Part shown: one piece after another, positions 1 through 64,000 of the stretch
How positions within the stretch are numbered: the first letter of the stretch is position 1
How the letters are laid out: each line of letters opens with the position of its first letter
Assembly: GCA_030765065.1 (NCBI GenBank)
Contig: CM060989.1
Coordinates: 62,014,001-62,078,000 of the forward strand
Source of the DNA: Deroplatys truncata
Taxonomy: Eukaryota; Arthropoda; Insecta; Mantodea; Mantidae
Direction of reading: 5' to 3'
Length of the DNA stretch: 64,000 bases
Made by a program: the position numbers and the translations under genes
Notes under the pieces: model-generated
What the model saw: the letters and a program-made list of their open reading frames with translations, nothing else
The model's database searches: none
Told to the model about the DNA's origin: nothing

Positions 1-446
1 TCCTATCTTTATAAGCAGATTCGATTTTATTTTGTTTAGCTGTGTCTTGGTTGCTAAATATTGACCATCTACGTATATATTGCTTGGAATTATATATCCG
101 GGGCTTTTATCTTATTTTAGATGCATATTCTGTGTAGTAACAAGAACTATTTTTTACTATATTGCACTCTTAATTAAAAGTCAAGCCTGCTTCACAAGTA
201 TGTTCTTTTATAACTCCAATATATTGGTATTCAAGTACGAGGGCTTTGTTAATTCTTTTTAATGTTTTAGTAATTCATGAAATGAAATTAGAAGGTGTTT
301 TATACACCATGTCCCTCAGAAAGAATAGGAATTTTCAATTGTGAAAGAATTATCAAATCGGTTGAATGCTTTCTTGAGATTGCCCTAAATACGTACACCC
401 GTGCTCCCACATACACATAAAACTTTTCTCCTTTGTAAAATTAATA
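1..446. other. AT-rich intergenic, nothing recognised
   Basis: AT-rich sequence upstream of the first mariner. The 60-codon open frame at 80-262 has no recognisable motif and looks like chance. I see no repeat unit or RNA-like fold here. Confidence 0.5.
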
Positions 447-448
447 TA

Positions 449-1553
449 CGAGGGCTGTCCCAGAAGTACCCTGCTTAACAAAGAAAACACAAACATTTTG
501 GGAAAAAACGTTTTGTTTCTCTACATAGTCTCCTTTCAGCTCGATACACTTTTCCCAGCGATGTCCAATAGCTTCAATACCCTGTTTATAGTGAGAACCG
601 TCGAGTTCTAAAAAATAGCCATCAACTGCAAACTCCACCTCTTCATTGTTGCCAAATCTTTTACCAACAAGCCATTTCTTCAACAGAAAATAATCAGAGG
701 GGGCTAAGTCTGGCAAATAGGGCGCATGGGGAAGCAATTCGAACTTTAACGCATTGATTTTGGCCATGGCGATAATGGATGTGTGAACTGGTGCATTGTC
801 TTGATGAAACAGAACTTTCTTTTTCGCTAAATGCGGCCGTTTTCGTTTGATTCCATCATTCAAACGCTGCAATAAGTTTGCATAATACTTGCCATTGATT
901 AGTTTTCCTTTTTGAAGATAATCAATGAAAATTATTCCATGCGCATCCATAAAAACTGACGCCATGACCTTGCCTACAGGTGGAACTGTCTTCGCCTTCT
1001 TTGGAGCTGATTCTCCCATTTGAATCCACTGTTTTGACTGTTCCTTCGTCTCAGGTGTGAAGTGGTGGGCCCCATGTTTCTTCCATGGTTTTGAATCGAC
1101 GCAAAAACTCGACTTTATTGCAGTGAAACACCGCCAAACACTCGACTGAAACATCCTCACGACGCTCCGTTTGTTCCATTGTGAGTATACGCGGCACCCA
1201 TCTTACGCACAGCTTTCTCATGTCTACATTTGCAGTTAGTGTGCAATGTACAGCACTTTTTGAAATTCCTACGATGTCTGCTAGCTCGCGCACTTTCAGT
1301 CGAGGGTCATCCAATACAGTTTGTGGATTTTTTTCACAATTTCTGGCGTGGTCACCTCATTTGGTCGAACGTTGCGATGTTCGTCTTGACAGCTCGTACG
1401 GCCTCGCTTAAACTCTGCCACCCAATATTTTACTGTTGTAAACGAAGGAGCAGACTCCCCCAGAGTAGAATCTAGCTCAGCTTTAATATTAGGTGGACTA
1501 AGACCTTTCAAATGAAAGTATTGTAACACATAACGATGACCAGTTTTATCCAT
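449..1553 (-). pseudogene. Mariner transposase pseudogene (copy A)
   Basis: A mariner transposase would cut and paste the element through its TIRs. It starts at the MDKTGHRYV methionine (1553) shared by all sister copies. The N-terminal helix-turn-helix region (KGLSPPNIKAELDSTLGES) is in one frame. The linker and second HTH (ELADIVGISKSAVH) are in a second frame, and the catalytic region in a third, so there are at least two frameshifts. The second and third catalytic aspartates are visible in HQDNAPVHTS and LAPSDYFLL, with 34 residues between them (DD34D). The first is altered: the usual MDETW reads MEETW. The normal terminal VEK-stop is lost, so the last frame runs into the TIR. It is inactive by several independent lesions. 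Confidence 0.9.
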
Positions 1554-1748
1554 GTTTACAAATTTACTGAGTGTGATCACTATTTATGGCTGTCAAACAT
1601 TTGCTAAACAACATAGCATCGTCAAACTTCAAATTTAAGCTTTATAAGGTTAGTACTTTCCACCATAATCATTTGTTTGAAACAGCCACCACTATCTATA
1701 CGTACTTAATAAAGGACCCACTATCGGGTACTTCTGGGACTGCCCTCG
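449..1748 (-). mobile_element. Full-length mariner element (copy A)
   Basis: This is a 1.3-kb mariner bounded by about 24-bp terminal inverted repeats. The left end begins CGAGGGCTGTCCCAGAAG and the right end is its reverse complement. TA dinucleotides at 447-448 and 1749-1750 are the target-site duplication. The length is the family norm. The same termini bound the copies at 12.8, 39.0 and 51.4 kb, so all belong to one family. The coding strand is minus and the transposase is broken. Confidence 0.93.
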
Positions 1749-1892
1749 TAGATGAGCTTGTTGCTGATGCAAATCAATTTCTTTTAATAACAGTTACCAT
1801 TGTTTACCCGTCTACTTACCACAAAACTGTATTAGCTAACTGAAAGCTAACTCTTCAGTTATTTAGAGTAACTACACTTCGCGCACTGTGAC

Positions 1893-2173
1893 CTACATAG
1901 ATCTATTGTGGCTACCATCCTCCAGGAGGAAGGGATGAAGTGAAGGAGCCACAGGAACCTGGAAACATCCAGCACCACCATACGCCACGAAACCTGAAGC
2001 ACACCAGAAATATGGGAAGGAAACGAAATTATAGAAAGGAAGTTGTGTTAGATGAGTAGCATTCGCTCAGGCTTAGCCTACCAACCAGGGAAAACCACAA
2101 AAACACAAGTCAGAATGGGTGTCGACAGGAATGGAACCCAGGCTCAAATGCGAGCCTTACACGTAGAACCCAT
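1893..2173 (-). repeat. tRNA-derived SINE remnant (Q-type, minus strand)
   Basis: On the minus strand there is a degenerate tRNA-like head with a box-B-like GGTTCCATTCC, followed by a CT-rich body. The tail segment GTAGCCACAATAGATC is shared with the SINE copies at 40.3 and 63.5 kb. The box A side is poorly preserved, so the 5' edge is uncertain. Confidence 0.55.
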
Positions 2174-2859
2174 ATAAAGTGGAAATAGATGAAGATTTTT
2201 GCATGCAAAAGTGTATGCACAACTTTTCGATCAGTAGACAAGAAATCCCTTGTACTACGGTCAGACTGTCTAAGACTCTTGCCTATATTTATACGGTGTG
2301 TTTGTGTGTTTAAGGTTGGTTAAGTCTGCTTTTCTCAAGGGAGAAAAAACAGAAGACGATCTCGAAGAGAACGGCATAAAGGAATATCACATTTGCTATT
2401 CACAAAAGAAGTTGCCAGCCATAAACAAGGCAGTCGAATGAAAACAATAGCTCACAGCTGCGGCTGCACACGAATCGATCTGCTACACTATTTACGGCAG
2501 CATCCCGACAGATCGCTCTCCACAGTGACTCTTGACCTTTGCCAAGTTTTAACCCTTTCGCTGCTAACGACGGAAATATCCATCGGAACGCTGTCTTCTT
2601 TAACGGTGACCAACTGCGATTTACTTGGGTTTTTTCTTCTTCCCTCGTGACACCAGTGCTCTAAAATCTGCTCTCTGTCCTCTGAATTATCTGTGATCAT
2701 AACTTTAACCCCTTTTTCTAATTTATTTTGGATATGGATACGACTATGGACCTCGTTTTTTACACAGTAAAATACGTGTTTACTTGTTCTGCTATTTAAC
2801 TATAGTAAACATTCAATAACGACATTTCACCGTGAGACAGTATTTTTAACACTTGAATA
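2174..2859. other. Unassigned intergenic sequence
   Basis: No recognised element. A minus-strand 70-codon frame (2488-2700) has ordinary amino-acid composition, but I could match it to no family, and it lacks a convincing exon structure. Confidence 0.35.
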
Positions 2860-3870
2860 ATTTAAATTAAATTATATAATATGTAAATTCAATAACAGCC
2901 CGCCTTGAAGCAATATGTGTATGTAATAATTTGTGAAATGTTTATATTATTGTATCCATGTGTAATAATGTTATGTAAATACATTACGTAATTTAATAAT
3001 GTAGGAGCTGTGAGAATAATAAGTTTAAAGTTGCTAACAATGAGGTAAACTTGAGGCAATAATGAGTAAGGAAGTTTAAATGCTACTAGTCATTATTAGA
3101 GCAGCAATAAGTACTTTTGAGACAGTTTAAAAATAGCCAATCAACTACCAGAAGAATCTTTAGTTAAATGCAGGTATTCTATTGGAGTAGGATTAGCCAA
3201 TCAGAGACTTTAAATACAGAAATTTACAAGTTTAGACGGTTGAAATCAATTCAGTTGCCTCCAAACAGTGCTCATAACCAGATGTGTTGCTTCTAAACAG
3301 TGCTCATAACCAGACGTGAGATGTGTCCTCGAGAAATTAATTATGTATTTGTGTGAGACGAAAATAGTATACGTGTAAAAAAGTGCAAATATTAAATAAA
3401 AGAATCTCACAGCTCTCTATATCAGTGAAGTGCTATTTAATTTGTGTCAAGGATTAATAAAAAGGAGTGAATTAAAACTAAAAATCTGTGTAAGCCTACA
3501 TTCTTGTCACATCACAACCCTGCCTAAGAGAAACATGTCTCTAACAATAATACTGACGCAGCCGAGGCAAACAAATCTAAAGATACAGTCAAATTACAAA
3601 GTTAATATTTTTTTAAACTTGGGGCAAAGGCCACCTGAAAGTACATTTGGGGCGAAGGCTACCATAAACTGTTTAACATACGTGCAGTTGCAACTGCTAC
3701 AAGTTCGGTTCCCCAACAGTTGAAATATAATACAACCCCTTCAATACAACATAAAATTTCTTCAAATTGACGCCCAAAGCGTGTTGCAAACAAGTTACAA
3801 TACAAACAAATCTTCTTCAAATTGGTGCCCAAAACGTGTAGCTAATAAAACAACTTTTTCAACCGGAAAT
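2860..3870 (+). repeat. LTR-leader-like dispersed repeat, copy R1
   Basis: This segment is homologous to 16480-18300. Shared landmarks, in order, are ATAACAGCCCGCC, TGTAGGAGCTGTGAGA, GGTATTCTATTGGAGTAGG, a reverse-complementary TCTCACAGCTCT, ATATCAGTGAAGTG and GACGCAGCCGA. The 12-bp inverted pair AGAGCTGTGAGA/TCTCACAGCTCT bounds about 420 bp (2999-3419). The downstream phrases GGTGCCCAAAACGTG (3833) and GGGGCAAAGGCCACC resemble the leader just inside many insect LTR retrotransposons. No gag or pol is present. Homology on both sides of the 420-bp block means I cannot prove it is an LTR. Confidence 0.55.
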
Positions 3871-4590
3871 ACACATTTTAAGGGGACAAGGTAGTCTGGA
3901 ACACGAGGAAATTACACCTTAAGTGTGTTAAATTACCACTGCTCTTAAAGCTCTCAATCGTTTTTCCTGAAATTTTAAGAATCATTATAGAAATTATTGC
4001 CATTATTTCAAGTGGTTGTTTGCATTCATAGCTTATGTATTTGAGTCCGTAAAAATGATTTCATTCAGCAGAAAAATAACAAAATTTACTCTTAAAACTT
4101 GTGAATTCATGCACCTTTTCCTCTGGTACTACTTGTAATACAGAATCACACTTTTGCATGCTTGTTCTTAGTATAATCAGCTATTTTCTGAATCTCAGAT
4201 ATTTTGATATGTATATCAGTTCACTAGAAATTGAAAAAAAATTATTTGCAAAGTAAAAATGTGGAAAATTTGCAACGTTGTTGCTTTCTTAATATCACTA
4301 ATATACTTTATAAAGTTATGATTGTGGTTCAGAAAGTTTAACTATGTGTTATACACATGTACTGAAAATTTCAGCTCTCTACCTCTCACACTTTCTGAGA
4401 AAAAGGTACATAAGTATCCGAAAATGTTGTTTTGATAAAACTGAACTTACAGTTTGAACATTAAAATTTTGACACACTTCAGCACATTCCAGGGTCATAA
4501 TCATCTGCACCTTCATTCTTGGATTGCTTCAGCTTTTCTGATAGATTTTATTAATGCATAAAACAAAAAATGTGATTTTTGACCACTTTA
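3871..4590. other. AT-rich intergenic, nothing recognised
   Basis: No ORF, tandem repeat or sequence shared with other parts of the window that I could recognise. It leads into a family B repeat. Confidence 0.4.
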
Positions 4591-5350
4591 GAGTACCTTA
4601 TCCCCTTAAAGAAAATAAACCTTTACATAAACAGCTACATTACACATTTCGTTATAGATACAAAGAGAGCAGCGATAGTCAAATGTTTAAGAACTGGACG
4701 CTATATGCTGGCCTTAAAATTCCATACCGTTCCCATGCAATCGCGAGAAACAGCTGAATGTTGAAAGGACTTTAAAGAATGACCAACAAATAAACAATCC
4801 GAACCATTAATAACGCATATCTCAGAAAGGCTTGTGTTGTAAAAAATATTTGAAATCAGCTCTGTGTGTTTAAAGAGACCTACATTTTTTGTGTAGTACG
4901 TTTTCGTTCTATCACGTAACGTTTACCAGTTACACAAGATTCAACAAGATTCCCTCCAAATGAAGAGGACTTCAAAGGTTATTCCCAAAAAATTCAATAT
5001 ATACATTTTATTTTCCATGTAAATATCTTTAATATACGGTATTTTAATCAAAATCGTTAGAGCCATTTTTTAGAAAATCAGAATGTTTGAAAAATGCTGC
5101 ATGTAAAGGGTAGTTTAGGGTGGGGGATTTTCTTGAAAACCTCTGCGTCGTATCTTTGGAAGATACTGAACTTAAACATCAAGTTTGGCTATTATCTGAC
5201 CTATCGTTTTTAAGTTATGCTGTTCACAAACACGGACCTTTATAAAAATGATTTTTGGGGGGATTCGGACGTCCTCAAAACATGTATTTCTTTGAAATCT
5301 CGGTATCGAATTTTTTAGTGGAATGCAATGCCTTCTCCACCTATCATGCT
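4591..5350 (+). repeat. Family B repeat (diverged relative of family A)
   Basis: It shows the family landmarks in order but is highly diverged: AGCAGCGATAGTCAAATG, ACCATTAATAACG, AAAATCGTTAGAGCCAT, AAGGGTAG, GAAGATACTGAACTTAAA, AGTTATGCTGTTCACA and ACATGTATTTC. It shares specific variants (for example CTGGACGCTATA, GCCTTAAAATTCCATAC) with copies at 36.5, 38.0 and 46.6 kb, which defines the B subfamily. It is non-coding. Confidence 0.75.
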
Positions 5351-5384
5351 ACTTAACGAGTCGGTTAAGTACTCAACTTGGCAT

Positions 5385-5824
5385 TTAAGTTCAGCGTCTT
5401 GAAGGGTGCAACACGAAGATTTTCAACCGACCTTAAACTGCGCTTTACAATGAACATTTTTCTTTATCTTTTACCATCTCAAGATAACTATAATGACTTT
5501 TATTAAAATACCATATGTTTACGATATTTTCATGACAAATTAAACGTATTTATTGAATTTTTTTGGAATAGCCTCTGAAGTACTCTTCATTCTGAATAAC
5601 TTTTCATAACCGGTAAATTCTAAGAGATAGATAAAATCTTACAATACAAAAAAATGTAGATTTCGTTAATGTATACAATTTATGTCAAATACATTTTTGC
5701 ATAATTAACCGTTTCCGAGATATTCCTTGTTATAGGTTTGAATTTTTAAAAACCTTCCTCTCGAATGGAAGCCATTTTTTCCCCTTTCTTTCCTGGCCAT
5801 GAAAGGAGAACAAACTTTCAAAGA
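5385..5824 (-). repeat. Family A/B-related repeat, inverted, abutting satellite
   Basis: This is a reverse-orientation partial copy: AACACGAAGATTTTCAA, AGAGATAGATAAAATCTTAC, GTAGATTTCGTTAATGTAT and GAGATATTCCTTGTTAT all match the consensus read on the minus strand. It forms an inverted pair with 4591-5350 and its far end is replaced by the 24-bp minisatellite. Confidence 0.7.
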
Positions 5825-8800
5825 GGACGGAACCGAGTAAGTGACTGGAGAGGAGACTAAGGGAGTAACAGGACACGAGACGAAGGATCTGACAGCAAAA
5901 GAGACAAAGGGAATGACAGGTCGAGTCCAAAGGAGTGACTGGATACGAAAGCAAGGGAGTGACAGAGAGTGAGAAGGCAGTGCCTGGAGACGAGACGAAG
6001 GGAGTGACGATACGAGACGGAGTGGCAGGTCGAACCAAGGAAGTGACTGGAGACGAGACCAAGGGAGTTACCAGGGACGAGACCGCGGGAGTAACAGTAG
6101 TACACGAGACCAAGAGAGAGACGGGACGAGACAACGGGAGTGATACAGGACTATACCAAGTGAGTGACTGGAGACGAGATCTAGGGACTCACAGGACACG
6201 AGACGAAGGGAGTTCCTGGACGAGACCAAGGAGTGAGTGGAGTCGAGAACAAGGGAGAGACAGGAGTCGAGACCAAGAGACTGACTGGCCGAGAAATAGG
6301 GATTGACTGGAAACGAGATCAATGCAGTGACTAGACACGAGAGAAAGGGAGTGGCTAGGGTCGAGATAAGGACTGACTGGCCAAGACCAAGAGAGCGACT
6401 GACGTCGAGAACAAAGGAACGATAGCAAAGTAGTAACAAGACACGAGACGAAGGGAGTGACTGGAGAGCCAAGAGAGTGACTGGCGAGACCAAGAGAGTG
6501 ACTGGAGACGAGACCAAGGCAGACACAGGACACGAGACAAAGGGAGTGACTGAATGAAGCCAGGGAAGTGACTGTCCGAGACCAAAGGAGTGACTGGACA
6601 CGAGACGAAGGGAGTGACTGGAGTGGAGACCAACGAGGTGACAACACGAGGCAACGGAGTAACTGTACTCAAAACCATGAGAGTGACTGGTGTCGAGACC
6701 AAAAGAATCACTAGAGACCAGGCCAATGCAGTGACAGCACACGAGACAAAGGGAGTGACTAAATGAAGCCAGGGAAGTGACTGTCCGAGACCAAAGGAGT
6801 GACTGGACACGAGACGAAGAGGGAGACTGTACGAGACCAATGGGATTAAATGGACACGGTAGTGACTGGCCGTGACCGAGGGAATGACTGGTGTGGGCAC
6901 AAAGGGGTGGATTGGAAACGAGACCAAAAGAGTGAGAGGACACGAAAAAAGGCAGTGACTGGAGTCGAGAATAAGGAAGTTAATGGAAGCGAGACCAAAA
7001 CAGTGAGGGGACACGAGAGAAAGGGAGTGACTTGCCGAGTCCAAGGAAGTGACTGGAGAAGAGATCAAGGGATGACAGGAAGCTAAACAAAGGGAGTGAC
7101 GAGACAAGCGCAAGGAGGTGACTGGAGGAGACAATGGGAGTAACTGGACACGAGACGATGGGGATGACTGTGCCTGAACAAGGAAGTTACTGGAGTCGAG
7201 ACCAAGGATGTGACTTGAGTTTAGAGCAAGGGAGTGACCGGAGTAGAGACGAAGGGGTGGCATCCGAGACAAAGGGAGTGGCAGGACACCAGACAAAGCG
7301 AATAATTGGCCTTGAAAAATGTAGTGACGGAATCGAGAACAAGCGAGTGACTGGTCACAAGACAAAGTAGGTGACTGGCAGAGACCAAGGGAGTGACTGG
7401 ATCCGAGACGAAGGGAGTAACTGGGGTGGAGACGAATGGAGTGACCGGAGAAGAGACCAAGGGAGTGCAGGACACGAGACAAAGGGAGTGACTGGATTTT
7501 TTTACTAAGGGAGCGACTGGAGTCGAGACCAACAGAGTGTCTTGCCGAGAAAAACGGAGTAACAGGACACGAGACAAAGGAAGTGACAGGACGAACCGAG
7601 GTAGTAACAGAGACGAGACCGGAAGTGACAGCAGAGGAGATCAAAGTCATGAATGAGGACTAGGAAGGAACGGACTGGACACGAATCGAAGGGAGTGACT
7701 GCGGTCGAGACCAGGGGAGTGACTGAAGTCCATACCAAGGTGTCCTCGCCGAGATTAAGGGAATGACTGGGGTCGAGACGAAGGAAGAGGCTGGAGTGGA
7801 GACCAATGGAGTGACCAGAGCTGTTACCGGAGTCGAGACAAAGGAGTGACTGGACACGAGACGACGGAAGTGACCGGTCGTGATCAAATAAGTGACTGGA
7901 GTCGAGACAAAGGGAGTGACTTGCCGAGGTTAAGGGTGTGAATGGTCCCGAGACGAAGGGAGTGCCTGGACGAGACCAAGAGTGTGTCTGGGCGAGAAGA
8001 GGAGAGTGGCTGGAGACGAGACCAATGGAGTGACAGGACCCGAGACAAAGGGAGTGACAGGACGAAAAAGGGATAGAGAGAACAAGACCAGGGAAGTGAC
8101 AATATACGAGACCCAGGAGTGACAAGAATGGAAATCAAAATCGGAATGGGAAGGAAGCTAAGGGAGTTACAGATAACGCGATCAAGAGAGAGAGAGACAG
8201 GATACGAGAGTGACTGGTGTGGAGACCAATAGAGTGACCGGAGACGATAGCAAGGGAGAGACCGAAGACGAGATCAGGGGGCTGACTAGAGTCGAGACCA
8301 AGAAAGTGACTGGAGTAGAGAACAATGGAGTGTCAGGACACGATGAGAACGGAGTGACTGGTGTGGATACCGGAGACAAGACCAAGAGAGAGAGCGGAAT
8401 TGAGATGATGGGTATGACTACGCGAGACCACGAGAGTGGCTGGATACCTGACAAAGAGGGTGACTGACTGTACAAAGGGAGTGACTGGAGTCGAGACCAG
8501 GAAGTGTCTGGCCATTGACCAAGGAAGTGACTGGAAACGAGAAGAGAGTTACTGGACGAGACTTAGGGATTGACTAGAGACAAGACAAACGAGTGACTGG
8601 CCGAGTCCAAGGGAGTGATTCGAGACGAGATCAAACAAGTGACCAGCGGCGATAACAAGGGAGTGGCTGGACGCGACAGGAAGTGAGTGACTGGACAAGG
8701 CCAAGGAAGTAACTGAACGAGACCAAGGGAAGGATTGGGCGAGACCAAGGGAGTTACTGTAGACCAGACCATGGGATCGATTGGAGACGAGACCACAGGA

Positions 8801-11800
8801 CAAAAAAGGACACGTCCGAATGAGAGAGTAGAGACGGAAATAAAGGAGTGAAGGCGGAGGAGACCAATAGAAGGAAGGCGGAGAGACAAAGGGAAGGACA
8901 ATGCAGTAGACAAAGGGAGTGACAGCACTAAGGCAGAGACTGCAAACGAGACAAGGGAGTGACAGGGCACGAAACAATAGGAGTGCAAGTACGAGCCCAA
9001 GGAAGTAACTGGAGGCGAGACCAATGGAGTGAAAGGACACGAGACGAAGGGTGTGAATGAGAACGAGACCAAGGGAATGATTGCACTCGAGACCAAGGGA
9101 CTGACTGGAGACAAGACGAATCGAGTGACATGACACGAGTCGAACGGAGTGACAGGAGAAGAGACGAGGCTAGTGACAATGGACAAGACCATGACTGTAT
9201 ACGAGACCAAGGGAGTAACAGGACACAAGTCGAAGGGAGGAAAGGATACGAGAAGAATGGAGTGACAGGAAACGAGACCACGGAAGAAAAAAGACGAGAC
9301 CAAGTAGGTGACTTGGGACGAGACGAAGGGAGTGACTTGAGACGAGATCATGGAAGTGATTGAAAACCAGACTTAGGGAGTGACAGGAAACGAAACCAAA
9401 GTGTGTGACAGGATGAGAGCAGGAAATGACAGCAGAGGACGAGCCCAATGTAGTGACAGGAGACGAGATCACTTGTGTGACAGAGGACGCGTTCGAGGGA
9501 GTAAAGCGGAAGAGCCCAAAGGAGTGATTGGAAGCGAGACTAAGAGAGTGACAGAGGAAGCATAAAGGGAACTGTAAAGAGACGATTCCAAGCAATAGAC
9601 ACAGGATTGTACTATTTCAGACGAGAACAAGGGAGTGACCGGAGACAAGACGAAAGGAGTGACTGGACTGGAGATGAACGAAGTGATAAGACACGAGACG
9701 TAGGTAGTTACAGGGCTCGAGACGAAGGGTTGACTGGAGATGAAATCAACGGAATGACTGAAGACGAGACGGAGAATAGTGACAGGACACGGGACCAATG
9801 GGAGTGACGGGAAGAGAGCAACGGAGTGACAGTACGCGAGACGAAGAGTGTGACTGGAGACGAGACCAAGGGAGTTACAGGACGACATCAGGGAGCGACT
9901 GGAGATGAGACGAAGGAAGCGACAGGACATGAAATGGTGTGAATAACAGGACACGAGTCCAAGGGAGTGCCTGGAAACGTGACTTAGGGAGTGACAGGAC
10001 TAAACCATGGGAGCGACAGTGAACGTGACCTAGGGACTGACAAGAGAGGAGTCCAATTTAGTGAAAGTAGACGAGACCAAGCGGACATGATACAGTGAGT
10101 GTCAAGACTCGAAACCAAGTTAGTAACAGAAGACGACACCAAGGGAGAGAATGAGCACGACACCAAGGGAGTGACAGGGGAGCAAAGGATTGACAGAGAA
10201 CGGGTCCAAATGAGTGTCTGGATACGAATCCAAGAGTGACTGAGACGAGACGAAAAGAGTGACACGATACGAGACGCAGTGCTAGGGTACGTGACGAAGG
10301 GAGAGACAGAAGACGAGACGAAGGGTGTGACAGGAGACGAGTCCAAGGGAGTGATTGGAGACAAGACCACGGGAGTTACATCTGACATGTCCAAGGGAAC
10401 AACTGGATACGAGACCAAGGGAGCCTCAGGGCACGAGACGAGGAGAGTGAAGAACATATGAAGGGAGTGACAGAGAATGAGGCTAATGGAGTGATAGGAG
10501 ACAAGATAACAACGGGGGTGACAGAGTGCGAGACCAAGAGAGTGATTGGAGATGAGACATGTGGAGTGACGGGTGAAGAGACCAAGGGGGTGATATAGAA
10601 TGAAACCAAGGGAGCGACAACAGACGAGAACAAGGTAGCGACAGATGCCTAGACCAAAGGAGTGATAGAGGACGGAACAAGGGAGTGACCGTGGACGAGA
10701 CCAAAGGAGTTACAAGAGACGAAGGAAGTGAAATTTCACGAGACTAACGGAGTAAAGCCATGACTGAAGACGAGATTAAAGGAGTGGCAGGACAAGCGTC
10801 GAAGGCAGTGACAAACCCAGCTCAAGACAGACTGAGGACGAGGCCAAGAGAGCGACAGGAGAGGAGTCAAAAGGAGAGACAGGAGACAGACCAAGGGAGT
10901 GATAGGAGGACGAGAAGAGAGTATCAAGACACGAGACGAAGGGAGTGAAAGGACACGAGACATAAGGAGTAACAGAGAGCAGACCAAGGTAGTGACTGGA
11001 GACGATACCAAGGTAGGACAGTGACGAGACCGCGGGAGTGACAAAATACGAGACACCGGGAGTAACTGGGGACATATATCATATTGAACCAAAAATTATT
11101 ATTTTATAATATTTAAATAAAATTCTGCCGAGACACCGCGCGTGACAGAGCACGATACCAAGCGAGTGACCGGCGCCGAAACCAAGGGAGTGATACGACG
11201 AGACCAAGGGAGTGACAGAACGAGGTCAAGGGAGAGACAGCCGACGACACAAAGGGGGTGACTGGAGAAGAGATCACGGCAGTGACTGGAGACGTGATCA
11301 AGGTGTAACAGAGGACGATACCACGGAAGTGATAATGAACGAGACTAAGGGTCGTAGATTTACGGCACGTAAAAGAACCTCAAGTCTGATAGAGAGGCCT
11401 CTGAGCAAAATTACCGGTCTTTCACGCCCAATATAGAATGGAATGCTAAGGACCACAGCAGTTAAAGAGCGTCCATAAATAAAACTCAATTTAATTTTTG
11501 CGAGACAACTGGATTGACTGGCCGTGAGCAATGGAATGACGAGCCGAGACCAAGGAAGTGACTCGAGGCGAGACAAAGGAAGGGATCGTCAGAAATAAAG
11601 GGAGTGACTGGCCCGGAGTCGAAGGGAGTGACTGGACAAGACTAAGGAAGTTACAGGGAGGCATAGGACACGAGACAAAGGGAGTCGCTACTGGAGTAGG
11701 GACTGACTGGAGTCTACACCAAGGGAGTGGCTGTGTGAGCACAAGGGAGTGACTGCAGCCAATACAACGGAATGCCCGGAACGAGACGAAGGTGGTGACT

Positions 11801-12240
11801 GGGCGAGACCAACGGAGTGACAAGATATGAGACAAAGAGTGACTAATCGAAACCAGGTAGTGACTTGAATTGAGACCAAGGGAGTGAAAGGACGAGACTG
11901 GAGTGTGACTGGAGTGACGACCAAATGAGTGGCGAGTCCAAAACGGGGATGACCGGAGACAAGACCAAGAGAGTGATTTGCAGAGGCCAAGGGAGTGACT
12001 GGACGCGATACGAAGGGAGTGACTGGAAGAGAACAAGGAATTGGCTGAACATGAGACTAAGGGAGTGACAGGCCGTGACCAAGGGAGTTACTGGATACGA
12101 GAAAAGTTTATTGATTGGCTGAGAGCAATGGAGTGACTGGAGTGGAGACCAAGGGAGTGAATTGAGCAGAGGATAAGGAATGACTTGGGTGGAGACCAAG
12201 AGGAGACGAGATAAAGTGAGTGACTGGACCAGAGTGGAAT
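5825..12240 (+). repeat. 6.4-kb GA-rich minisatellite, ~24-bp unit
   Basis: About 260 degenerate head-to-tail units. The typical unit is GGAGTGACTGGA followed by GACGAGACCAAG, with frequent variants ACAGGACACGAGACGAA and the shorter ACTGGCCGAGACCAAG. The plus strand is strongly purine-rich. Because 24 bp is eight codons and the unit lacks stops, long frames stay open. The plus frame reads as imperfect GVTGDETK octapeptides and the minus frames as SHSLGLVS, TPLVSSPV or LPWSRLQS repeats, the longest 431 codons. None has a credible start or non-repetitive flank, so I treat them as by-products. The array is interrupted by an AT-rich patch near 11070-11130 and a SINE at 11352-11500. Confidence 0.95.
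11352..11500 (+). repeat. SINE-P copy 1, 5'-truncated, inside the satellite
   Basis: This holds the 3' half of the SINE-P family: TACGGCACGTAAAAGAACCT, CAATATAGAATGG, and the tail GCGTCCATAAATAAAACTCA. The tRNA-like head is missing. Satellite units lie on both sides, so it inserted after the array formed. Confidence 0.88.
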
Positions 12241-12781
12241 GCGTCAGCCGCTATATAGATTCTAAATGCATAAAGTTATTGACTTGGGGTTTTTTTCAAC
12301 TACAAAGCCATTGATAGTGAAATCTATTTTAAAACCGATGAAAATAGTAGGTAATAATGATTCTGTTGAGAATGTTAAAAATCTTAGCAGAAATATTGCT
12401 AATGATAACTTGTGATTTTTAAATTTGTTTTGTTAGATACTACAAAGGCCTTATTTTCTCAAGCTTAATATCTTAAAGTGTCTTTATTAATTGGTTATAT
12501 ATTTATTAAACAATTTCTTTCCATATTGTACTAAGACCTAAATATAAATAGGAAAAGTAAAAATCCATGGTTCACTGAAGAAGTGAGACTCGTGAGCAGC
12601 GAGATCCTAAGGCTTCGTGATATCTCGGGAATTAATGCGATTTTTCGGAAAAAAAGGCACATTACATCGCCAATAAAAATTAAAAATCTTCTACTAGAAG
12701 TGCCAAAGTTGAAGCTAATGTTAATTTTGTTGCTAATTCTAGCAATTCATGTAAAGCCGTCTCGTCCATTATAAATTAATA
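12241..12781. other. AT-rich spacer
   Basis: Unique-looking AT-rich sequence between the satellite and the second mariner. A 63-codon frame (12583-12774) has no recognisable motif. Confidence 0.4.
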
Positions 12782-12846
12782 CAAGGGGCTGTCCGAGAAG
12801 TACCCGATCTAACAAAGAAATCACACAAATTTTGAGAAGAAACACA

Positions 12847-14097
12847 CACTATGTGATCAAAAGTATCCGGACACCCCACAAACATACGTTTTTCCATCTT
12901 AGGTGCATTGTGCTGCCACCTGCTGCCTGGTATTCATTATCCGCGACCTCAGTAGTCATTAGACAACGTGAAACAGCAGAATGGGACGCTCCGTCGAACG
13001 CTCCACGGACTTCGAACGTGGTCAGGTGATTGGGTGTCACTTGTGTCAGAACTCTGTATGCGAGATTTCCACACTCCTAAACATCCATAGGTCCACTGTT
13101 TCTGATGTGATAGTGAAGTGGAAACGTGAAGGGACATGTACAGCACAAAAGCGTACAGGCCGACCTCGTCTATTGACTGACAGAGACCGCCGACATTTGA
13201 AGAGGGTCGTAAAGAGTAATAGGCAGACATCTATCCAGACCATCACACCGGAATTCCAAACTGTATCAGGATCCACTCCAAGTACTATGACAGTTAAGCG
13301 TGAGGTGAGAAGCCTTGGATTCCATGGTCGAGCGGCTGCTAATAAGCCACACATCACGCAGGAAAATGCCAAACGACGCCTTGCTTGGTGTAAGGAGCGT
13401 CAACATTACACGAATAAACAGTGGCAAAACGTTGTGTGGAGTGACGAATCACGGTACACAATGTGGCGATCCGATGGCAGGGTGTGGGTATAGCGAATGC
13501 CCGGTGAACGTCATCTGCCAGCGTGTGTAGTGCCAACAGTGAAATTCGGAGGTGGTGGTGTTATGGTATGGTCATGTTTTTCCTGGAGGGGGCTTGCACC
13601 CCTTGTTGTATTGCATGGTACGATTACAGCGCAGACCTACACTGATATTTTAAGCACCTTCTTGCTTCCCACTGTTGAAGAGCAATTCGGGGATGGCGAT
13701 TGCATCTTTCAACACGATCGAGCACCTGTTCATACTGCACGGGCTGTGGCAGAGTGATTACACGACAATAACATCCCTGTAATGGACTGGCCTGCACAGA
13801 GTCCTGACTTGAATCCTGTAGAACACCTTTGGGATGTTTTGGAACGCCGACTTCGTGCCAGGCCTCACCAACCTACATCGGTAACTCTCCTTAGTTCTGC
13901 ATTCCGTGAAGAATGGGCTGCCATTCTCCAAGAAACCTTCCAGCACCTGATTGAAAGTATGCCTGCGAGAGTGAACGCTGTCATCAAGGCTAAGGGTGGG
14001 CCAACACTATATTGACTTTCAGTATTACCGATGGAGGGCGCCACGAACTTGTACGTCATTTTCAGCCAGGTGTCCGGATACTTTTGATCACGTAGTG
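12847..14097 (+). mobile_element. Tc1-like transposon, nested in mariner B
   Basis: This 1251-bp element has about 29-bp terminal inverted repeats. The left begins CACTATGTGATCAAAAGTAT, and the right is the reverse complement with one mismatch near the tip (CACTACGTGATC). A TA follows the right end; the left neighbour is CA, a probable decay of the TA duplication. Mariner 3' sequence continues on both sides, so the order of events is mariner first, Tc1 second. It lies directly after the mariner stop codon. Confidence 0.95.
12981..14015 (+). pseudogene. Tc1 transposase, two nonsense codons only
   Basis: This is a single 345-codon frame, the normal Tc1 length, interrupted by TAG (13491-13493) and TGA (13755-13757) but with no frameshift. 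The N-terminus carries the paired-like HTH (STDFERGQVIG to VSDVIVKWKREG), then the GRPR minor-groove motif (TGRPRLLTDRD). The catalytic DDE core follows: [18 protein letters not shown] and SPDLNPVEHLWDVL. There are 34 positions between the second D and the E, giving DD34E. The TGA sits where sister proteins have tryptophan before LHDN, so a TGG to TGA transition is likely. This is the least-decayed transposase in the window and probably a recent arrival. Confidence 0.94.
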
Positions 14098-14100
14098 TAT

Positions 14101-15149
14101 TTATTTCTCTACATAGTCTCTTTTCAGCTCCATACACCTTTTCTAGTGGTGTTCAATAGCTTCGATACCCTGTTTACAGTGAGAACCGTCGAGTTCTGCA
14201 AAATAGCCATCAACTGCAAACTCCACCTCTTCATTGTTGGCAAATCTTTTACCACCGAGCCATTTCTTGAACTTTGGAATTAGAAAATAATCAGAGGGGA
14301 CTAAGTCTGGCGAATAGGGTGCATGAGAAAGCAATTCGAACTTTAACTCATTGATTTTGGCCATGACAATAATGGATGTGTGAACTGGTGCATTGTCTTG
14401 ATGAAACAGATCTTTCTTTTTCGCTAAATGCGGCCGTTTTTGATTGATTTCATCATTCAAACACTGCAATAAGTTTGCATAATACTCGCCATTGATTGTT
14501 TTTCCTTTTTGAAGATAATCAATGAAAATTATCCTACGCGCACCCCAAAAACTGACTTCATGAACTTGCCTGCAGATGGAACTGTCTTCGCCTTCATTGG
14601 AGCCGATTCTCCCCTTTCAATCCACTGTTTTGACTGTTCCTGCATCTCAGGTGTGAAGTGATGGATCCATATTTCATCCATGTTTATGAATCGACACAAA
14701 AACTCGGTTTTATTGCAGCAAAACATCGCCAAACACTCAACTGAAACATCCTCACGACGCTGCTTTTGTTGCATTGTGAGTAAACGCGACACCTATCTTG
14801 CCCACAGCTTTCTCATGTCTAAATTTTCAGTTAGTATGCGATGTACAGCACTTTTTGAAGTGCCTAGGATGTCTGCTGGCTCGCGCACTTTCAGTTGACG
14901 GTCATCCAATACCATTTTGTGGATTTTCTTCACAATTTCTGGCGTGGTCACCTCATTTGGTGGACCGCTGCGATGTTCGTCTTGGCAACTCGTACGGCCT
15001 CACTTAAACCCTGCCACCCAATACATTACTGTTGTAAATAAAGGAGCAGACTCCCCCAGAGTAGAATCTAGCTCAGCTTTAATATTAGTCGGACTGAGAC
15101 CTTTCAAATGAAAGTATTGTGTAACATAACGATGGCCAGTTTTATCCAT
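14101..15149 (-). pseudogene. Mariner transposase pseudogene (copy B)
   Basis: It starts at MDKTGHRYVTQYF (15149). An in-frame stop follows VAGFK where other copies read FKRGRTSC. The middle part includes MDEIWIHHFTPE with the first catalytic D retained. The C-terminal part has HQDNAPVHTS and LVPSDYFL with DD34D spacing, then ends in VEK-stop at 14101. There are frameshifts between the three open segments. The nested Tc1 begins a few bases past this stop. Confidence 0.9.
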
Positions 15150-15329
15150 GCTTACAAATTTGCTGAGAGAGTTCATTATTAATGGCTGCCAAGCAATTAT
15201 TAAACAACGTAGCATCGTCAAACTTCAAACTTAAACTTTATAAGGTTGGTACTTTCTACCATAGTCATTTGTTTGAAACAACAACCGCTCTATATACATC
15301 AGGTCGGGTACTTCTGGGACTGCCCTTGT

Positions 15330-15590
15330 ACCTCAGAAAGTGTGATGATATAACAGTACATCGGTTTAGTGACCCGTCGACCAAGCAGCCCTCTAGCGTC
15401 CAAGGGCATTTGCTCTTTCCTTTGAGCAATCATCCGCACCATCTGTTCGGCTCCGCCATACGCCACCGACCCGGAGAAACCACGAAAAACACATGGTCTG
15501 TTGGGAATCAAAGCCGGGTCCCCTCTCGAATGGGAGGCTCACATGATACCGCGGAGACATCTCACTAGATCATATTTCTGGGAGTATAAT
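15330..15590 (-). repeat. Probable tRNA-derived SINE remnant
   Basis: The minus strand shows CCCATTCGAGAGGGGACCC and a box-B-like GCTTTGATTCCC, then GTTTTTCGTGGTTTCTCCGG, the phrase that follows the tRNA head in the other SINE families here. The 3' end is not identifiable. Confidence 0.4.
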
Positions 15591-15940
15591 TACTGGCTTG
15601 GATTGCGGTTTCGCTGGCATTCACTAACAATAGGGTGTACCTCCTTCAGCGCTAAGCCGAAGGGTTTAGCAACCCACATCAATGTCGTTAAACTGCGCTG
15701 CCTGACTGCAGCGGATTACCTCCCACGCATGGCATTCAAACGTGATTGCTAAACTAGCTCTGTCTGTTCCAAACACAATTCTATTCCCCATCTTGCTCTC
15801 TCTAAATTTTCTTAAAACTCCGTATAGATCCGCTTATTTGAGTGTTTTCTGTGCCAAGGCCTCTGGTATTACACGTGCTCCACTATCTCCTTTTATTTGC
15901 TCTATCGCTTGCTAGAGGAAGATCGATGTCCGACCCAAAA
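15591..15940. other. Unassigned spacer
   Basis: Mixed-composition sequence with no recognisable gene or repeat. The 83-codon frame ending near 15752 has no motif. Confidence 0.35.
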
Positions 15941-16270
15941 ATGTTGTATTGACATTACTGGGTATACAAATTCTCTTAGGAAAGTTATTTTCCTATCTAC
16001 TTTATTTAAATCAGATAAACCTTTCCGGAAATAACTGCATTACACACTTCGTAATGGATACAAAGGGAATAACACTAGTAAAATGTTTGATAACTGCATG
16101 CTATACGCCGGCCTTAAAATACCACGTCATCACGAGAAGCAACTCAAAATCGACATGACTTTAAAGGGATGACAAAATATTGAACAATTCTAACCATTTA
16201 TAATGGATATCTTGGAAATGGCTGACATAACAAAAAAGTTATTTGAAATAAACTGTTTTAAAGATTAAAT
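15941..16270 (+). repeat. Family B repeat, 5' half
   Basis: Matches the B subfamily head: CTATCTACTTTATTTAAATC, ACTGCATTACACACTTCG, ATGGATACAAAGGGAA, GCCGGCCTTAAAATACC, ACCATTTATAATGGATATC. It stops at about the position of the internal A-tract. Confidence 0.65.
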
Positions 16271-16479
16271 TTAATTTATTTATTTACTGTGGCAGAGCTA
16301 AGGCCATAAGGTCTTCTCTTCTGCTCAACGATCTAGAACAAGCCTGAATACAATATTACGATCACATTGATGGTACACAGATAATATTTAAAGGAACACA
16401 AAACAGAAATAACACAAATATTAGAGAAACAGTATAGTTAAGTTTGAGGCAGTATCATATAGCTTAAATTATAACAGCT

Positions 16480-17106
16480 TAAATTATAATTGTATAATAT
16501 AAAATATAATAACAGCCCGCCTGAAAGAAATATCTGTATAATATATAAAGTGTATATTACAGTCATTGTATTATGTTTATTTTATTGTGTACATGTATAA
16601 AATGTTATGTGAATGTATTGCGTAGTTTAATAATGTAAGAGCTGTGAGAATAGAAGTAGCTGATTTACGTAGCAAACAGAATTACAATGTAGAAGCCGAA
16701 AGTTGCTAACAATGAGGTAACCTTGAGACAACAATTAATTATAAAGTTTAAAAAAGGCTACTAAAAGCTCTTGGAATAATAATAAGGTAATATTAAAACA
16801 GTTTATAAATAGCCAACGAAAACTAGAAAAGCTAAAAGTTAAATAAAGGTATTCTATTGGAGTAGGATTAGCCAATTAGAGACTAGAAACAGAGAAAATG
16901 TACAAATTCAAGCGGTAGACGCTACAGGAAAGCGTATCCAAGCAGTTCGGTTCGGTACGGGTTCAGTGTGAGACATGGAAATTCATTGTGGTGAGAATAA
17001 TATAAAGTTTACCTGTTAAAAGTGCAGTTAACAATAATGTCACAGCTCTATAGTAGGATATATCAGTGAAGTGGTATTTAATCGTTTGAAAAAATTAATA
17101 AAAAAA
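16480..17106 (+). repeat. LTR-leader-like repeat, copy R2 (left part)
   Basis: Parallel to 2860-3470: ATAACAGCCCGCCTG, TGTAAGAGCTGTGAGAAT, GTTGCTAACAATGAGGTAA, AAGGTATTCTATTGGAGTAG, GTCACAGCTCTATA and ATATCAGTGAAGTGG. It is split by the family A copy at 17107-18005 and resumes at about 18010. Confidence 0.6.
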
Positions 17107-18005
17107 ACTGAGGTGTTACACTCACATGACATTCTCTACTCTTGTACAAACTATTTTTACAAACGCTTATTCTCCATCTACTTCATGTTAATCGAGATAA
17201 ACATTTGCAGACTCTTATCTTATTGCTAAGTTTCTTGTGGATGTAAGGGGAAAATATATTTACAAAGGCAATATAGAAATACAGTAGCTTTTAAGCATAT
17301 ACATATCTCTTAATAACTGGTTGCTAAGTGCAGCACCATTCCCTTTGCCACAGATTAATACTCTTTGCATATCCAGGACAAAAAATGAATAACGAATTCC
17401 CATTTGAGAAAATAAGTATTGGAAAATTTAAGGGAATAACAAGCAATATCTCGAAAATGGTTCACTCAACAACAAAAATGTATATGACAGAAATTGTGTA
17501 TTTTAACGCGATCTACATTTTTTGTGTAGTAAAATTTTGTCTGTCTCTTATGGTTTACCAGTTATGCAAAAGTTGTTCACAATAAAGAATACTTTTGGAG
17601 ACATTCCCAGAAAATTCGAGATATACATTTTATTTGTCATGAAAATATCTTAAACATATGATATTTTAATCAAAATCGTTAGAGCCATTTTTGAGAAAAT
17701 TAAAATTTTAGAAAAATGTTCCATGTAAAGGGTAATCTGGGGTGGGGGGATTTTCTTGAAAACTTCGTGTCGCATCTCTGGAAGATACTGAACCTAAATA
17801 CCAAGTTTGGTGTTTAACCAACTGTTCGTTTCTGAAAACGAACACACAGACAGACAGACACAAACATGGACATGTTTCCAAAAATGTTTTTTTTTTTTTT
17901 TTGGATTCAGGGGGTATGAAAACATATTCTCGGTGAAATCTCGGTATCGAAATTTTGGGTGGAATACAATACTTCCCTTACTTACTATACGTAGTAGAGA
18001 AAGTA
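17107..18005 (+). mobile_element. Family A element, complete, inside repeat R2
   Basis: Full copy from CTGAGGTGTTACACTCACATG to GTAGTAGAGAAAGT. R1 at 3.46 kb shows the uninterrupted site as TTAATAAAAAGG; here an A-tract lies on both sides of the copy. The inner CA run is short (ACACACAGACAGACAG). It contains no ORF with a domain. Confidence 0.9.
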
Positions 18006-18009
18006 AAAA

Positions 18010-18300
18010 AAAGTTAAATACAATTATAATATGCGTAAGCCTTCATTCCTTAGCCGTACCAGTCCTGTTAAGAGATACGTGCTCTGCAAAATACTAATGA
18101 CGCAGCCGAAGTATACATACATATATAATATTTAAATAAACATAACAATAAAAAAGTTGGTTGTTAAACGTGGGGCGATGGCCACCGGAAAGTTTATACC
18201 GTACGTGGGGCGAACACTCCTAGAAACAAGCTCCCGAAAATTGGCATCCATGGTATAAAACAGCTTCAAAATGGTGCCTATCGTGGTGCAACCGCAACAA
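18010..18300 (+). repeat. LTR-leader-like repeat, copy R2 (right part)
   Basis: This continues the homology with 3480-3860: GTAAGCCTTCATTC, TAAGAGATACGTG, ATGACGCAGCCGA, then AACGTGGGGCGATGGCCACC and CGTGGGGCGAAC. The GTGGGGCGA phrases are typical of the sequence just after a primer-binding site in insect LTR elements, which is why I suspect an LTR origin. Confidence 0.5.
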
Positions 18301-18800
18301 TAATAAACTCTGCAAGTTAATTGAAAATATAAAGAAACTAAGTTAATAGTAATGAATATCTTACAAATATGGCATACGTACACAAATATACATCGAAAAT
18401 GATATTTCTTCTAAGTTAACGATTATTTTTAACTAAAATCTGCAACCCGTGACGAAAAGCATATAAAGTATGACAGCCCGTGACATCTTGTGGAAGTGAA
18501 TCCCAGAGCCTAGCAACCTTCACAGTAAAAGATGATTCAAAGTATGTGACGATTTTCCGAGCATGTATGAAGGTTGTGAGACGAGGACAAACTTTTAAAG
18601 CGAGAAGCTAGGTATGTAGGGGAAGAAGTGTGAATAAGTTTAAAGAGAAGTAAAAGACAATGAATGTTTCTACGGTCAACTAGACGGAACCATGACAACT
18701 GGTGGAGACATGGTGTTATTGTGATCGTAACGACGTACACCATTGATGTAACGTATACACGTATTGTCCGTGAAGAGGGAATCACAATAATCATTTAATA
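18301..18800 (-). pseudogene. Non-LTR retrotransposon reverse transcriptase, C-terminal remnant
   Basis: The minus strand carries, across three frames, the C-terminal hallmarks of jockey/CR1-type LINE reverse transcriptases. In order they are DYCDSLF, NTCIRYINGVRRYDH, LLLLFKLIHTSSPTYLASRF, and the terminal motif SFTVKVARLWDSLPQDV, ending at a stop at 18416-18418. The order and spacing match the family's end, but the palm domain is absent, there is a deletion after DYCDSLF, and at least two frameshifts occur. It is a dead 5'-truncated copy. The clade assignment is from remembered family motifs. Confidence 0.72.
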
Positions 18801-18814
18801 ATTATATAATATTA

Positions 18815-19195
18815 CTTCCAAATGAAGAGGGTTTCATAGCCTATTCCCAGAAAATTAAAACCATACCATTGTCATGTAAATATCTTTAATATATGGTATT
18901 TTAATCAAAATCGTAGGAGTCAGTTTTTGGAAATAAGAAATTTCGAAAAATGTTCCATAAAAAGGGTAGTTTGGGGTGGTGATTTTCTTGAAAATCTTAG
19001 TGTCGTATTCCTGGAACTTAAATATCCAGTTTGGTATTTAACCGAATTTTCATTTTGAGTTTTTTTTTCTAAAAATGTTTCGTTTTGGATTCAGTAGCCT
19101 CAAAACTTATATTTTCGATAAAATCTCGATATCGAATTTTTCGGTGGAATACTATATTCACTCTACCTACTATAGGTAAGCAGTAGAGAACGTAG
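18815..19195 (+). repeat. Diverged family A/B 3' part
   Basis: Contains AATATATGGTATTTTAATC, AAAATCGTAGGAGTCA, AAAGGGTAGTTTGGGGTGG, AATCTCGATATCGAATT and CAGTAGAGAACGTA. No CA microsatellite remains. It is followed at once by an inverted copy. Confidence 0.7.
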
Positions 19196-19226
19196 AAATC
19201 AAACCCCTTTTTGTTTTTGTGCTTTT

Positions 19227-19937
19227 ATTTTCTCTACTACGTATAGTAAGTAGGGGACGTATTGCATTCCATCCAAAAATTCGATACCGAGATTTCACCG
19301 GAAGTACATGTTTTGATAACGCCTGAATCCAAAAAAAAGCATTTTTGGAAACATGTCCGTGTGTGCGTCTGTGTGTGTGAACAGGTAACTCAGAAACAAA
19401 CAGTCGGATAAACACCAAACTTGATATTTAGGTTCAGTATCTTCCAGAGATGCGACACGAAGGTTTTCAAGAAAATCCCCCCTCTCCAGACTACCCTTTA
19501 CATGGAACATTTTTCGAACATTTTAATTTTCTCATAACTGGTAAACCATAAGAGATACACGAAATTTTACGACAAAAAATGTAGATCGCGTTAAAATACA
19601 CAATTTATGCCATATACATATATTTTGTTGAGTGAACCGTTTTCGAGATATTGCTTGTTATTCCCTTAAATTTTCCAATACTTATACTTTTTCTCAAATG
19701 GGAATTCCTTATTCATTTTTTTTTTTGTCATGGTAATGCAAAGAGAATGGAATACTCCACATAGCAACCAGCTCTTAAAATATTTGACTATAGCTTAAAA
19801 CCTACCTATTACCCTTGCACCTACAAGAAAATTAGCAATAAGATTAACATCTCGATTAACATGAATCATATGGAGAATAAGCGTTCGTAAACAATTTTTG
19901 TACAAAAGTAGAGAAAGTCATGTGAGTGTAACACAAC
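19227..19937 (-). repeat. Family A element, minus orientation
   Basis: It runs on the minus strand from ATGTGAGTGTAACAC at the right to TTTTCTCTACTACGTATAG at the left, with the usual internal order. It forms an inverted pair with the preceding partial copy. Confidence 0.82.
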
Positions 19938-20231
19938 AGAAATTTTTAATCATTATATCATACACACATTCATACTTCCAGACTCTGGGGAGGATATGGA
20001 TTAATCTAGGCTAGAGAAAAATTCCCACCCCCAGCCAGGAATCTAACAGCAAAATTTAGATGCTGAATCTCAGGAAATCCCATCAAAAAGCGTGTGTTGC
20101 TTCCGATTGCGTAAGATTGCCTGACGTAGAACCAAAACACGGAAAACTCGGACACAGTGCAGACTTCGTACGAACTGTGATTGATTCATAAATGTAGCTG
20201 CTGGCGTCAGAACCTCCTGCAAGAGAAAAAA

Positions 20232-21087
20232 TCTGATGTGTTACACTCACATGACTTTCTCTACTCTTGTACAATCTAATTTTACAAACGCCTATTCTCC
20301 ATATGCTTCATGTTAATCGAGATATCGAGATGTCAATCTTATTGATAATTTTCTTGTAGATGCAAGGGGAATATGGTAGCGATAGTCAAATATTTTAACG
20401 CTGGTTGCTATGTGGCGCATTCCATTCTCTTTGCATGTCAGGACATATAAAAATGAATAACGTATTTGAGAAAAAGTATAAGTATTGGAAAATTCAAGGA
20501 AATAACAAGCAATATCTCGAAAACGGTTCACTCAACAAAAGAAATGTATATGACATAAGTTGTGTATTTTAACGCGATCTACATTTTTTGTGTAGTAAAA
20601 TTTTGTCTATCTCTTATGGTTTACCAGTTATGCAAAAGGCGTTCACAGTGAAGAATACTTTTGGAGACATTCCCAGAAAATTCGAGATATACATTTCATT
20701 TCTCATGACATTATCTTAAACATATGATATTTTCATCAAAATCGTTAGAGCCATTTTTGAGAAAATTAAAATTTTAGAAAAATTTTCCATGTAAAGGGTA
20801 GTCTGGAGTGGGGGGATTTTCCTGAAAACCTTCGTGTCGCATCTCTGGAAGATACTGAACCTAAATACCAAGTTTGGTGCTTATCCGACTGTTCGTTTTT
20901 TGAGTTATGCTGTTCACAGACACACACACACACACACACACACAGACACACACACGGACATGTTTCAAAAAATCCTTTTTTTTGGATTCAGGAGATCTCA
21001 AGACATATATTTCCGGTGAAATCTCGGTATCGAATTTTTGGGTGGAATGCAATACTTCCCCTACTTACTATACGTAGTAGAGAAAGT
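20232..21087 (+). mobile_element. Family A element, complete reference copy
   Basis: 856 bp flanked by A-tracts (GAGAAAAAA before, AAAAA after). The left terminus is TCTGATG, followed by a perfect 5-bp stem with a 7-nt loop (ATGTG 20236-20240, CACAT 20248-20252). A 12-bp ACTTTCTCTACT at 20254-20265 is repeated inverted as AGTAGAGAAAGT at 21076-21087. A CA/CACAGA microsatellite lies near 20916-20955. There is no protein-coding frame. Confidence 0.93.
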
Positions 21088-21213
21088 AAAAAGCGCACTG
21101 GGTTTCTGTTCCTTGTCACAGAGCTATATTAAGTTGTCGCATCGTTTAAAACCATAGCTGTATTAGTCGCATAATACTATTGGGGTATTATATGGTATAA
21201 ATTAACTTAAGTT

Positions 21214-21480
21214 GTACTTATGAACGCTCTTTAACTCCTATGGTTCTTAGCGTTCCATTCTATATTGGACGTGAAAGACCGGAAATGTTGCTCATAGCCT
21301 CTTTATTAAGCTCGGGGTTCTTTTACATGCCGTAAATCTACGACGTGGGTTTTGCTTTACTTCCCTTCTGAAGGAAGCCATGCTAAAGAGTTTTATGCCC
21401 GAAAAACATCCATCCCCTCCGCCGGGTTTGAACCCGCCACCATGGGAACCATGTGGTACCCCAAGACCATGGAGGACGAC
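21214..21480 (-). repeat. SINE-P copy 2
   Basis: Minus-sense SINE. The head (right end) has GGTGGCGGGTTCAAACCC as box B, and the tail (left end) is the degraded GCGTTCATAAGTAC. The box A region is damaged. Confidence 0.85.
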
Positions 21481-21619
21481 AATATACGGTATAATATATG
21501 GTATTATTGGCAATATTAGTTAGACTGGTGACATGAATGTTTGTAAGGAATATGAACACTTTTTGTTTTGAAAAATGATATTAATATCGTCATACTAGTA
21601 ATATTATACCTATACAATA

Positions 21620-21776
21620 CGAGGGATGTCCCAGAAGTATCCGACCTAACAAAGAAAACACAAAACTTTTGGGAAAAAACATATGTATTTCTCTACATAG
21701 TCTCCTTTCAGCTCGATACACTTTTCCCAGCGATGTTCAATAGCTTCGATATCCTGTTTATAGTGAGAACCGTCGA
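21620..21776 (-). mobile_element. Mariner 3'-terminal fragment (copy C)
   Basis: This is one TIR (CGAGGGATGTCCCAGAAG) and about 130 bp of the adjoining transposase C-terminal coding end, in the same family as copies A, B, D and E. It stops abruptly at CCGTCGA, where THAP-like coding sequence begins. No second TIR is present. Confidence 0.88.
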
Positions 21777-21950
21777 ATAATATGGCTTAAAGTGTTTTGA
21801 GCATACAGTAGAGATGAAAACATTGAATGCAGCTTTAAGTTGATATCCATGTATCCAAGCTTTCTGCAGTTTAAGGTCTTTTAGAAAGTTGTGATACACG
21901 ATTTCTGTGCCTTTCGTTTTTCTGATGTGTGACCACCTACCACTGCACAT
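21777..21950 (-). pseudogene. THAP-domain exon fragment
   Basis: On the minus strand a possible acceptor (AAAATTTCAG) precedes an open frame beginning MCSGRWSHIRKTKG. It then reads IVYHNFLKDLKLQKAWI and ISTVCSKHFKPYY. THAP zinc fingers are C2CH modules with an FHxFP-like block, an invariant tryptophan (here KAWI) and a C-x2-H near the end (here CSKHF), all in the expected order. The first zinc-binding cysteine would lie in a preceding exon or is lost. The frame ends where the mariner fragment starts. It could derive from a P-element-type transposase or a host THAP gene; I cannot tell which. Confidence 0.6.
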
Positions 21951-22229
21951 CTGAAATTTTATTATCCTATAATAAATAAATGACAATACCTATAATATAG
22001 GTCCTGTAAGGTTTCTTAGTAAAGATTTGTATCTCATCACTATTCTACATTAAATAATGTAAACCTATTTTAATAATATCAATTAATTAAATAGTTACAT
22101 TGCTTAAGAATAAAATAAATAAAAAGGCTGTTATAAATTGTTACTTGTTAAAATATGCAAATCCACCTTCTGGTGCATTCGAAAGGAAATCATGATTTGT
22201 TAAAATGCTCTCGACAGAAATGAATAAAA

Positions 22230-23110
22230 AATTTATTTACTCGCAGGTGTAATTTGAACTTCCGACCTTCATCATGACTAAGCCCCGGATTCTTGGGTTC
22301 TGATCTATTTTATTCCTGACCACCTACACTCCAAACTTCGGTTTATTTTAATGTTTTAGTTACCAACGAGTAATATACTTCAATTTTATAGAGCCTAAAT
22401 TGACCTAATTTTACGTTAGGACCTAAGAAAACCTATTGTTCGTGATAGAACCTAAAAGTGCCTAATTCGGTTATTTAAGCAAATAAGAGTAGATTTATGA
22501 ATGTAAAAGTGTTTTTAAAACGAACGGAGACTATTAAATAATTAGATTATGAAATCTTGCGCAATACCTTATAACAATAAACTTTAATTAAACCGTCCCC
22601 ACAATAATAAAGTAATTAAAACGTTCGCCGCCTTCAGTTATCATTTTCTAGCTATAGTCGAAAGAGATGGTCAGTGGCAAACGGCATTTCTGAAACGTTT
22701 GATGTTTACATGCCGCAACAATAGGTAAAAACTAGAGGCAAACATTTTAATAGCGCTGTTGAGTAGTATGCATTATTGCTTCTTCCGTTTCTAACACGAC
22801 ATTTTTGAATTTGGTACTTTCAAATACATACTAAAGTTACATTTAATTTAACTTTTTACAATTTAAAGTTAGTGTTTTAAACAAAGTGCCCAGTGATTTG
22901 CATGAATATATGTATGTGATATATATATATATATATATATGCCAAAGATCCTATAAATTCCTAAATTCAACATATAAGATCCTATAAAATCCTAATACAC
23001 TGATACATAGAACCTAATTTTAACTTTTTAGAACCTAAAAATTCGGGGCTTAATCATGACTTTTCAGCATGTTAACCATTGCGCTAATAGAGCATATTAA
23101 TTGGCACTAC
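22230..23110 (-). repeat. tRNA-derived repeat split by a MITE
   Basis: Removing 22279-23060 joins a tRNA-like minus-strand sequence: box-A-like TAGCGCAATGGTTAACATG, then TGATGAAGGTCGG, then box-B-like AAGTTCAAATTAC. It may be an old tRNA pseudogene or a SINE head. No 3' body could be delimited. Confidence 0.45.
22279..23052. mobile_element. hAT-type non-autonomous element (MITE), 774 bp
   Basis: The ends are imperfect inverted repeats of about 23 bp: TAAGCCCCGGATTCTTGG on the left, TAAGCCCCGAATTTTTAGG on the reverse strand of the right. They are flanked by a perfect 8-bp direct repeat ATCATGAC (22271-22278 and 23053-23060). An 8-bp duplication is characteristic of hAT transposons. Short AGAACCTAA/CCTAAAT motifs recur inside both ends, as subterminal transposase sites often do. 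There is no transposase frame. An AT microsatellite lies near 22918-22941. Confidence 0.78.
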
Positions 23111-24190
23111 CGTAGCCCTATCAGCGGGCTGGTGAATGCGGTGTCAGCATCGTGTGTAAAATGCAGGGCTGCCTGGTTACCAATCCGCAGGATGAGAAGA
23201 CGGTATATACAAATTTGCATCAGTTTATAATTTTAAAAGAAAACTTCCATTGTTCTCTGTGAACCTCTATGGGTGAGAGATTCGTATAGATTACGTATAG
23301 AAACTGAAACGTTTTATTAACGTTTAAAAAGTAAAGTCCTATATTTGTTTCATTCATGCGCACTTTATTTGATGTGCTAACTCTTATGCAGTCATCCACT
23401 TCTTACAAAAGTAACAACATTCCACGTAAAATACTAATGTTGATGATTAAGCACTTATTAATGCGTTTAGTAATTAATCTACTTTCAGTTATTGCCTGAT
23501 AAAAGTTCATGTCACCACTCAGAACGCCAGCACAGAGTAGAAGCACCATAGTCCTTAAATTTAAAAAGCAATGAAGCAAGAAAATGTCATGTTAGTGTAC
23601 AAATACAATTCTTACAAACACACTGCTATATTTAACAATACAGATAAAATTTTTCAGTACGAAAGTGTCAAATGATTGCCTCCTTTTCCAATCAAAATAG
23701 ATAAAAATGCTTTTCCCCTCTTTCAACATTTTCGCTCATTCAAAGTGTTCCGTTTCGAGTGTTTTAAAAATGTTAGTGAACATTTCGAAAAAACATAAAT
23801 TAAAACTGTCATTTACATTTACTGTGCCTACACCAAAGTGTTTTCGAGTTATTAATTTCGAGAGCAATAAATAACGTTTTAAAAAGTAGAAATACACAAT
23901 ATGTTCTAAACAATTATGTCAAATAATACAAACGTATTATAGAATAGTTTTGTGCGCTACAGATTAATGCTGTGGTCACTTAAAAGAAAACTATTTTTAA
24001 AATTCTATCATGTAGAATATTTAGCATAAGACCATAAATTTCGCTTTTGAAGGGTAGTAACTTAAAAATTAAAGAAGGTAATGAAATTTAAACCCTTAAA
24101 TGTTTATCATCGACAAGTTTTCCAAAACCAAAAGAACGTTACCGAACTTTTTAACTTTTTTTATCACAGCTCATGTCTTTATAAAGAAGT
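23111..24190. other. AT-rich intergenic, nothing recognised
   Basis: About 1.1 kb without a recognised repeat, tandem structure or plausible exon. Confidence 0.4.
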
Positions 24191-24204
24191 GTGTTGGATT
24201 GAAT

Positions 24205-24771
24205 TGAGTGGCTACGGAGGGGTTTCGGCACTGATCCACATAGGGGGATTTTGTATCTACGCCCCACAAGGGGGCGTCCCCGGGAGGAAGGATGAGGTGT
24301 GAGGAGACACCGGGCGGCCGGAAGCAGGAGTGACGGCATAGGAATGGTAGGGTCCTTAAGTTTCAGATAGAGACTCCCCGGCAGGCGGATAAGCAGGCCG
24401 GGGACCCCACCCCGCACATAGGGGATCCAACGCCCCTCAAGAGGGTTCGGATACCCCTGGCAACCAGCCGAAAGCCGAGGGACGGAGCCACAAAAAGCAT
24501 CCTTTCCCCCTTCCACACTGCACCGAAACACAATCGCCGACGCTTCCAACCCTGAACGAGACCAACGGATAAAACATGAAGTGAAATGAGAATGGAGATG
24601 AAATGGAGGGAGAGGAAATTCGGGGGATGTGAGAATCCTTCCCAGCATTCGCCTGTCGACCCGAGAAAACCCCGAAAAAAACCATGGGTCAGAAAGGTCG
24701 GCCACGGGAATCGAACCCACACCTGCCGAATACAGGCCATAGACAAACCGCCTGAGCCATACCGCTCGGTA
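24205..24771 (-). repeat. Long tRNA-derived SINE (Q-related), minus
   Basis: Reading the minus strand from 24771: ACCGAGCGGTATGGCTCAGG (head, box A region), GTGTGGGTTCGATTCCCGTG (box B), then TTTCGGGGTTTTCTCGGG and a GC-rich body of about 400 bp. The head is close to those at 31.1, 40.3 and 63.5 kb but the body differs, so this is a related subfamily. The 211-codon minus frame is a by-product of the GC-rich body. Confidence 0.85.
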
Positions 24772-24860
24772 GGAAGTATATTGCAAAGTTTGGTAGATAT
24801 AAATTAAGTCGTCCCTGGATTACGAGTTTAAAATACAAATGTGCATTGTTTTATAAAAAA

Positions 24861-25207
24861 TCTAATGTGTTACACTCACATGACTTTCTCTACTCTTATA
24901 CAAACTATTTTTACAAACGCTTATTCTCCATCTAGTTCATGTTTATCTTATTGCTAGTTATCTTGTAGATGTAAGGGGAATATACATTTACAAGGGCAAT
25001 ATAGAAATACAGTAGCCTTTAAGCACATACATATCTCTTAATAGCTGGTTGCTAGGTGCAGCACCATTCCCTTTGGCACAGATTAATACTCTTTGCATAT
25101 CCAAGACAAAAGAATGAATAACGAATTCCCATTTGAGAAAATAAGTATTGAAAAATTTAAGGGAATAACAAGCAATATCTCGAAAATGGTTCACTCAACA
25201 ACAAAAA
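24861..25207 (+). repeat. Family A nest, outermost copy, left half (u1)
   Basis: Head plus middle module, from TCTAATGTGTTACAC to the internal A-tract after GGTTCACTCAACAAC. Its missing right part is found at 28730-29276. Both halves carry the older subfamily variants (for example GGGAATAACAAGC here and ATAAATTGTG there). Confidence 0.88.
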
Positions 25208-25209
25208 AC

Positions 25210-25440
25210 TCTGATGTGTTACACTCACATGACTTTCTCTACTCTTGTACAATCTATATTTACAAACGCCTATTCTCCATATGCTTCATATTAATCGAGA
25301 TATCGAGATGTCAATCTTATTTGTAATTTTCTTGTAGATGCAAGGGGAATATGGTAGCTTTTAAGCGATAGTCAAATATTTTATCGCTGGTTGCTATGTG
25401 GCGCATTCCATTCTCTTTGCATGTCCAGGACATAAAAAAA
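25210..25440 (+). repeat. Family A nest, second-level head fragment (u2)
   Basis: Only the head module, ending at GTCCAGGACAT followed by an A-run, where the next copy begins. Its continuation is the tail at 28107-28729. Confidence 0.85.
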
Positions 25441-25669
25441 TCTGATGTGTTACACTCACATGACTTTCTCTACTCTTGTACAATCTAATTTTACAAACGC
25501 CTATTCTCCATATGCTTCAAGTTAATCGAGATATCGAGATGTCAATCTTATTGGTAATTTTCTTGTAGATGCAAGGGAAATATCGTAGCTTTTAAGCGAT
25601 AGTCAAATATTTTATCGCTGGTTGCTATGTGGCGCATTCCATTCTCTTTGCATGTCCAGGACAAAAAAA
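25441..25669 (+). repeat. Family A nest, third-level head fragment (u3)
   Basis: Head module nearly identical to u2, interrupted at the same A-tract after CCAGGAC. It continues in 27437-28106. Confidence 0.85.
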
Positions 25670-26539
25670 TCTGATGTGTTACACTCACATGACTTTCTCT
25701 ACTCTTGTACAATCTATTTTTACAAACGCCTATTCTCCATATGCTTCATGTTAATCGAGATGTCGATATTATTGGTAATTTTCTTGTAGATGCAAGGGGA
25801 ATATGGTAGTTTTTAAGAGATAGTCAAATATTTTAACGCTGGTTGCTATGTGGTGCATTCCATTCTCTTTGCATGTCCAGGACATAAAAAAAATGAATAA
25901 CGAATTTGAGAAAAAGTATAAGTATTGGAAAATTTAAGGAAATAACAAGCAATATCTCGAAAACGGTTCACTCAACAAAAGAAATGTATATGACATAAGT
26001 TGTGTATTTTAACGCGATCTACATTTTTTGTGTAGTAACATTTTGTCTATCTCTTATGGTTTACCAGTTATTCAAAAGTCGTTCACAATGAACAATACTT
26101 TTGAAGACATTCCCAGAAAATTCGAGATATACATTTCATTTCTCATTACATTATCTTAAACATATCATATTTTCATCAAAATCGTTAGAGCCATTTTTGA
26201 GAAAATTAAAGTTTTCGAAAAATCTTCCATGTAAAGGGTAGTCTGGGGTGGGGGGATTTTCTTGAAAACCTTCGTGTCGCATCTCTGGAAGATACTGAAC
26301 CTAAATACCAAGTTTGGTGCTTATCCGACTGTTCGTTTTTGAGTTATGCTGTTCACAGACACACACACAGACACACACACAGACACACACACACACAGAC
26401 ACACACACGGACATGTTTCCAAAAATGCTTTTTTTGGATTCAGGAGGTATCAAAACATGTATTTCCGGTGAAATCTCGGTATCGAATTTTTGGGTGGAAT
26501 GCAATACTTCCCCTACTTACTATACGTAGCAGAGAAAGT
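25670..26539 (+). mobile_element. Family A nest, innermost full copy (u4)
   Basis: Complete copy from TCTGATG to GCAGAGAAAGT with CACACAGACA repeats near 26357-26407. Followed by AAAAATGA, a remnant of the interrupted host copy. Confidence 0.9.
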
Positions 26540-26551
26540 AAAAATGAAAAA

Positions 26552-27436
26552 TCTGATGTGTTACACTCACATGACTTTCTCTACTCTTGTACAATCTAAT
26601 TTTACAAACGCCTATTCTCCATATGCTTCATGTTAATCGAGATATCGAAATGTCAATCTTATTGGTAATTTTCTTGTAGATGCAAGGGGAATATGGTAGC
26701 TTTTAAGCGATAGTCAAATATTTTAACGCTGGTTGCTATGTGGCGCATTCCATTCTCTTTGCATGTCCAGGACATAAAAAAATGAATAACGAATTTGAGA
26801 AAAAGTATAAGTATTGCAAAATTTAAGGAAATAACAAGCAATATCTCGAAAACGGTTCACTCAACAAAAGAAATGTATATGACATAAGTTGTGTATTTTA
26901 ACGCGATCTATATTTTTTGTGTAGTAAAATTTTGTCTATCTCTTATAGTTTACCAGTTATGCAAAAGTCGTTCAGAATGAAGAATACTTTTGGAGACATT
27001 CCCAGAAAATTCGAGATATACATTTCATTTCTCATGATATTATCTTAAACATATGATATTTTCATCAAAATCGTTAGAGCCATTTTTGAGAAAATTAAAA
27101 TTTTCGAAAAATTTTCCATGTAAAGGGTAGTCTGGGGTGGGGGGATTTTCTTGAAAACCTTCGTGTCGCATCTCTGGAAGATACTGAACCTAAATACCAA
27201 GTTTGGTGTTTATCCGACTGTTCGTTTTTGAGTTATGCTGTTCACACACACACAGACACACAGACACACACACACACAGGCACACACACACACAGACACA
27301 CACACGGACATGTTTCCAAAAATGCTTTTTTTGGATTCAGGAGGTCTCAAAACATGTATTTCCGGTGAAATCTCGGTATCGAATTTTTGGGTGGAATGCA
27401 ATACTTCCCCTACTTACTGTACGTAGTAGAGAAAGT
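26552..27436 (+). mobile_element. Family A nest, second inner full copy (u5)
   Basis: Complete copy that entered a few bases further into the same host copy as u4. The four bases ATGA between u4 and u5, and ATAACGAATTTGAG after u5, together rebuild the host sequence. Confidence 0.88.
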
Positions 27437-27930
27437 AATAACGAATTTGAGAAAAAGTATAAGTATTGGAAAATTTAAGGAAATAACAAGCAATATCTCC
27501 AAAACGGTTCACTCAACAAAAGAAATGTATATGACATAAGTTGTGTATTTTAACGCGATCTACATTTTTTGTGTAGTAAAATTTTGTCTATCTCTTATTG
27601 TTTACCAGTTATGCAAAAGTCGTTCACAATGAAGAATACTTTTGGAGACATTCCCAGAAAATTCGAGATATACATTTCATTTCTCATGACATTATCTTAA
27701 ACATATGATATTTTAATCAAAATCGTTAGAGCCATTTTTGAGAAAATTAAAATTTTCGAAAAATCTTCCATGTAAAGGGATGTCTGGGGTGGGGGGATTT
27801 TCTTGAAAACCTTCGTGTCGCATCTCTGGAAGATACTGAACCTAAATACCAAGTTTGGTGCTTATCCGACTGTTCGTTTTTGAGTTATGCTGTTCACAGA
27901 CACACACACACACACAGACCCACACACACA

Positions 27931-27969
<39 letters not shown>

Positions 27970-28106
27970 ACACACGGACATGTTTCCAAAAATGCTTTTT
28001 TTGGATTCAGGAGGTCTCAAAACATGTATTTCCGGTGAAATCTCGGTATCGAATTTTTGGGTGGAATGCAATACTTCCCCTACTTACTATACGTAGTAGA
28101 GAAAGT
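27437..28106 (+). repeat. Family A nest, third-level tail (u6)
   Basis: Middle and right modules beginning ATAACGAATTTGAG and ending GTAGTAGAGAAAGT. Continuation of u3. It contains the longest CA array of the group (about 27895-27975). Confidence 0.88.
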
Positions 28107-28729
28107 AAAAATGAATAACGAATTTGAGAAAAAGTATAAGTATTGGAAAATTTAAGGAAATAACAAGCAATATCTCTAAAACGGTTCACTCAACAAAAAA
28201 AATGTATATGATATAAGTTGTGTATTTTAACGCGATCTACATTTTTTGTGTAGTAAAATTTTGTCTATCTCTTATGGTTTACCAGTTATGCAAAAGTCGT
28301 TCATAATGAAGAATACTTTTGGAGACATTCCCAGAAATTTCGAGATATACATTGCATTTCTCATGACATTATCTTAAACATATGATATTTTAATCAAAAT
28401 CGTTAGAGCCATTTTTGAGAAAATTAAAATTTTCGAAAAATGTTCCATGTAAAGGGTAGTCTGGGGTGGGGGGATTTTCTTGAAAATCTTCGTGTCGCAT
28501 CTCTGGAAGATACTGAACGCAAATACCAAGTTTGGTGTTTATCCGACTGTTAGTTTTTGAGTTATGCTGTTCACGCACACACACACAGACACACACACGG
28601 ACATGTTTCCAAAAATGCTTTTTTTGGATTCAGGAGGTCTCAAAACATGTATTTCCGGTGAAATCTCGGTATCGAATTTTTGGGTGGAATGCAATACTTC
28701 CCCTACTTACTATACGTAGTAGAGAAAGT
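28107..28729 (+). repeat. Family A nest, second-level tail (u7)
   Basis: Begins AAAAATGAATAACG, the exact continuation expected after u2, and ends in the common right terminus. Confidence 0.87.
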
Positions 28730-29111
28730 AAAAATGTATATGACATAAATTGTGTATTTTAACGCGATCTATATTTTTTGTGTAGTAAAATTTTGTCTAT
28801 CTCTTATGGTTTATCAGTTATGCAAAAGTCGTTCACAATGAAGAAAACTTTTAGAGACATTCCCAGGAAATTCAAGATGTACATTTTATGTGTCATAAAA
28901 ATATCGTAAACATATGATATTTTAATCAAAATCGTTGGAGTCATTTTTGAGAAAAATAAAATTTTCGAAAAATCTTCCATGTAAAGGGTAGTCTGGGGTG
29001 AGGGGATTTTCTTGAAAACCTTCGTGTCGCATCTCTGGAAGATACTGAACCTAAATACCAAGTTCGGTGTTTATCCGACTGTTCGTTTCTGAGTTATGCT
29101 GTTCACAGACA

Positions 29112-29147
<36 letters not shown>

Positions 29148-29276
29148 CATGTTTCCAAAAATGCTTTTTTTTGGACTCAGGGGGTCTCAAAACATGTATT
29201 TCCGGTGAAATCTCGGTATCGAATTTTTGGGTGGAATACAATACTTCCCCTACTTACTATACGTAGTAGAGAAAGT
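28730..29276 (+). repeat. Family A nest, outermost tail (u8)
   Basis: Begins AAAATGTATATGACATAAAT, the continuation of u1 after its A-tract, and ends GTAGTAGAGAAAGT. It is more diverged from u4-u7 than those are from each other, as expected for the oldest copy. Confidence 0.86.
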
Positions 29277-29281
29277 AAAAA

Positions 29282-29981
29282 ACTTGTACAACTGAAATGG
29301 TGTCCCCTTCAAAGTAGTCCATTCCCCGATCCCTGCAACACTCCATGCGAATTTTCCACTGTTGGTAGCAGTGCTGCAAGTCCTTTTCTGTTATGCTGTT
29401 GAGGAGTCTCGTCGCTTTTTCGTTCACTGCATCCACTGACTCGAACCTGGTTCCTTTGAGCACAGACTTCACTTTTGGGAAGAGAAAAAAGTCGCATGGT
29501 GCTAGGTCAGGCGAATACGGTGGATGTTCCGTCACTGGAATGTTGTTTTTCGCTAAAAACCTCTTCACAGACATCGCGTTATGGGTCGGCGCGTTTTCCT
29601 GATGAAGAATCCAAGAGCGATTCTTCCACAGATCTGGTCTGCTTCATCGTACACGTTAACGGAGGATCTTCAGAACTTATATAATAAACTTGATTGACAG
29701 TCTGACCTTCAGGCACCCTTCAGATGGTTTTCTCGAACAATTCTACCGACCTTTTCCATATTCTCTTCAGTTTTCGAATTGGAAGGACGGCCCGATTTCG
29801 GATCGTCTTGGACGTCTTCCAAACCGTCCTTGAACCTCTTAACCCACTCGAAAGCTTGCGTACGAGGTAGACACTGATCATCATAAACTTATTTCAACAA
29901 ATCGTAAGTTTCTGTGGAGCGTTTTACAAGTTTTGTGAGAAATTTGATGTTAACACGTTGTTCTACTTTAGAGCGTAGCAT
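29282..29981 (-). pseudogene. Internally deleted mariner transposase of another lineage
   Basis: The minus frame starts MLRSKVEQRVNIKFLTKLVK (29981), the N-terminal HTH of the Mos1/SETMAR-like mariner lineage. It continues QAFEWVKRFKDG and DDPKSGRPSNSKT, then loses the second HTH and first catalytic D in a deletion. It resumes with ILHQENAPTHNAMSVKRFL and HPPYSPDLAPCDFFLFPKVK. Two catalytic positions are visible: the second reads E in QENAP where D is usual; the third D is in APCDFF. It is clearly different from the DKTGHR mariners elsewhere in the window. Its 3' end meets the family A nest at 29276. Confidence 0.85.
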
Positions 29982-31115
29982 AATTCCGACGGATCTGAGA
30001 TACACGACCCGTTTTAAGAAGGTTCACAGCCAGACTAACCACCACAACGGCGTGAAATTTTGTACACGTTTCAGGGAGAGTCCCAAGGCCAACGCCCCAC
30101 TCTTCTCATTGTCATCGACGAAGCCGGTTTCTTTATTGCCACACCTGGTAGATATAGAGGGCCTATGAAAATAAACAAGTGTCAAGTTATATCCATAAAT
30201 GCTTTATACCCGAAATTTAGAAAAAAATATTGTGTTACATCCACACGACGTTCTTACCTATTGTTCAACAAACTATTATTATAAAAGCCTATTCTTTTAT
30301 CTGCTTCATGTTAATCGAGATAAACATTAAAAGAAATGATTTTATTACGTACTAGCTGGCTTACCCAAGTTGCACGGTTAGTTTTTTAAACTGCAATGAA
30401 AATTAATTAATTAATTTATTTATTAAATGAGGGTTCTTATAGTTACTTTTCCACTTTGCCCCTTGTAATTGCAATTTCACACAGTCCCGACTCTTCCAAA
30501 TATTGGTTGAAAAATCTCCCGATTCATGCCAAAGGATTAAAACATTGGCGGAACGTCTGACTTCCTTGACCTCCTGCCGACACTCTTTCAAGTTCTGCGT
30601 AGCCTATAAGTAACCTTTAGCGGTAGAAGACCCGTCGGTTAAATTATTTATTTAAATAATTTTAAACATTTATTTTTAAACATTAAATCTTTGCACTCTC
30701 TTTTTGGTCCCTTAGTTATTTAATAACATAAAGATACATAATGTTCAATAATACGGAAAGCCTTAACACATAACGAAATACGATTCCGCAATCCCAGGCC
30801 ATTGGAAAATACACATAGTCTACGACCATCGAGAAAAAATCTTCTCAATGTAAAATACGGTTCACTGATTTCTATGTTAGCAGTTTTCCTTCTTTATACA
30901 ATTATTTAGCATGCCCTGCTAACGAACTTGATTACAGCATAAATACAAAGGAAATAAAGTTAAACCTTAGGATTATTAGAAGGTTTTGGCATCGAGAAAG
31001 TTTAGTGCATACATTTATAGAATCAGAATAATTATCCAGAGGCTTTGACACTGTATCATTACATACACAACTGCAGCATTTGATAAATGGCATTTAAAGA
31101 AACAAATATAACACA
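29982..31115. other. Mostly unassigned; mariner 5' flank at left
   Basis: The first 200 bp or so are probably the untranslated 5' end of the deleted mariner (GGTTCACAGCCAGACTAACC); I found no clear TIR. The rest is AT-rich without recognised features. Confidence 0.4.
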
Positions 31116-31116
31116 A

Positions 31117-31310
31117 CCGAGTGGGAAGGCTCAGGCGGTAACGTCTGTGGCCCGCATTCTGGAGGTCCCGGGTCCAAATCCCGTGGGCTGACCAATCTGA
31201 CTGAGGTTTCTTCGGGGTTTCCCTCAGCCGCTAAGGTAAATACCGGCTTTGATATTGAATACCACGACCCAAAGTTCCACCTTAAGTCTAAAACAATAGT
31301 AAAAATGAAA
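31117..31310 (+). repeat. SINE-V copy 1 (head part only)
   Basis: tRNA-like head ACCGAGTGGGAAGGCTCAGG (box A region) and GTCCCGGGTCCAAATCC (box B). Then TTCGGGGTTTCCCTCAGCCG, TTCCACCTTAAGTC and AATAGTAAAAATGAAAAA. It stops before the 105-bp repeat region carried by the copies at 42.4 and 56.5 kb, and is useful as the uninterrupted reference for the family A insertion at 42.5 kb. Confidence 0.87.
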
Positions 31311-31319
31311 AATAGGTGG

Positions 31320-32192
31320 TGGTAAAAATGGGATTTTGTGTATTTGGGTTACTGAAAAGAGCCCTTGGAAGCAGACGACCGCGAAATTTGGATGGTCTCT
31401 GGAAAGCTGCCAGGAGGAATGGATAAATTGGACATCCAAGTATTTCGTAGTAATTTGCTCCAGTGGAAGCTGTGCTGTAGTTTGATAGCTCAAGCTAAAG
31501 GCTGCCAGATAGAACATCACTGCTGGTGGAGGCGTGGTTTTTCATAAGGTAAGGGGGTCTTAAGTTTGCTACCATAGATTGTGAATAATTCTCTGTATTG
31601 ATTCCTGATACTAACAGAGATCACGTTTAGAACGCTCTTGAAACGAGAAAAATGACGTTAAAAAGCGAGATATCAGATATTTTGAACTTTTGTTGATTCG
31701 CTAGCAGTCATTTTCAGTGAAATTATTTTCACCATGTTTTGCCTTACACCAACCAATGAAGCGATTAAATGCAATACATATTGCTTTCTGGATTTTTTTT
31801 GTAAGTAATTCTAGACTTTTTCTTTCTGCTGCTTCTATAATTTCACTTCAATTTCAGTCTGAATTCATAATTTCCGCCATTTAATCTTTATGTAGGTTAG
31901 ATAAATGAGTAACGTTTTAGATCACAGAAAGCTGCCAATATAACGTATAGATTAACTCTACAATGAATTGCGATAAATTGAAGTATGACGGTTTGTATTG
32001 TGAACAGATCATACGAGCATAGGAGAAATGAATCATGTAAAAGGACATAATGACCAAGGTTGCTCACAATGAAGAACTTTTAGCTCGTGTGATCTATGTT
32101 AGAAGTTCTACTTTTAGGTATGGTGTCTAAAAAAACTTAATTGACGTTAAATCTTATATATAACACAGACGAATTTTATAACATTGATTATA
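31320..32192. other. Unassigned sequence
   Basis: Opposing 60-98 codon frames at 31224-31547 have no recognisable motif. Otherwise AT-rich. Confidence 0.35.
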
Positions 32193-33116
32193 AGAGGGTC
32201 GTCCAACCAGCTTCCCTATTTTATAAAACACATTGCACACAATTGATCATGTTGAATTAATTTGATATCTATTGTACAATCCTTCTGTTACTTTTATACA
32301 TAGTCAACATGTTTTTCCAAGCATTTTTGAGGACGTGACATAAGTTTTTCCAAGCCAGTGTTGCACCAGGCCGGGTCCTGTGCTCGCAACCAGCTGTTCA
32401 TTGATTTGACTTCATCATCGGTGTTAAAAGTGCTTACCTTTGAGTTGGAGGAACATGTGAAAATTACTTGGGGCAAGCTCCGGTGAATACGGAGGATACG
32501 AGAAAACTTCCAAGTTGAATCTTGACCCAGGTTCCCTTGACTCAAAGGTCATCTTGGAGGTAAGCACTTTAACACCGTGACAAAGATGAATCAGAAGTGA
32601 ACCAGAAGTCGGGCGCTGTGCTCGTAACCAGCTGTTCACTTCAGATTCATCTTCGTCACGGTATTAAAGTGCTTACCTCCAAGATGACCTTTGAGTCAGG
32701 GAAAAACGTGAAAATCACTTGGGAAAAGATCTGGAGAATATGGAGGATGCGAGAAAACTTCCCAGTTGAATCTTCTGAGCTCCGCCTGGGTCAAGATTCA
32801 ACTTGAAAGTTTTCTCGTATCCTCCGTATTCACCGGAGCTTGCCCCAAGTGATTTTCATATGTTCCTCCAACTCAAAGGTAAGCACTTTTAACACCGATG
32901 ATGATGAGCTGGTTGCGAGCACAGGAACCGGCCTGATGCAACATTGGCTTGGAAAAACTTGTGTCACGTCCACAAAAATGTTTTGAAAAACATATTGACT
33001 ATGTAGAAAAGTAACAGAAGATTGTACAATATAAATAAAATTAATTTAACATGATCAATTATGTGTAATGTTTTTTTTTTATAAAATAGGGAAACTTACT
33101 TATTGGACGACCTTCG
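32193..33116. mobile_element. Mariner-derived giant palindrome
   Basis: About 920 bp whose outer arms are inverted copies of a mariner 3' end. Outer ends are GGGTCGTCCAACCAGCTTCC and, inverted, AAGGTCGTCCAATAAGTAAG. Each arm encodes, pointing inward to outward, PPYSPELAPS(N/D)FHMFLQLK and a terminal HVDYV-like end, typical of mariner C-termini. Between them is a second, smaller inverted repeat around 32530-32700 (CCAAGATGACCTTTGAGTCA and its complement). It cannot code for transposase. Formation by snap-back repair or abortive transposition is inferred. Confidence 0.82.
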
Positions 33117-33309
33117 GAATATGAGCTTCTAATTTACTTGTATCGACGTTTTCATACTACACTGTAATGGTAATAAACAAACTACATTACAGCGGATCCA
33201 TCTCGCTCTGATAGATACCCTTAAGTATTTATAATGTTTTAAAAGTAAAAGTTGGATTTGTTTAGGCGTATACAAACCTTGCGTATTTGTGTCAAGTTAT
33301 TCAATTATT

Positions 33310-33454
33310 ACTTTCTCTACTACGTATAGTAAGTAGGGGAAGTATTGTACTCCACCCAAAATTTCGATACCGAGATTTCACCGGAAATACATGTTTTGAG
33401 AACCCCTGAATCCAAAAAAAGCATTTTTGGAAACATGTCCGTGTGTGTGTCTGT

Positions 33455-33486
<32 letters not shown>

Positions 33487-33960
33487 CTGTCTGTGAACAG
33501 CATAACTCAGAAACGAACAGTCGGATAAACACCAAAATTGGTATTTGGATTCAGTATCTTCCAAGGATGCGACACGAAGGTTTTCAAGAAAATCCCCCCA
33601 CCCCAGAGTACCCTTTACATGGAAGATTTTTCGAAAATTTTAATTTTCTCAAAAATGGCTCTAACGATTTTGATTAAAATATCATATGTTTAAGATATTT
33701 TTATGAGAAATAAAATGTATATCTTGAATTTTCTGGGAATGTCTCCAAAAGTATTCTCCATTGTGAACGACTTTTGCATAACTGGTAAACCATAAGAGAT
33801 AGACAAAGGTTTACTACACAAAAAATGTAGATCGCGTTAAAATACACAATTTATGTCATATACATTTTTTTTGTTGAGTGAACCATTTTCGAGATATTGC
33901 TTGTTATTCCCTTAAATTTTTCAATACTTATTTTCTCAAATGGGAATTCGTTATTCATTT
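33310..33960 (-). repeat. Family A, outer copy right module (nested pair 1)
   Basis: Right and middle modules on the minus strand, from ACTTTCTCTACTACGTATAG to GGGAATTCGTTATTCAT, then an A-tract (T-tract here) where the inner copy sits. The missing head lies at 34866-35142. Confidence 0.88.
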
Positions 33961-33963
33961 TTT

Positions 33964-34865
33964 ACTTTCTCTACTACGTATAGTAAGTAGGGGAAGTATT
34001 GCATTCCACCCAAAAATTCGATACCGAGATTTCGCCGGAAATACATGTTCTGAGACCTCCTGAATCCAAAAAAAGCATTTTTGGAAACATGTCCGTGTGT
34101 GTGTCTGTGTGTGTGTGTGTGTGTGTGTGTCTGTGTGTGTGTGTGTCTGTGTGTGTGTGTCTGTGTGTCTGTGAACAGCATAACTCAAAAACGAACAGTC
34201 GGATAAGCACCAAACTTGGTATTTAGGTTCAGTATCTTCCAGAGATGCGACACGAAGGTTTTCAAGAAAATCCCCCCACCCCAGACTACCCTTTACATGG
34301 AAGATTTTTCGAAAATTTTAATTTTCTCAAAAATGGCTCTAACGATTTTGATGAAAATATCATATGTTTAAGATAATGTCATGAGAAATGAAATGTATAT
34401 CTCGAATTTTCTGGGAATGTCTCCAAAAGTATTCTTCATTGTGAACGACTTTTGCATAACTGGTAAACCATAAGAGATAGACAAAATTTTACTACACAAA
34501 AAATGTAGATCGCGTTAAAATACACAACTTATGTTATATACATTTCTTTTGTTGAGTGAACCGTTTTCGAGATATTGCTTGTTATTTCCTTAAATTTTCC
34601 AATACTTATACTTTTTCTCAAATGCGTTATTCAGTTTTTTTATGTCCTGGACATGCAAAGAGAATGGAATGCGCCACATAGCAACCAGCGTTAAAATGTT
34701 TGACTATCGCTTAAAAGCTACCATATTTCCCTTGCATCTACAAGAAAATTACCAATAAGATTGACATCTCGATATCTCGATTAACATGAAGCATATGGAG
34801 AATAGGGGTTTGTAAAATTAGATTGTACAAGAGTAGAGAAAGTCATGTGAGTGTAACACATCAGA
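33964..34865 (-). mobile_element. Family A, inner complete copy (nested pair 1)
   Basis: Complete minus copy from ACTTTCTCTACTACG at left to CACATCAGA at right, with a GT/TCTG microsatellite near 34096-34172. Inserted between the two halves of the outer copy. Confidence 0.9.
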
Positions 34866-35142
34866 TTTTTTGTCTTGGATATGCAAAGAGTTATAATCTG
34901 TGGCAAAGGGAATGGTGCTGCACCTAGCAACCAGCTATTAAGAGATATGTATGTGCTTAAAGGCTACTGTTTTTCTATATTGCCCTTGTAAATATATTTT
35001 CCCCTACATCTACAAGAAAATTAGCAATAAGATAGAGTTTGCAAATGTTTATCTCGATTAACATGAACTAGATGGAGAATAAGCGTTTGTAAAAATACTT
35101 TGTACAAGAGTAGAGAAAGTCATGTGAGTGTTTCACATCAGA
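34866..35142 (-). repeat. Family A, outer copy head (nested pair 1)
   Basis: Head module beginning at the A-tract and ending CACATCAGA. It carries the older variants (GGAATGGTGCTGCACC), matching the age class of 33310-33960. Confidence 0.88.
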
Positions 35143-35580
35143 TTTTTTTTTACCAGCGTGGGCCCATGCTTGTTAGATAAGGTAGCAGTATTTGCATTTA
35201 ACTAACACGTCACATTGAGTGAACGCCCACGCTGTAAACAGGAGGTTACCATGGAAAACGTGTAGGTGTCACTAGTTATGTAGGGACGCCTACATTCGGC
35301 TTCTGTTCTCCGATAAATTGGTGTTTTTCCTACGTCTGTTCTCAACTGCAACAAGCTAGTAATACCCAGCTACTTTAATTAAGTGCTGGTATTTCTAATC
35401 AATTAACATCAGCATAAAATATGATGTGCTGCATTCATATAACTTTCTCTACTAAATCTTCTACTAAATATTCTTACCTATCTACTTCTTGTTAATTGAG
35501 TCAAACTTTCTTTACACATTCATACATCTAACTGTAGATGTAAGAAAGACACAGTAGGCTAAAGCGATAGTCAGATTTTT
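35143..35580. other. Unassigned sequence with weak B-like head
   Basis: 35420-35580 resembles a very diverged family head (GTGCTGCATTCATATAACTT, TTTCTCTACTAAATC). The left part is unassigned. Confidence 0.4.
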
Positions 35581-35585
35581 AAAAA

Positions 35586-36416
35586 TCTGATGTGTTACAC
35601 TCACATGACTTTCTCTACTCTTGTACAAACTATTTTTACAAACGCTTATTCTCCATATGCTTCATGTTAATCGAAATGTTAATCTTATTGCTAATTTTCT
35701 TGTAGATGCAAGGGGAATTGGTAGGCTTTAAACGATAGTCAAGTATTTTAAGAGCTGGTTGCTATGTCGAGTATTTCATTCTCTTTGCATTACCACGACA
35801 AAAAAAATGAATAACGAATTTGAGAAAAAGTATAAGTATTGGAAAATTTACGGGAATAACAAGCAATATCTCAAAAATGGTTCACCCAACAACAAAAAAT
35901 GCATATGACATAAATTGTGTATTTAAACGCGATCTTCATTTTTTGTGTGGTAAAATCTTTTCTAGGTCTTATGTTTTACCAGTTATGCAAAAGTCGTTCA
36001 CAATGAACAATACTTTTGGAGACATTCCCAGAAAATTCAAGATATACATTTTATTTGTCATGAAAATATCTTAAACATATGATATTTTAATCAAAATCGT
36101 TAGAGCCATTTTTGAGAAAATTAAAATTTTAGAAAAATGTTCCATGTAAAGGGTAGTCTGGGGTGGGGGGATTTTCTTGAAAACCTTCGTGTCGCATCTC
36201 TGGAAGATACTGAACCTAAATACCAAGTTTGGTGTTTATCCGACTGTTCGTTTCTGAGTTATGCTGTTCCCAGACACACACATATGGAGATGTTTCCAAA
36301 CATGCTTCTTTTGGATTCAGGGGGTCTCAAAACATGTATTTCCGGTGAAATCTCGGTATCGAATTTTTGGGTGGAATACAATACTTCCCCTACTTACTAT
36401 ACGTAGTAGAGAATGT
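35586..36416 (+). mobile_element. Family A element, complete
   Basis: Complete copy between A-tracts, ending GTAGTAGAGAATGT. The CA run is nearly absent (CAGACACACACATATGG), showing that the microsatellite is variable between copies. Confidence 0.9.
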
Positions 36417-36479
36417 AAAAAGGGAGTCGCTATGTGATAGCTTTGAAATTGTATAACGAATAGAAAAACAAATACATTC

Positions 36480-36703
36480 ACATGACTATCTCTAACCTCT
36501 ATCGTTCATTAGAGTGTATACAAACTACCCTGACTGAAACGTATTTTTCTGTCCAATTCATTTTAATCCACATAAACCTTTGCAGAGCAGCTACATTACA
36601 CATTTCGTTATAGATACAAAGAGAACAGCGACAGTCAAATGTTTAAGAACTGGACGCTATATACTGCCCTTAAAATTCATAGTTTCCATGATATCGCGAG
36701 AAA
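36480..36703 (+). repeat. Family B head, interrupted
   Basis: B-type head (ACATTCACATGACTATCTC, ACAGCGACAGTCAAATG) ending ATCGCGAGAAA. The copy resumes at 37511 with the same 11 bases. Confidence 0.78.
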
Positions 36704-37510
36704 CAAAACAAAAAATGAATAAATAAAAATAAAATTAAAAAAAATGGAATAACATAATGTTTTAATACTCAACCCCGACATCTAGGTTACTATACCCGGG
36801 CATATATCCAAATTGTCTATTTATTGAATCAAATTTTTTAGTTCTTACATACATTCATTTTACAGATTAAGTCCATAACTACTATCTAACTACAAAGAAA
36901 ACATAAAATAGAAAACATAAGTAAGGAAACGAAACAATAGATAGTAAAGGTGTAAATAAATAATAATTACAAAACCTATAAATCTATACTAATACTGGTA
37001 ACCAGCATAAAAGCAACTGGTATCCAGCTATTTAACTAACAAAACTTGCTACAAAGCTAAAAACTACTCCACTGGTATTCAGTACTATTTGCCAAAACCT
37101 TCTAGTTTAAATAAGTTCTTCGTTTTCCGTTATACAGCTAAATTAATATATAATAAAACTTACTTAATACACTATTATAATAATAATAATTCACAAATTT
37201 ACTTCTATTTTTAAATTTTACTTTCACACCAAAATAATTATATGCCAATTAATAATATTTTCTTATTTATATTCATATATATATATTTCTTTCCTACTAT
37301 CTATAACTACATACCTGTACATAAATAATCCTAAAACCCTATTATTTATTCCCCTTTAAAGTTAGTTAAAACATTTCATACCTATGTTCACACTTACTAT
37401 TTACTGCTGAAATATATATTTAAACACAAATGCACTACATCAAATTATTTTAATTTAATAACCTAGACAATAAATTTATAAACTTTATATAATATTTGTT
37501 TATCTTATTT
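36704..37510. mobile_element. 807-bp AT-rich insertion with 11-bp target duplication
   Basis: It splits a family B copy and is flanked by a perfect direct repeat ATCGCGAGAAA (36693-36703 and 37511-37521). The uninterrupted homologue at about 38220 has this motif once. The insert is very AT-rich, A-rich at the left edge and T-rich at the right, with no TIR, tRNA head or ORF that I recognise. An 11-bp duplication suits target-primed retrotransposition, but the class is unknown. Confidence 0.72.
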
Positions 37511-37984
37511 ATCGCGAGAAAATCAATAGGATTTTAAAAGAATGGCAAAATAGTGAATAATTCGAAACATTAATAATGGATATTGTAGAAATAGCTTAGG
37601 GCACAACAAGCTTATTTGAAATGAATTGTGTCTTTAAAAGAGATGTGCATTTCTTTCGTATTTTAACCAAAATCTTCGTGGCAACAAAACTTTCGAAAAA
37701 TGCTACATGTATTTGGGGATCGAAGGATTTTCTTGAAAACCTTCGTGTCGCATCTATGGAAAATAGTGAACTTAAATACCAATTTGGTATTTAAATACTT
37801 TTCGTTTCTAAGTTATGCTTTTTCAGACTCGCACACACACAGACAAAAGCGGACATTTTTTTCTAAAAATCCCTTTTTTTATTTGGGGGCCTCAAAACAT
37901 GTATTTCCGTGAAATATCGATACGAATTTTTGGGTAGAATGCATTACCTTCTCTACCTATTATGTATGTGGAGGAGATAGTAAA
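37511..37984 (+). repeat. Family B tail (continuation)
   Basis: Continues the B copy: ATAGGATTTTAAAAGAATGG, ATTAATAATGGATATTG, CTTCGTGTCGCATCTATGG, CACACACACAGACA, then TGTGGAGGAGATAGTAAAG. Confidence 0.78.
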
Positions 37985-38500
37985 GCATCTGATGTATTAC
38001 TCACATGACTTTCTCTACTCTCTATCGTTTATTAATGCATATTCAAACCATCCTTACGAAAAGCTATTTTTCTATCTGCTTCATTATAATAGAGATAAAC
38101 CTTTGCAGAAATAGCTTCATTAAGCATTTCGTTATAGATACGAAGGGAACAGCGATAGTCAAATGTTTAGGAAACGGGCACTATACGCTGGCCTTAAAAT
38201 TCCATACTGTTTCAATGACATCGCGAGAAACAACTCAAAATCGATAGGATTTTAAAAGAATGACAAAATAGAGAATAATTCGAACCATTAATAATAGATA
38301 TCTCAGAAATGGCTTATGAAGCATAAAGCTCATTTGAAATGAATTGTGTATTTTAAAGAGATCACTATTACATTTCTTGTATAACGTTTTCGTCTATCAC
38401 TCATTGTTTACCAGTTACACTAGATTATACAAAATTCCTTCCAAATGAAGAGGATTTTATAGGCTCTTCCCAGGAAATTCACGATATACTTACATTTTAT
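37985..38500 (+). repeat. Family B repeat, head and middle
   Basis: From CATCTGATGTATTACTCACATG through AGCGATAGTCAAATGT and ACCATTAATAATAGATATC. Its right end is replaced by an inverted family A tail. Confidence 0.8.
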
Positions 38501-38501
38501 T

Positions 38502-38946
38502 ACCTTCTCTACTACGTATAGTAAGTAGGGGAAGCATTGTATTCCACCCAAAACTTCGATACCGAGATTTCACCGGAAATACAAGTTTTGAGACCCCCTG
38601 AATCCAAAAAAAGCATTTTTGGAAACATGTCCGTTAGTGTGTCTGTGTGTTTGTCTGTCTGTGTGTGTGTGTCTGTCTGTGAACAGCATAACTCAGAAAC
38701 GAACAGTCGGATAAACACCAAACTTGGTATTTAGGTTCAGTATCTTCCAGAGATGCGACACGAAGGTTTTCAAGAAAATCCCCCCACCCCAGATTACCCT
38801 TTACATGGAACATTTTTCGAAAATTTTAATTTTCTCAAAAATGGCTCTAACAATTTTGATTAATATATCATATGTTAAAGATATTTTCATGACAAATAAA
38901 ATGTATATCTTGAATTTTCTGGAAATGTTTCCAAAAGAATTAGTAT
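38502..38946 (-). repeat. Family A right module, minus
   Basis: From CTTCTCTACTACGTATAGTA through ACATGTCCG and the GT/TCTG run to CTGGAAATGTTTCCAAAAG. The head is absent. Confidence 0.85.
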
Positions 38947-39017
38947 GATTATTTTTGTATATTTCCATTTATTGATGAGGAAGATAAATATTTATTTTTC
39001 ATTGTGAACGACCGTAA

Positions 39018-40217
39018 GAGAAAGTACCACCCTTATAAAGCTCAAGTTTGAAGTTTGACGATGCTACGTTGTTTAGTAATTGTTTGCAGTCATTAATAGT
39101 GAACTCTCTCAGCGAATTTGTAAACATGGATAAAACTGGCCATCGTTATGTGATACAATACTTTCATTTGAAAGGTCTTAGTCCAACTAATATTAAACCT
39201 GAGCTAGATTCTACTCTGGGCGAGTCTGCTCCTTTGTTTACAACAGTAAAATATTGGGTGGCAGAGTTTAAGTGAGGCCGTACGAGCTGCCAAGACGAAC
39301 ATTGCAGTGGTCGACCAAATGAGGTGACCACGCCAGAAATTGTGAAGAAAATCTACAAAATAGTATTGGATGACTGTCGACTGAAAGTGCGGAGCTAACA
39401 GACATCGTAGACATTTCAAACAGCGCTGTACATCACACACTAACTGAAAATGTAGACATGAGAAAGCTGTGCGCAAGATGGGTGACGCCTTTACTCACAA
39501 TGGAACAAAGGCAGCTTCGTGAGGATGTTTCAGTCGCGTGTTTGGCAATGTTTCCTGCATTAAAACCGAGGTTTTGCGCCGATTCATAGCCATAGTGAAA
39601 CATGGGTCCATCACTTCACACCTGAGACGAAGGAACAATCAAAACATTGGAACGAAAGGGGAGAATCGGCTCCAAAGAAGGCGAAGAGAGTTCCATCTGC
39701 AGGTAAGACCATGGCGTCAGTTTTTAGGATGCGCGTGGGACAATTTTCATTGATTATCTTCAAAAAGGAAAAGCAATCAATGGCGAGTATTATGCAAACT
39801 CATTGCAGCGTTTGAATGATGAAATCAAACGAAAACGGCCACATTTAGCGAAAAAGAAAGTTCTGTTTCATCAAGACAATGCACCAGTTCACACATCCAT
39901 TATCGCCAAAATCAATGAGTTAAAGTTCGAATTGCTTCCCCATGCGCGCTATTTGCCAGACTTAGCCCCCTCTGATTATTTTCTGTTGAAGAAATGGCTG
40001 GTGGTAAAAGATTTGCCAACAATGAAAAGGTGGAGTTTGCAGTTGATGGCTATTTTGCACAACTCACGGTTCTCACTATAAACAGGGTATCGAAGCTATT
40101 GATCATCGCTAGGAAAAGTGTATCGAGCTGAAAGGAGACTATGTAGAGAAATAAAAATGTTTTTTCCCAAAATGTTTGTTTTCTTTGTTAGCTCGGGTAC
40201 TTCTGGGACAGCCCTCG
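39018..40217 (+). mobile_element. Mariner copy D, 5'-truncated
   Basis: Same family as copy A, plus orientation. It lacks the 5' TIR and first bases (sequence joins at GTACCACCCTTATAAAGC) and ends in an intact 3' TIR, GGGACAGCCCTCG, with TA at 40218-40219. Confidence 0.9.
39126..40154 (+). pseudogene. Mariner transposase pseudogene (copy D)
   Basis: Starts at MDKTGHRYVIQYF. A TGA replaces the arginine codon after VAEFK. Several frameshifts follow in the second HTH and first catalytic region (TWVHHFTPETKEQS is readable in another frame). The segment HQDNAPVHTSI to LAPSDYFLL retains two catalytic aspartates but has lost two residues from the spacer (SIIAKIN), so even DD34D spacing is broken. 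Terminal VEK-stop at 40154. Confidence 0.9.
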
Positions 40218-40254
40218 TACTATAGGTAAGCAGTAATGAATTACAGTGGCACCA

Positions 40255-40776
40255 ACCGAGTGGGATGACTTAGGCGCCAAGGTCCATGGCCCGCATTCGG
40301 GAGGTCGCTGGTTCGATTGCCGGTAACCGCCCACTCGTGGTTTTCCCCTGGTCGCCTAGGCAAATGCCGGGGTGGTGTATTCTAACATGATTTCTCCTTT
40401 TCCCCATTTCCTCTAATTTCAACTCTCCCTTTCACTTTTCAGGAGTGTCTTCGGTCCTGAGGCGCTGGCGGTGTTGGGTAGATGGCGCAGTTGTTTGCGC
40501 ATTGAAAACATCTCTTCCCGTGAACGCCAGGGTGCGTTGTCCTGCCCGTTAGGATCGCTTCTTCGCGCTCTCTCGGGATTCTTCTCCTCTACTGATGCGC
40601 GAGTGTTCAAACGGGAAATATTAGGGACTTCTGCGCGTCTCTTTGGGCCTGTCTGCCTGCGGGTATGCGACCTCCTACGTTCCTTCACCTCATCCCTGCC
40701 CCCCCTGGGGGTGTAGCCACAACAGATCAAGCTGGTCGCAGTGGCGAGGTGTCCACCTCGGATAAATACATCCTAC
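40255..40776 (+). repeat. SINE-Q copy 1, ~520 bp
   Basis: tRNA-like head ACCGAGTGGGATGACTTAGG and box B GCTGGTTCGATTGCC. Then CGTGGTTTTCCCCTGG, a CT-rich stretch, GCCAGGGTGCGTTGTCC, ATTAGGGACTTCTGCGCGTC, and the tail GTAGCCACAACAGATCAAGC ending ATAAATACATCCTAC. Aligns end to end with 63463-63946. Confidence 0.9.
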
Positions 40777-41009
40777 AGTGCTACCAATAAGCTTGCAAAA
40801 CTTAATGTTTTACTTTCGAAACAAGTCCTCAAAGATTAAAACGAATAATAATGATATATTGGATGCGGAAAACCAATATACAGGAAATTGCACAGTAGAA
40901 AGGCAATATCAAAATAAGCATTTTGAGTAAAAAAGAAACGGTAGCAGAAGCTTTTGTATTGCGTTACATGAGTTAACATAAAATCAGGCATGTTAGTCTC
41001 CAATTTTTT

Positions 41010-41299
41010 TTAGTTTTATTTATGGACGCTCTTTAACTACTGTGGTCCTTAGCGTCCAATTCTATATTGGGCGTGAAAAACCGGTAATTTTGCTCACAGG
41101 CCTCTTTTATCAGGGGCTTGAGATTCTTTTAGGTGCCATAAACCTACGACACGGGACCACCGGCTTTACTTCCCTTCCGAAGGAAGCCATGCTAAGAATT
41201 TTTACACCCGAAAAAAATCCATCGCCCTCCGCCGGGTTTGATCCCGCGACCTCGGGAACTAGAGGCTAGGATGGTAACCACTACACCACGGAGGACGAC
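41010..41299 (-). repeat. SINE-P copy 3
   Basis: Complete minus-sense copy. The right end holds the tRNA-like head (reverse complement CCGTGGTGTAGTGGTTACC as box A; GGTCGCGGGATCAAACCC as box B), the left end the tail read as ACGCTCTTTAACTACTG. About 290 bp, the usual family length. Confidence 0.9.
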
Positions 41300-41460
41300 G
41301 CCTCCGATTGTGAAACTTTTTGTGGTGTGTCAAATGTAAACAAAAGGCACCTTTGTACAGTAATAATCACTGTCTCTAGGTGTGTCTGACGTAAACCAAA
41401 CGCTCGTCTTGTCTCAAACATACAATGCCTTTGTAAATCATTTTTAATCTTTCAATAATT

Positions 41461-42177
41461 TATTAAATTAGAATGCATTTTATGGACCAAGAGTCGTGGA
41501 TTCGATTCCCGCAGCCGATCATCCTGACGCATGGGTTTTTTCGGGGATTTGCCCGGGTCACTAGGCAAATACTGGAAAGATTCATTCCATCCCCCCAATT
41601 TCCTGTCTATCCATTTCACCTACATTCCCTCATTGTCTCATTCCCTCATGGTCGCGGGTTCAAACCCGACGGAGGGCGATGGATTTTTTCGGGCGTAAAA
41701 ATCCTTAGCATGGCTTCCTTCGGTGGTCCCGTGTCGTAGATTTACAGCACGTAAAAGAACCTCAAGCCTGATAAAGAGGCCTCTGAGCAAAATTATCAGT
41801 GTTTCATGCCCAATATAGAATGGGACGCTAAGGACCATAGTAGTTAAACAGCGCCCATAAATAAACCTCAATCAAACCTACATTCTCATGCTTGGTCTGT
41901 TTCAGGGTTGAAAGTGTCGGCGGGAGACTCGGTGTTGCATAGCGGGGAAAAGGATGCTCTATGTAACCCTTCGTTCCCGGAATGGGAGCGGTCTCCGAGT
42001 CCCGGGCCCTCCAGGGGAGGGGAGTCGGTTGCACCAGCTGTCATCCGGGAGTTTCAATCTGTAAAAGGTAGGGACTCTGCCCTCTGCCCTATCGTGCCTC
42101 CGGCCACCCGCTGTCTCCTCTCACCCGGGGCACTCCGTCGAGCTTAGGCACAAGAGATCTTGTAGGTAGGGGTGCTA
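41461..42177 (+). repeat. SINE-Q-related copy, head-truncated, split by SINE-P
   Basis: Box-B-like GTGGATTCGATTCCC is followed by TTTTTTCGGGGATTTGCCCGG. The body continues after the SINE-P insertion with GGTTGAAAGTGTCGGCGG and GGCCACCCGCTGTCTCC. The body resembles the 24.2-24.8 kb copy (GGTTGGAAGCGTCGGCG, CGCCCGGTGTCTCC). The 5' tRNA half is missing. Confidence 0.75.
41646..41874 (+). repeat. SINE-P copy 4, nested in a Q-type SINE
   Basis: Plus-sense copy from TCGCGGGTTCAAACCCG (box B) to the tail CAGCGCCCATAAATAAACCTC. Flanking CCTACATTC...CTCAT appears on both sides, a plausible target-site duplication. The box A half is absent. Confidence 0.85.
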
Positions 42178-42528
42178 GGTCCCCCTCCGCACCTAATCCT
42201 ACTCCTACATTCATACATACGTACAAATTGCATCTCTTTATAATATTAATGTAGATATAAGATATAATAAGATCAGGTAGGATTACAAAGGATGAAGGAT
42301 AAAGGAACCACACTTAGAACCAAGTCATCACGTACATACAAGAATCCCAGAACCTAGCGGGTTGGCTCAGGCGGTAACGTCTGAGGACCGCATTTGGGAC
42401 GTCCCGGGCTCAAATCTCTGGACCGACCAATCTGAATTAGGTTTTTCGTGGTCCCTCAGCCGCTAAGGTAAATAACGGATTGGATATTCAATACTACGAC
42501 CCCAAAGTTCCATCTCAAGTCTAAAAAA

Positions 42529-43251
42529 TCTGATGACTTTCTCTACTCTTGTATAAACTATTTTTACAAACGCCTATTCTCCATCTACTTCATGTTAATC
42601 GAGATAACATTTGCAGACTCTATCTTATTGCAAATTTTCTTGTAGATGTAAGGGGAATATATATTTACAAGGGCAATATAGAAATACAGTAGCCTTTAAG
42701 CATATACATATCTCTTAATAGCTGGTTGCTAGGTGCAGCACCATTCTCTTTGCCACAGATTAATACTCTTTGCATATACAAGACAAAAATGAATAACGAA
42801 TTCCCATTTGAGAAAAAGTATTGAAATATTTAAGGGAATAACGAGCAATATCTCGAAAATGGTTCACTCAACAAAAAAAATGTATATGACATAAATTGTG
42901 TATTTTAACGCGATTTACATTTTTTGTGTAGTAAAATTTTGTCTATCTGTTATGGTTTACCAGTTATGCAAAAGTCGTTCACAATGAAGAATACTTTTGG
43001 AGACATTCCCAGGAAATTCAAGATATACATTTTATTTGTCATGAAAATATCTTAAACATATGATATTTAAATCAAAATCGTTAGCCATTTTTGAGAAAAC
43101 TAAAATTTTCGAAAAATCTTCCATGTAAAGGGTAATCTAGGTTGGGGGGATTTTCTTGCAAACCTTCGTGTCGCATCTCTGGAAGATACTGAACCTAAAT
43201 ACCAAGTTTGGTGTTTATCCGACTGTTCATTTCTGAGTTATGCTGTAGACA

Positions 43252-43296
<45 letters not shown>

Positions 43297-43429
43297 ACGG
43301 ACATGTTTCTAAAAATGCTTTTTTTGGATTCAGGGGGTCTCAAAACATGTATTTCCGGTGAAATCCCGGTATCGAATTTTTGGGTGGAATGCAATTCTTC
43401 CCCTACTTACTATACGTAGTAGAGAAAGT
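42529..43429 (+). mobile_element. Family A element inside SINE-V copy 2
   Basis: The copy lies between AAGTCTAAAAAA and AAAAATCAATAGTAAAAA. SINE-V copies 1 and 3 show the empty site as AAGTCTAAAACAATAG. A small deletion has removed the first stem-loop region (TCTGATGACTTTC). Right end GTAGTAGAGAAAGT is intact. It has a long uniform CA run near 43253-43290. Confidence 0.92.
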
Positions 43430-43567
43430 AAAAATCAATAGTAAAAATTAAAAATACGTGGTAATAGCGAATGATGTGCCATCTATTCACAGACAATGAA
43501 AGCAGGTAGACTGGACGGCACCCTAATGCCATCTGAAGCAAGATGGCATGGTTACAAGATGAAAAAG

Positions 43568-43858
43568 AATTGAGTTTTATTTTTGGACGCTCTTTAACTG
43601 CTGTGGTCCTTAATGTCCCATTTTATATTAGGCGTTAAAGACCAGAAATTTTACTCAGAGGACTCCCTATCAGGCTTGAGGTTCTTTTACGTGCCGTAAA
43701 TGTACGGCACAGGACCACCGGTTTACTTCCCTTCCCTTCCCTTCCCCATGCTAAGGATTTTTACGCCCGAAAAAAATCCATCGCCCTCCGCCGGTTTTGA
43801 ACCCGTAACCTCGGGTACTAGAGGTTATCATGGTAATCACTACACCACGGAAGACGAC
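43568..43858 (-). repeat. SINE-P copy 5, nested in SINE-V
   Basis: Full-length minus copy. GGTTACAAGATGA on the left and GTAACAGGGATGAG on the right are likely decayed target duplications of the SINE-V sequence GGTTACAGGGATGAG. Confidence 0.88.
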
Positions 43859-44126
43859 GTAACAGGGATGAGACTTAGAAGCCTAACTGCCTTTCTATAT
43901 GAAAGCAGCAGTTAGACTGGACGGCACCCTAATGCCATCTGGACGGCACGAAGCAGAAGTTGCAATGCAGTAAGGTCTCTGTAGACACGTGACGAAGCGA
44001 GTGGTTACAGGAATGAGACCTAGAAGGCTAACTGTCCGCCACACCTCGATCTAAGAGTTATCCACTAACAGACCCGTCGTGATATGACCCTGTAGTTAAA
44101 ACGACGTAAAATAGAGTAATAAAAAA

Positions 44127-45040
44127 TCAGATGTGTTACACTCACATGACTTTCTCTACTCTTGTACAAATTATTTTTACAAACTCTTATTCTCCATCTA
44201 TTTCCTATTAATCGAGATAAACATTTGCAGAAACGATCTTTTACATTTTACACATAGCGACCAGTTCTAAAAATATTTGACTATCGCTTAAGGCGTACAT
44301 GTTCCCCTTGTTTTGTATTTGCAAGGTCAATATAGAACTACAGTAGCCTTTAAGCATAGACATATCTCTTAATAGCTGGTTGCTAGGTGCAGCACCATTC
44401 TCTTTGCCACAGATTAATACTCTTTGCATATCCAAGACAAAAAAAAAATGAATAACAAATTCCCATTTGAGAAAATAAGTATTGAAAAATTTAAGGGAAT
44501 AACAAGCAATATCTCGAAAATGCTTTACTCAACCAAAAAAATGTTTATGACATAAATTGTGTATTTTAACGTGATCTACATTTTTTGTGTAGTAAAATTT
44601 TGTCTTACTCTTATGGTTTACCAGTTATGCAAAAGTCGTTCACAACGATGCCAGAAAATTCGAGATATACAATTCATTTGCCATAAAAAGGTCTTAAACT
44701 TATGGTATTTTATTCAAAATCGTTAGACATTTTTGAGAAAATTAAAATTTTCGAAAAATGTTCCATGTAAAGGGTAATCTGCGGTGGGGGGATTTTCTTG
44801 AAAACCTTTGTGTCGCATCTCTGAAAGATACTGAACCTAAATAATAAGTTTGGTGTTTATGCGACTGTTCTTTTCTGAGTTATGCTGTTCACAGACAGAC
44901 ACACACACGGACATATTTCCAAAAACCCTTTTTTTGGATTCAGGGGGTCTTAAAACATGTATTTCCGGTGAAATTTCTATATTGGAATTTTTGGGTGGAA
45001 TACAATACTTCCCCTACTTACTATACGTAGCAGAGAAAGT
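44127..45040 (+). mobile_element. Family A element in the SINE-V tail
   Basis: Complete, somewhat diverged copy starting TCAGATGTGTTACAC right after the A-run of the SINE-V tail and ending GCAGAGAAAGT before AAAAAG. Another A-tract insertion. Confidence 0.88.
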
Positions 45041-45045
45041 AAAAA

Positions 45046-45769
45046 GAATTCCTGTAGGAATCATTTGTATGAATGAGTTCGGATAATTTCCAAAGTCATG
45101 CTTCGTTATCGCCCAACAGTTCACTGTGCCGTCCAAGGAAGTGCAGGACATAAAACTGGCCTGTGAGATCGTAACGGGTCATTAGGAAAAAGAAGATATA
45201 GATATAATCGTAGGAAAGTATTACTACTCGCGAATCTATCGATAAACACCATACCTCTCGTATGACAATTTTCTAGCACATGACTCCCTTTTCACATCCT
45301 GTATTTGAATTCTATAGTATTTGAGTTGCTAGTGGTCCAGTTCTGCGTAGACCTACTCCACGCTGGGGACGACCGTGTGTTACAATTTAGGAAAAGTTCT
45401 ATTTTGCCCTCAGAAAGGACGCGCGTGGGTGGTAAGCATATCAAACAGCCGCACCCGAGGCACATACTGCAGCACGGGGTGAACTTCAAAGGTTATATGA
45501 AATCATAGGTCAGCGCTTTTTAGTTAATGAACTGGAGCTAGTGACCATAAATAAAATAAAGTTAATATCACAAAAAGGAAAGAAGGAAACATGGCAAGAT
45601 GGCTAATGCAGACCACCTTAAAAAGCAGTTAAGAAGCTTTGGAATAAAAGTGCAAAGAATTAGAGGTCAAAGCATTAAGGAAAAGGTAAAAAGGAAAAAC
45701 CTAATAGCGTAGATAAGAAGTTAAAACAGAAAGCATCAAGATGACTAAAACGTAAAAATGAAAGGAAAC
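45046..45769. other. Unassigned sequence
   Basis: Two opposing 65-67 codon frames (45292-45508) match nothing I know. Right half is purine-rich (AAAGGAAAGAAGGAAACATG). No repeat recognised. Confidence 0.35.
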
Positions 45770-45770
45770 A

Positions 45771-46593
45771 TCTGATGTGTTAAACTCACATGACTTTCTC
45801 TACTCTTGTACAAACTATATTTACAAACGCTTATTCTCCATATGCTTCATGTAAATCGAGATGTTAATCTTACTGCTAATTTTCTTGTAGATGCAAGGGG
45901 AATATGGCAGGCTTTAAGCGATAGTCAAATATTTTAAGAGCTGGTTGCTATGTGGCGCATTCCATTCTCTTTGCAGTCCAGGACATAAAAAATGAATAAC
46001 GAATTCCCATTTGAGAAAAAGTATTGGAAAATTTAAGGGAATAACAAGCAATATCTCGAAAATGGTTCACTCAACAACAAAAAATGTATATTACATAAAT
46101 TGTGTATTTTAACGCGATCTAAATTTTTTGTGTAGTAAAATTTTGTCTATCTCTTATGGTTTACCAGTTATGCAAAAGTCGTTCACAATGAAGAATACTT
46201 TTGGAGACATTCCCAGAAAATTCGAGATATACATTTCATTTGTTATGAAAATATCTTAAACATATGATATTTTAATCAAAATTGTTATAGGCATTTTTGA
46301 GAAAATTAAAATTTTCGAAAAATGTACCATGTAAAGGGTAATCTGGGGTGGGGGATTTTCTTGAAAATCTTCGTGTCACATCTCTGGAAGATACTGAACC
46401 TAAATACCAAGTTTGGTGTTCCGACTGTTCGTTTCTGAGTTATGCTATTCACAGACACACACGGACATGTTTCCAAAAATGCAATTTTTGGATTTAGGGG
46501 GTCTCAAAACATATATTTCCGATGAAATCTCGGTATCGAATTTTTGGGTGGAATACAATACTTCCCCTACTTACTATACGTAGTAGAGAAAGT
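45771..46593 (+). mobile_element. Family A element, complete
   Basis: TCTGATGTGTTAAACTCACATG to GTAGTAGAGAAAGT, then AAAAATC. Short microsatellite (ACAGACACACACGG). A family B copy follows without a gap. Confidence 0.9.
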
Positions 46594-46596
46594 AAA

Positions 46597-47304
46597 AATC
46601 CGATGTGATACATTCAAAATGACATTCTCTACCCTCTATCTCACTAAAGTTTATTTTTATGTCTACTCCATTTTAATCTAAATAAACTTTAGCAGAAATA
46701 GCTACATTACACATTTCGTTATAGATACAAAGAGAACAGCGATAGTCAAATGTTTAAAAACTGGACGCTATGTGCTGGCCTTAAAATTCCATACTCTTTC
46801 CATGCTCGCGAGAAACAACTGAATCTTGAAAAGGACTTAAAGAGAATGGCTACGAAAGGAACAATTCGAACCTTTAATAACGAATATCTCAGAAATGGCT
46901 CATGTCACAGAAAAGTATATTAAATACATTGTGTGTTTTAAAGAGATCTACGTTTTTAATGTAGTACGTTTTCGTCTTTCGCTTAACATTTACCAGTTAT
47001 ATAAGATTATACAAAATATCTTCCCAATAAAGGCTATTCTCAGAAAACTAAAGATATACACTTTATGTGTAACAAATATTTTTAATATATGGTATTTATT
47101 CAAAATCGTTAGAGCTGCTTTTTTCGAAAACGAAAAATTACGAAAAATCTTCCATGTAAAGGATACTCTGGGGTTGGAGGATTTTCTTGAAAATCTTCGT
47201 GTCGCATCTTTGGGAGGTATTAAACCTAAATAGCAAGTTTGGTATTTATCCGACTTTTCGCTTTTGAGTTATGCTGTTTAGAGACACAAACACGGTCATT
47301 TTTT
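46597..47304 (+). repeat. Family B repeat, interrupted at its T-tract
   Basis: From TCCGATGTGATACATTCA through GAGAACAGCGATAGTCAAAT to CAAACACGGTCATTTTTT. The next family A copy begins within this T-run; TTTTTTTCTAAA after 49039 looks like the continuation (B copies elsewhere read GGACATTTTTTTCTAAAAA). Confidence 0.78.
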
Positions 47305-47923
47305 ACTTTCCCTACTACGTATAGTAAGTAGGGGAAGTATTGCATTCCACCCAAAAATTCAATACCGAGATTTTACCTGAAATACATGTTTTGAGACCTC
47401 CTGAATCCAAAAAAAGCATTTTTGGAAACATGTCCGTGTGTGTGTCTGTATGTCTGTGAACAGAATAACTCAAAAACGAACAGTCGGATAAACACCAAAC
47501 TTGGTATTTAGGTTCAGTATCTTCCAGAGATGCGACACGAAGGTTTTCGAGAAAATCCCCCCACCCCAGACTACCCTTTACATGGAAGATTTTTCGAAAA
47601 TTTTAATTTTCTCAAAAATGGCTCTAACGATTTTGATGAAAATATCATATGTTTAAGATAATGTCATGAGAAATGAAATGTATATCTTGAATTTTCTGGA
47701 AATGTCTCCAAAAGTATTCTTCATTGTGAACGACTTTTGCATAACTGGTAAACCATAAGAGATAGACAGAATTTTACTACACAAAAAATGTAGATCGCGT
47801 TAAAATACACAACTTAAATCATATACATTTCTTTTGTTGAGTGAACCGTTTTCGAGATATTGCTTGTTATTTCCTTAAATTTTCCAATACTTATACTTTT
47901 TCTCAAATTCGTTATTCATTTTT
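47305..47923 (-). repeat. Family A, outer copy right module (nested pair 2)
   Basis: From ACTTTCCCTACTACGTATAG to TTCGTTATTCATT, minus orientation, broken at the A-tract before the head module. Confidence 0.88.
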
Positions 47924-48808
47924 ACTTTCTCTACTACGTATAGTAAGTAGGGGAAGTATTGCATTCCACCCAAAAATTCGATACCGAGATTTCACCGGAA
48001 ATACATGTTTTGAGATTCATTGAATCCAAAAAAAGCATTTTTGGAAACATGTCCGTGTGTGTGTCTGTCTGTGTGTCTGTGTGTCTGTGTGTCTGTCTGT
48101 CTGTCTGTGTGTCTGTGAACAGCATAACTCAGAAACGAACAGTCGTATAAACACCAAACTTGGTATTTAGGTTCAGTATCTTCCAGAGATGCGACACGAA
48201 GGTTTTCAAGAAAATCCCCCCACCCCAGACTACCCTTTACATGGAACATTTTTCGAAAATTTTAATTTTCTTAAAAATGGCTCTAACGATTTTGATTAAA
48301 ATATTATATGTTTAAGATACTTTTATGACAAATAAAATGTATATCTTGAATTTTCTGGGAATGTCTACAAAAGTATTCTTCATTGTGAACGACCTTTGCA
48401 TAACTTGTAAACCATAAGAGATAGACAAAATTTTACTACACAAAAAATGTAGATCGCGTTAAAATACACAATTTATGTCATACACATTTCTTTTGTTGAG
48501 TGAACCGTTTTCTAGATATTGCTTGTTATTCCCTTAAATTTTCCAATACTTATACTTTTTCTCAAATTCGTTATTCATTTTTTTATGTCCTGGACTTGCA
48601 AAGAGAATGGAATGCGCCGCATAGCAACCAGCGTTAAAATATTTGACCATCGCTTAAAAGCTACCATGTTTCCCTTGCATCTACAAGAAAATTAGCAATA
48701 AGATTGACATCTCGATATCTCGATTAACATAAAGCATATGGAGAATGGGCGTTTGTAAAAATAGATTGTACAAGAGTAGAGAAAGTCATGTGAGTGTAAC
48801 ACATCAGA
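47924..48808 (-). mobile_element. Family A, inner complete copy (nested pair 2)
   Basis: Complete minus copy with a TCTG-rich variant of the microsatellite (48055-48116), ending CACATCAGA. Confidence 0.9.
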
Positions 48809-49039
48809 TTTTTTTTTTTTCCTGGACATGCAAAGAGAATGGAATGCGCCACATAGCAACCAGAGTTAAAATATTTGACTATCGCTCAAAGCCTACCATA
48901 TTCCCCTTGCATCTATAAGAAAATTACCAATAAGATTAACATCTCGATATCTCGATTAATATGAAGCATATGGAGAATAAGCGTTTGTAAAAATAGGTTT
49001 ACAAGAGTAGGGAAAGTCATGTGAGTGTAACACATCAGA
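48809..49039 (-). repeat. Family A, outer copy head (nested pair 2)
   Basis: Head module from TTTCCTGGACATGCAAAGAG to CACATCAGA. Completes the copy whose tail is 47305-47923. Confidence 0.88.
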
Positions 49040-49872
49040 TTTTTTTTCTAAACATTTGACGTGTTACACTTAGATTACTTTCTTTATTCTTGTACAAACT
49101 ATTTTTACAAACGCTTATTCTCTTGTAGTACAACAGAATGAGGGGAACACAGTAGGCCTAAGCGATAGTCAGAAGTAGAAGGTGATGAGGCCCTATCTTG
49201 TTAATCGGCACAGGATGAAAATATTTTGAATGAGTTTAAAATTCGGGGCAGGTTTGACTTCAACAATTTCTTGAGAACAAATCAAAGTGACTTCAACTTC
49301 ATTTTGAGCAGTGTTTCTAATCTATAATTCACAAAAAGAACACACATTTGAGAGCAGCCATTCTAGCTGCCAGACTTGAGCCTTTTTTGCAATTCTCTAG
49401 CAAAGTGAGGCTTTTATATTGCCTCTGGAACAACAATAAGTTGCACAGTTTGGTATAGCCTCAACAAAGATTTTATTAATAAAGTGTCTTTTCTTTCGTC
49501 CATTCCATAACTTCACATGAAGCAAACCAAATCAAGGATACGACCACATAACGAGTCAACACGGAACTACCGAACACAATGACGTGAAGGAATCAGAAGT
49601 GCACCGTTGCCATGGTTACAGTCTGGAAACTTCTGAAGTTCACCCAATCGCATACACAAAGAGCGAATTGACTTTACAAGTTTTCAATTATAAGCGGAAA
49701 ACACCCAACGTGTTAAAAAGTGTCAAACACAACTCTTTTGGTTAACATGTTAAGTCAATTCTGTGATCGAAATTTAGCCAACATGCAAACTGTTAATATG
49801 TTGCACTTGACAAGTTTTGTTAAATGTTAATCACTTTGGACAGGGTTTTAGCTTTCAGTGAAAATTAAAATT
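49040..49872. other. B remnant and short head fragment, then unassigned
   Basis: 49040-49160 holds TTTTTTCTAAA (B continuation) and a plus-strand head fragment (GACGTGTTACACTTAG, CTTTATTCTTGTACAAAC). The remaining 700 bp show no feature I recognise. Confidence 0.45.
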
Positions 49873-50160
49873 AAATTGAGTTTTACTTATGGACGCTCTT
49901 TAACTACTATGGTCCTTAGCGTCCCATTCTATATTGGGCGTGAAAGACCAGTAATTTTGCTCAGAGGCCTATTTATTGTGCTTTAAGTTCTTTTACGTGC
50001 CGTAAATCTACGACACGGGACCACCGGATTTACTTCCCTTCCGAAGGAAGTCATGCCAAGGATTTTTACGCAGAAAAAGAATCCATCGCCCTCCGCCGGG
50101 TTTGAACCGCAACCTGGGAACTAGAGGGTAGCACGGTACCACTAGTCCAAGGAGGACGAC
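49873..50160 (-). repeat. SINE-P copy 6
   Basis: Full minus-sense copy: tail ACGCTCTTTAACTACTATGG at left, CCGCCGGGTTTGAACCGC (box B) and CTAGTCCAAGGAGGACGAC (head) at right. Confidence 0.88.
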
Positions 50161-50977
50161 ACTTTCAATGAAGGAATGTCGTGTGAAGTTGCTAGTGCAA
50201 CATTCAACTTGGAAGAACACATTGAACATTTGCAAGGAATTCGAGATTTTGAGAGTGAAAAACGCTGATTTTGATTCAGAAAAGATGTCAAAGATGCTAG
50301 ATAAAAGCACAGGGGTAATAAGATACAGATGAAGAATTTGACTGTGATGAGCTACTGTATGGAAGTGACTTGTTCTAAGGTAACTGCCAACTTTAATTTA
50401 GGTTTTCTTGAAACGTAATTTTCTGTAAGCATTTTTGCATTTTCTCAAAAACCACCTGTTTTACGATGATGAAATGTTTACCACTTATTTCTGGGTTACT
50501 TATTGTGGTATTGACTATAACCCTATAACCCTAGCATTAAAATCAGGGATGCTAGAATTTTTTGTATTAAAATGGGTGAATAAATAGTATATTCGTTAGA
50601 AAATTAAAAAAAATGGGCATCATGTTCTATGTAATACAAAGAAGTCAGTGCAATAAGATAACATTGATTTATATGTGTTTCAAATTTCATACCTCTAGAG
50701 CAGTGCAGGCATGGGGCTTACAACCTCCCCAATACAGTAATCTCAGTTCGACTACCTGTAAACTTTTATATTCTAGCAAAGAAATAAAATGTTTCATTTC
50801 ACATATAATTATTTTATTACATAAAATCTGGGCCTAAGTTTTAATATTTAACATCGGAGAATAAAAATATGAGCGATATTATTTCCACGTGGTCAGGAAC
50901 CATCAAATACCACAGTATCCTCTGACTCCCACGTTTCACTCTGTTTATGACATTTAGCGATCACCAAGGAGTATCAG
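50161..50977. other. Unassigned, AT-rich
   Basis: No gene or repeat recognised. 50160-50300 is open on the minus strand but shows no domain. A CACGTG E-box lies at about 50886. Confidence 0.35.
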
Positions 50978-51185
50978 TGACGTCAATGTGACGTCAACAA
51001 GACAGAGAGGGAGGAACATCAGCTTCACGCAAATGGCGATGGGTCTCGATGACGTCATAGTAACGTAACCATGGCAACGTGCAACTGCCGGAAATGAGAT
51101 GTTCACGAGAAAATTACACCAGCACACCAACAAAATGGCTAAAATGGCGCTAATTACGTCACGTGACTTACCATAAATAGTGCTT
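50978..51185 (+). promoter_or_regulatory. Candidate promoter: CRE octamer cluster
   Basis: Three perfect TGACGTCA octamers (50978-50985, 50989-50996, 51050-51057), the binding site of CREB/ATF bZIP factors, occur within 80 bp. A related TTACGTCACGTGAC follows (51154-51167), which includes a CACGTG E-box, and two AAATGGCG motifs resemble YY1/Pho sites. A TATA-like CATAAATAG lies at about 51171. I see no first exon downstream; a family B head starts at 51304, so a target gene is not identified. Confidence 0.35.
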
Positions 51186-51303
51186 CATAGAGAATCAATG
51201 CTTGCAAATTACCTCTTCAAGAAGATAACCTCTTTTATTCAATTCGTATAATTTGCAACAATGTTTCAAATTTCGGGGTCATAAAAGGTCACTTTACAGT
51301 AAA

Positions 51304-51405
51304 AAAGTTCTGATGTGTTACATTCATATGACTTTCTCTATCCTTTGTTGTTTGTTAATGGGTATACAAACTATTCTTTCAAAATATTTATTAAATTTGT
51401 CTATC
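51304..51405 (+). repeat. Family B head fragment
   Basis: TTCTGATGTGTTACATTCATATG and GGGTATACAAACTATTCTTTC match the B head. It is cut off by the mariner insertion. Confidence 0.72.
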
Positions 51406-51407
51406 TA

Positions 51408-52681
51408 CGAGGGCTGTCCCAGAAGTACCCGACCTAACAAAGAAACACAAAAATTTGGTGAAAAAACATCTTTATTTCTCTACATAGTCTCCTTTCAGGT
51501 CGATACACTTTTCCCAGCGATGTTCAATAGCTTCGATATCCTGTTTATAGTGAGAACCGTCGAGTTCTGCAAAATAGCATCAACTGCAAACTCCACCTCT
51601 TCATTGTTGACAAGCCATTTCTTCAACTTTGGAAACAGAAAATAATCACAGAGGGCCAAGTCTGGCAAATAGGGTACATGAGGAAGCAATTCGAACTTAA
51701 CTCATTGATTTTGGCCATGGCGATAATGGATGTGTGAACTGGTGCATTGTCTTGATGAAACAGGACTTCCTTTTTCGCTAAATGCGGCCGTCTTTGCTTG
51801 ATTTCATCATTAAAACGCTGCAATAAGTTTGCATAATACTCGCCATTAATGCTTTTCCTTTTTGAAGATAATCGATGAAAATTATCCCACGCGCATCCCA
51901 AACAACTGACGCCATGACCTTACCTGCAGATGGAACTGTCTTCGCCTTCTTTGGAGCCGATTCTCCCCTTTCAAACCATTGTTTTGACTGTTCCTTCGTC
52001 ACAGGTGTGAAGTGATGGACCCATGTTTCATCCATGGTTATGAATCGATGCAAAACCTCGGCTTTATTGCAGCGAAACATCGCCAAACACTCGATTGAAA
52101 CATCCTCAAGACGCTGCTTTTGTTCCATTGTGAGTAAACGCGGCACTCATCTTGGGCATAACTTTCTCATATCTAAATTTTTAGTTAGTATGCAATGTAC
52201 AGCACTTTTTGAAATGCCTACGATGTCTGCTAACTCGCGCACTTTCTATCGACGGTCATCCAATAACATTTTGTGGATTTTCCTCACAATTTCTGGCGTG
52301 GTCACCTCATTTGGTCGATCACTGTTATGTTCGTCTTGGTAGCTCGTACGGCCTCGCTTAAACTCTGCCACCCAATATTTTACTGTTGTAAACGAAGGAG
52401 CAGGCTCTCCCAGAGTAGAATCTAGCTCAGCATTAACATTAGTTGGACTAAGACCTTTCCAATGAAAGTATTGTATGACAAAACGATGGTCAGTTTTATC
52501 CATGTTTACAAATTCGCTGAGAGTTCACTATTAATGACCGCCAAACAATTACTAAAGAACGTAGCATCGTCAAGCTTCAAACCTAAGCTTTATAAGGGTG
52601 GTAGTTTCTACCAGTTATTTGTTTGAAACAACCGCTATACTCGTATATACGTCAGGGCGGGTACTTCTGGGATTGCCCTCG
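51408..52681 (-). mobile_element. Full-length mariner element (copy E)
   Basis: 1274 bp, with TIRs CGAGGGCTGTCCCAGAAG and its complement, and TA at 51406-51407 and 52682-52683. Sequence right of it is the end of a minus-oriented family A copy (AAGTAGGGGAAGTATTG), so it landed in or beside a family A/B repeat. Confidence 0.93.
51472..52503 (-). pseudogene. Mariner transposase pseudogene (copy E)
   Basis: Starts MDKTDHRFVIQYFHWKG (52503) and is open through the first HTH to KMLLDDRR. The next open segment has MDETWVHHFTPVTKEQS, with the first catalytic D intact, then frameshifts near KGKALMAS. HQDNAPVHTSIIAMAKIN is readable in a third frame, and LALCDYFLFPKLKKWL in a fourth, ending VEK-stop at 51472. 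At least three frameshifts. N-terminal conservation is better than in D. Confidence 0.9.
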
Positions 52682-53903
52682 TAAGTAGGGGAAGTATTGT
52701 ATTCCACCCAAAAATTCGATACCGAGATTTCACCGGAAATACATGTTTTGAGACCCCCTGAATCCGAAAAAAGCATTTTTGGAAACATGTCCGTGTGAGT
52801 GTCTGTGTGTGTCTGTGAACAGCATAACTCAGAAACGAACAGTCGGATAATCACCAAACTTGGTATTTAGGTTCAGTATCTTCCAAAGATGCGACACGAA
52901 GGTTTTCAAGAAAATGCCCCCACCCCAGAATACCCTTTACATGGAACATTTTTCGAAAATTTTAATTTTCTCAAAAATGGCTCTAACGATTTTGATTAAA
53001 ATATCATAGATTTAAGATACTTTCATGACAAAAAAAAGCGTATATCTTGAATTTTCTGGGAATGTCTCTAAAAGTGTTCATTGTGAACGACGTTTTCATA
53101 ACTGGTAAACCATAAAAGATAGACAAAATTTTACTACACAAAAAATCTAGATCGTGTTAAAATACACAAATTATGTCATATACATTTTTTTTTAGTGAAC
53201 CGTGGCGGCGCCGTGGCCGAGTGGTTAGACCACTCGCCTCCCACCGAGGCGGCCAGGGTTCAATCCCAGGGACCTGCATGTGGGATTTGTGGTGGACGAA
53301 GCGGCGTCTGGGCGGGGTTTCTCCGGGTTCTCCGGTTTCCCCCGCCATTCATTCCACCAACTGCTCCATCATCACCTTTCCTTTCATCCATTTCACCAAC
53401 ATTTCGTTTCATCTACTTCCTTCATCACATACCAGGCATCGGCTGATCACCCATCCTGCATGTTCTGTCTGATCCATGAGTGTCTGCTCCTCGACGGGCC
53501 TCTGACCCCAGGCACCCGCTTGTAAGTCCTGGGGGTGTAAGTCCTACATAAGAGGAGGGTAAACAGATAATGACTGAATGAATGAATTGTTGAGTGAACC
53601 ATTTTCGAGATATTGTTTGTTATTCCCTTAAATTTGCCAATACTTATACTTTTTCCCAAATTCGTTATTCATGGTTTTTTGTCCTGGTAATGCAAAGAGA
53701 ATGGAATGCTCCACATAGCAACCAGCTCTTAAAATATTTGACTATCGCTTAAAGCCTACCATATTCCCGTTGCACCTACAAGAAAATTAGCAATAAGGTT
53801 AACATCTCGATATCTCGATTAACATGAAGCATATGGAGTTTAAGAGTTTGTAAAAATAGTTTGTACAAGAGTAGAGAAAGTCATGTGAGTGTAACACGTC
53901 AGA
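52682..53903 (-). repeat. Family A element, split by a SINE, left end cut by mariner E
   Basis: Minus copy. The right-terminal bases are replaced by mariner E; modules follow in order to 53201, and after the SINE continue with GAGTGAACCATTTTCGAG to GTAACACGTCAGA. It is the third repeat class found interrupted at this locus. Confidence 0.88.
53202..53585 (+). repeat. tRNA-Ser/Leu-headed SINE (SINE-T)
   Basis: Head CCGTGGCCGAGTGGTTAGAC (box A) and CCAGGGTTCAATCCCAGG (box B). A pyrimidine-rich body follows with GTTTCTCCGGGTTCTCCGG, and an ATGAATGAATGAA tail. The target-site duplication is GTGAACC preceded by TT(GTTG)A, from the family A sequence TTGTTGAGTGAACC. A 99-codon plus frame inside is incidental. 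Confidence 0.9.
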
Positions 53904-53908
53904 TTTTT

Positions 53909-54723
53909 ACTTTCTCTACTACGTATAGTAAGTAGGGGAAGTATTGTATTCCACCCAAAAATTCGATCCGAGATTTCACCGGAAATACATGTTTTGAGAC
54001 TCCCTGAATCCAAAAAAAGCATTTTTGGAAACATGTCCGTGTGTGTCTGTGAACAGCATAACTCAGAAACGAACAGTCGGATAAACACCAAACTTGGTGT
54101 TTAGGTACAGTATCTTCCAGAGATGCGGCGACACGAAGGTTTTCAAGAAAATCCCCCCACCCCAGAGTACCCTTTACATGGAACATTTTTCGAAAATTTT
54201 CTCGAAAATGGCTCTAACGATTTTGATTAAAATAGCATATGTTTAAGGTAGTTTTATGACAAATGAAATGCATATCTCGAATTTTCTGGGAATGTCTCCA
54301 AAAGTGTTCTTCATTCTGAACGACTTTTGCATAACTCGTAAACCATAAGCGATAGACAAAATGTTACTGCACAAAAAATGTAGATCGCGTTAAAATACAC
54401 AATTTATGTCATATACATTTTTTGTTGTTGAGTGAACCATTTTCGAGATATATTTTCCAATACTTATACTTTTTCCCAAATTCGTTATTCATGGTTTTTT
54501 GTCCTGGTAATGCAAAGAGAATGGAATGCTCCAAATAGCAACCAGCTCTTAAAATATTTGACTATCGCTTAAAACCTACCATATTCCCCTTGCATCTACA
54601 AGAAAATTACCAATAAGATTGACATCTCGATATCTCGATTAACATAAAGCATATGGAGAATAAGCTTTTGTAAAAATAGTTTGCACAAGAGTAGAGAAAG
54701 TCATGTGAGTGTAACACATCAGA
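53909..54723 (-). mobile_element. Family A element, complete, minus
   Basis: ACTTTCTCTACTACGTATAG at left to GTGTAACACATCAGA at right. Small internal deletions near 54190 and 54452; microsatellite reduced to GTGTGTGTCTGTG. Confidence 0.9.
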
Positions 54724-54726
54724 TTT

Positions 54727-55715
54727 TTTTATTTGTCATTATGAATGACTTTTGTATAACTGGTAAACCGTAAGATATAGAAAAATCTTACTGCACAAAA
54801 AAATGCAGATCTTGTTTCAGTACGAAATTTATGCCAAATGATTTGTTTGGTGGAGTGAACCATTTCAGAGATTTCTTTGTTGTCGATTGGATTTTCTATA
54901 TATTTAATACTTATCTCAGATGTGTGATCGTTACTGGTTTTTTTTTCCTGGCCATGCAAAGAGAATGTAATTTTGAAGCCATCATATAAAAGAAATATCT
55001 CCATCTTAGAAAATTTGATTATCGCGTCAGCCTATTCCCTTTGTACCTATGAGGAAAAATGTAATAAAACAAGTTCTACGAATGGTTTATCTCGAATATT
55101 ATGAATTATACAGGGTGGAGACCATTTAAGTTGAGACTGTACAATATCTCCAAAACTAAGCGTTGTAGAAAGAAATGTCTTCAATAAAAGTTACTTGATA
55201 TTATGGGGGAAAGTAAATGCTATTAGTCCTGTTTTTTGGAGGACGTGGTAATTTTAGGGACAATTTAAACTGACCCTAAAATGACCATCATAACGTCCCT
55301 CAAATAAAACACGACTAATAGCATTTACTTTCCCCATAATTTCAAGCAATCTTTATTAAAGACATTTCTTTCTACAACGCTTAGTTTTGGAGATATTGTA
55401 TCTCTACTTAAATGGTACACCCTATTTAGAAAAAAAAGCGTTCTTAAAGAATAGCTCGTTGAAGAACAGGAAAAGAATATCATGTGAATGCAACAACTCA
55501 GATTTTTACTTCCTCCAACCTGTACATAGTAGGTAGAGAAGGTATTGCATGACATCCAAAAACTTCGATATTGAGATTTCACCGGAAATACATGTTTTAA
55601 CGCCCACTAAATGCAGAAAAAAAGCATTTTTAGAAAAAGGTCCGTAGGTGTCTAAGAACAGCATAACTAAGAAACGAAACGTCGGATAAACACCAAACTT
55701 GGTTTTTTAATATAG
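54727..55715 (-). repeat. Family B element, minus, split by a palindromic MITE
   Basis: Diverged minus copy: GACTTTTGTATAACTGG, AGTGAACCATTTCAGAG, CTGGCCATGCAAAGAG, GGTTTATCTCGAATATTATG. After the MITE come AACAGGAAAAGAATATCATG and a second partial, CACCGGAAATACATGTTTTA to AACACCAAACTTGG. Confidence 0.7.
55111..55424. mobile_element. Palindromic (foldback) MITE, 314 bp
   Basis: Almost perfect inverted repeats of about 125 bp make up most of the element. The left arm begins CAGGGTGGAGACCATTTAAG and includes AACTAAGCGTTGTAGAAAG; the right arm is the reverse complement. A spacer of about 60 bp separates them. Flanks are TA-rich, so the duplication is ambiguous. Non-coding. Confidence 0.85.
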
Positions 55716-55721
55716 AGTCAA

Positions 55722-55910
55722 CTGAAAAATTCAACGCCACAGCCGGAATTTGAACACGGTTCTCCCGCTCTCCGTGCGGTTGCTCTAACCATTGAGCTAC
55801 TGTGACAGCATGCCGGTGGGACATTGAATTCCCCAATTGACTCAAGTTGTGTGACACTACTTCAAGTGTCGGCCTCTGATAGGAGCTAGAGAAACCATTC
55901 CAAATTTGTT
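55722..55910 (-). repeat. tRNA-derived SINE remnant (SINE-U)
   Basis: Minus strand reads CAGTAGCTCAATGGTTAGAG (near-perfect box A) and ACCGTGTTCAAATTCCGG (box B), with a plausible tRNA cloverleaf spacing. Downstream body is short and AT-rich. It could be a tRNA pseudogene; no CCA or intact acceptor stem is evident. Confidence 0.65.
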
Positions 55911-56127
55911 TATACAATTCTGAAAAAAAAATGCATTTATAAATAAATGCTATTCTTACGCTGATTAAAGAGCAACTTCTCATATTAAAAAATCATTTGT
56001 ACGATTTTAATATCTCAACATTTTAAAAATGTTGTATATTTCTAGGAATTAATTTTATAATTTTAGTTTTGTTATTTATGAATTAAATTGTGTCAGACAT
56101 TATCCAATATCTCATATCACATATTCG

Positions 56128-56184
<57 letters not shown>

Positions 56185-56517
56185 AATCTGTAACAACTAC
56201 TTACTTATGTATACATTTGATATTTTAATGTTTTGCATCCTGGTAAACTTTGTATACAGCAGCCTTCAGTTGAAAGAAGCAGAGGTTATAACAATTTGGA
56301 AGAGGAAAACAGTTTGGATTAAATTTGTTGGTTTACGAAATTTGCAAAATTAAATATAACTTAAGAAAGAAGAATGATTCAGAGATCGTTAAATCAATAT
56401 TAAACATGGAATGATAAAACTAGGAAAAAGAACTTTTCTTAGATTAAAAAATGCAAGAGGGTTTAATTCAAGGAAAGTGTTAAAGCTAATAGAATTCAAA
56501 AATAAACATTGAAGTTC
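55911..56517. other. AT-rich spacer with (AT)n microsatellite
   Basis: Contains an (AT)n tract at 56133-56181. No gene recognised. Confidence 0.5.
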
Positions 56518-57629
56518 TTTTTTTGTTCTATTTTATTTTACGTCGCTTTAACTCATTTGGTTATATCGCTATGGATCTGTTGGTGCATAACTCTTAGAAC
56601 GATATGTAACAGTTAGCCTTCTAGGTCTTATCCCTGTAACCACCCGCTCCGTCACGTGTCACAGAGACCCTAGCGCATAGCTACCGAATCTTCTGCTTTC
56701 GTGCCGTGCAGACAGCATTAGGGTGCCGTCCAGTCCAACCACCGCCCCCATATAAAGGCGGACAGTTAGCTTTCTAGGTCTCATCCCTGTAACCACCTGC
56801 TTCATGCCCTGCAGATGTCATTAGGGTCCCGTCCAGTCCAACCGCCGCCCCCATATAAAGGCGGAAAGTTAGCCTTCTAGGTCTCATCCCTGTGACCACC
56901 TGCTTCATGCCGTGCAGATGGCATTAGGGTGCCGTCCAGTCTAACCGCCGCCCTCGCACAGAAAGGCGGACAGTTAGCCTTCTAGGTCTCATCCCTGTAA
57001 CCACCTGCTTCATGCCGTGCAGATGGCATTAGGGTGCCGTTCCGTCTAACCGCCGTCCTCACACAGAAAGGCGGATAGTTAGCCTTCTAGGTCTCATCCC
57101 TGTAACCACCTGCTTCATGCCGTACAGATGGCATTAGGGTGCCGTCCCGTCTAACCCGCCGCCCTCACACAGAAAGGCGGGCAGTTAGCCTTCTAGGTCT
57201 CATCACTGTAACCACCTGCTTCATGCCGTGCAGATGGCATTAGGGTGCCGTCCCGTCTAACCGCCGTCCTCACACAGAAAGGGGACAGTTAGCCTTCTAG
57301 GTCTCATCCTTGGAAATGCCATATTGCTTCGTCACGTGCCCACAGTGACCCCCAGCGCATGGCAGCCGTATCTTCTGCTTCATGCCGTGCAGATGGCGTT
57401 AGGGTGCCGTCCAGTCTAACTGCTTACATTGTCTGTGCATAGATGGCATAACATTCGCTATTACAACTTATTTTTCATTTTACTATTGTTTTAGACTTAA
57501 GATGGAACTTTGGGTCGTGGTATTAAATATCCAATCCGGTATTTACCTTGGCGACTGAGGACAACCACGAAAAAGCCTCAGACAGATTCGTCGACCCACG
57601 GGATTTGAACCCGGGACCTCCCGAATACG
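56518..57629 (-). repeat. SINE-V copy 3 with an expanded internal tandem array
   Basis: Minus-sense. The right end has box B (GTCCCGGGTTCAAATCCCGT), then TTTTTCGTGGTTGTCCTCAG, TTAAGTCTAAAACAATAG and AATAAGTTGTAATAGCG. The centre is seven copies of a 104-106 bp unit. The left end gives the tail GTTAAAGCGACGTAAAATAA. It joins a tRNA head, a VNTR and a LINE-like tail in one transcription unit, comparable in layout to primate SVA elements. Confidence 0.85.
56600..57425 (-). repeat. ~105-bp tandem repeat inside SINE-V
   Basis: TTAGCCTTCTAGGTCTCATC recurs at 56613, 56766, 56870, 56974, 57079, 57185 and 57289. The five middle intervals are 104-106 bp. The first and last units are longer because they keep a segment (CACGTG...GCGCATGGCAGCC type) lost from the middle ones. 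Confidence 0.93.
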
Positions 57630-58289
57630 ATTGAAGTTATCAGTAAGAGCTAAAAATAAAAGTGAAAATCATGTGTTAATTAATAAAAGTTATAATATCA
57701 TTATTACCATCTTTATTATTATTGAAGGTGAAAGTGGGGTTTTTAAAGTGGAAATGTGATACAGGAAATACGAATTAATTTGCAGCGAAACAAAAGACGT
57801 CTTTAATAAAGTAAATAAAAGTATGCATCCATAAATAAGATTTACTAGCAAATGAAAAAGTCTTAAATGAGAAAAAAGAAGAAAAAAACTATATAGTCTT
57901 ATTGAAATAAAAGATAATTGAAGTAATTAATGTGAATATCAAATGGATTGATACTGAAAAATAAATAAAATATAATAAGAGGAATTTAATGTAATAATCA
58001 TTTAATATTGTTGGTATAAGAGTTAAAGAGATCAAGACTATCTCAGGGCGCCGTTAAATAAGGAGGAGGGGGAGGGGAAGAAAAAGAAGCAGAATTTTTC
58101 AACAAATTCTTTCCTTAATATTAGTATAGATGTCTAGGGAAAATATAAGCTATGCACGCCTAAGAACTTAGCATAAGCTGAGGGAGACAGACTAAATGGT
58201 GAATAACGAGTTAGTTCCCTACATAAAATAATACACTTATTTATTTATTTAAAGATCCTAAAGGGCCTAGAGGCTCGCAATGAGGGACT
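57630..58289. other. AT-rich spacer
   Basis: No recognised gene or repeat. The phrase CTAAAGGGCCTAGAGGCTCG (about 58258) may be the edge of an unidentified dispersed repeat. Confidence 0.4.
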
Positions 58290-58498
58290 AAATTGAGTTT
58301 TATTTATGGATGCTTTTTAACTGCTGTGGCCCTTAGCGCCCCATTCTATATTGGGCGTGAAAGAGCGGTAACTTTGCTCAGAGGCCTCTTTATCGGGCTT
58401 GAGGTTCTTTTACGTGCCGAAAATCGACCATCGCCCTCGAACCCGCGACTTCGGGAACTAGAGGCTAGCATGGTAACCACAACACCACGGAGGACGAC
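58290..58498 (-). repeat. SINE-P copy 7, internally deleted
   Basis: Both ends of SINE-P are present but about 80 bp between the GTGCCG and the CATCGCCCTC segments are missing. Lies 170 bp upstream of the protamine-like exon. Confidence 0.87.
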
Positions 58499-58670
58499 TT
58501 GCAATGCGGAACAGTCAGATATATACATTTGGTAGTGCTCTGATAATAAACAAACTTCAACAACTGCCTAGCCATAGCAACGTTTATATCGTAGAACAAA
58601 CAAAATTTTCTGTGGCATAATTCTCTTGAAATAACTCGATTTTTATAAATTTATTTTTTGTATTTAACAT

Positions 58671-58892
58671 ATGGCTAGGCGTTCATCGTGTAGAAGACGG
58701 AGAAGGTCCTGTTCCAGACGAAGAAAAAGATTACATGGACGCAGTTCACCGTTTTTCTATTTCCTTAAACATTACCGAAAATGTATGCCCGGCCGTTCTA
58801 TGACGGTAGTCGCAAGAGCTGCAGCACGGAAGTGGAATAGCATGAGCTCTGTAGAGAAATGTAAATACAACAGACTGATGGCAAGAAGCGGG
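58671..58892 (+). CDS. Protamine-like sperm chromatin protein, first exon
   Basis: The frame opens with MARRSSCRRRRRSCSRRRKR, an arginine/serine/cysteine-rich basic tail. It then reads SPFFYFLKHYRKCMPGRSM and ARAAARKWNSMSSVEKCKY. The second block has the HMG-box-like pattern (FxxFLxxYR...A...W..MS..EK..Y) of insect protamine and MST-HMG-box proteins, which replace histones in sperm nuclei. The cysteines could form cross-links as in other protamines. The start is the first ATG after an AT-rich leader. GTAAGAG at 58892-58898 is a strong splice donor one base before an in-frame TAA, so the exon probably ends at 58891 or the protein stops at 74 residues. The expected downstream exon is not visible; a pogo-like element occupies the next 1.9 kb. 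No stops or repeats interrupt it, so it is the best host-gene candidate. Confidence 0.68.
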
Positions 58893-59420
58893 TAAGAGTA
58901 ATCACAATAGTAATTTTACGTGAAGAGTGAATTGGGTCAGAATTCCTAGCGTTGTTTCTAGTTTCATTACATTTAGTTTTAAAGAACTCATTTGGAAATA
59001 TCGTACAATATTCCCAAAGGCTCGGAATACTCAAAAAACACAGATAGGGTAATTCCGGGAGAGATGGACCCCCTTTTCTGAATTGCCCATATTTATTTTA
59101 TTTTTAGTAAAAGTGGTTAAAATGGTAGTACGTTATGATTTTGGTGCCATCAATAAACAATATATAGCTGTATACATGCAAAATACGTATTAACAGACTT
59201 GTGAAATATGAACAAAAAAATTACACAAATGGTCCATCTAACCCGTAGTACCCGGGTTAGATGGACCATGGTATATGGGAGAGATGGACCTGCATAAAAT
59301 AGGAGGAGAATTAAATGATACATTCGTAATTAGTACTTATTGGTATATTGTAAATCATTTATCATGTAGAACAAACATTTGTTATTTTGCTGAGTTCATT
59401 TTGGAGTATGTTTTTTAGAA

Positions 59421-60113
59421 TTACTCTCTCCTCCCACATAAGTCGCACTTGATGCCGTATTTGGTGCAGTTCTCATGAAGTCAATGGGAACACATTGGGC
59501 ATTGGATCCAGTCTTCATTGCTTTTGGTTGCGTTGTAGTCATCTCCGCACCCAGCACATTCATTTTCATTCCACTCTTCAAGATCATCGTCACTGTCATT
59601 GCATACAACATCATCGTTTAGGGACTCTTCGGAATCAGAATTGTCGCTCCCTCTTCTTCTGGTTCTTGGCCTCTTAGTTTTAGATACATTAGATTTTCCA
59701 TTAGGTCTACTCTTCTTAGCTTTCCAAAGGTTAACATTCCCCTTTGAATTCGGTATCTTGGAAACACTTGCTGCTTTACCACTTAGAGTAGCTTTCTTCT
59801 TCAAAGTTGCTATTGGGGAAATGTCATTAAGGAGTTTACTTGGTGTTGGTATTTGGGTCTCCTTGTCTACCTGAGTTTCATTAGGGGAATTATTTTCCAC
59901 GTAGTAGGTCCCAGGAACTGACGAGAAATCATGAGTTTGAGGAATGATCATGTGGAACTTTAAGCATCAGTCAAAGGTAAATAATTTGAAATATCTAGCA
60001 CCTTCGTTGATTCCCATAAGTTGCTTTTTTACTGCATCCACAGCCTTCTGTAAGTGGTCTACGCTCCAAAATCCTCTTGTAGAGCCCTGTTTCCTTTTGT
60101 AGGTGGTTGGCAT
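59421..60113 (-). pseudogene. Pogo-type transposase: N- and C-terminal ends joined, DDE core missing
   Basis: One continuous frame of 231 codons with two TGA stops (59967-59969 and 59478-59480). The start MPTTYKRKQGSTRGFWSVDH is followed by LQKAVDAVKKQLMGINEGAR, the pipsqueak/CENP-B-type HTH that begins pogo transposases. Directly after ARYF the frame jumps to the C-terminal tail: IIPQTHDFSSV, a KKSRP basic, low-complexity linker and an acidic stretch. It ends with a zinc-knuckle, CAGCGDDYN, DWIQCPMCSH, LHENCTKYGIKCDLC. The second TGA replaces a tryptophan expected in that finger. Catalytic residues are absent because of an internal deletion of roughly 1 kb. Intact pogo proteins are about 450-700 residues. 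Confidence 0.84.
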
Positions 60114-60123
60114 TCCTCTGAAA

Positions 60124-60129
60124 ATAATG

Positions 60130-60184
<55 letters not shown>
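60124..60184 (+). repeat. (AAT)n microsatellite
   Basis: About 20 uninterrupted trinucleotide units inside the pogo-like element, immediately upstream of the transposase start on its strand. Confidence 0.97.
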
Positions 60185-60754
60185 GGCATCTATCTCTATT
60201 TCTCCTTTTATAAACTATTTATCCATACTCACACTATATATACATGCATATGTATGTATATCTATGCCATTAGTCAATAAGTAGACAAATGTTGGTTTAT
60301 ATATTACACTATAACCACTAACGTTTTACCAAAAAAGGATTGTATAAAAATTAAAGTTATAAAAAATATGGTCCATCTCTCGAGTGAGGACGTGGTCCAA
60401 CTCTCCCGAATGTCAGGGAGAGATGGACCAGCCTGCCTTTTTGCATCGCTTGGGGCCAGCGTCACCAGAACTGGCCATAGGGGTACATTTACTTGTTTTA
60501 CGCTTCCTAAGAAGCTTTGGTAAAAGTGTGATATCAAATACTGTGTATAATACCTAACTATATAAATAGTGAAAAAAAATGTACATACCTGATTTTAGTT
60601 ATGCGGTATATAAAGTGAAATGCTTCAACAAATCAAGACGAAAATAACAGTCACACATTCACATCTGCCATTAGCAGGAGACACTACCGCTAACTCGCTC
60701 TAATGGCCGGTTCGAAAAATAATTAACTGGTCCATCTCTCCCGGAATTACCCTA

Positions 60755-61020
60755 TCTCTTACTATTTTATTCCAAAACACATATATATTCTAACACGTTT
60801 TCCAATACAAATTATGAATGCATATAACAGGAACAACGATTTAATGAACAAATCACAATGTTTTAAAGTTGTTCATTACAAACCATTGCTTACTAAATAT
60901 TACAGGCTGACGTATTCTCGTTTCTGATCGGATGCCTGGACTATTTGCATTTACTGCCGCTAGGACCGCCCGATCACATCTGAAGTTGGAAAAGCTGTGA
61001 ATAGGGGAATTGTCAGAGTG
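60755..61020. other. Unassigned spacer
   Basis: No recognised feature between the pogo-like element and the duplicated block. Confidence 0.4.
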
Positions 61021-61414
61021 ATTGGGGTAAATTACGTTACGTTGGTCTTAAAACGCGATGAAACTGATGTCGTACTTCTAAAGATGTTACTCTGTCATCC
61101 TCTAGCTCCAACATAATGCTGGCATCATATGATTAACAAATACCGCCAAACGCATACAGCTTGCGCTCCTAATTGCTTTTTGGGTGGTTTATTAGTTTTT
61201 TGTTTCTTTACGGGAGGTTAGGTTAGGGTTAGTTTTTTTTTTATTGAAGCTTACTTTAATTAGCTACCAGTGGTTAGACTAAAGCCTCGCTTGCGTTCCT
61301 AAGCTTAGGTTTCTGATTCACGGTAGGTTAGGTTAGGGTTAGTCGGTAAACTGCATTACGTTGGTCTTTAAAAAAAACGATGAAACTGATGTCCTACTTC
61401 TCCTACAAAATTGA

Positions 61415-61694
61415 AATTGAGTTTTATTTGTGGACGCTCTTTAACTACTATGGTTCTTAGCGTACCATTCTATATTGGGCGTGAAACACCGGTAATTTTG
61501 CTCAGAGGCCTCTTTATCAGGCTTGAGGTTCTTTTACGTGCCGTAAATGTACGACGCGGGGTCACCGGCTATACTTCCCATCCAAAGGATGATAAGGATT
61601 TTTACGCCCGAAAAAATCCATCGCACTCCGCCGGGTTTGAACCCGCGACCTTGGGAACCAGAGGCTAGCACGGTACCACTAGTCCACGGTGGAC
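61415..61694 (-). repeat. SINE-P copy 8
   Basis: Full minus-sense copy inserted in the second member of the 61-kb duplication. Box B CCGCCGGGTTTGAACCCGCG (as read on plus) is well conserved. Confidence 0.9.
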
Positions 61695-61960
61695 GGATAT
61701 TACTTTATGTCATCCTCTAGCTCCAACACAATGCTGGCAACATATGAATAACAAATACCCCCAAAGCCAGTGAGATACCGCCTACGCAACGTGCGTTCCT
61801 GATTACTTTTTTATTTTAGGTTTATTAGTCTTTTACATTTCTGATTCACGGGAGGTTAGGTTAGGTTTATTTTTTATATAAGCTTAGGTTTCTGATTCAC
61901 GGGAGGTTAGGTTTAGTTTTTTATATAAGCTTAGGTTTCTGATTTACGGAAGGTTAGGTC

Positions 61961-61965
<5 letters not shown>

Positions 61966-62009
<44 letters not shown>
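61966..62009 (+). repeat. (AT)n microsatellite
   Basis: About 22 AT units in the TTAGG-motif block. Confidence 0.97.
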
Positions 62010-62011
<2 letters not shown>

Positions 62012-62037
62012 CTTAGGTTTCTGATTCACGGGAGGTT

Positions 62038-62294
62038 AGCTAGCCTCTAGTTCCCGAGGTCACGGATTCAAACCCGGCGGAGGGCGATGGATGGAGGTGT
62101 AAAAATCCTTAGCATGGCTTCTTTTGGAAGGGAAGCAAAGTCCGTGGTCTCGTGTCGTAGATTTACGGCACGTAAAAGAACCTCAAGACTGATAGAGACC
62201 TCTGAGCAAAATTACCGGTCTTTCACTCCCAATATAGAATGGGACGCTAAGAACCACAGCATTAAAGAGCGTCCATAAATAAAACTCAATTTAA
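62038..62294 (+). repeat. SINE-P copy 9
   Basis: Plus-sense from CTAGCCTCTAGTTCCCGAGG to GAGCGTCCATAAATAAAACT. First 20 bp of the tRNA head are missing. It sits inside a GGGAGGTTAG motif. Confidence 0.88.
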
Positions 62295-62371
62295 TTTTAA
62301 CGGAAGGTTAGGTTAGATTTAGTTTTTTATACATAATCTTAGGTTCCTGATTCACGGGAGGTTAGGTTTAT

Positions 62372-62376
<5 letters not shown>

Positions 62377-62413
<37 letters not shown>
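62377..62413 (+). repeat. (AT)n microsatellite
   Basis: About 18 AT units following GGGAGGTTAGGTTTATTTT, the same context as the tract at 61966. Confidence 0.97.
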
Positions 62414-62417
<4 letters not shown>

Positions 62418-63462
62418 TTTAGGTTACTAATGTAGCTGTAAGTTCTCCATGCCTAATTGCTCTCTCAGTACCATAGATATTGTATTTTCTCATCTTCCGC
62501 AAGCCATTTTGTTTCCTGTAATGCATTGCGTTTATATCAGCGGTAAAAGAAAATGAAGAAGTAAGAGCACATCGCTTATTCCGCGGATTTCATTTGTCAT
62601 TTAGTTTGGCAGTTCCCATTGTGCATGTGCAATAGCGACAAGATGACCACGTTCGTTGTCTTCACACCGTAATTTTGCTATAAAAGTAAAACACCTAAAA
62701 CGGACGGGCAGGTGGGCACCAGCTATAGAACGGGCAACTACTCCTAAAATCCAATCCTAAGGTAATTTATTCCTTTCCTTTGGTTTTTATGAACGTTTTC
62801 AATGAAGACCAAAGCAATGCAGAAAAGCCTCAGTTGTTTATATATAAGCTTACTTTAATGAGCTACCAGTTGTTACAAAAGCACGCGAGCGAAGCGAGCG
62901 TGCATTTCTAAGCTTCGGTTTTTGATTTACGGGAGGTTAACATACATCCCACATATACACTTCGTTGATAATTCCATGCTATACTAGTAACTACTGCAGT
63001 TGTAGATTCTCCACACCTAATTGCTCTCCCACTACCATGTATATAGTATTTTCACATCCTCCGCAAGCCATTTTTTTTCTTTGATGCATTGTCAATAACA
63101 TTGAATTGGATTTATATTAGCGGCAAAAGAAAATTAAAAATGCATCGCTTATTCCGCGGATTTCACTTTTCATTTAGGTTGACAGTTCCCGTTGCGCATG
63201 TGATATAACGACAAGATGGCCACGATTGTTGTCTTCACACTGTAATTTTGCTATAAAAGTAGAACATGTAAAACAGGCGGGCAGATGGGCACCTAATGTC
63301 TGGTCTTTTCTAGTTTCAGAGTTCGAATACTTATAGCAATATAGAATATAACCGATTCATAGTAGCCAATTCTGACACATTACATTTCTAGCTAGAATCT
63401 TTTCTGTTTACCGAAGATGACTGCACTAACAGAGTTCTTGTAATGTAGCATACCAAGAGCAA

Positions 63463-63946
63463 GACTGAGCGGGATGGCTCAGGCGGCAACGTCTGTAACC
63501 CGTATTCGGGAGGTCCCAGGTTCGATTCCCGGTGACCGCCCATTGGACACTGAAGTTTTTCGTGGTTTTCCCGATCGCCTAGGCGAATGCCGGAAAGGTG
63601 TATGCTACCACAATTTCTCCTTTGCCCCATTTCATCTCTCCCTTTAACGTTTCAGGTGTGTCTTCGGGTCCTGCAGTGCTGGCGGTGTGGGGCAGATGAC
63701 GTAATTGCTTGCGAATTGGAAATATTTCTCCCCATGAGTGCCAGGGTGCGTTGTCCCGCCCGTTAGGGTCGTTTCGCCGTCCTCTCTCGGAATTCTTCGC
63801 TTCTACTGGTGCGCGGGTGTTCAAAATGGAAATATTAGGGACTTCTGCGCGTCTCTGCAGGCCTGTCTGCCTTAAGGGGCGTGTAGCCACAATAGATCAA
63901 GCTGGTCGCAGTGGCGAGGTGTCCCCCTCCGGTAAATACATCCTAC
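63463..63946 (+). repeat. SINE-Q copy 2, ~485 bp
   Basis: Head GAGCGGGATGGCTCAGGCGG (box A region), box B CCCAGGTTCGATTCCCGG, then CGTGGTTTTCCCGATCGCC. Body and tail are as in copy 1, ending GGTAAATACATCCTAC. Box A and box B are better preserved than in copy 1, so this copy is probably younger. Confidence 0.92.
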
Positions 63947-64000
63947 AACCTAAAAAGGGTAAGAGGATTGTCTTCAGATTTAGGGCATTTCTCCGTGTAT

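Follow-up and report, generated by a model that had tools for sequence, protein, structure and literature searches.

A block of nested repeat pieces in Deroplatys truncata, probably formed by four successive self-insertions of a HINE-like element

The block at positions 24861–29281 of the DNA analysed here, a stretch of 64,000 bases from the mantis Deroplatys truncata (the window), most probably represents a single HINE-like element in five copies, nested through four successive self-insertions, a reading to which we assign a probability of about 85%. Four sequential self-insertions had been put forward in the first-pass annotation of this DNA, and they are still the best explanation in light of balanced element ends, complementary breaks, a displaced ATGA, the subfamily markers of the outermost pieces and the presence of two further nests.

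Layout of the block and of two simpler nests

The block contains eight pieces of a single repeat of ~0.9 kb, arranged on the plus strand in the order HM, H, H, HMT, HMT, MT, MT and T. Here, H (head) spans ~230 bp in subfamily A, M (middle) spans ~90 bp, and T (tail) spans somewhat more than 0.5 kb and carries a CA microsatellite of variable length. Reading of the sequence, BLAST and alignment confirmed the block, with its coordinates and piece order, as first annotated. A search with end motifs located five element starts (24861, 25210, 25441, 25670 and 26552) and five ends (the GT of GTAA at 26539, 27436, 28106, 28729 and 29276). The pieces, with their proposed partners, and the two simpler nests are as follows.

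24861–25209, plus strand: u1, from the oldest copy (subfamily B): head and middle, interrupted at its own M/T A-run; the only non-A head in the block
25210–25440, plus strand: u2, from the second copy: head, interrupted at its own H/M A-run
25441–25669, plus strand: u3, from the third copy: head, interrupted at its own H/M A-run
25670–26541, plus strand: u4, full copy within the H/M A-run of u3
26542–26551, plus strand: spacer between u4 and u5, holding the ATGA (start of the u3 middle) stranded by u5; assignment of the flanking A's is ambiguous
26552–27438, plus strand: u5, full copy some four bases beyond the tract, within the ATGA/ATAACG of u3
27439–28106, plus strand: u6, remaining middle and tail of the third copy; proposed partner of u3
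28107–28729, plus strand: u7, middle and tail of the second copy; proposed partner of u2
28730–29278, plus strand: u8, tail of the oldest copy; proposed partner of u1 and the only non-A tail in the block
33306–35147, minus strand: nest B, a full subfamily-A copy (33962–34870) in the H/M A-run of a subfamily-B copy
47303–49044, minus strand: nest C, a full copy (47922–48813) in the H/M A-run of a subfamily-A copy

Nests B and C both take the one-step form H, full copy, MT; both use the H/M run, and the end motifs place two starts and two ends in each. The family is abundant in the window, where 43 profile matches cover 20,795 of the 64,000 bases and one copy used as a BLAST query returned 45 rows, several of which can come from the same copy. 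These 45 rows, together with the use of the same H/M run by two other one-step nests, rule out a chance array. Elsewhere, copies abut head to tail at terminal A-runs, for example at 53908 and 46594. At two further places, a copy lies on the opposite strand at the T-run of an old copy that is recognisable on one side only (copy C0, whose old copy lies at 46595–47294, and the copy at 38498–38941); both cases were excluded from the insertion counts. An Rfam scan of the window gave a single match, a tRNA at 55735–55806. The conserved motifs of the element had no matches in collections of viral and genome contigs, where a repeat from an insect would hardly be expected.

Junctions, pairing and the weighing of alternatives

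The breaks on the left of the block are complementary to the restarts on its right. Piece u1 breaks at the M/T A-run and u2 and u3 break at the H/M A-run; on the other side, u8 restarts at the M/T run, u7 at the H/M run and u6 at the H/M run without ATGA. The missing start of u6 is exactly the orphan ATGA that sits between u4 and u5. The M module begins with ATGAATAACG or ATGAATAACA in 9 of 10 reference copies, the exception being B1 (CTGAATAACG); in D1, two C's stand ahead of the M start. Between the GT that ends u4 and the start of u5 lies AAAAATGAAAAA, whereas the end of u5 is followed by AATAACGAATTTG, which lacks ATGA, and joining the orphan ATGA to u6 restores ATGAATAACG. The M-start comparison and these spacer sequences place u4 in the run of u3 and u5 some four bases beyond it, and they assign the ATGA to u3. 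The fragments had been described in the first-pass annotation as meeting exactly at the tract, which is accurate for the complementary breaks of u1/u8, u2/u7 and u3/u6 but not for u5, which lies about four bases beyond it. Across the three nests, all 11 junctions (7, 2 and 2) hold at least one true element end, and none of the 11 joins one internal point to another.

These junctions bear on an unlikely alternative, in which unequal exchange or slippage between A-runs would have made tandem duplicates of H on the left side of the block and of MT on its right side, with no new insertions. The modules are bounded by A-runs, which such exchange could use as short homology. For sequence comparison, 20 copies or pieces were aligned and 17 entered the counts and trees; the partial D2, c38 and c52 were left out and were also omitted from the distance tables, and c19 was omitted from the reference vectors. 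Among the 17, u2 and u3 exclusively share one variant (column 273), as local duplication would also give, and the tail nearest to that of u7 is that of u6, by one difference (13, versus 14 for B1 and u5). However, duplicates should be closest to each other, and the proposed duplicates are not. The head of u3 shows 5 differences from B1, u5 and c20 and 8 from u2, the head of u2 shows 7 from u5 and c20 and 8 from u3, and the tail of u6 shows 7 from B1 and 13 from u7. The bootstrap shares in which the partner was the single closest copy were 0.19 and 0.034 for H and 0.389 and 0.012 for T. Moreover, exchange would require as many separate duplications on the left as on the right, at matching breaks; it leaves the ATGA between u4 and u5 unexplained and should produce internal-to-internal junctions, of which the three nests contain none. 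The distances and junctions agree with the earlier statement that self-insertion explains the block without unequal crossing-over.

An assembly artefact, by which several loci of the family were stitched together in this order, would be favoured by the density and high copy number of the repeat, yet we consider it very unlikely. Stitching would neither restore the host sequence at each junction nor displace exactly ATGA, every unit has changes of its own and the same pattern occurs at two other loci. A rolling-circle concatemer, in which a circular template lacking a terminator gives a truncated tandem array in one integration, as reported for plant Helitrons (Xiong et al., via PMC12628747), would fit the lack of a canonical 3′ part in u6, u7 and u8 but is hardly credible here, given that it predicts numerous 5′ ends but only one 3′ end against the five of each in the block and two of each in both other nests, that the canonical 5′ part is missing from u1, u2 and u3, and that the units differ by 1–4% within subfamily A, with u1 in another subfamily, and so do not derive from one template.

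Under successive self-insertion, the outer pieces would pair as halves of single copies, and subfamily markers were used to assess this pairing. Diagnostic columns numbered 45 in H, 6 in M and 7 in T, with c20, u4, u5 and B1 as references for subfamily A and c17, c42 and F for subfamily B; two members of the A set, u4 and u5, come from the block under study, and many of the 45 H columns are non-independent, lying in shared indels. Piece u1 is of B type at 40 H columns (4 are A and 1 is other) and at 6 of 6 M columns, and u8 is of B type at 6 of 7 T columns, the remaining one being A. By contrast with u1, the head of u2 is of A type at 45 of 45 columns and that of u3 at 44, with 1 other; u6 and u7 each carry A at all 6 M columns and 6 A and 1 B in T. 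The head tree places u1 in the B clade (100/100), next to B0 (95/84), and u2 and u3 with A. In the tail tree, for which the bootstrap is not settled, u6 and u7 fall in the A clade (96/87) and u8 lies outside it. In raw distance, by contrast, the u8 tail is hardly nearer to B tails than to certain A tails: 5.3% to c42 and B0, 5.5% to u5, C1 and u3/u6, and 6.7% to c17. Because the intact copies C1, c35, G1 and D1 combine an A head with a B-like tail, a B head need not accompany every B-like tail; the association of B heads with B tails comes from three reference copies that served to define the columns too, an argument that is partly circular. The sequence markers support, short of proof, the pairing of u1 with u8.

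Pairing was also scored with distance vectors. The four pairings that break u1/u8 scored 0.743–0.833, and the nested arrangement of the inner halves (u2/u7 and u3/u6) scored 1.515 versus 1.509 for the crossed one. The u1–u8 correlation is itself negative (−0.17), though no other value in its row is higher; when nests B and C were included (five pairs), the true pairing ranked 11 of 120. Because u2, u7, u3 and u6 all belong to subfamily A, markers cannot separate nested from crossed inner pairing, and we infer the u2/u7 and u3/u6 pairs from their order only. According to the first-pass annotation, paired halves would share subfamily variants and group as sisters in trees of left and right fragments. 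The first expectation, like pairing through intact reference copies, is supported for u1/u8, the only non-A head and tail of the block, and does not discriminate among the inner halves; the second cannot apply, as the two halves of a pair do not overlap and so cannot be sisters.

The outermost copy, u1/u8, which belongs to another, more distant subfamily, is clearly the oldest, and divergence gives no order among the inner copies. All changes from the A consensus number 69 in u1/u8, 18 in u2/u7, 9 in u3/u6, 15 in u4 and 9 in u5; private changes number 16, 8, 6, 9 and 4, respectively. The excess of u2/u7 over u3/u6 in both H (6 versus 4) and T (11 versus 4) fits the nesting order, whereas u4, with 9 private changes, stands above its supposed host u3/u6, with 6, which misfits a simple clock; some of the u4 changes may predate its insertion. 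An age order by private changes sets apart the outermost copy and leaves the inner ones unseparated. The description of the inner copies as nearly identical was overstated: their identity is ~97%, and u4 and u5, with divergences of 3.3% (H), 1.2% (M) and 3.1% (T), are no closer than other subfamily-A pairs.

Anatomy and probable class of the element

Read on the minus strand, the element begins with TT-ACTTTCTCTACT-ACG and a fold-back stretch, followed later by the microsatellite, AGTAGAGAAAGT, a possible 5-bp hairpin and then CAGATTT. ACTTTCTCTACT is a 12-bp subterminal inverted repeat (subTIR) located 2 nt from the 5′ end, and the 3′ subTIR lies 25 nt from the end in the sequence used. The 5′ fold-back over the subTIR has a z score of −3.21, with 1 of 200 shuffles as good. 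The 5-bp 3′ stem occupies the expected location, with z scores of −0.01 and −0.26; 95 and 79 of 200 shuffles, respectively, fold at least equally well. The microsatellite is a CA/CAGA run of variable length. Insertion sites are A-runs (T-runs on the canonical strand), also of variable length, and are compatible with a duplication of 1–2 A. Among 10 of the 36 listed window ORFs (at least 100 amino acids) that were scanned with Pfam, none matched a Rep/helicase; two matched Transposase_1, one matched DDE_3 below the cut-off, one contained a Tc3-type HTH and six had no match. The mariner-type ORFs, together with the type of the element, would fit an insect host.

Most of this anatomy, as read from sequence alone, matches a HINE, which suggests that the element is HINE-like (a non-autonomous Helentron of DINE-1 type). 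The first-pass annotation named neither an element class nor a target rule that favours nests. In PMC4067079 and PMC2374699, HINE and DINE-1 elements are described as having subTIRs of 12–15 or 13 bp, an inverted repeat that pairs in part with the 5′ one, a microsatellite, a stem-loop located beyond the 3′ subTIR, TT targets and variable terminal T's; oyster HINEs are described much alike in PMC7492417. In this class the 5′ subTIR is expected 2–4 nt from the end. For elements without an ORF, the names 5′ and 3′ are arbitrary (PMC2374699). The present element resembles these in its subTIR of 12–13 bp placed 2 nt from the 5′ end, the partly complementary inverted repeat, the microsatellite, the TT or T-rich target, the high copy number and, as far as seen, the absence of coding capacity. 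It differs in four respects: the 3′ subTIR lies ~25 nt from the end rather than 38–60 as in mite HINEs, the stem is 5 bp and no better than shuffles rather than 7–11 bp as in DINE-1, the microsatellite is CA with CAGA interruptions rather than GTCY, and no autonomous Helentron partner was seen for it among the 10 of 36 window ORFs scanned. The 3′ subTIR spacing, outside the 38–60 bp of mite HINEs, lowers the claim to HINE/DINE-1 membership; that range comes from the families of one species and was not treated as class-defining.

Three other classes were considered and rejected. A canonical Helitron would have a 5′ TC, a 3′ CTRR and insertion between A and T, whereas the canonical strand here reads TTACTTTC ... 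CAGATTT and the target is an A-run or T-run. A TIR transposon or MITE is disfavoured by the subterminal position of the inverted repeats and the lack of any duplication past a possible 1–2 A at the reconstructed sites. At these sites, the host sequence is not duplicated around the inserts, which speaks against a retroposon.

Target choice, proposed history and known systems

The element uses A-runs as targets. Five of the six two-sided self-insertions in the three nests lie in runs of at least 5 A, u5 being the exception. The probability of at least 5 of 6 under uniform choice among AA steps is 0.0014, computed with a hand-set run fraction of 22/113 from copy C1, the most generous of three counted for AA steps in runs. 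Four of the six, at three loci, struck the H/M run (~7 A): u3, u4 and the full copies inside nests B and C. All six two-sided nested inserts face the same way as their hosts; together with the two one-sided opposite cases in T-runs, they suggest that the strand of the run may, as a rule, fix the orientation of the insert.

In the history that we propose, an old subfamily-B copy (u1 + u8) would have taken u2 into its M/T A-run, the copy u2 + u7 would have taken u3 into its H/M A-run, and the copy u3 + u6 would have taken u4 into its H/M A-run and received u5 some four bases beyond that run. The element would enter between two A's (two T's on the canonical strand) with no long target duplication, presumably by rolling-circle transposition driven by the Rep/helicase of a Helentron encoded elsewhere. 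Its own A-runs (H/M, M/T and end) would make it a good target for itself, and inserts that face the same way as the host would mimic a tandem array. We infer that the preference for A-runs drives the nesting. More speculative, and in our judgement doubtful, is the idea that internal A-runs, chiefly the H/M run, act as built-in landing pads struck repeatedly by new copies in one orientation, and that nests growing inward of their own accord seed the passage from dispersed transposon to satellite-like arrays.

On this history, a confusing 'array' resolves into an ordered series of insertions, and six two-sided insertion sites can be reconstructed for one HINE-like family. Target preference alone, without unequal exchange or concatemers, could then build tandem-looking DNA, and such nesting is one proposed path from transposons to satellites.

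A full-text literature search with four element motifs gave no match, and no title among those retrieved pointed to a four-step HINE nest within one family, which is weak evidence of absence. There are related precedents. Nested and composite copies of FoHeli, a Helitron2-type element of Fusarium oxysporum, have been ascribed to self-insertion, and part of the FoHeli insertions are in T-rich sites (PMC5148889), both as in the present family. The FoHeli case described there has one non-autonomous copy in a putative autonomous one, with repeated 5′ ends, whereas here four successive steps would lie in one stack with both end types balanced. Plant Helitrons in tandem (Xiong et al. 2016, reviewed in PMC12628747) likewise give tandem-looking rolling-circle copies, some of them truncated, but with many 5′ ends and one 3′ end instead of balanced ends. 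In Drosophila, transposon dimers have been traced to insertion-site preference (McGurk and Barbash, via PMC12628747), so that there, as here, target preference gathers copies; the mantis element itself contains the target runs, which yields nests besides head-to-tail dimers. The process proposed for the block is a known one, not a new one, of which it offers a clean and deep example.

Family copies in opposite orientation at T-runs

An old, diverged copy of the HINE-like family (37986-38508) has a T-run (CATTTTATT), at which a family piece (38498-38941) lies in the opposite orientation. This placement is as would be predicted by strand-fixed insertion, the inferred rule that the strand of an A- or T-run sets the orientation of the incoming copy, here with the host visible on one side only. 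Nest C, the minus-strand nest at 47303-49044, is likewise sited where an older, diverged family copy (46595-47302) has a T-run, the two lying in opposite orientations. That host itself adjoins a full family copy (45765-46595), and no second half of it was recognised.

Copies of mixed subfamily

The full copy within nest C (C1, 47922-48813) joins a head of subfamily A to a tail that is mostly B-like, with five diagnostic tail columns B, one A and one other. A similar mixture is observed in three further copies in the window (c35, G1 and D1). This combination of A head and B-like tail suggests an intermediate subfamily or template switching.

Other features of the window

Transposase, ORF and tRNA features
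441-1160, minus, mariner/Tc1-type transposase remnant (Pfam scan)
12981-13493, plus, mariner/Tc1-type transposase remnant (Pfam scan)
14143-14469, minus, mariner/Tc1-type transposase remnant (Pfam scan)
29257-29574, minus, ORF immediately right of the main nest (ORF listing)
51778-52146, minus, mariner/Tc1-type transposase remnant (Pfam scan)
55735-55806, minus, tRNA match (Rfam tRNA, 39.6 bits)

The Pfam matches across the four remnants were Transposase_1 (two), HTH_Tnp_Tc3_2 (one) and DDE_3 (one, below its cut-off). The ORF at 29257-29574 gave no match in the Pfam scan; by eye, it resembles the C-terminal portion of a transposase of the mariner type. The tRNA match is either a tRNA gene or a tRNA-derived repeat.

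Marked strand asymmetry was observed at 6000-12000 (GC skew 0.32-0.39, AT skew 0.46-0.51 and GC 0.50-0.53, all in 2-kb steps), where the ORF listing contains numerous overlapping ORFs, almost all on the minus strand, with repetitive products rich in S, L, V and H. This stretch is perhaps a long degenerate minisatellite-type array.
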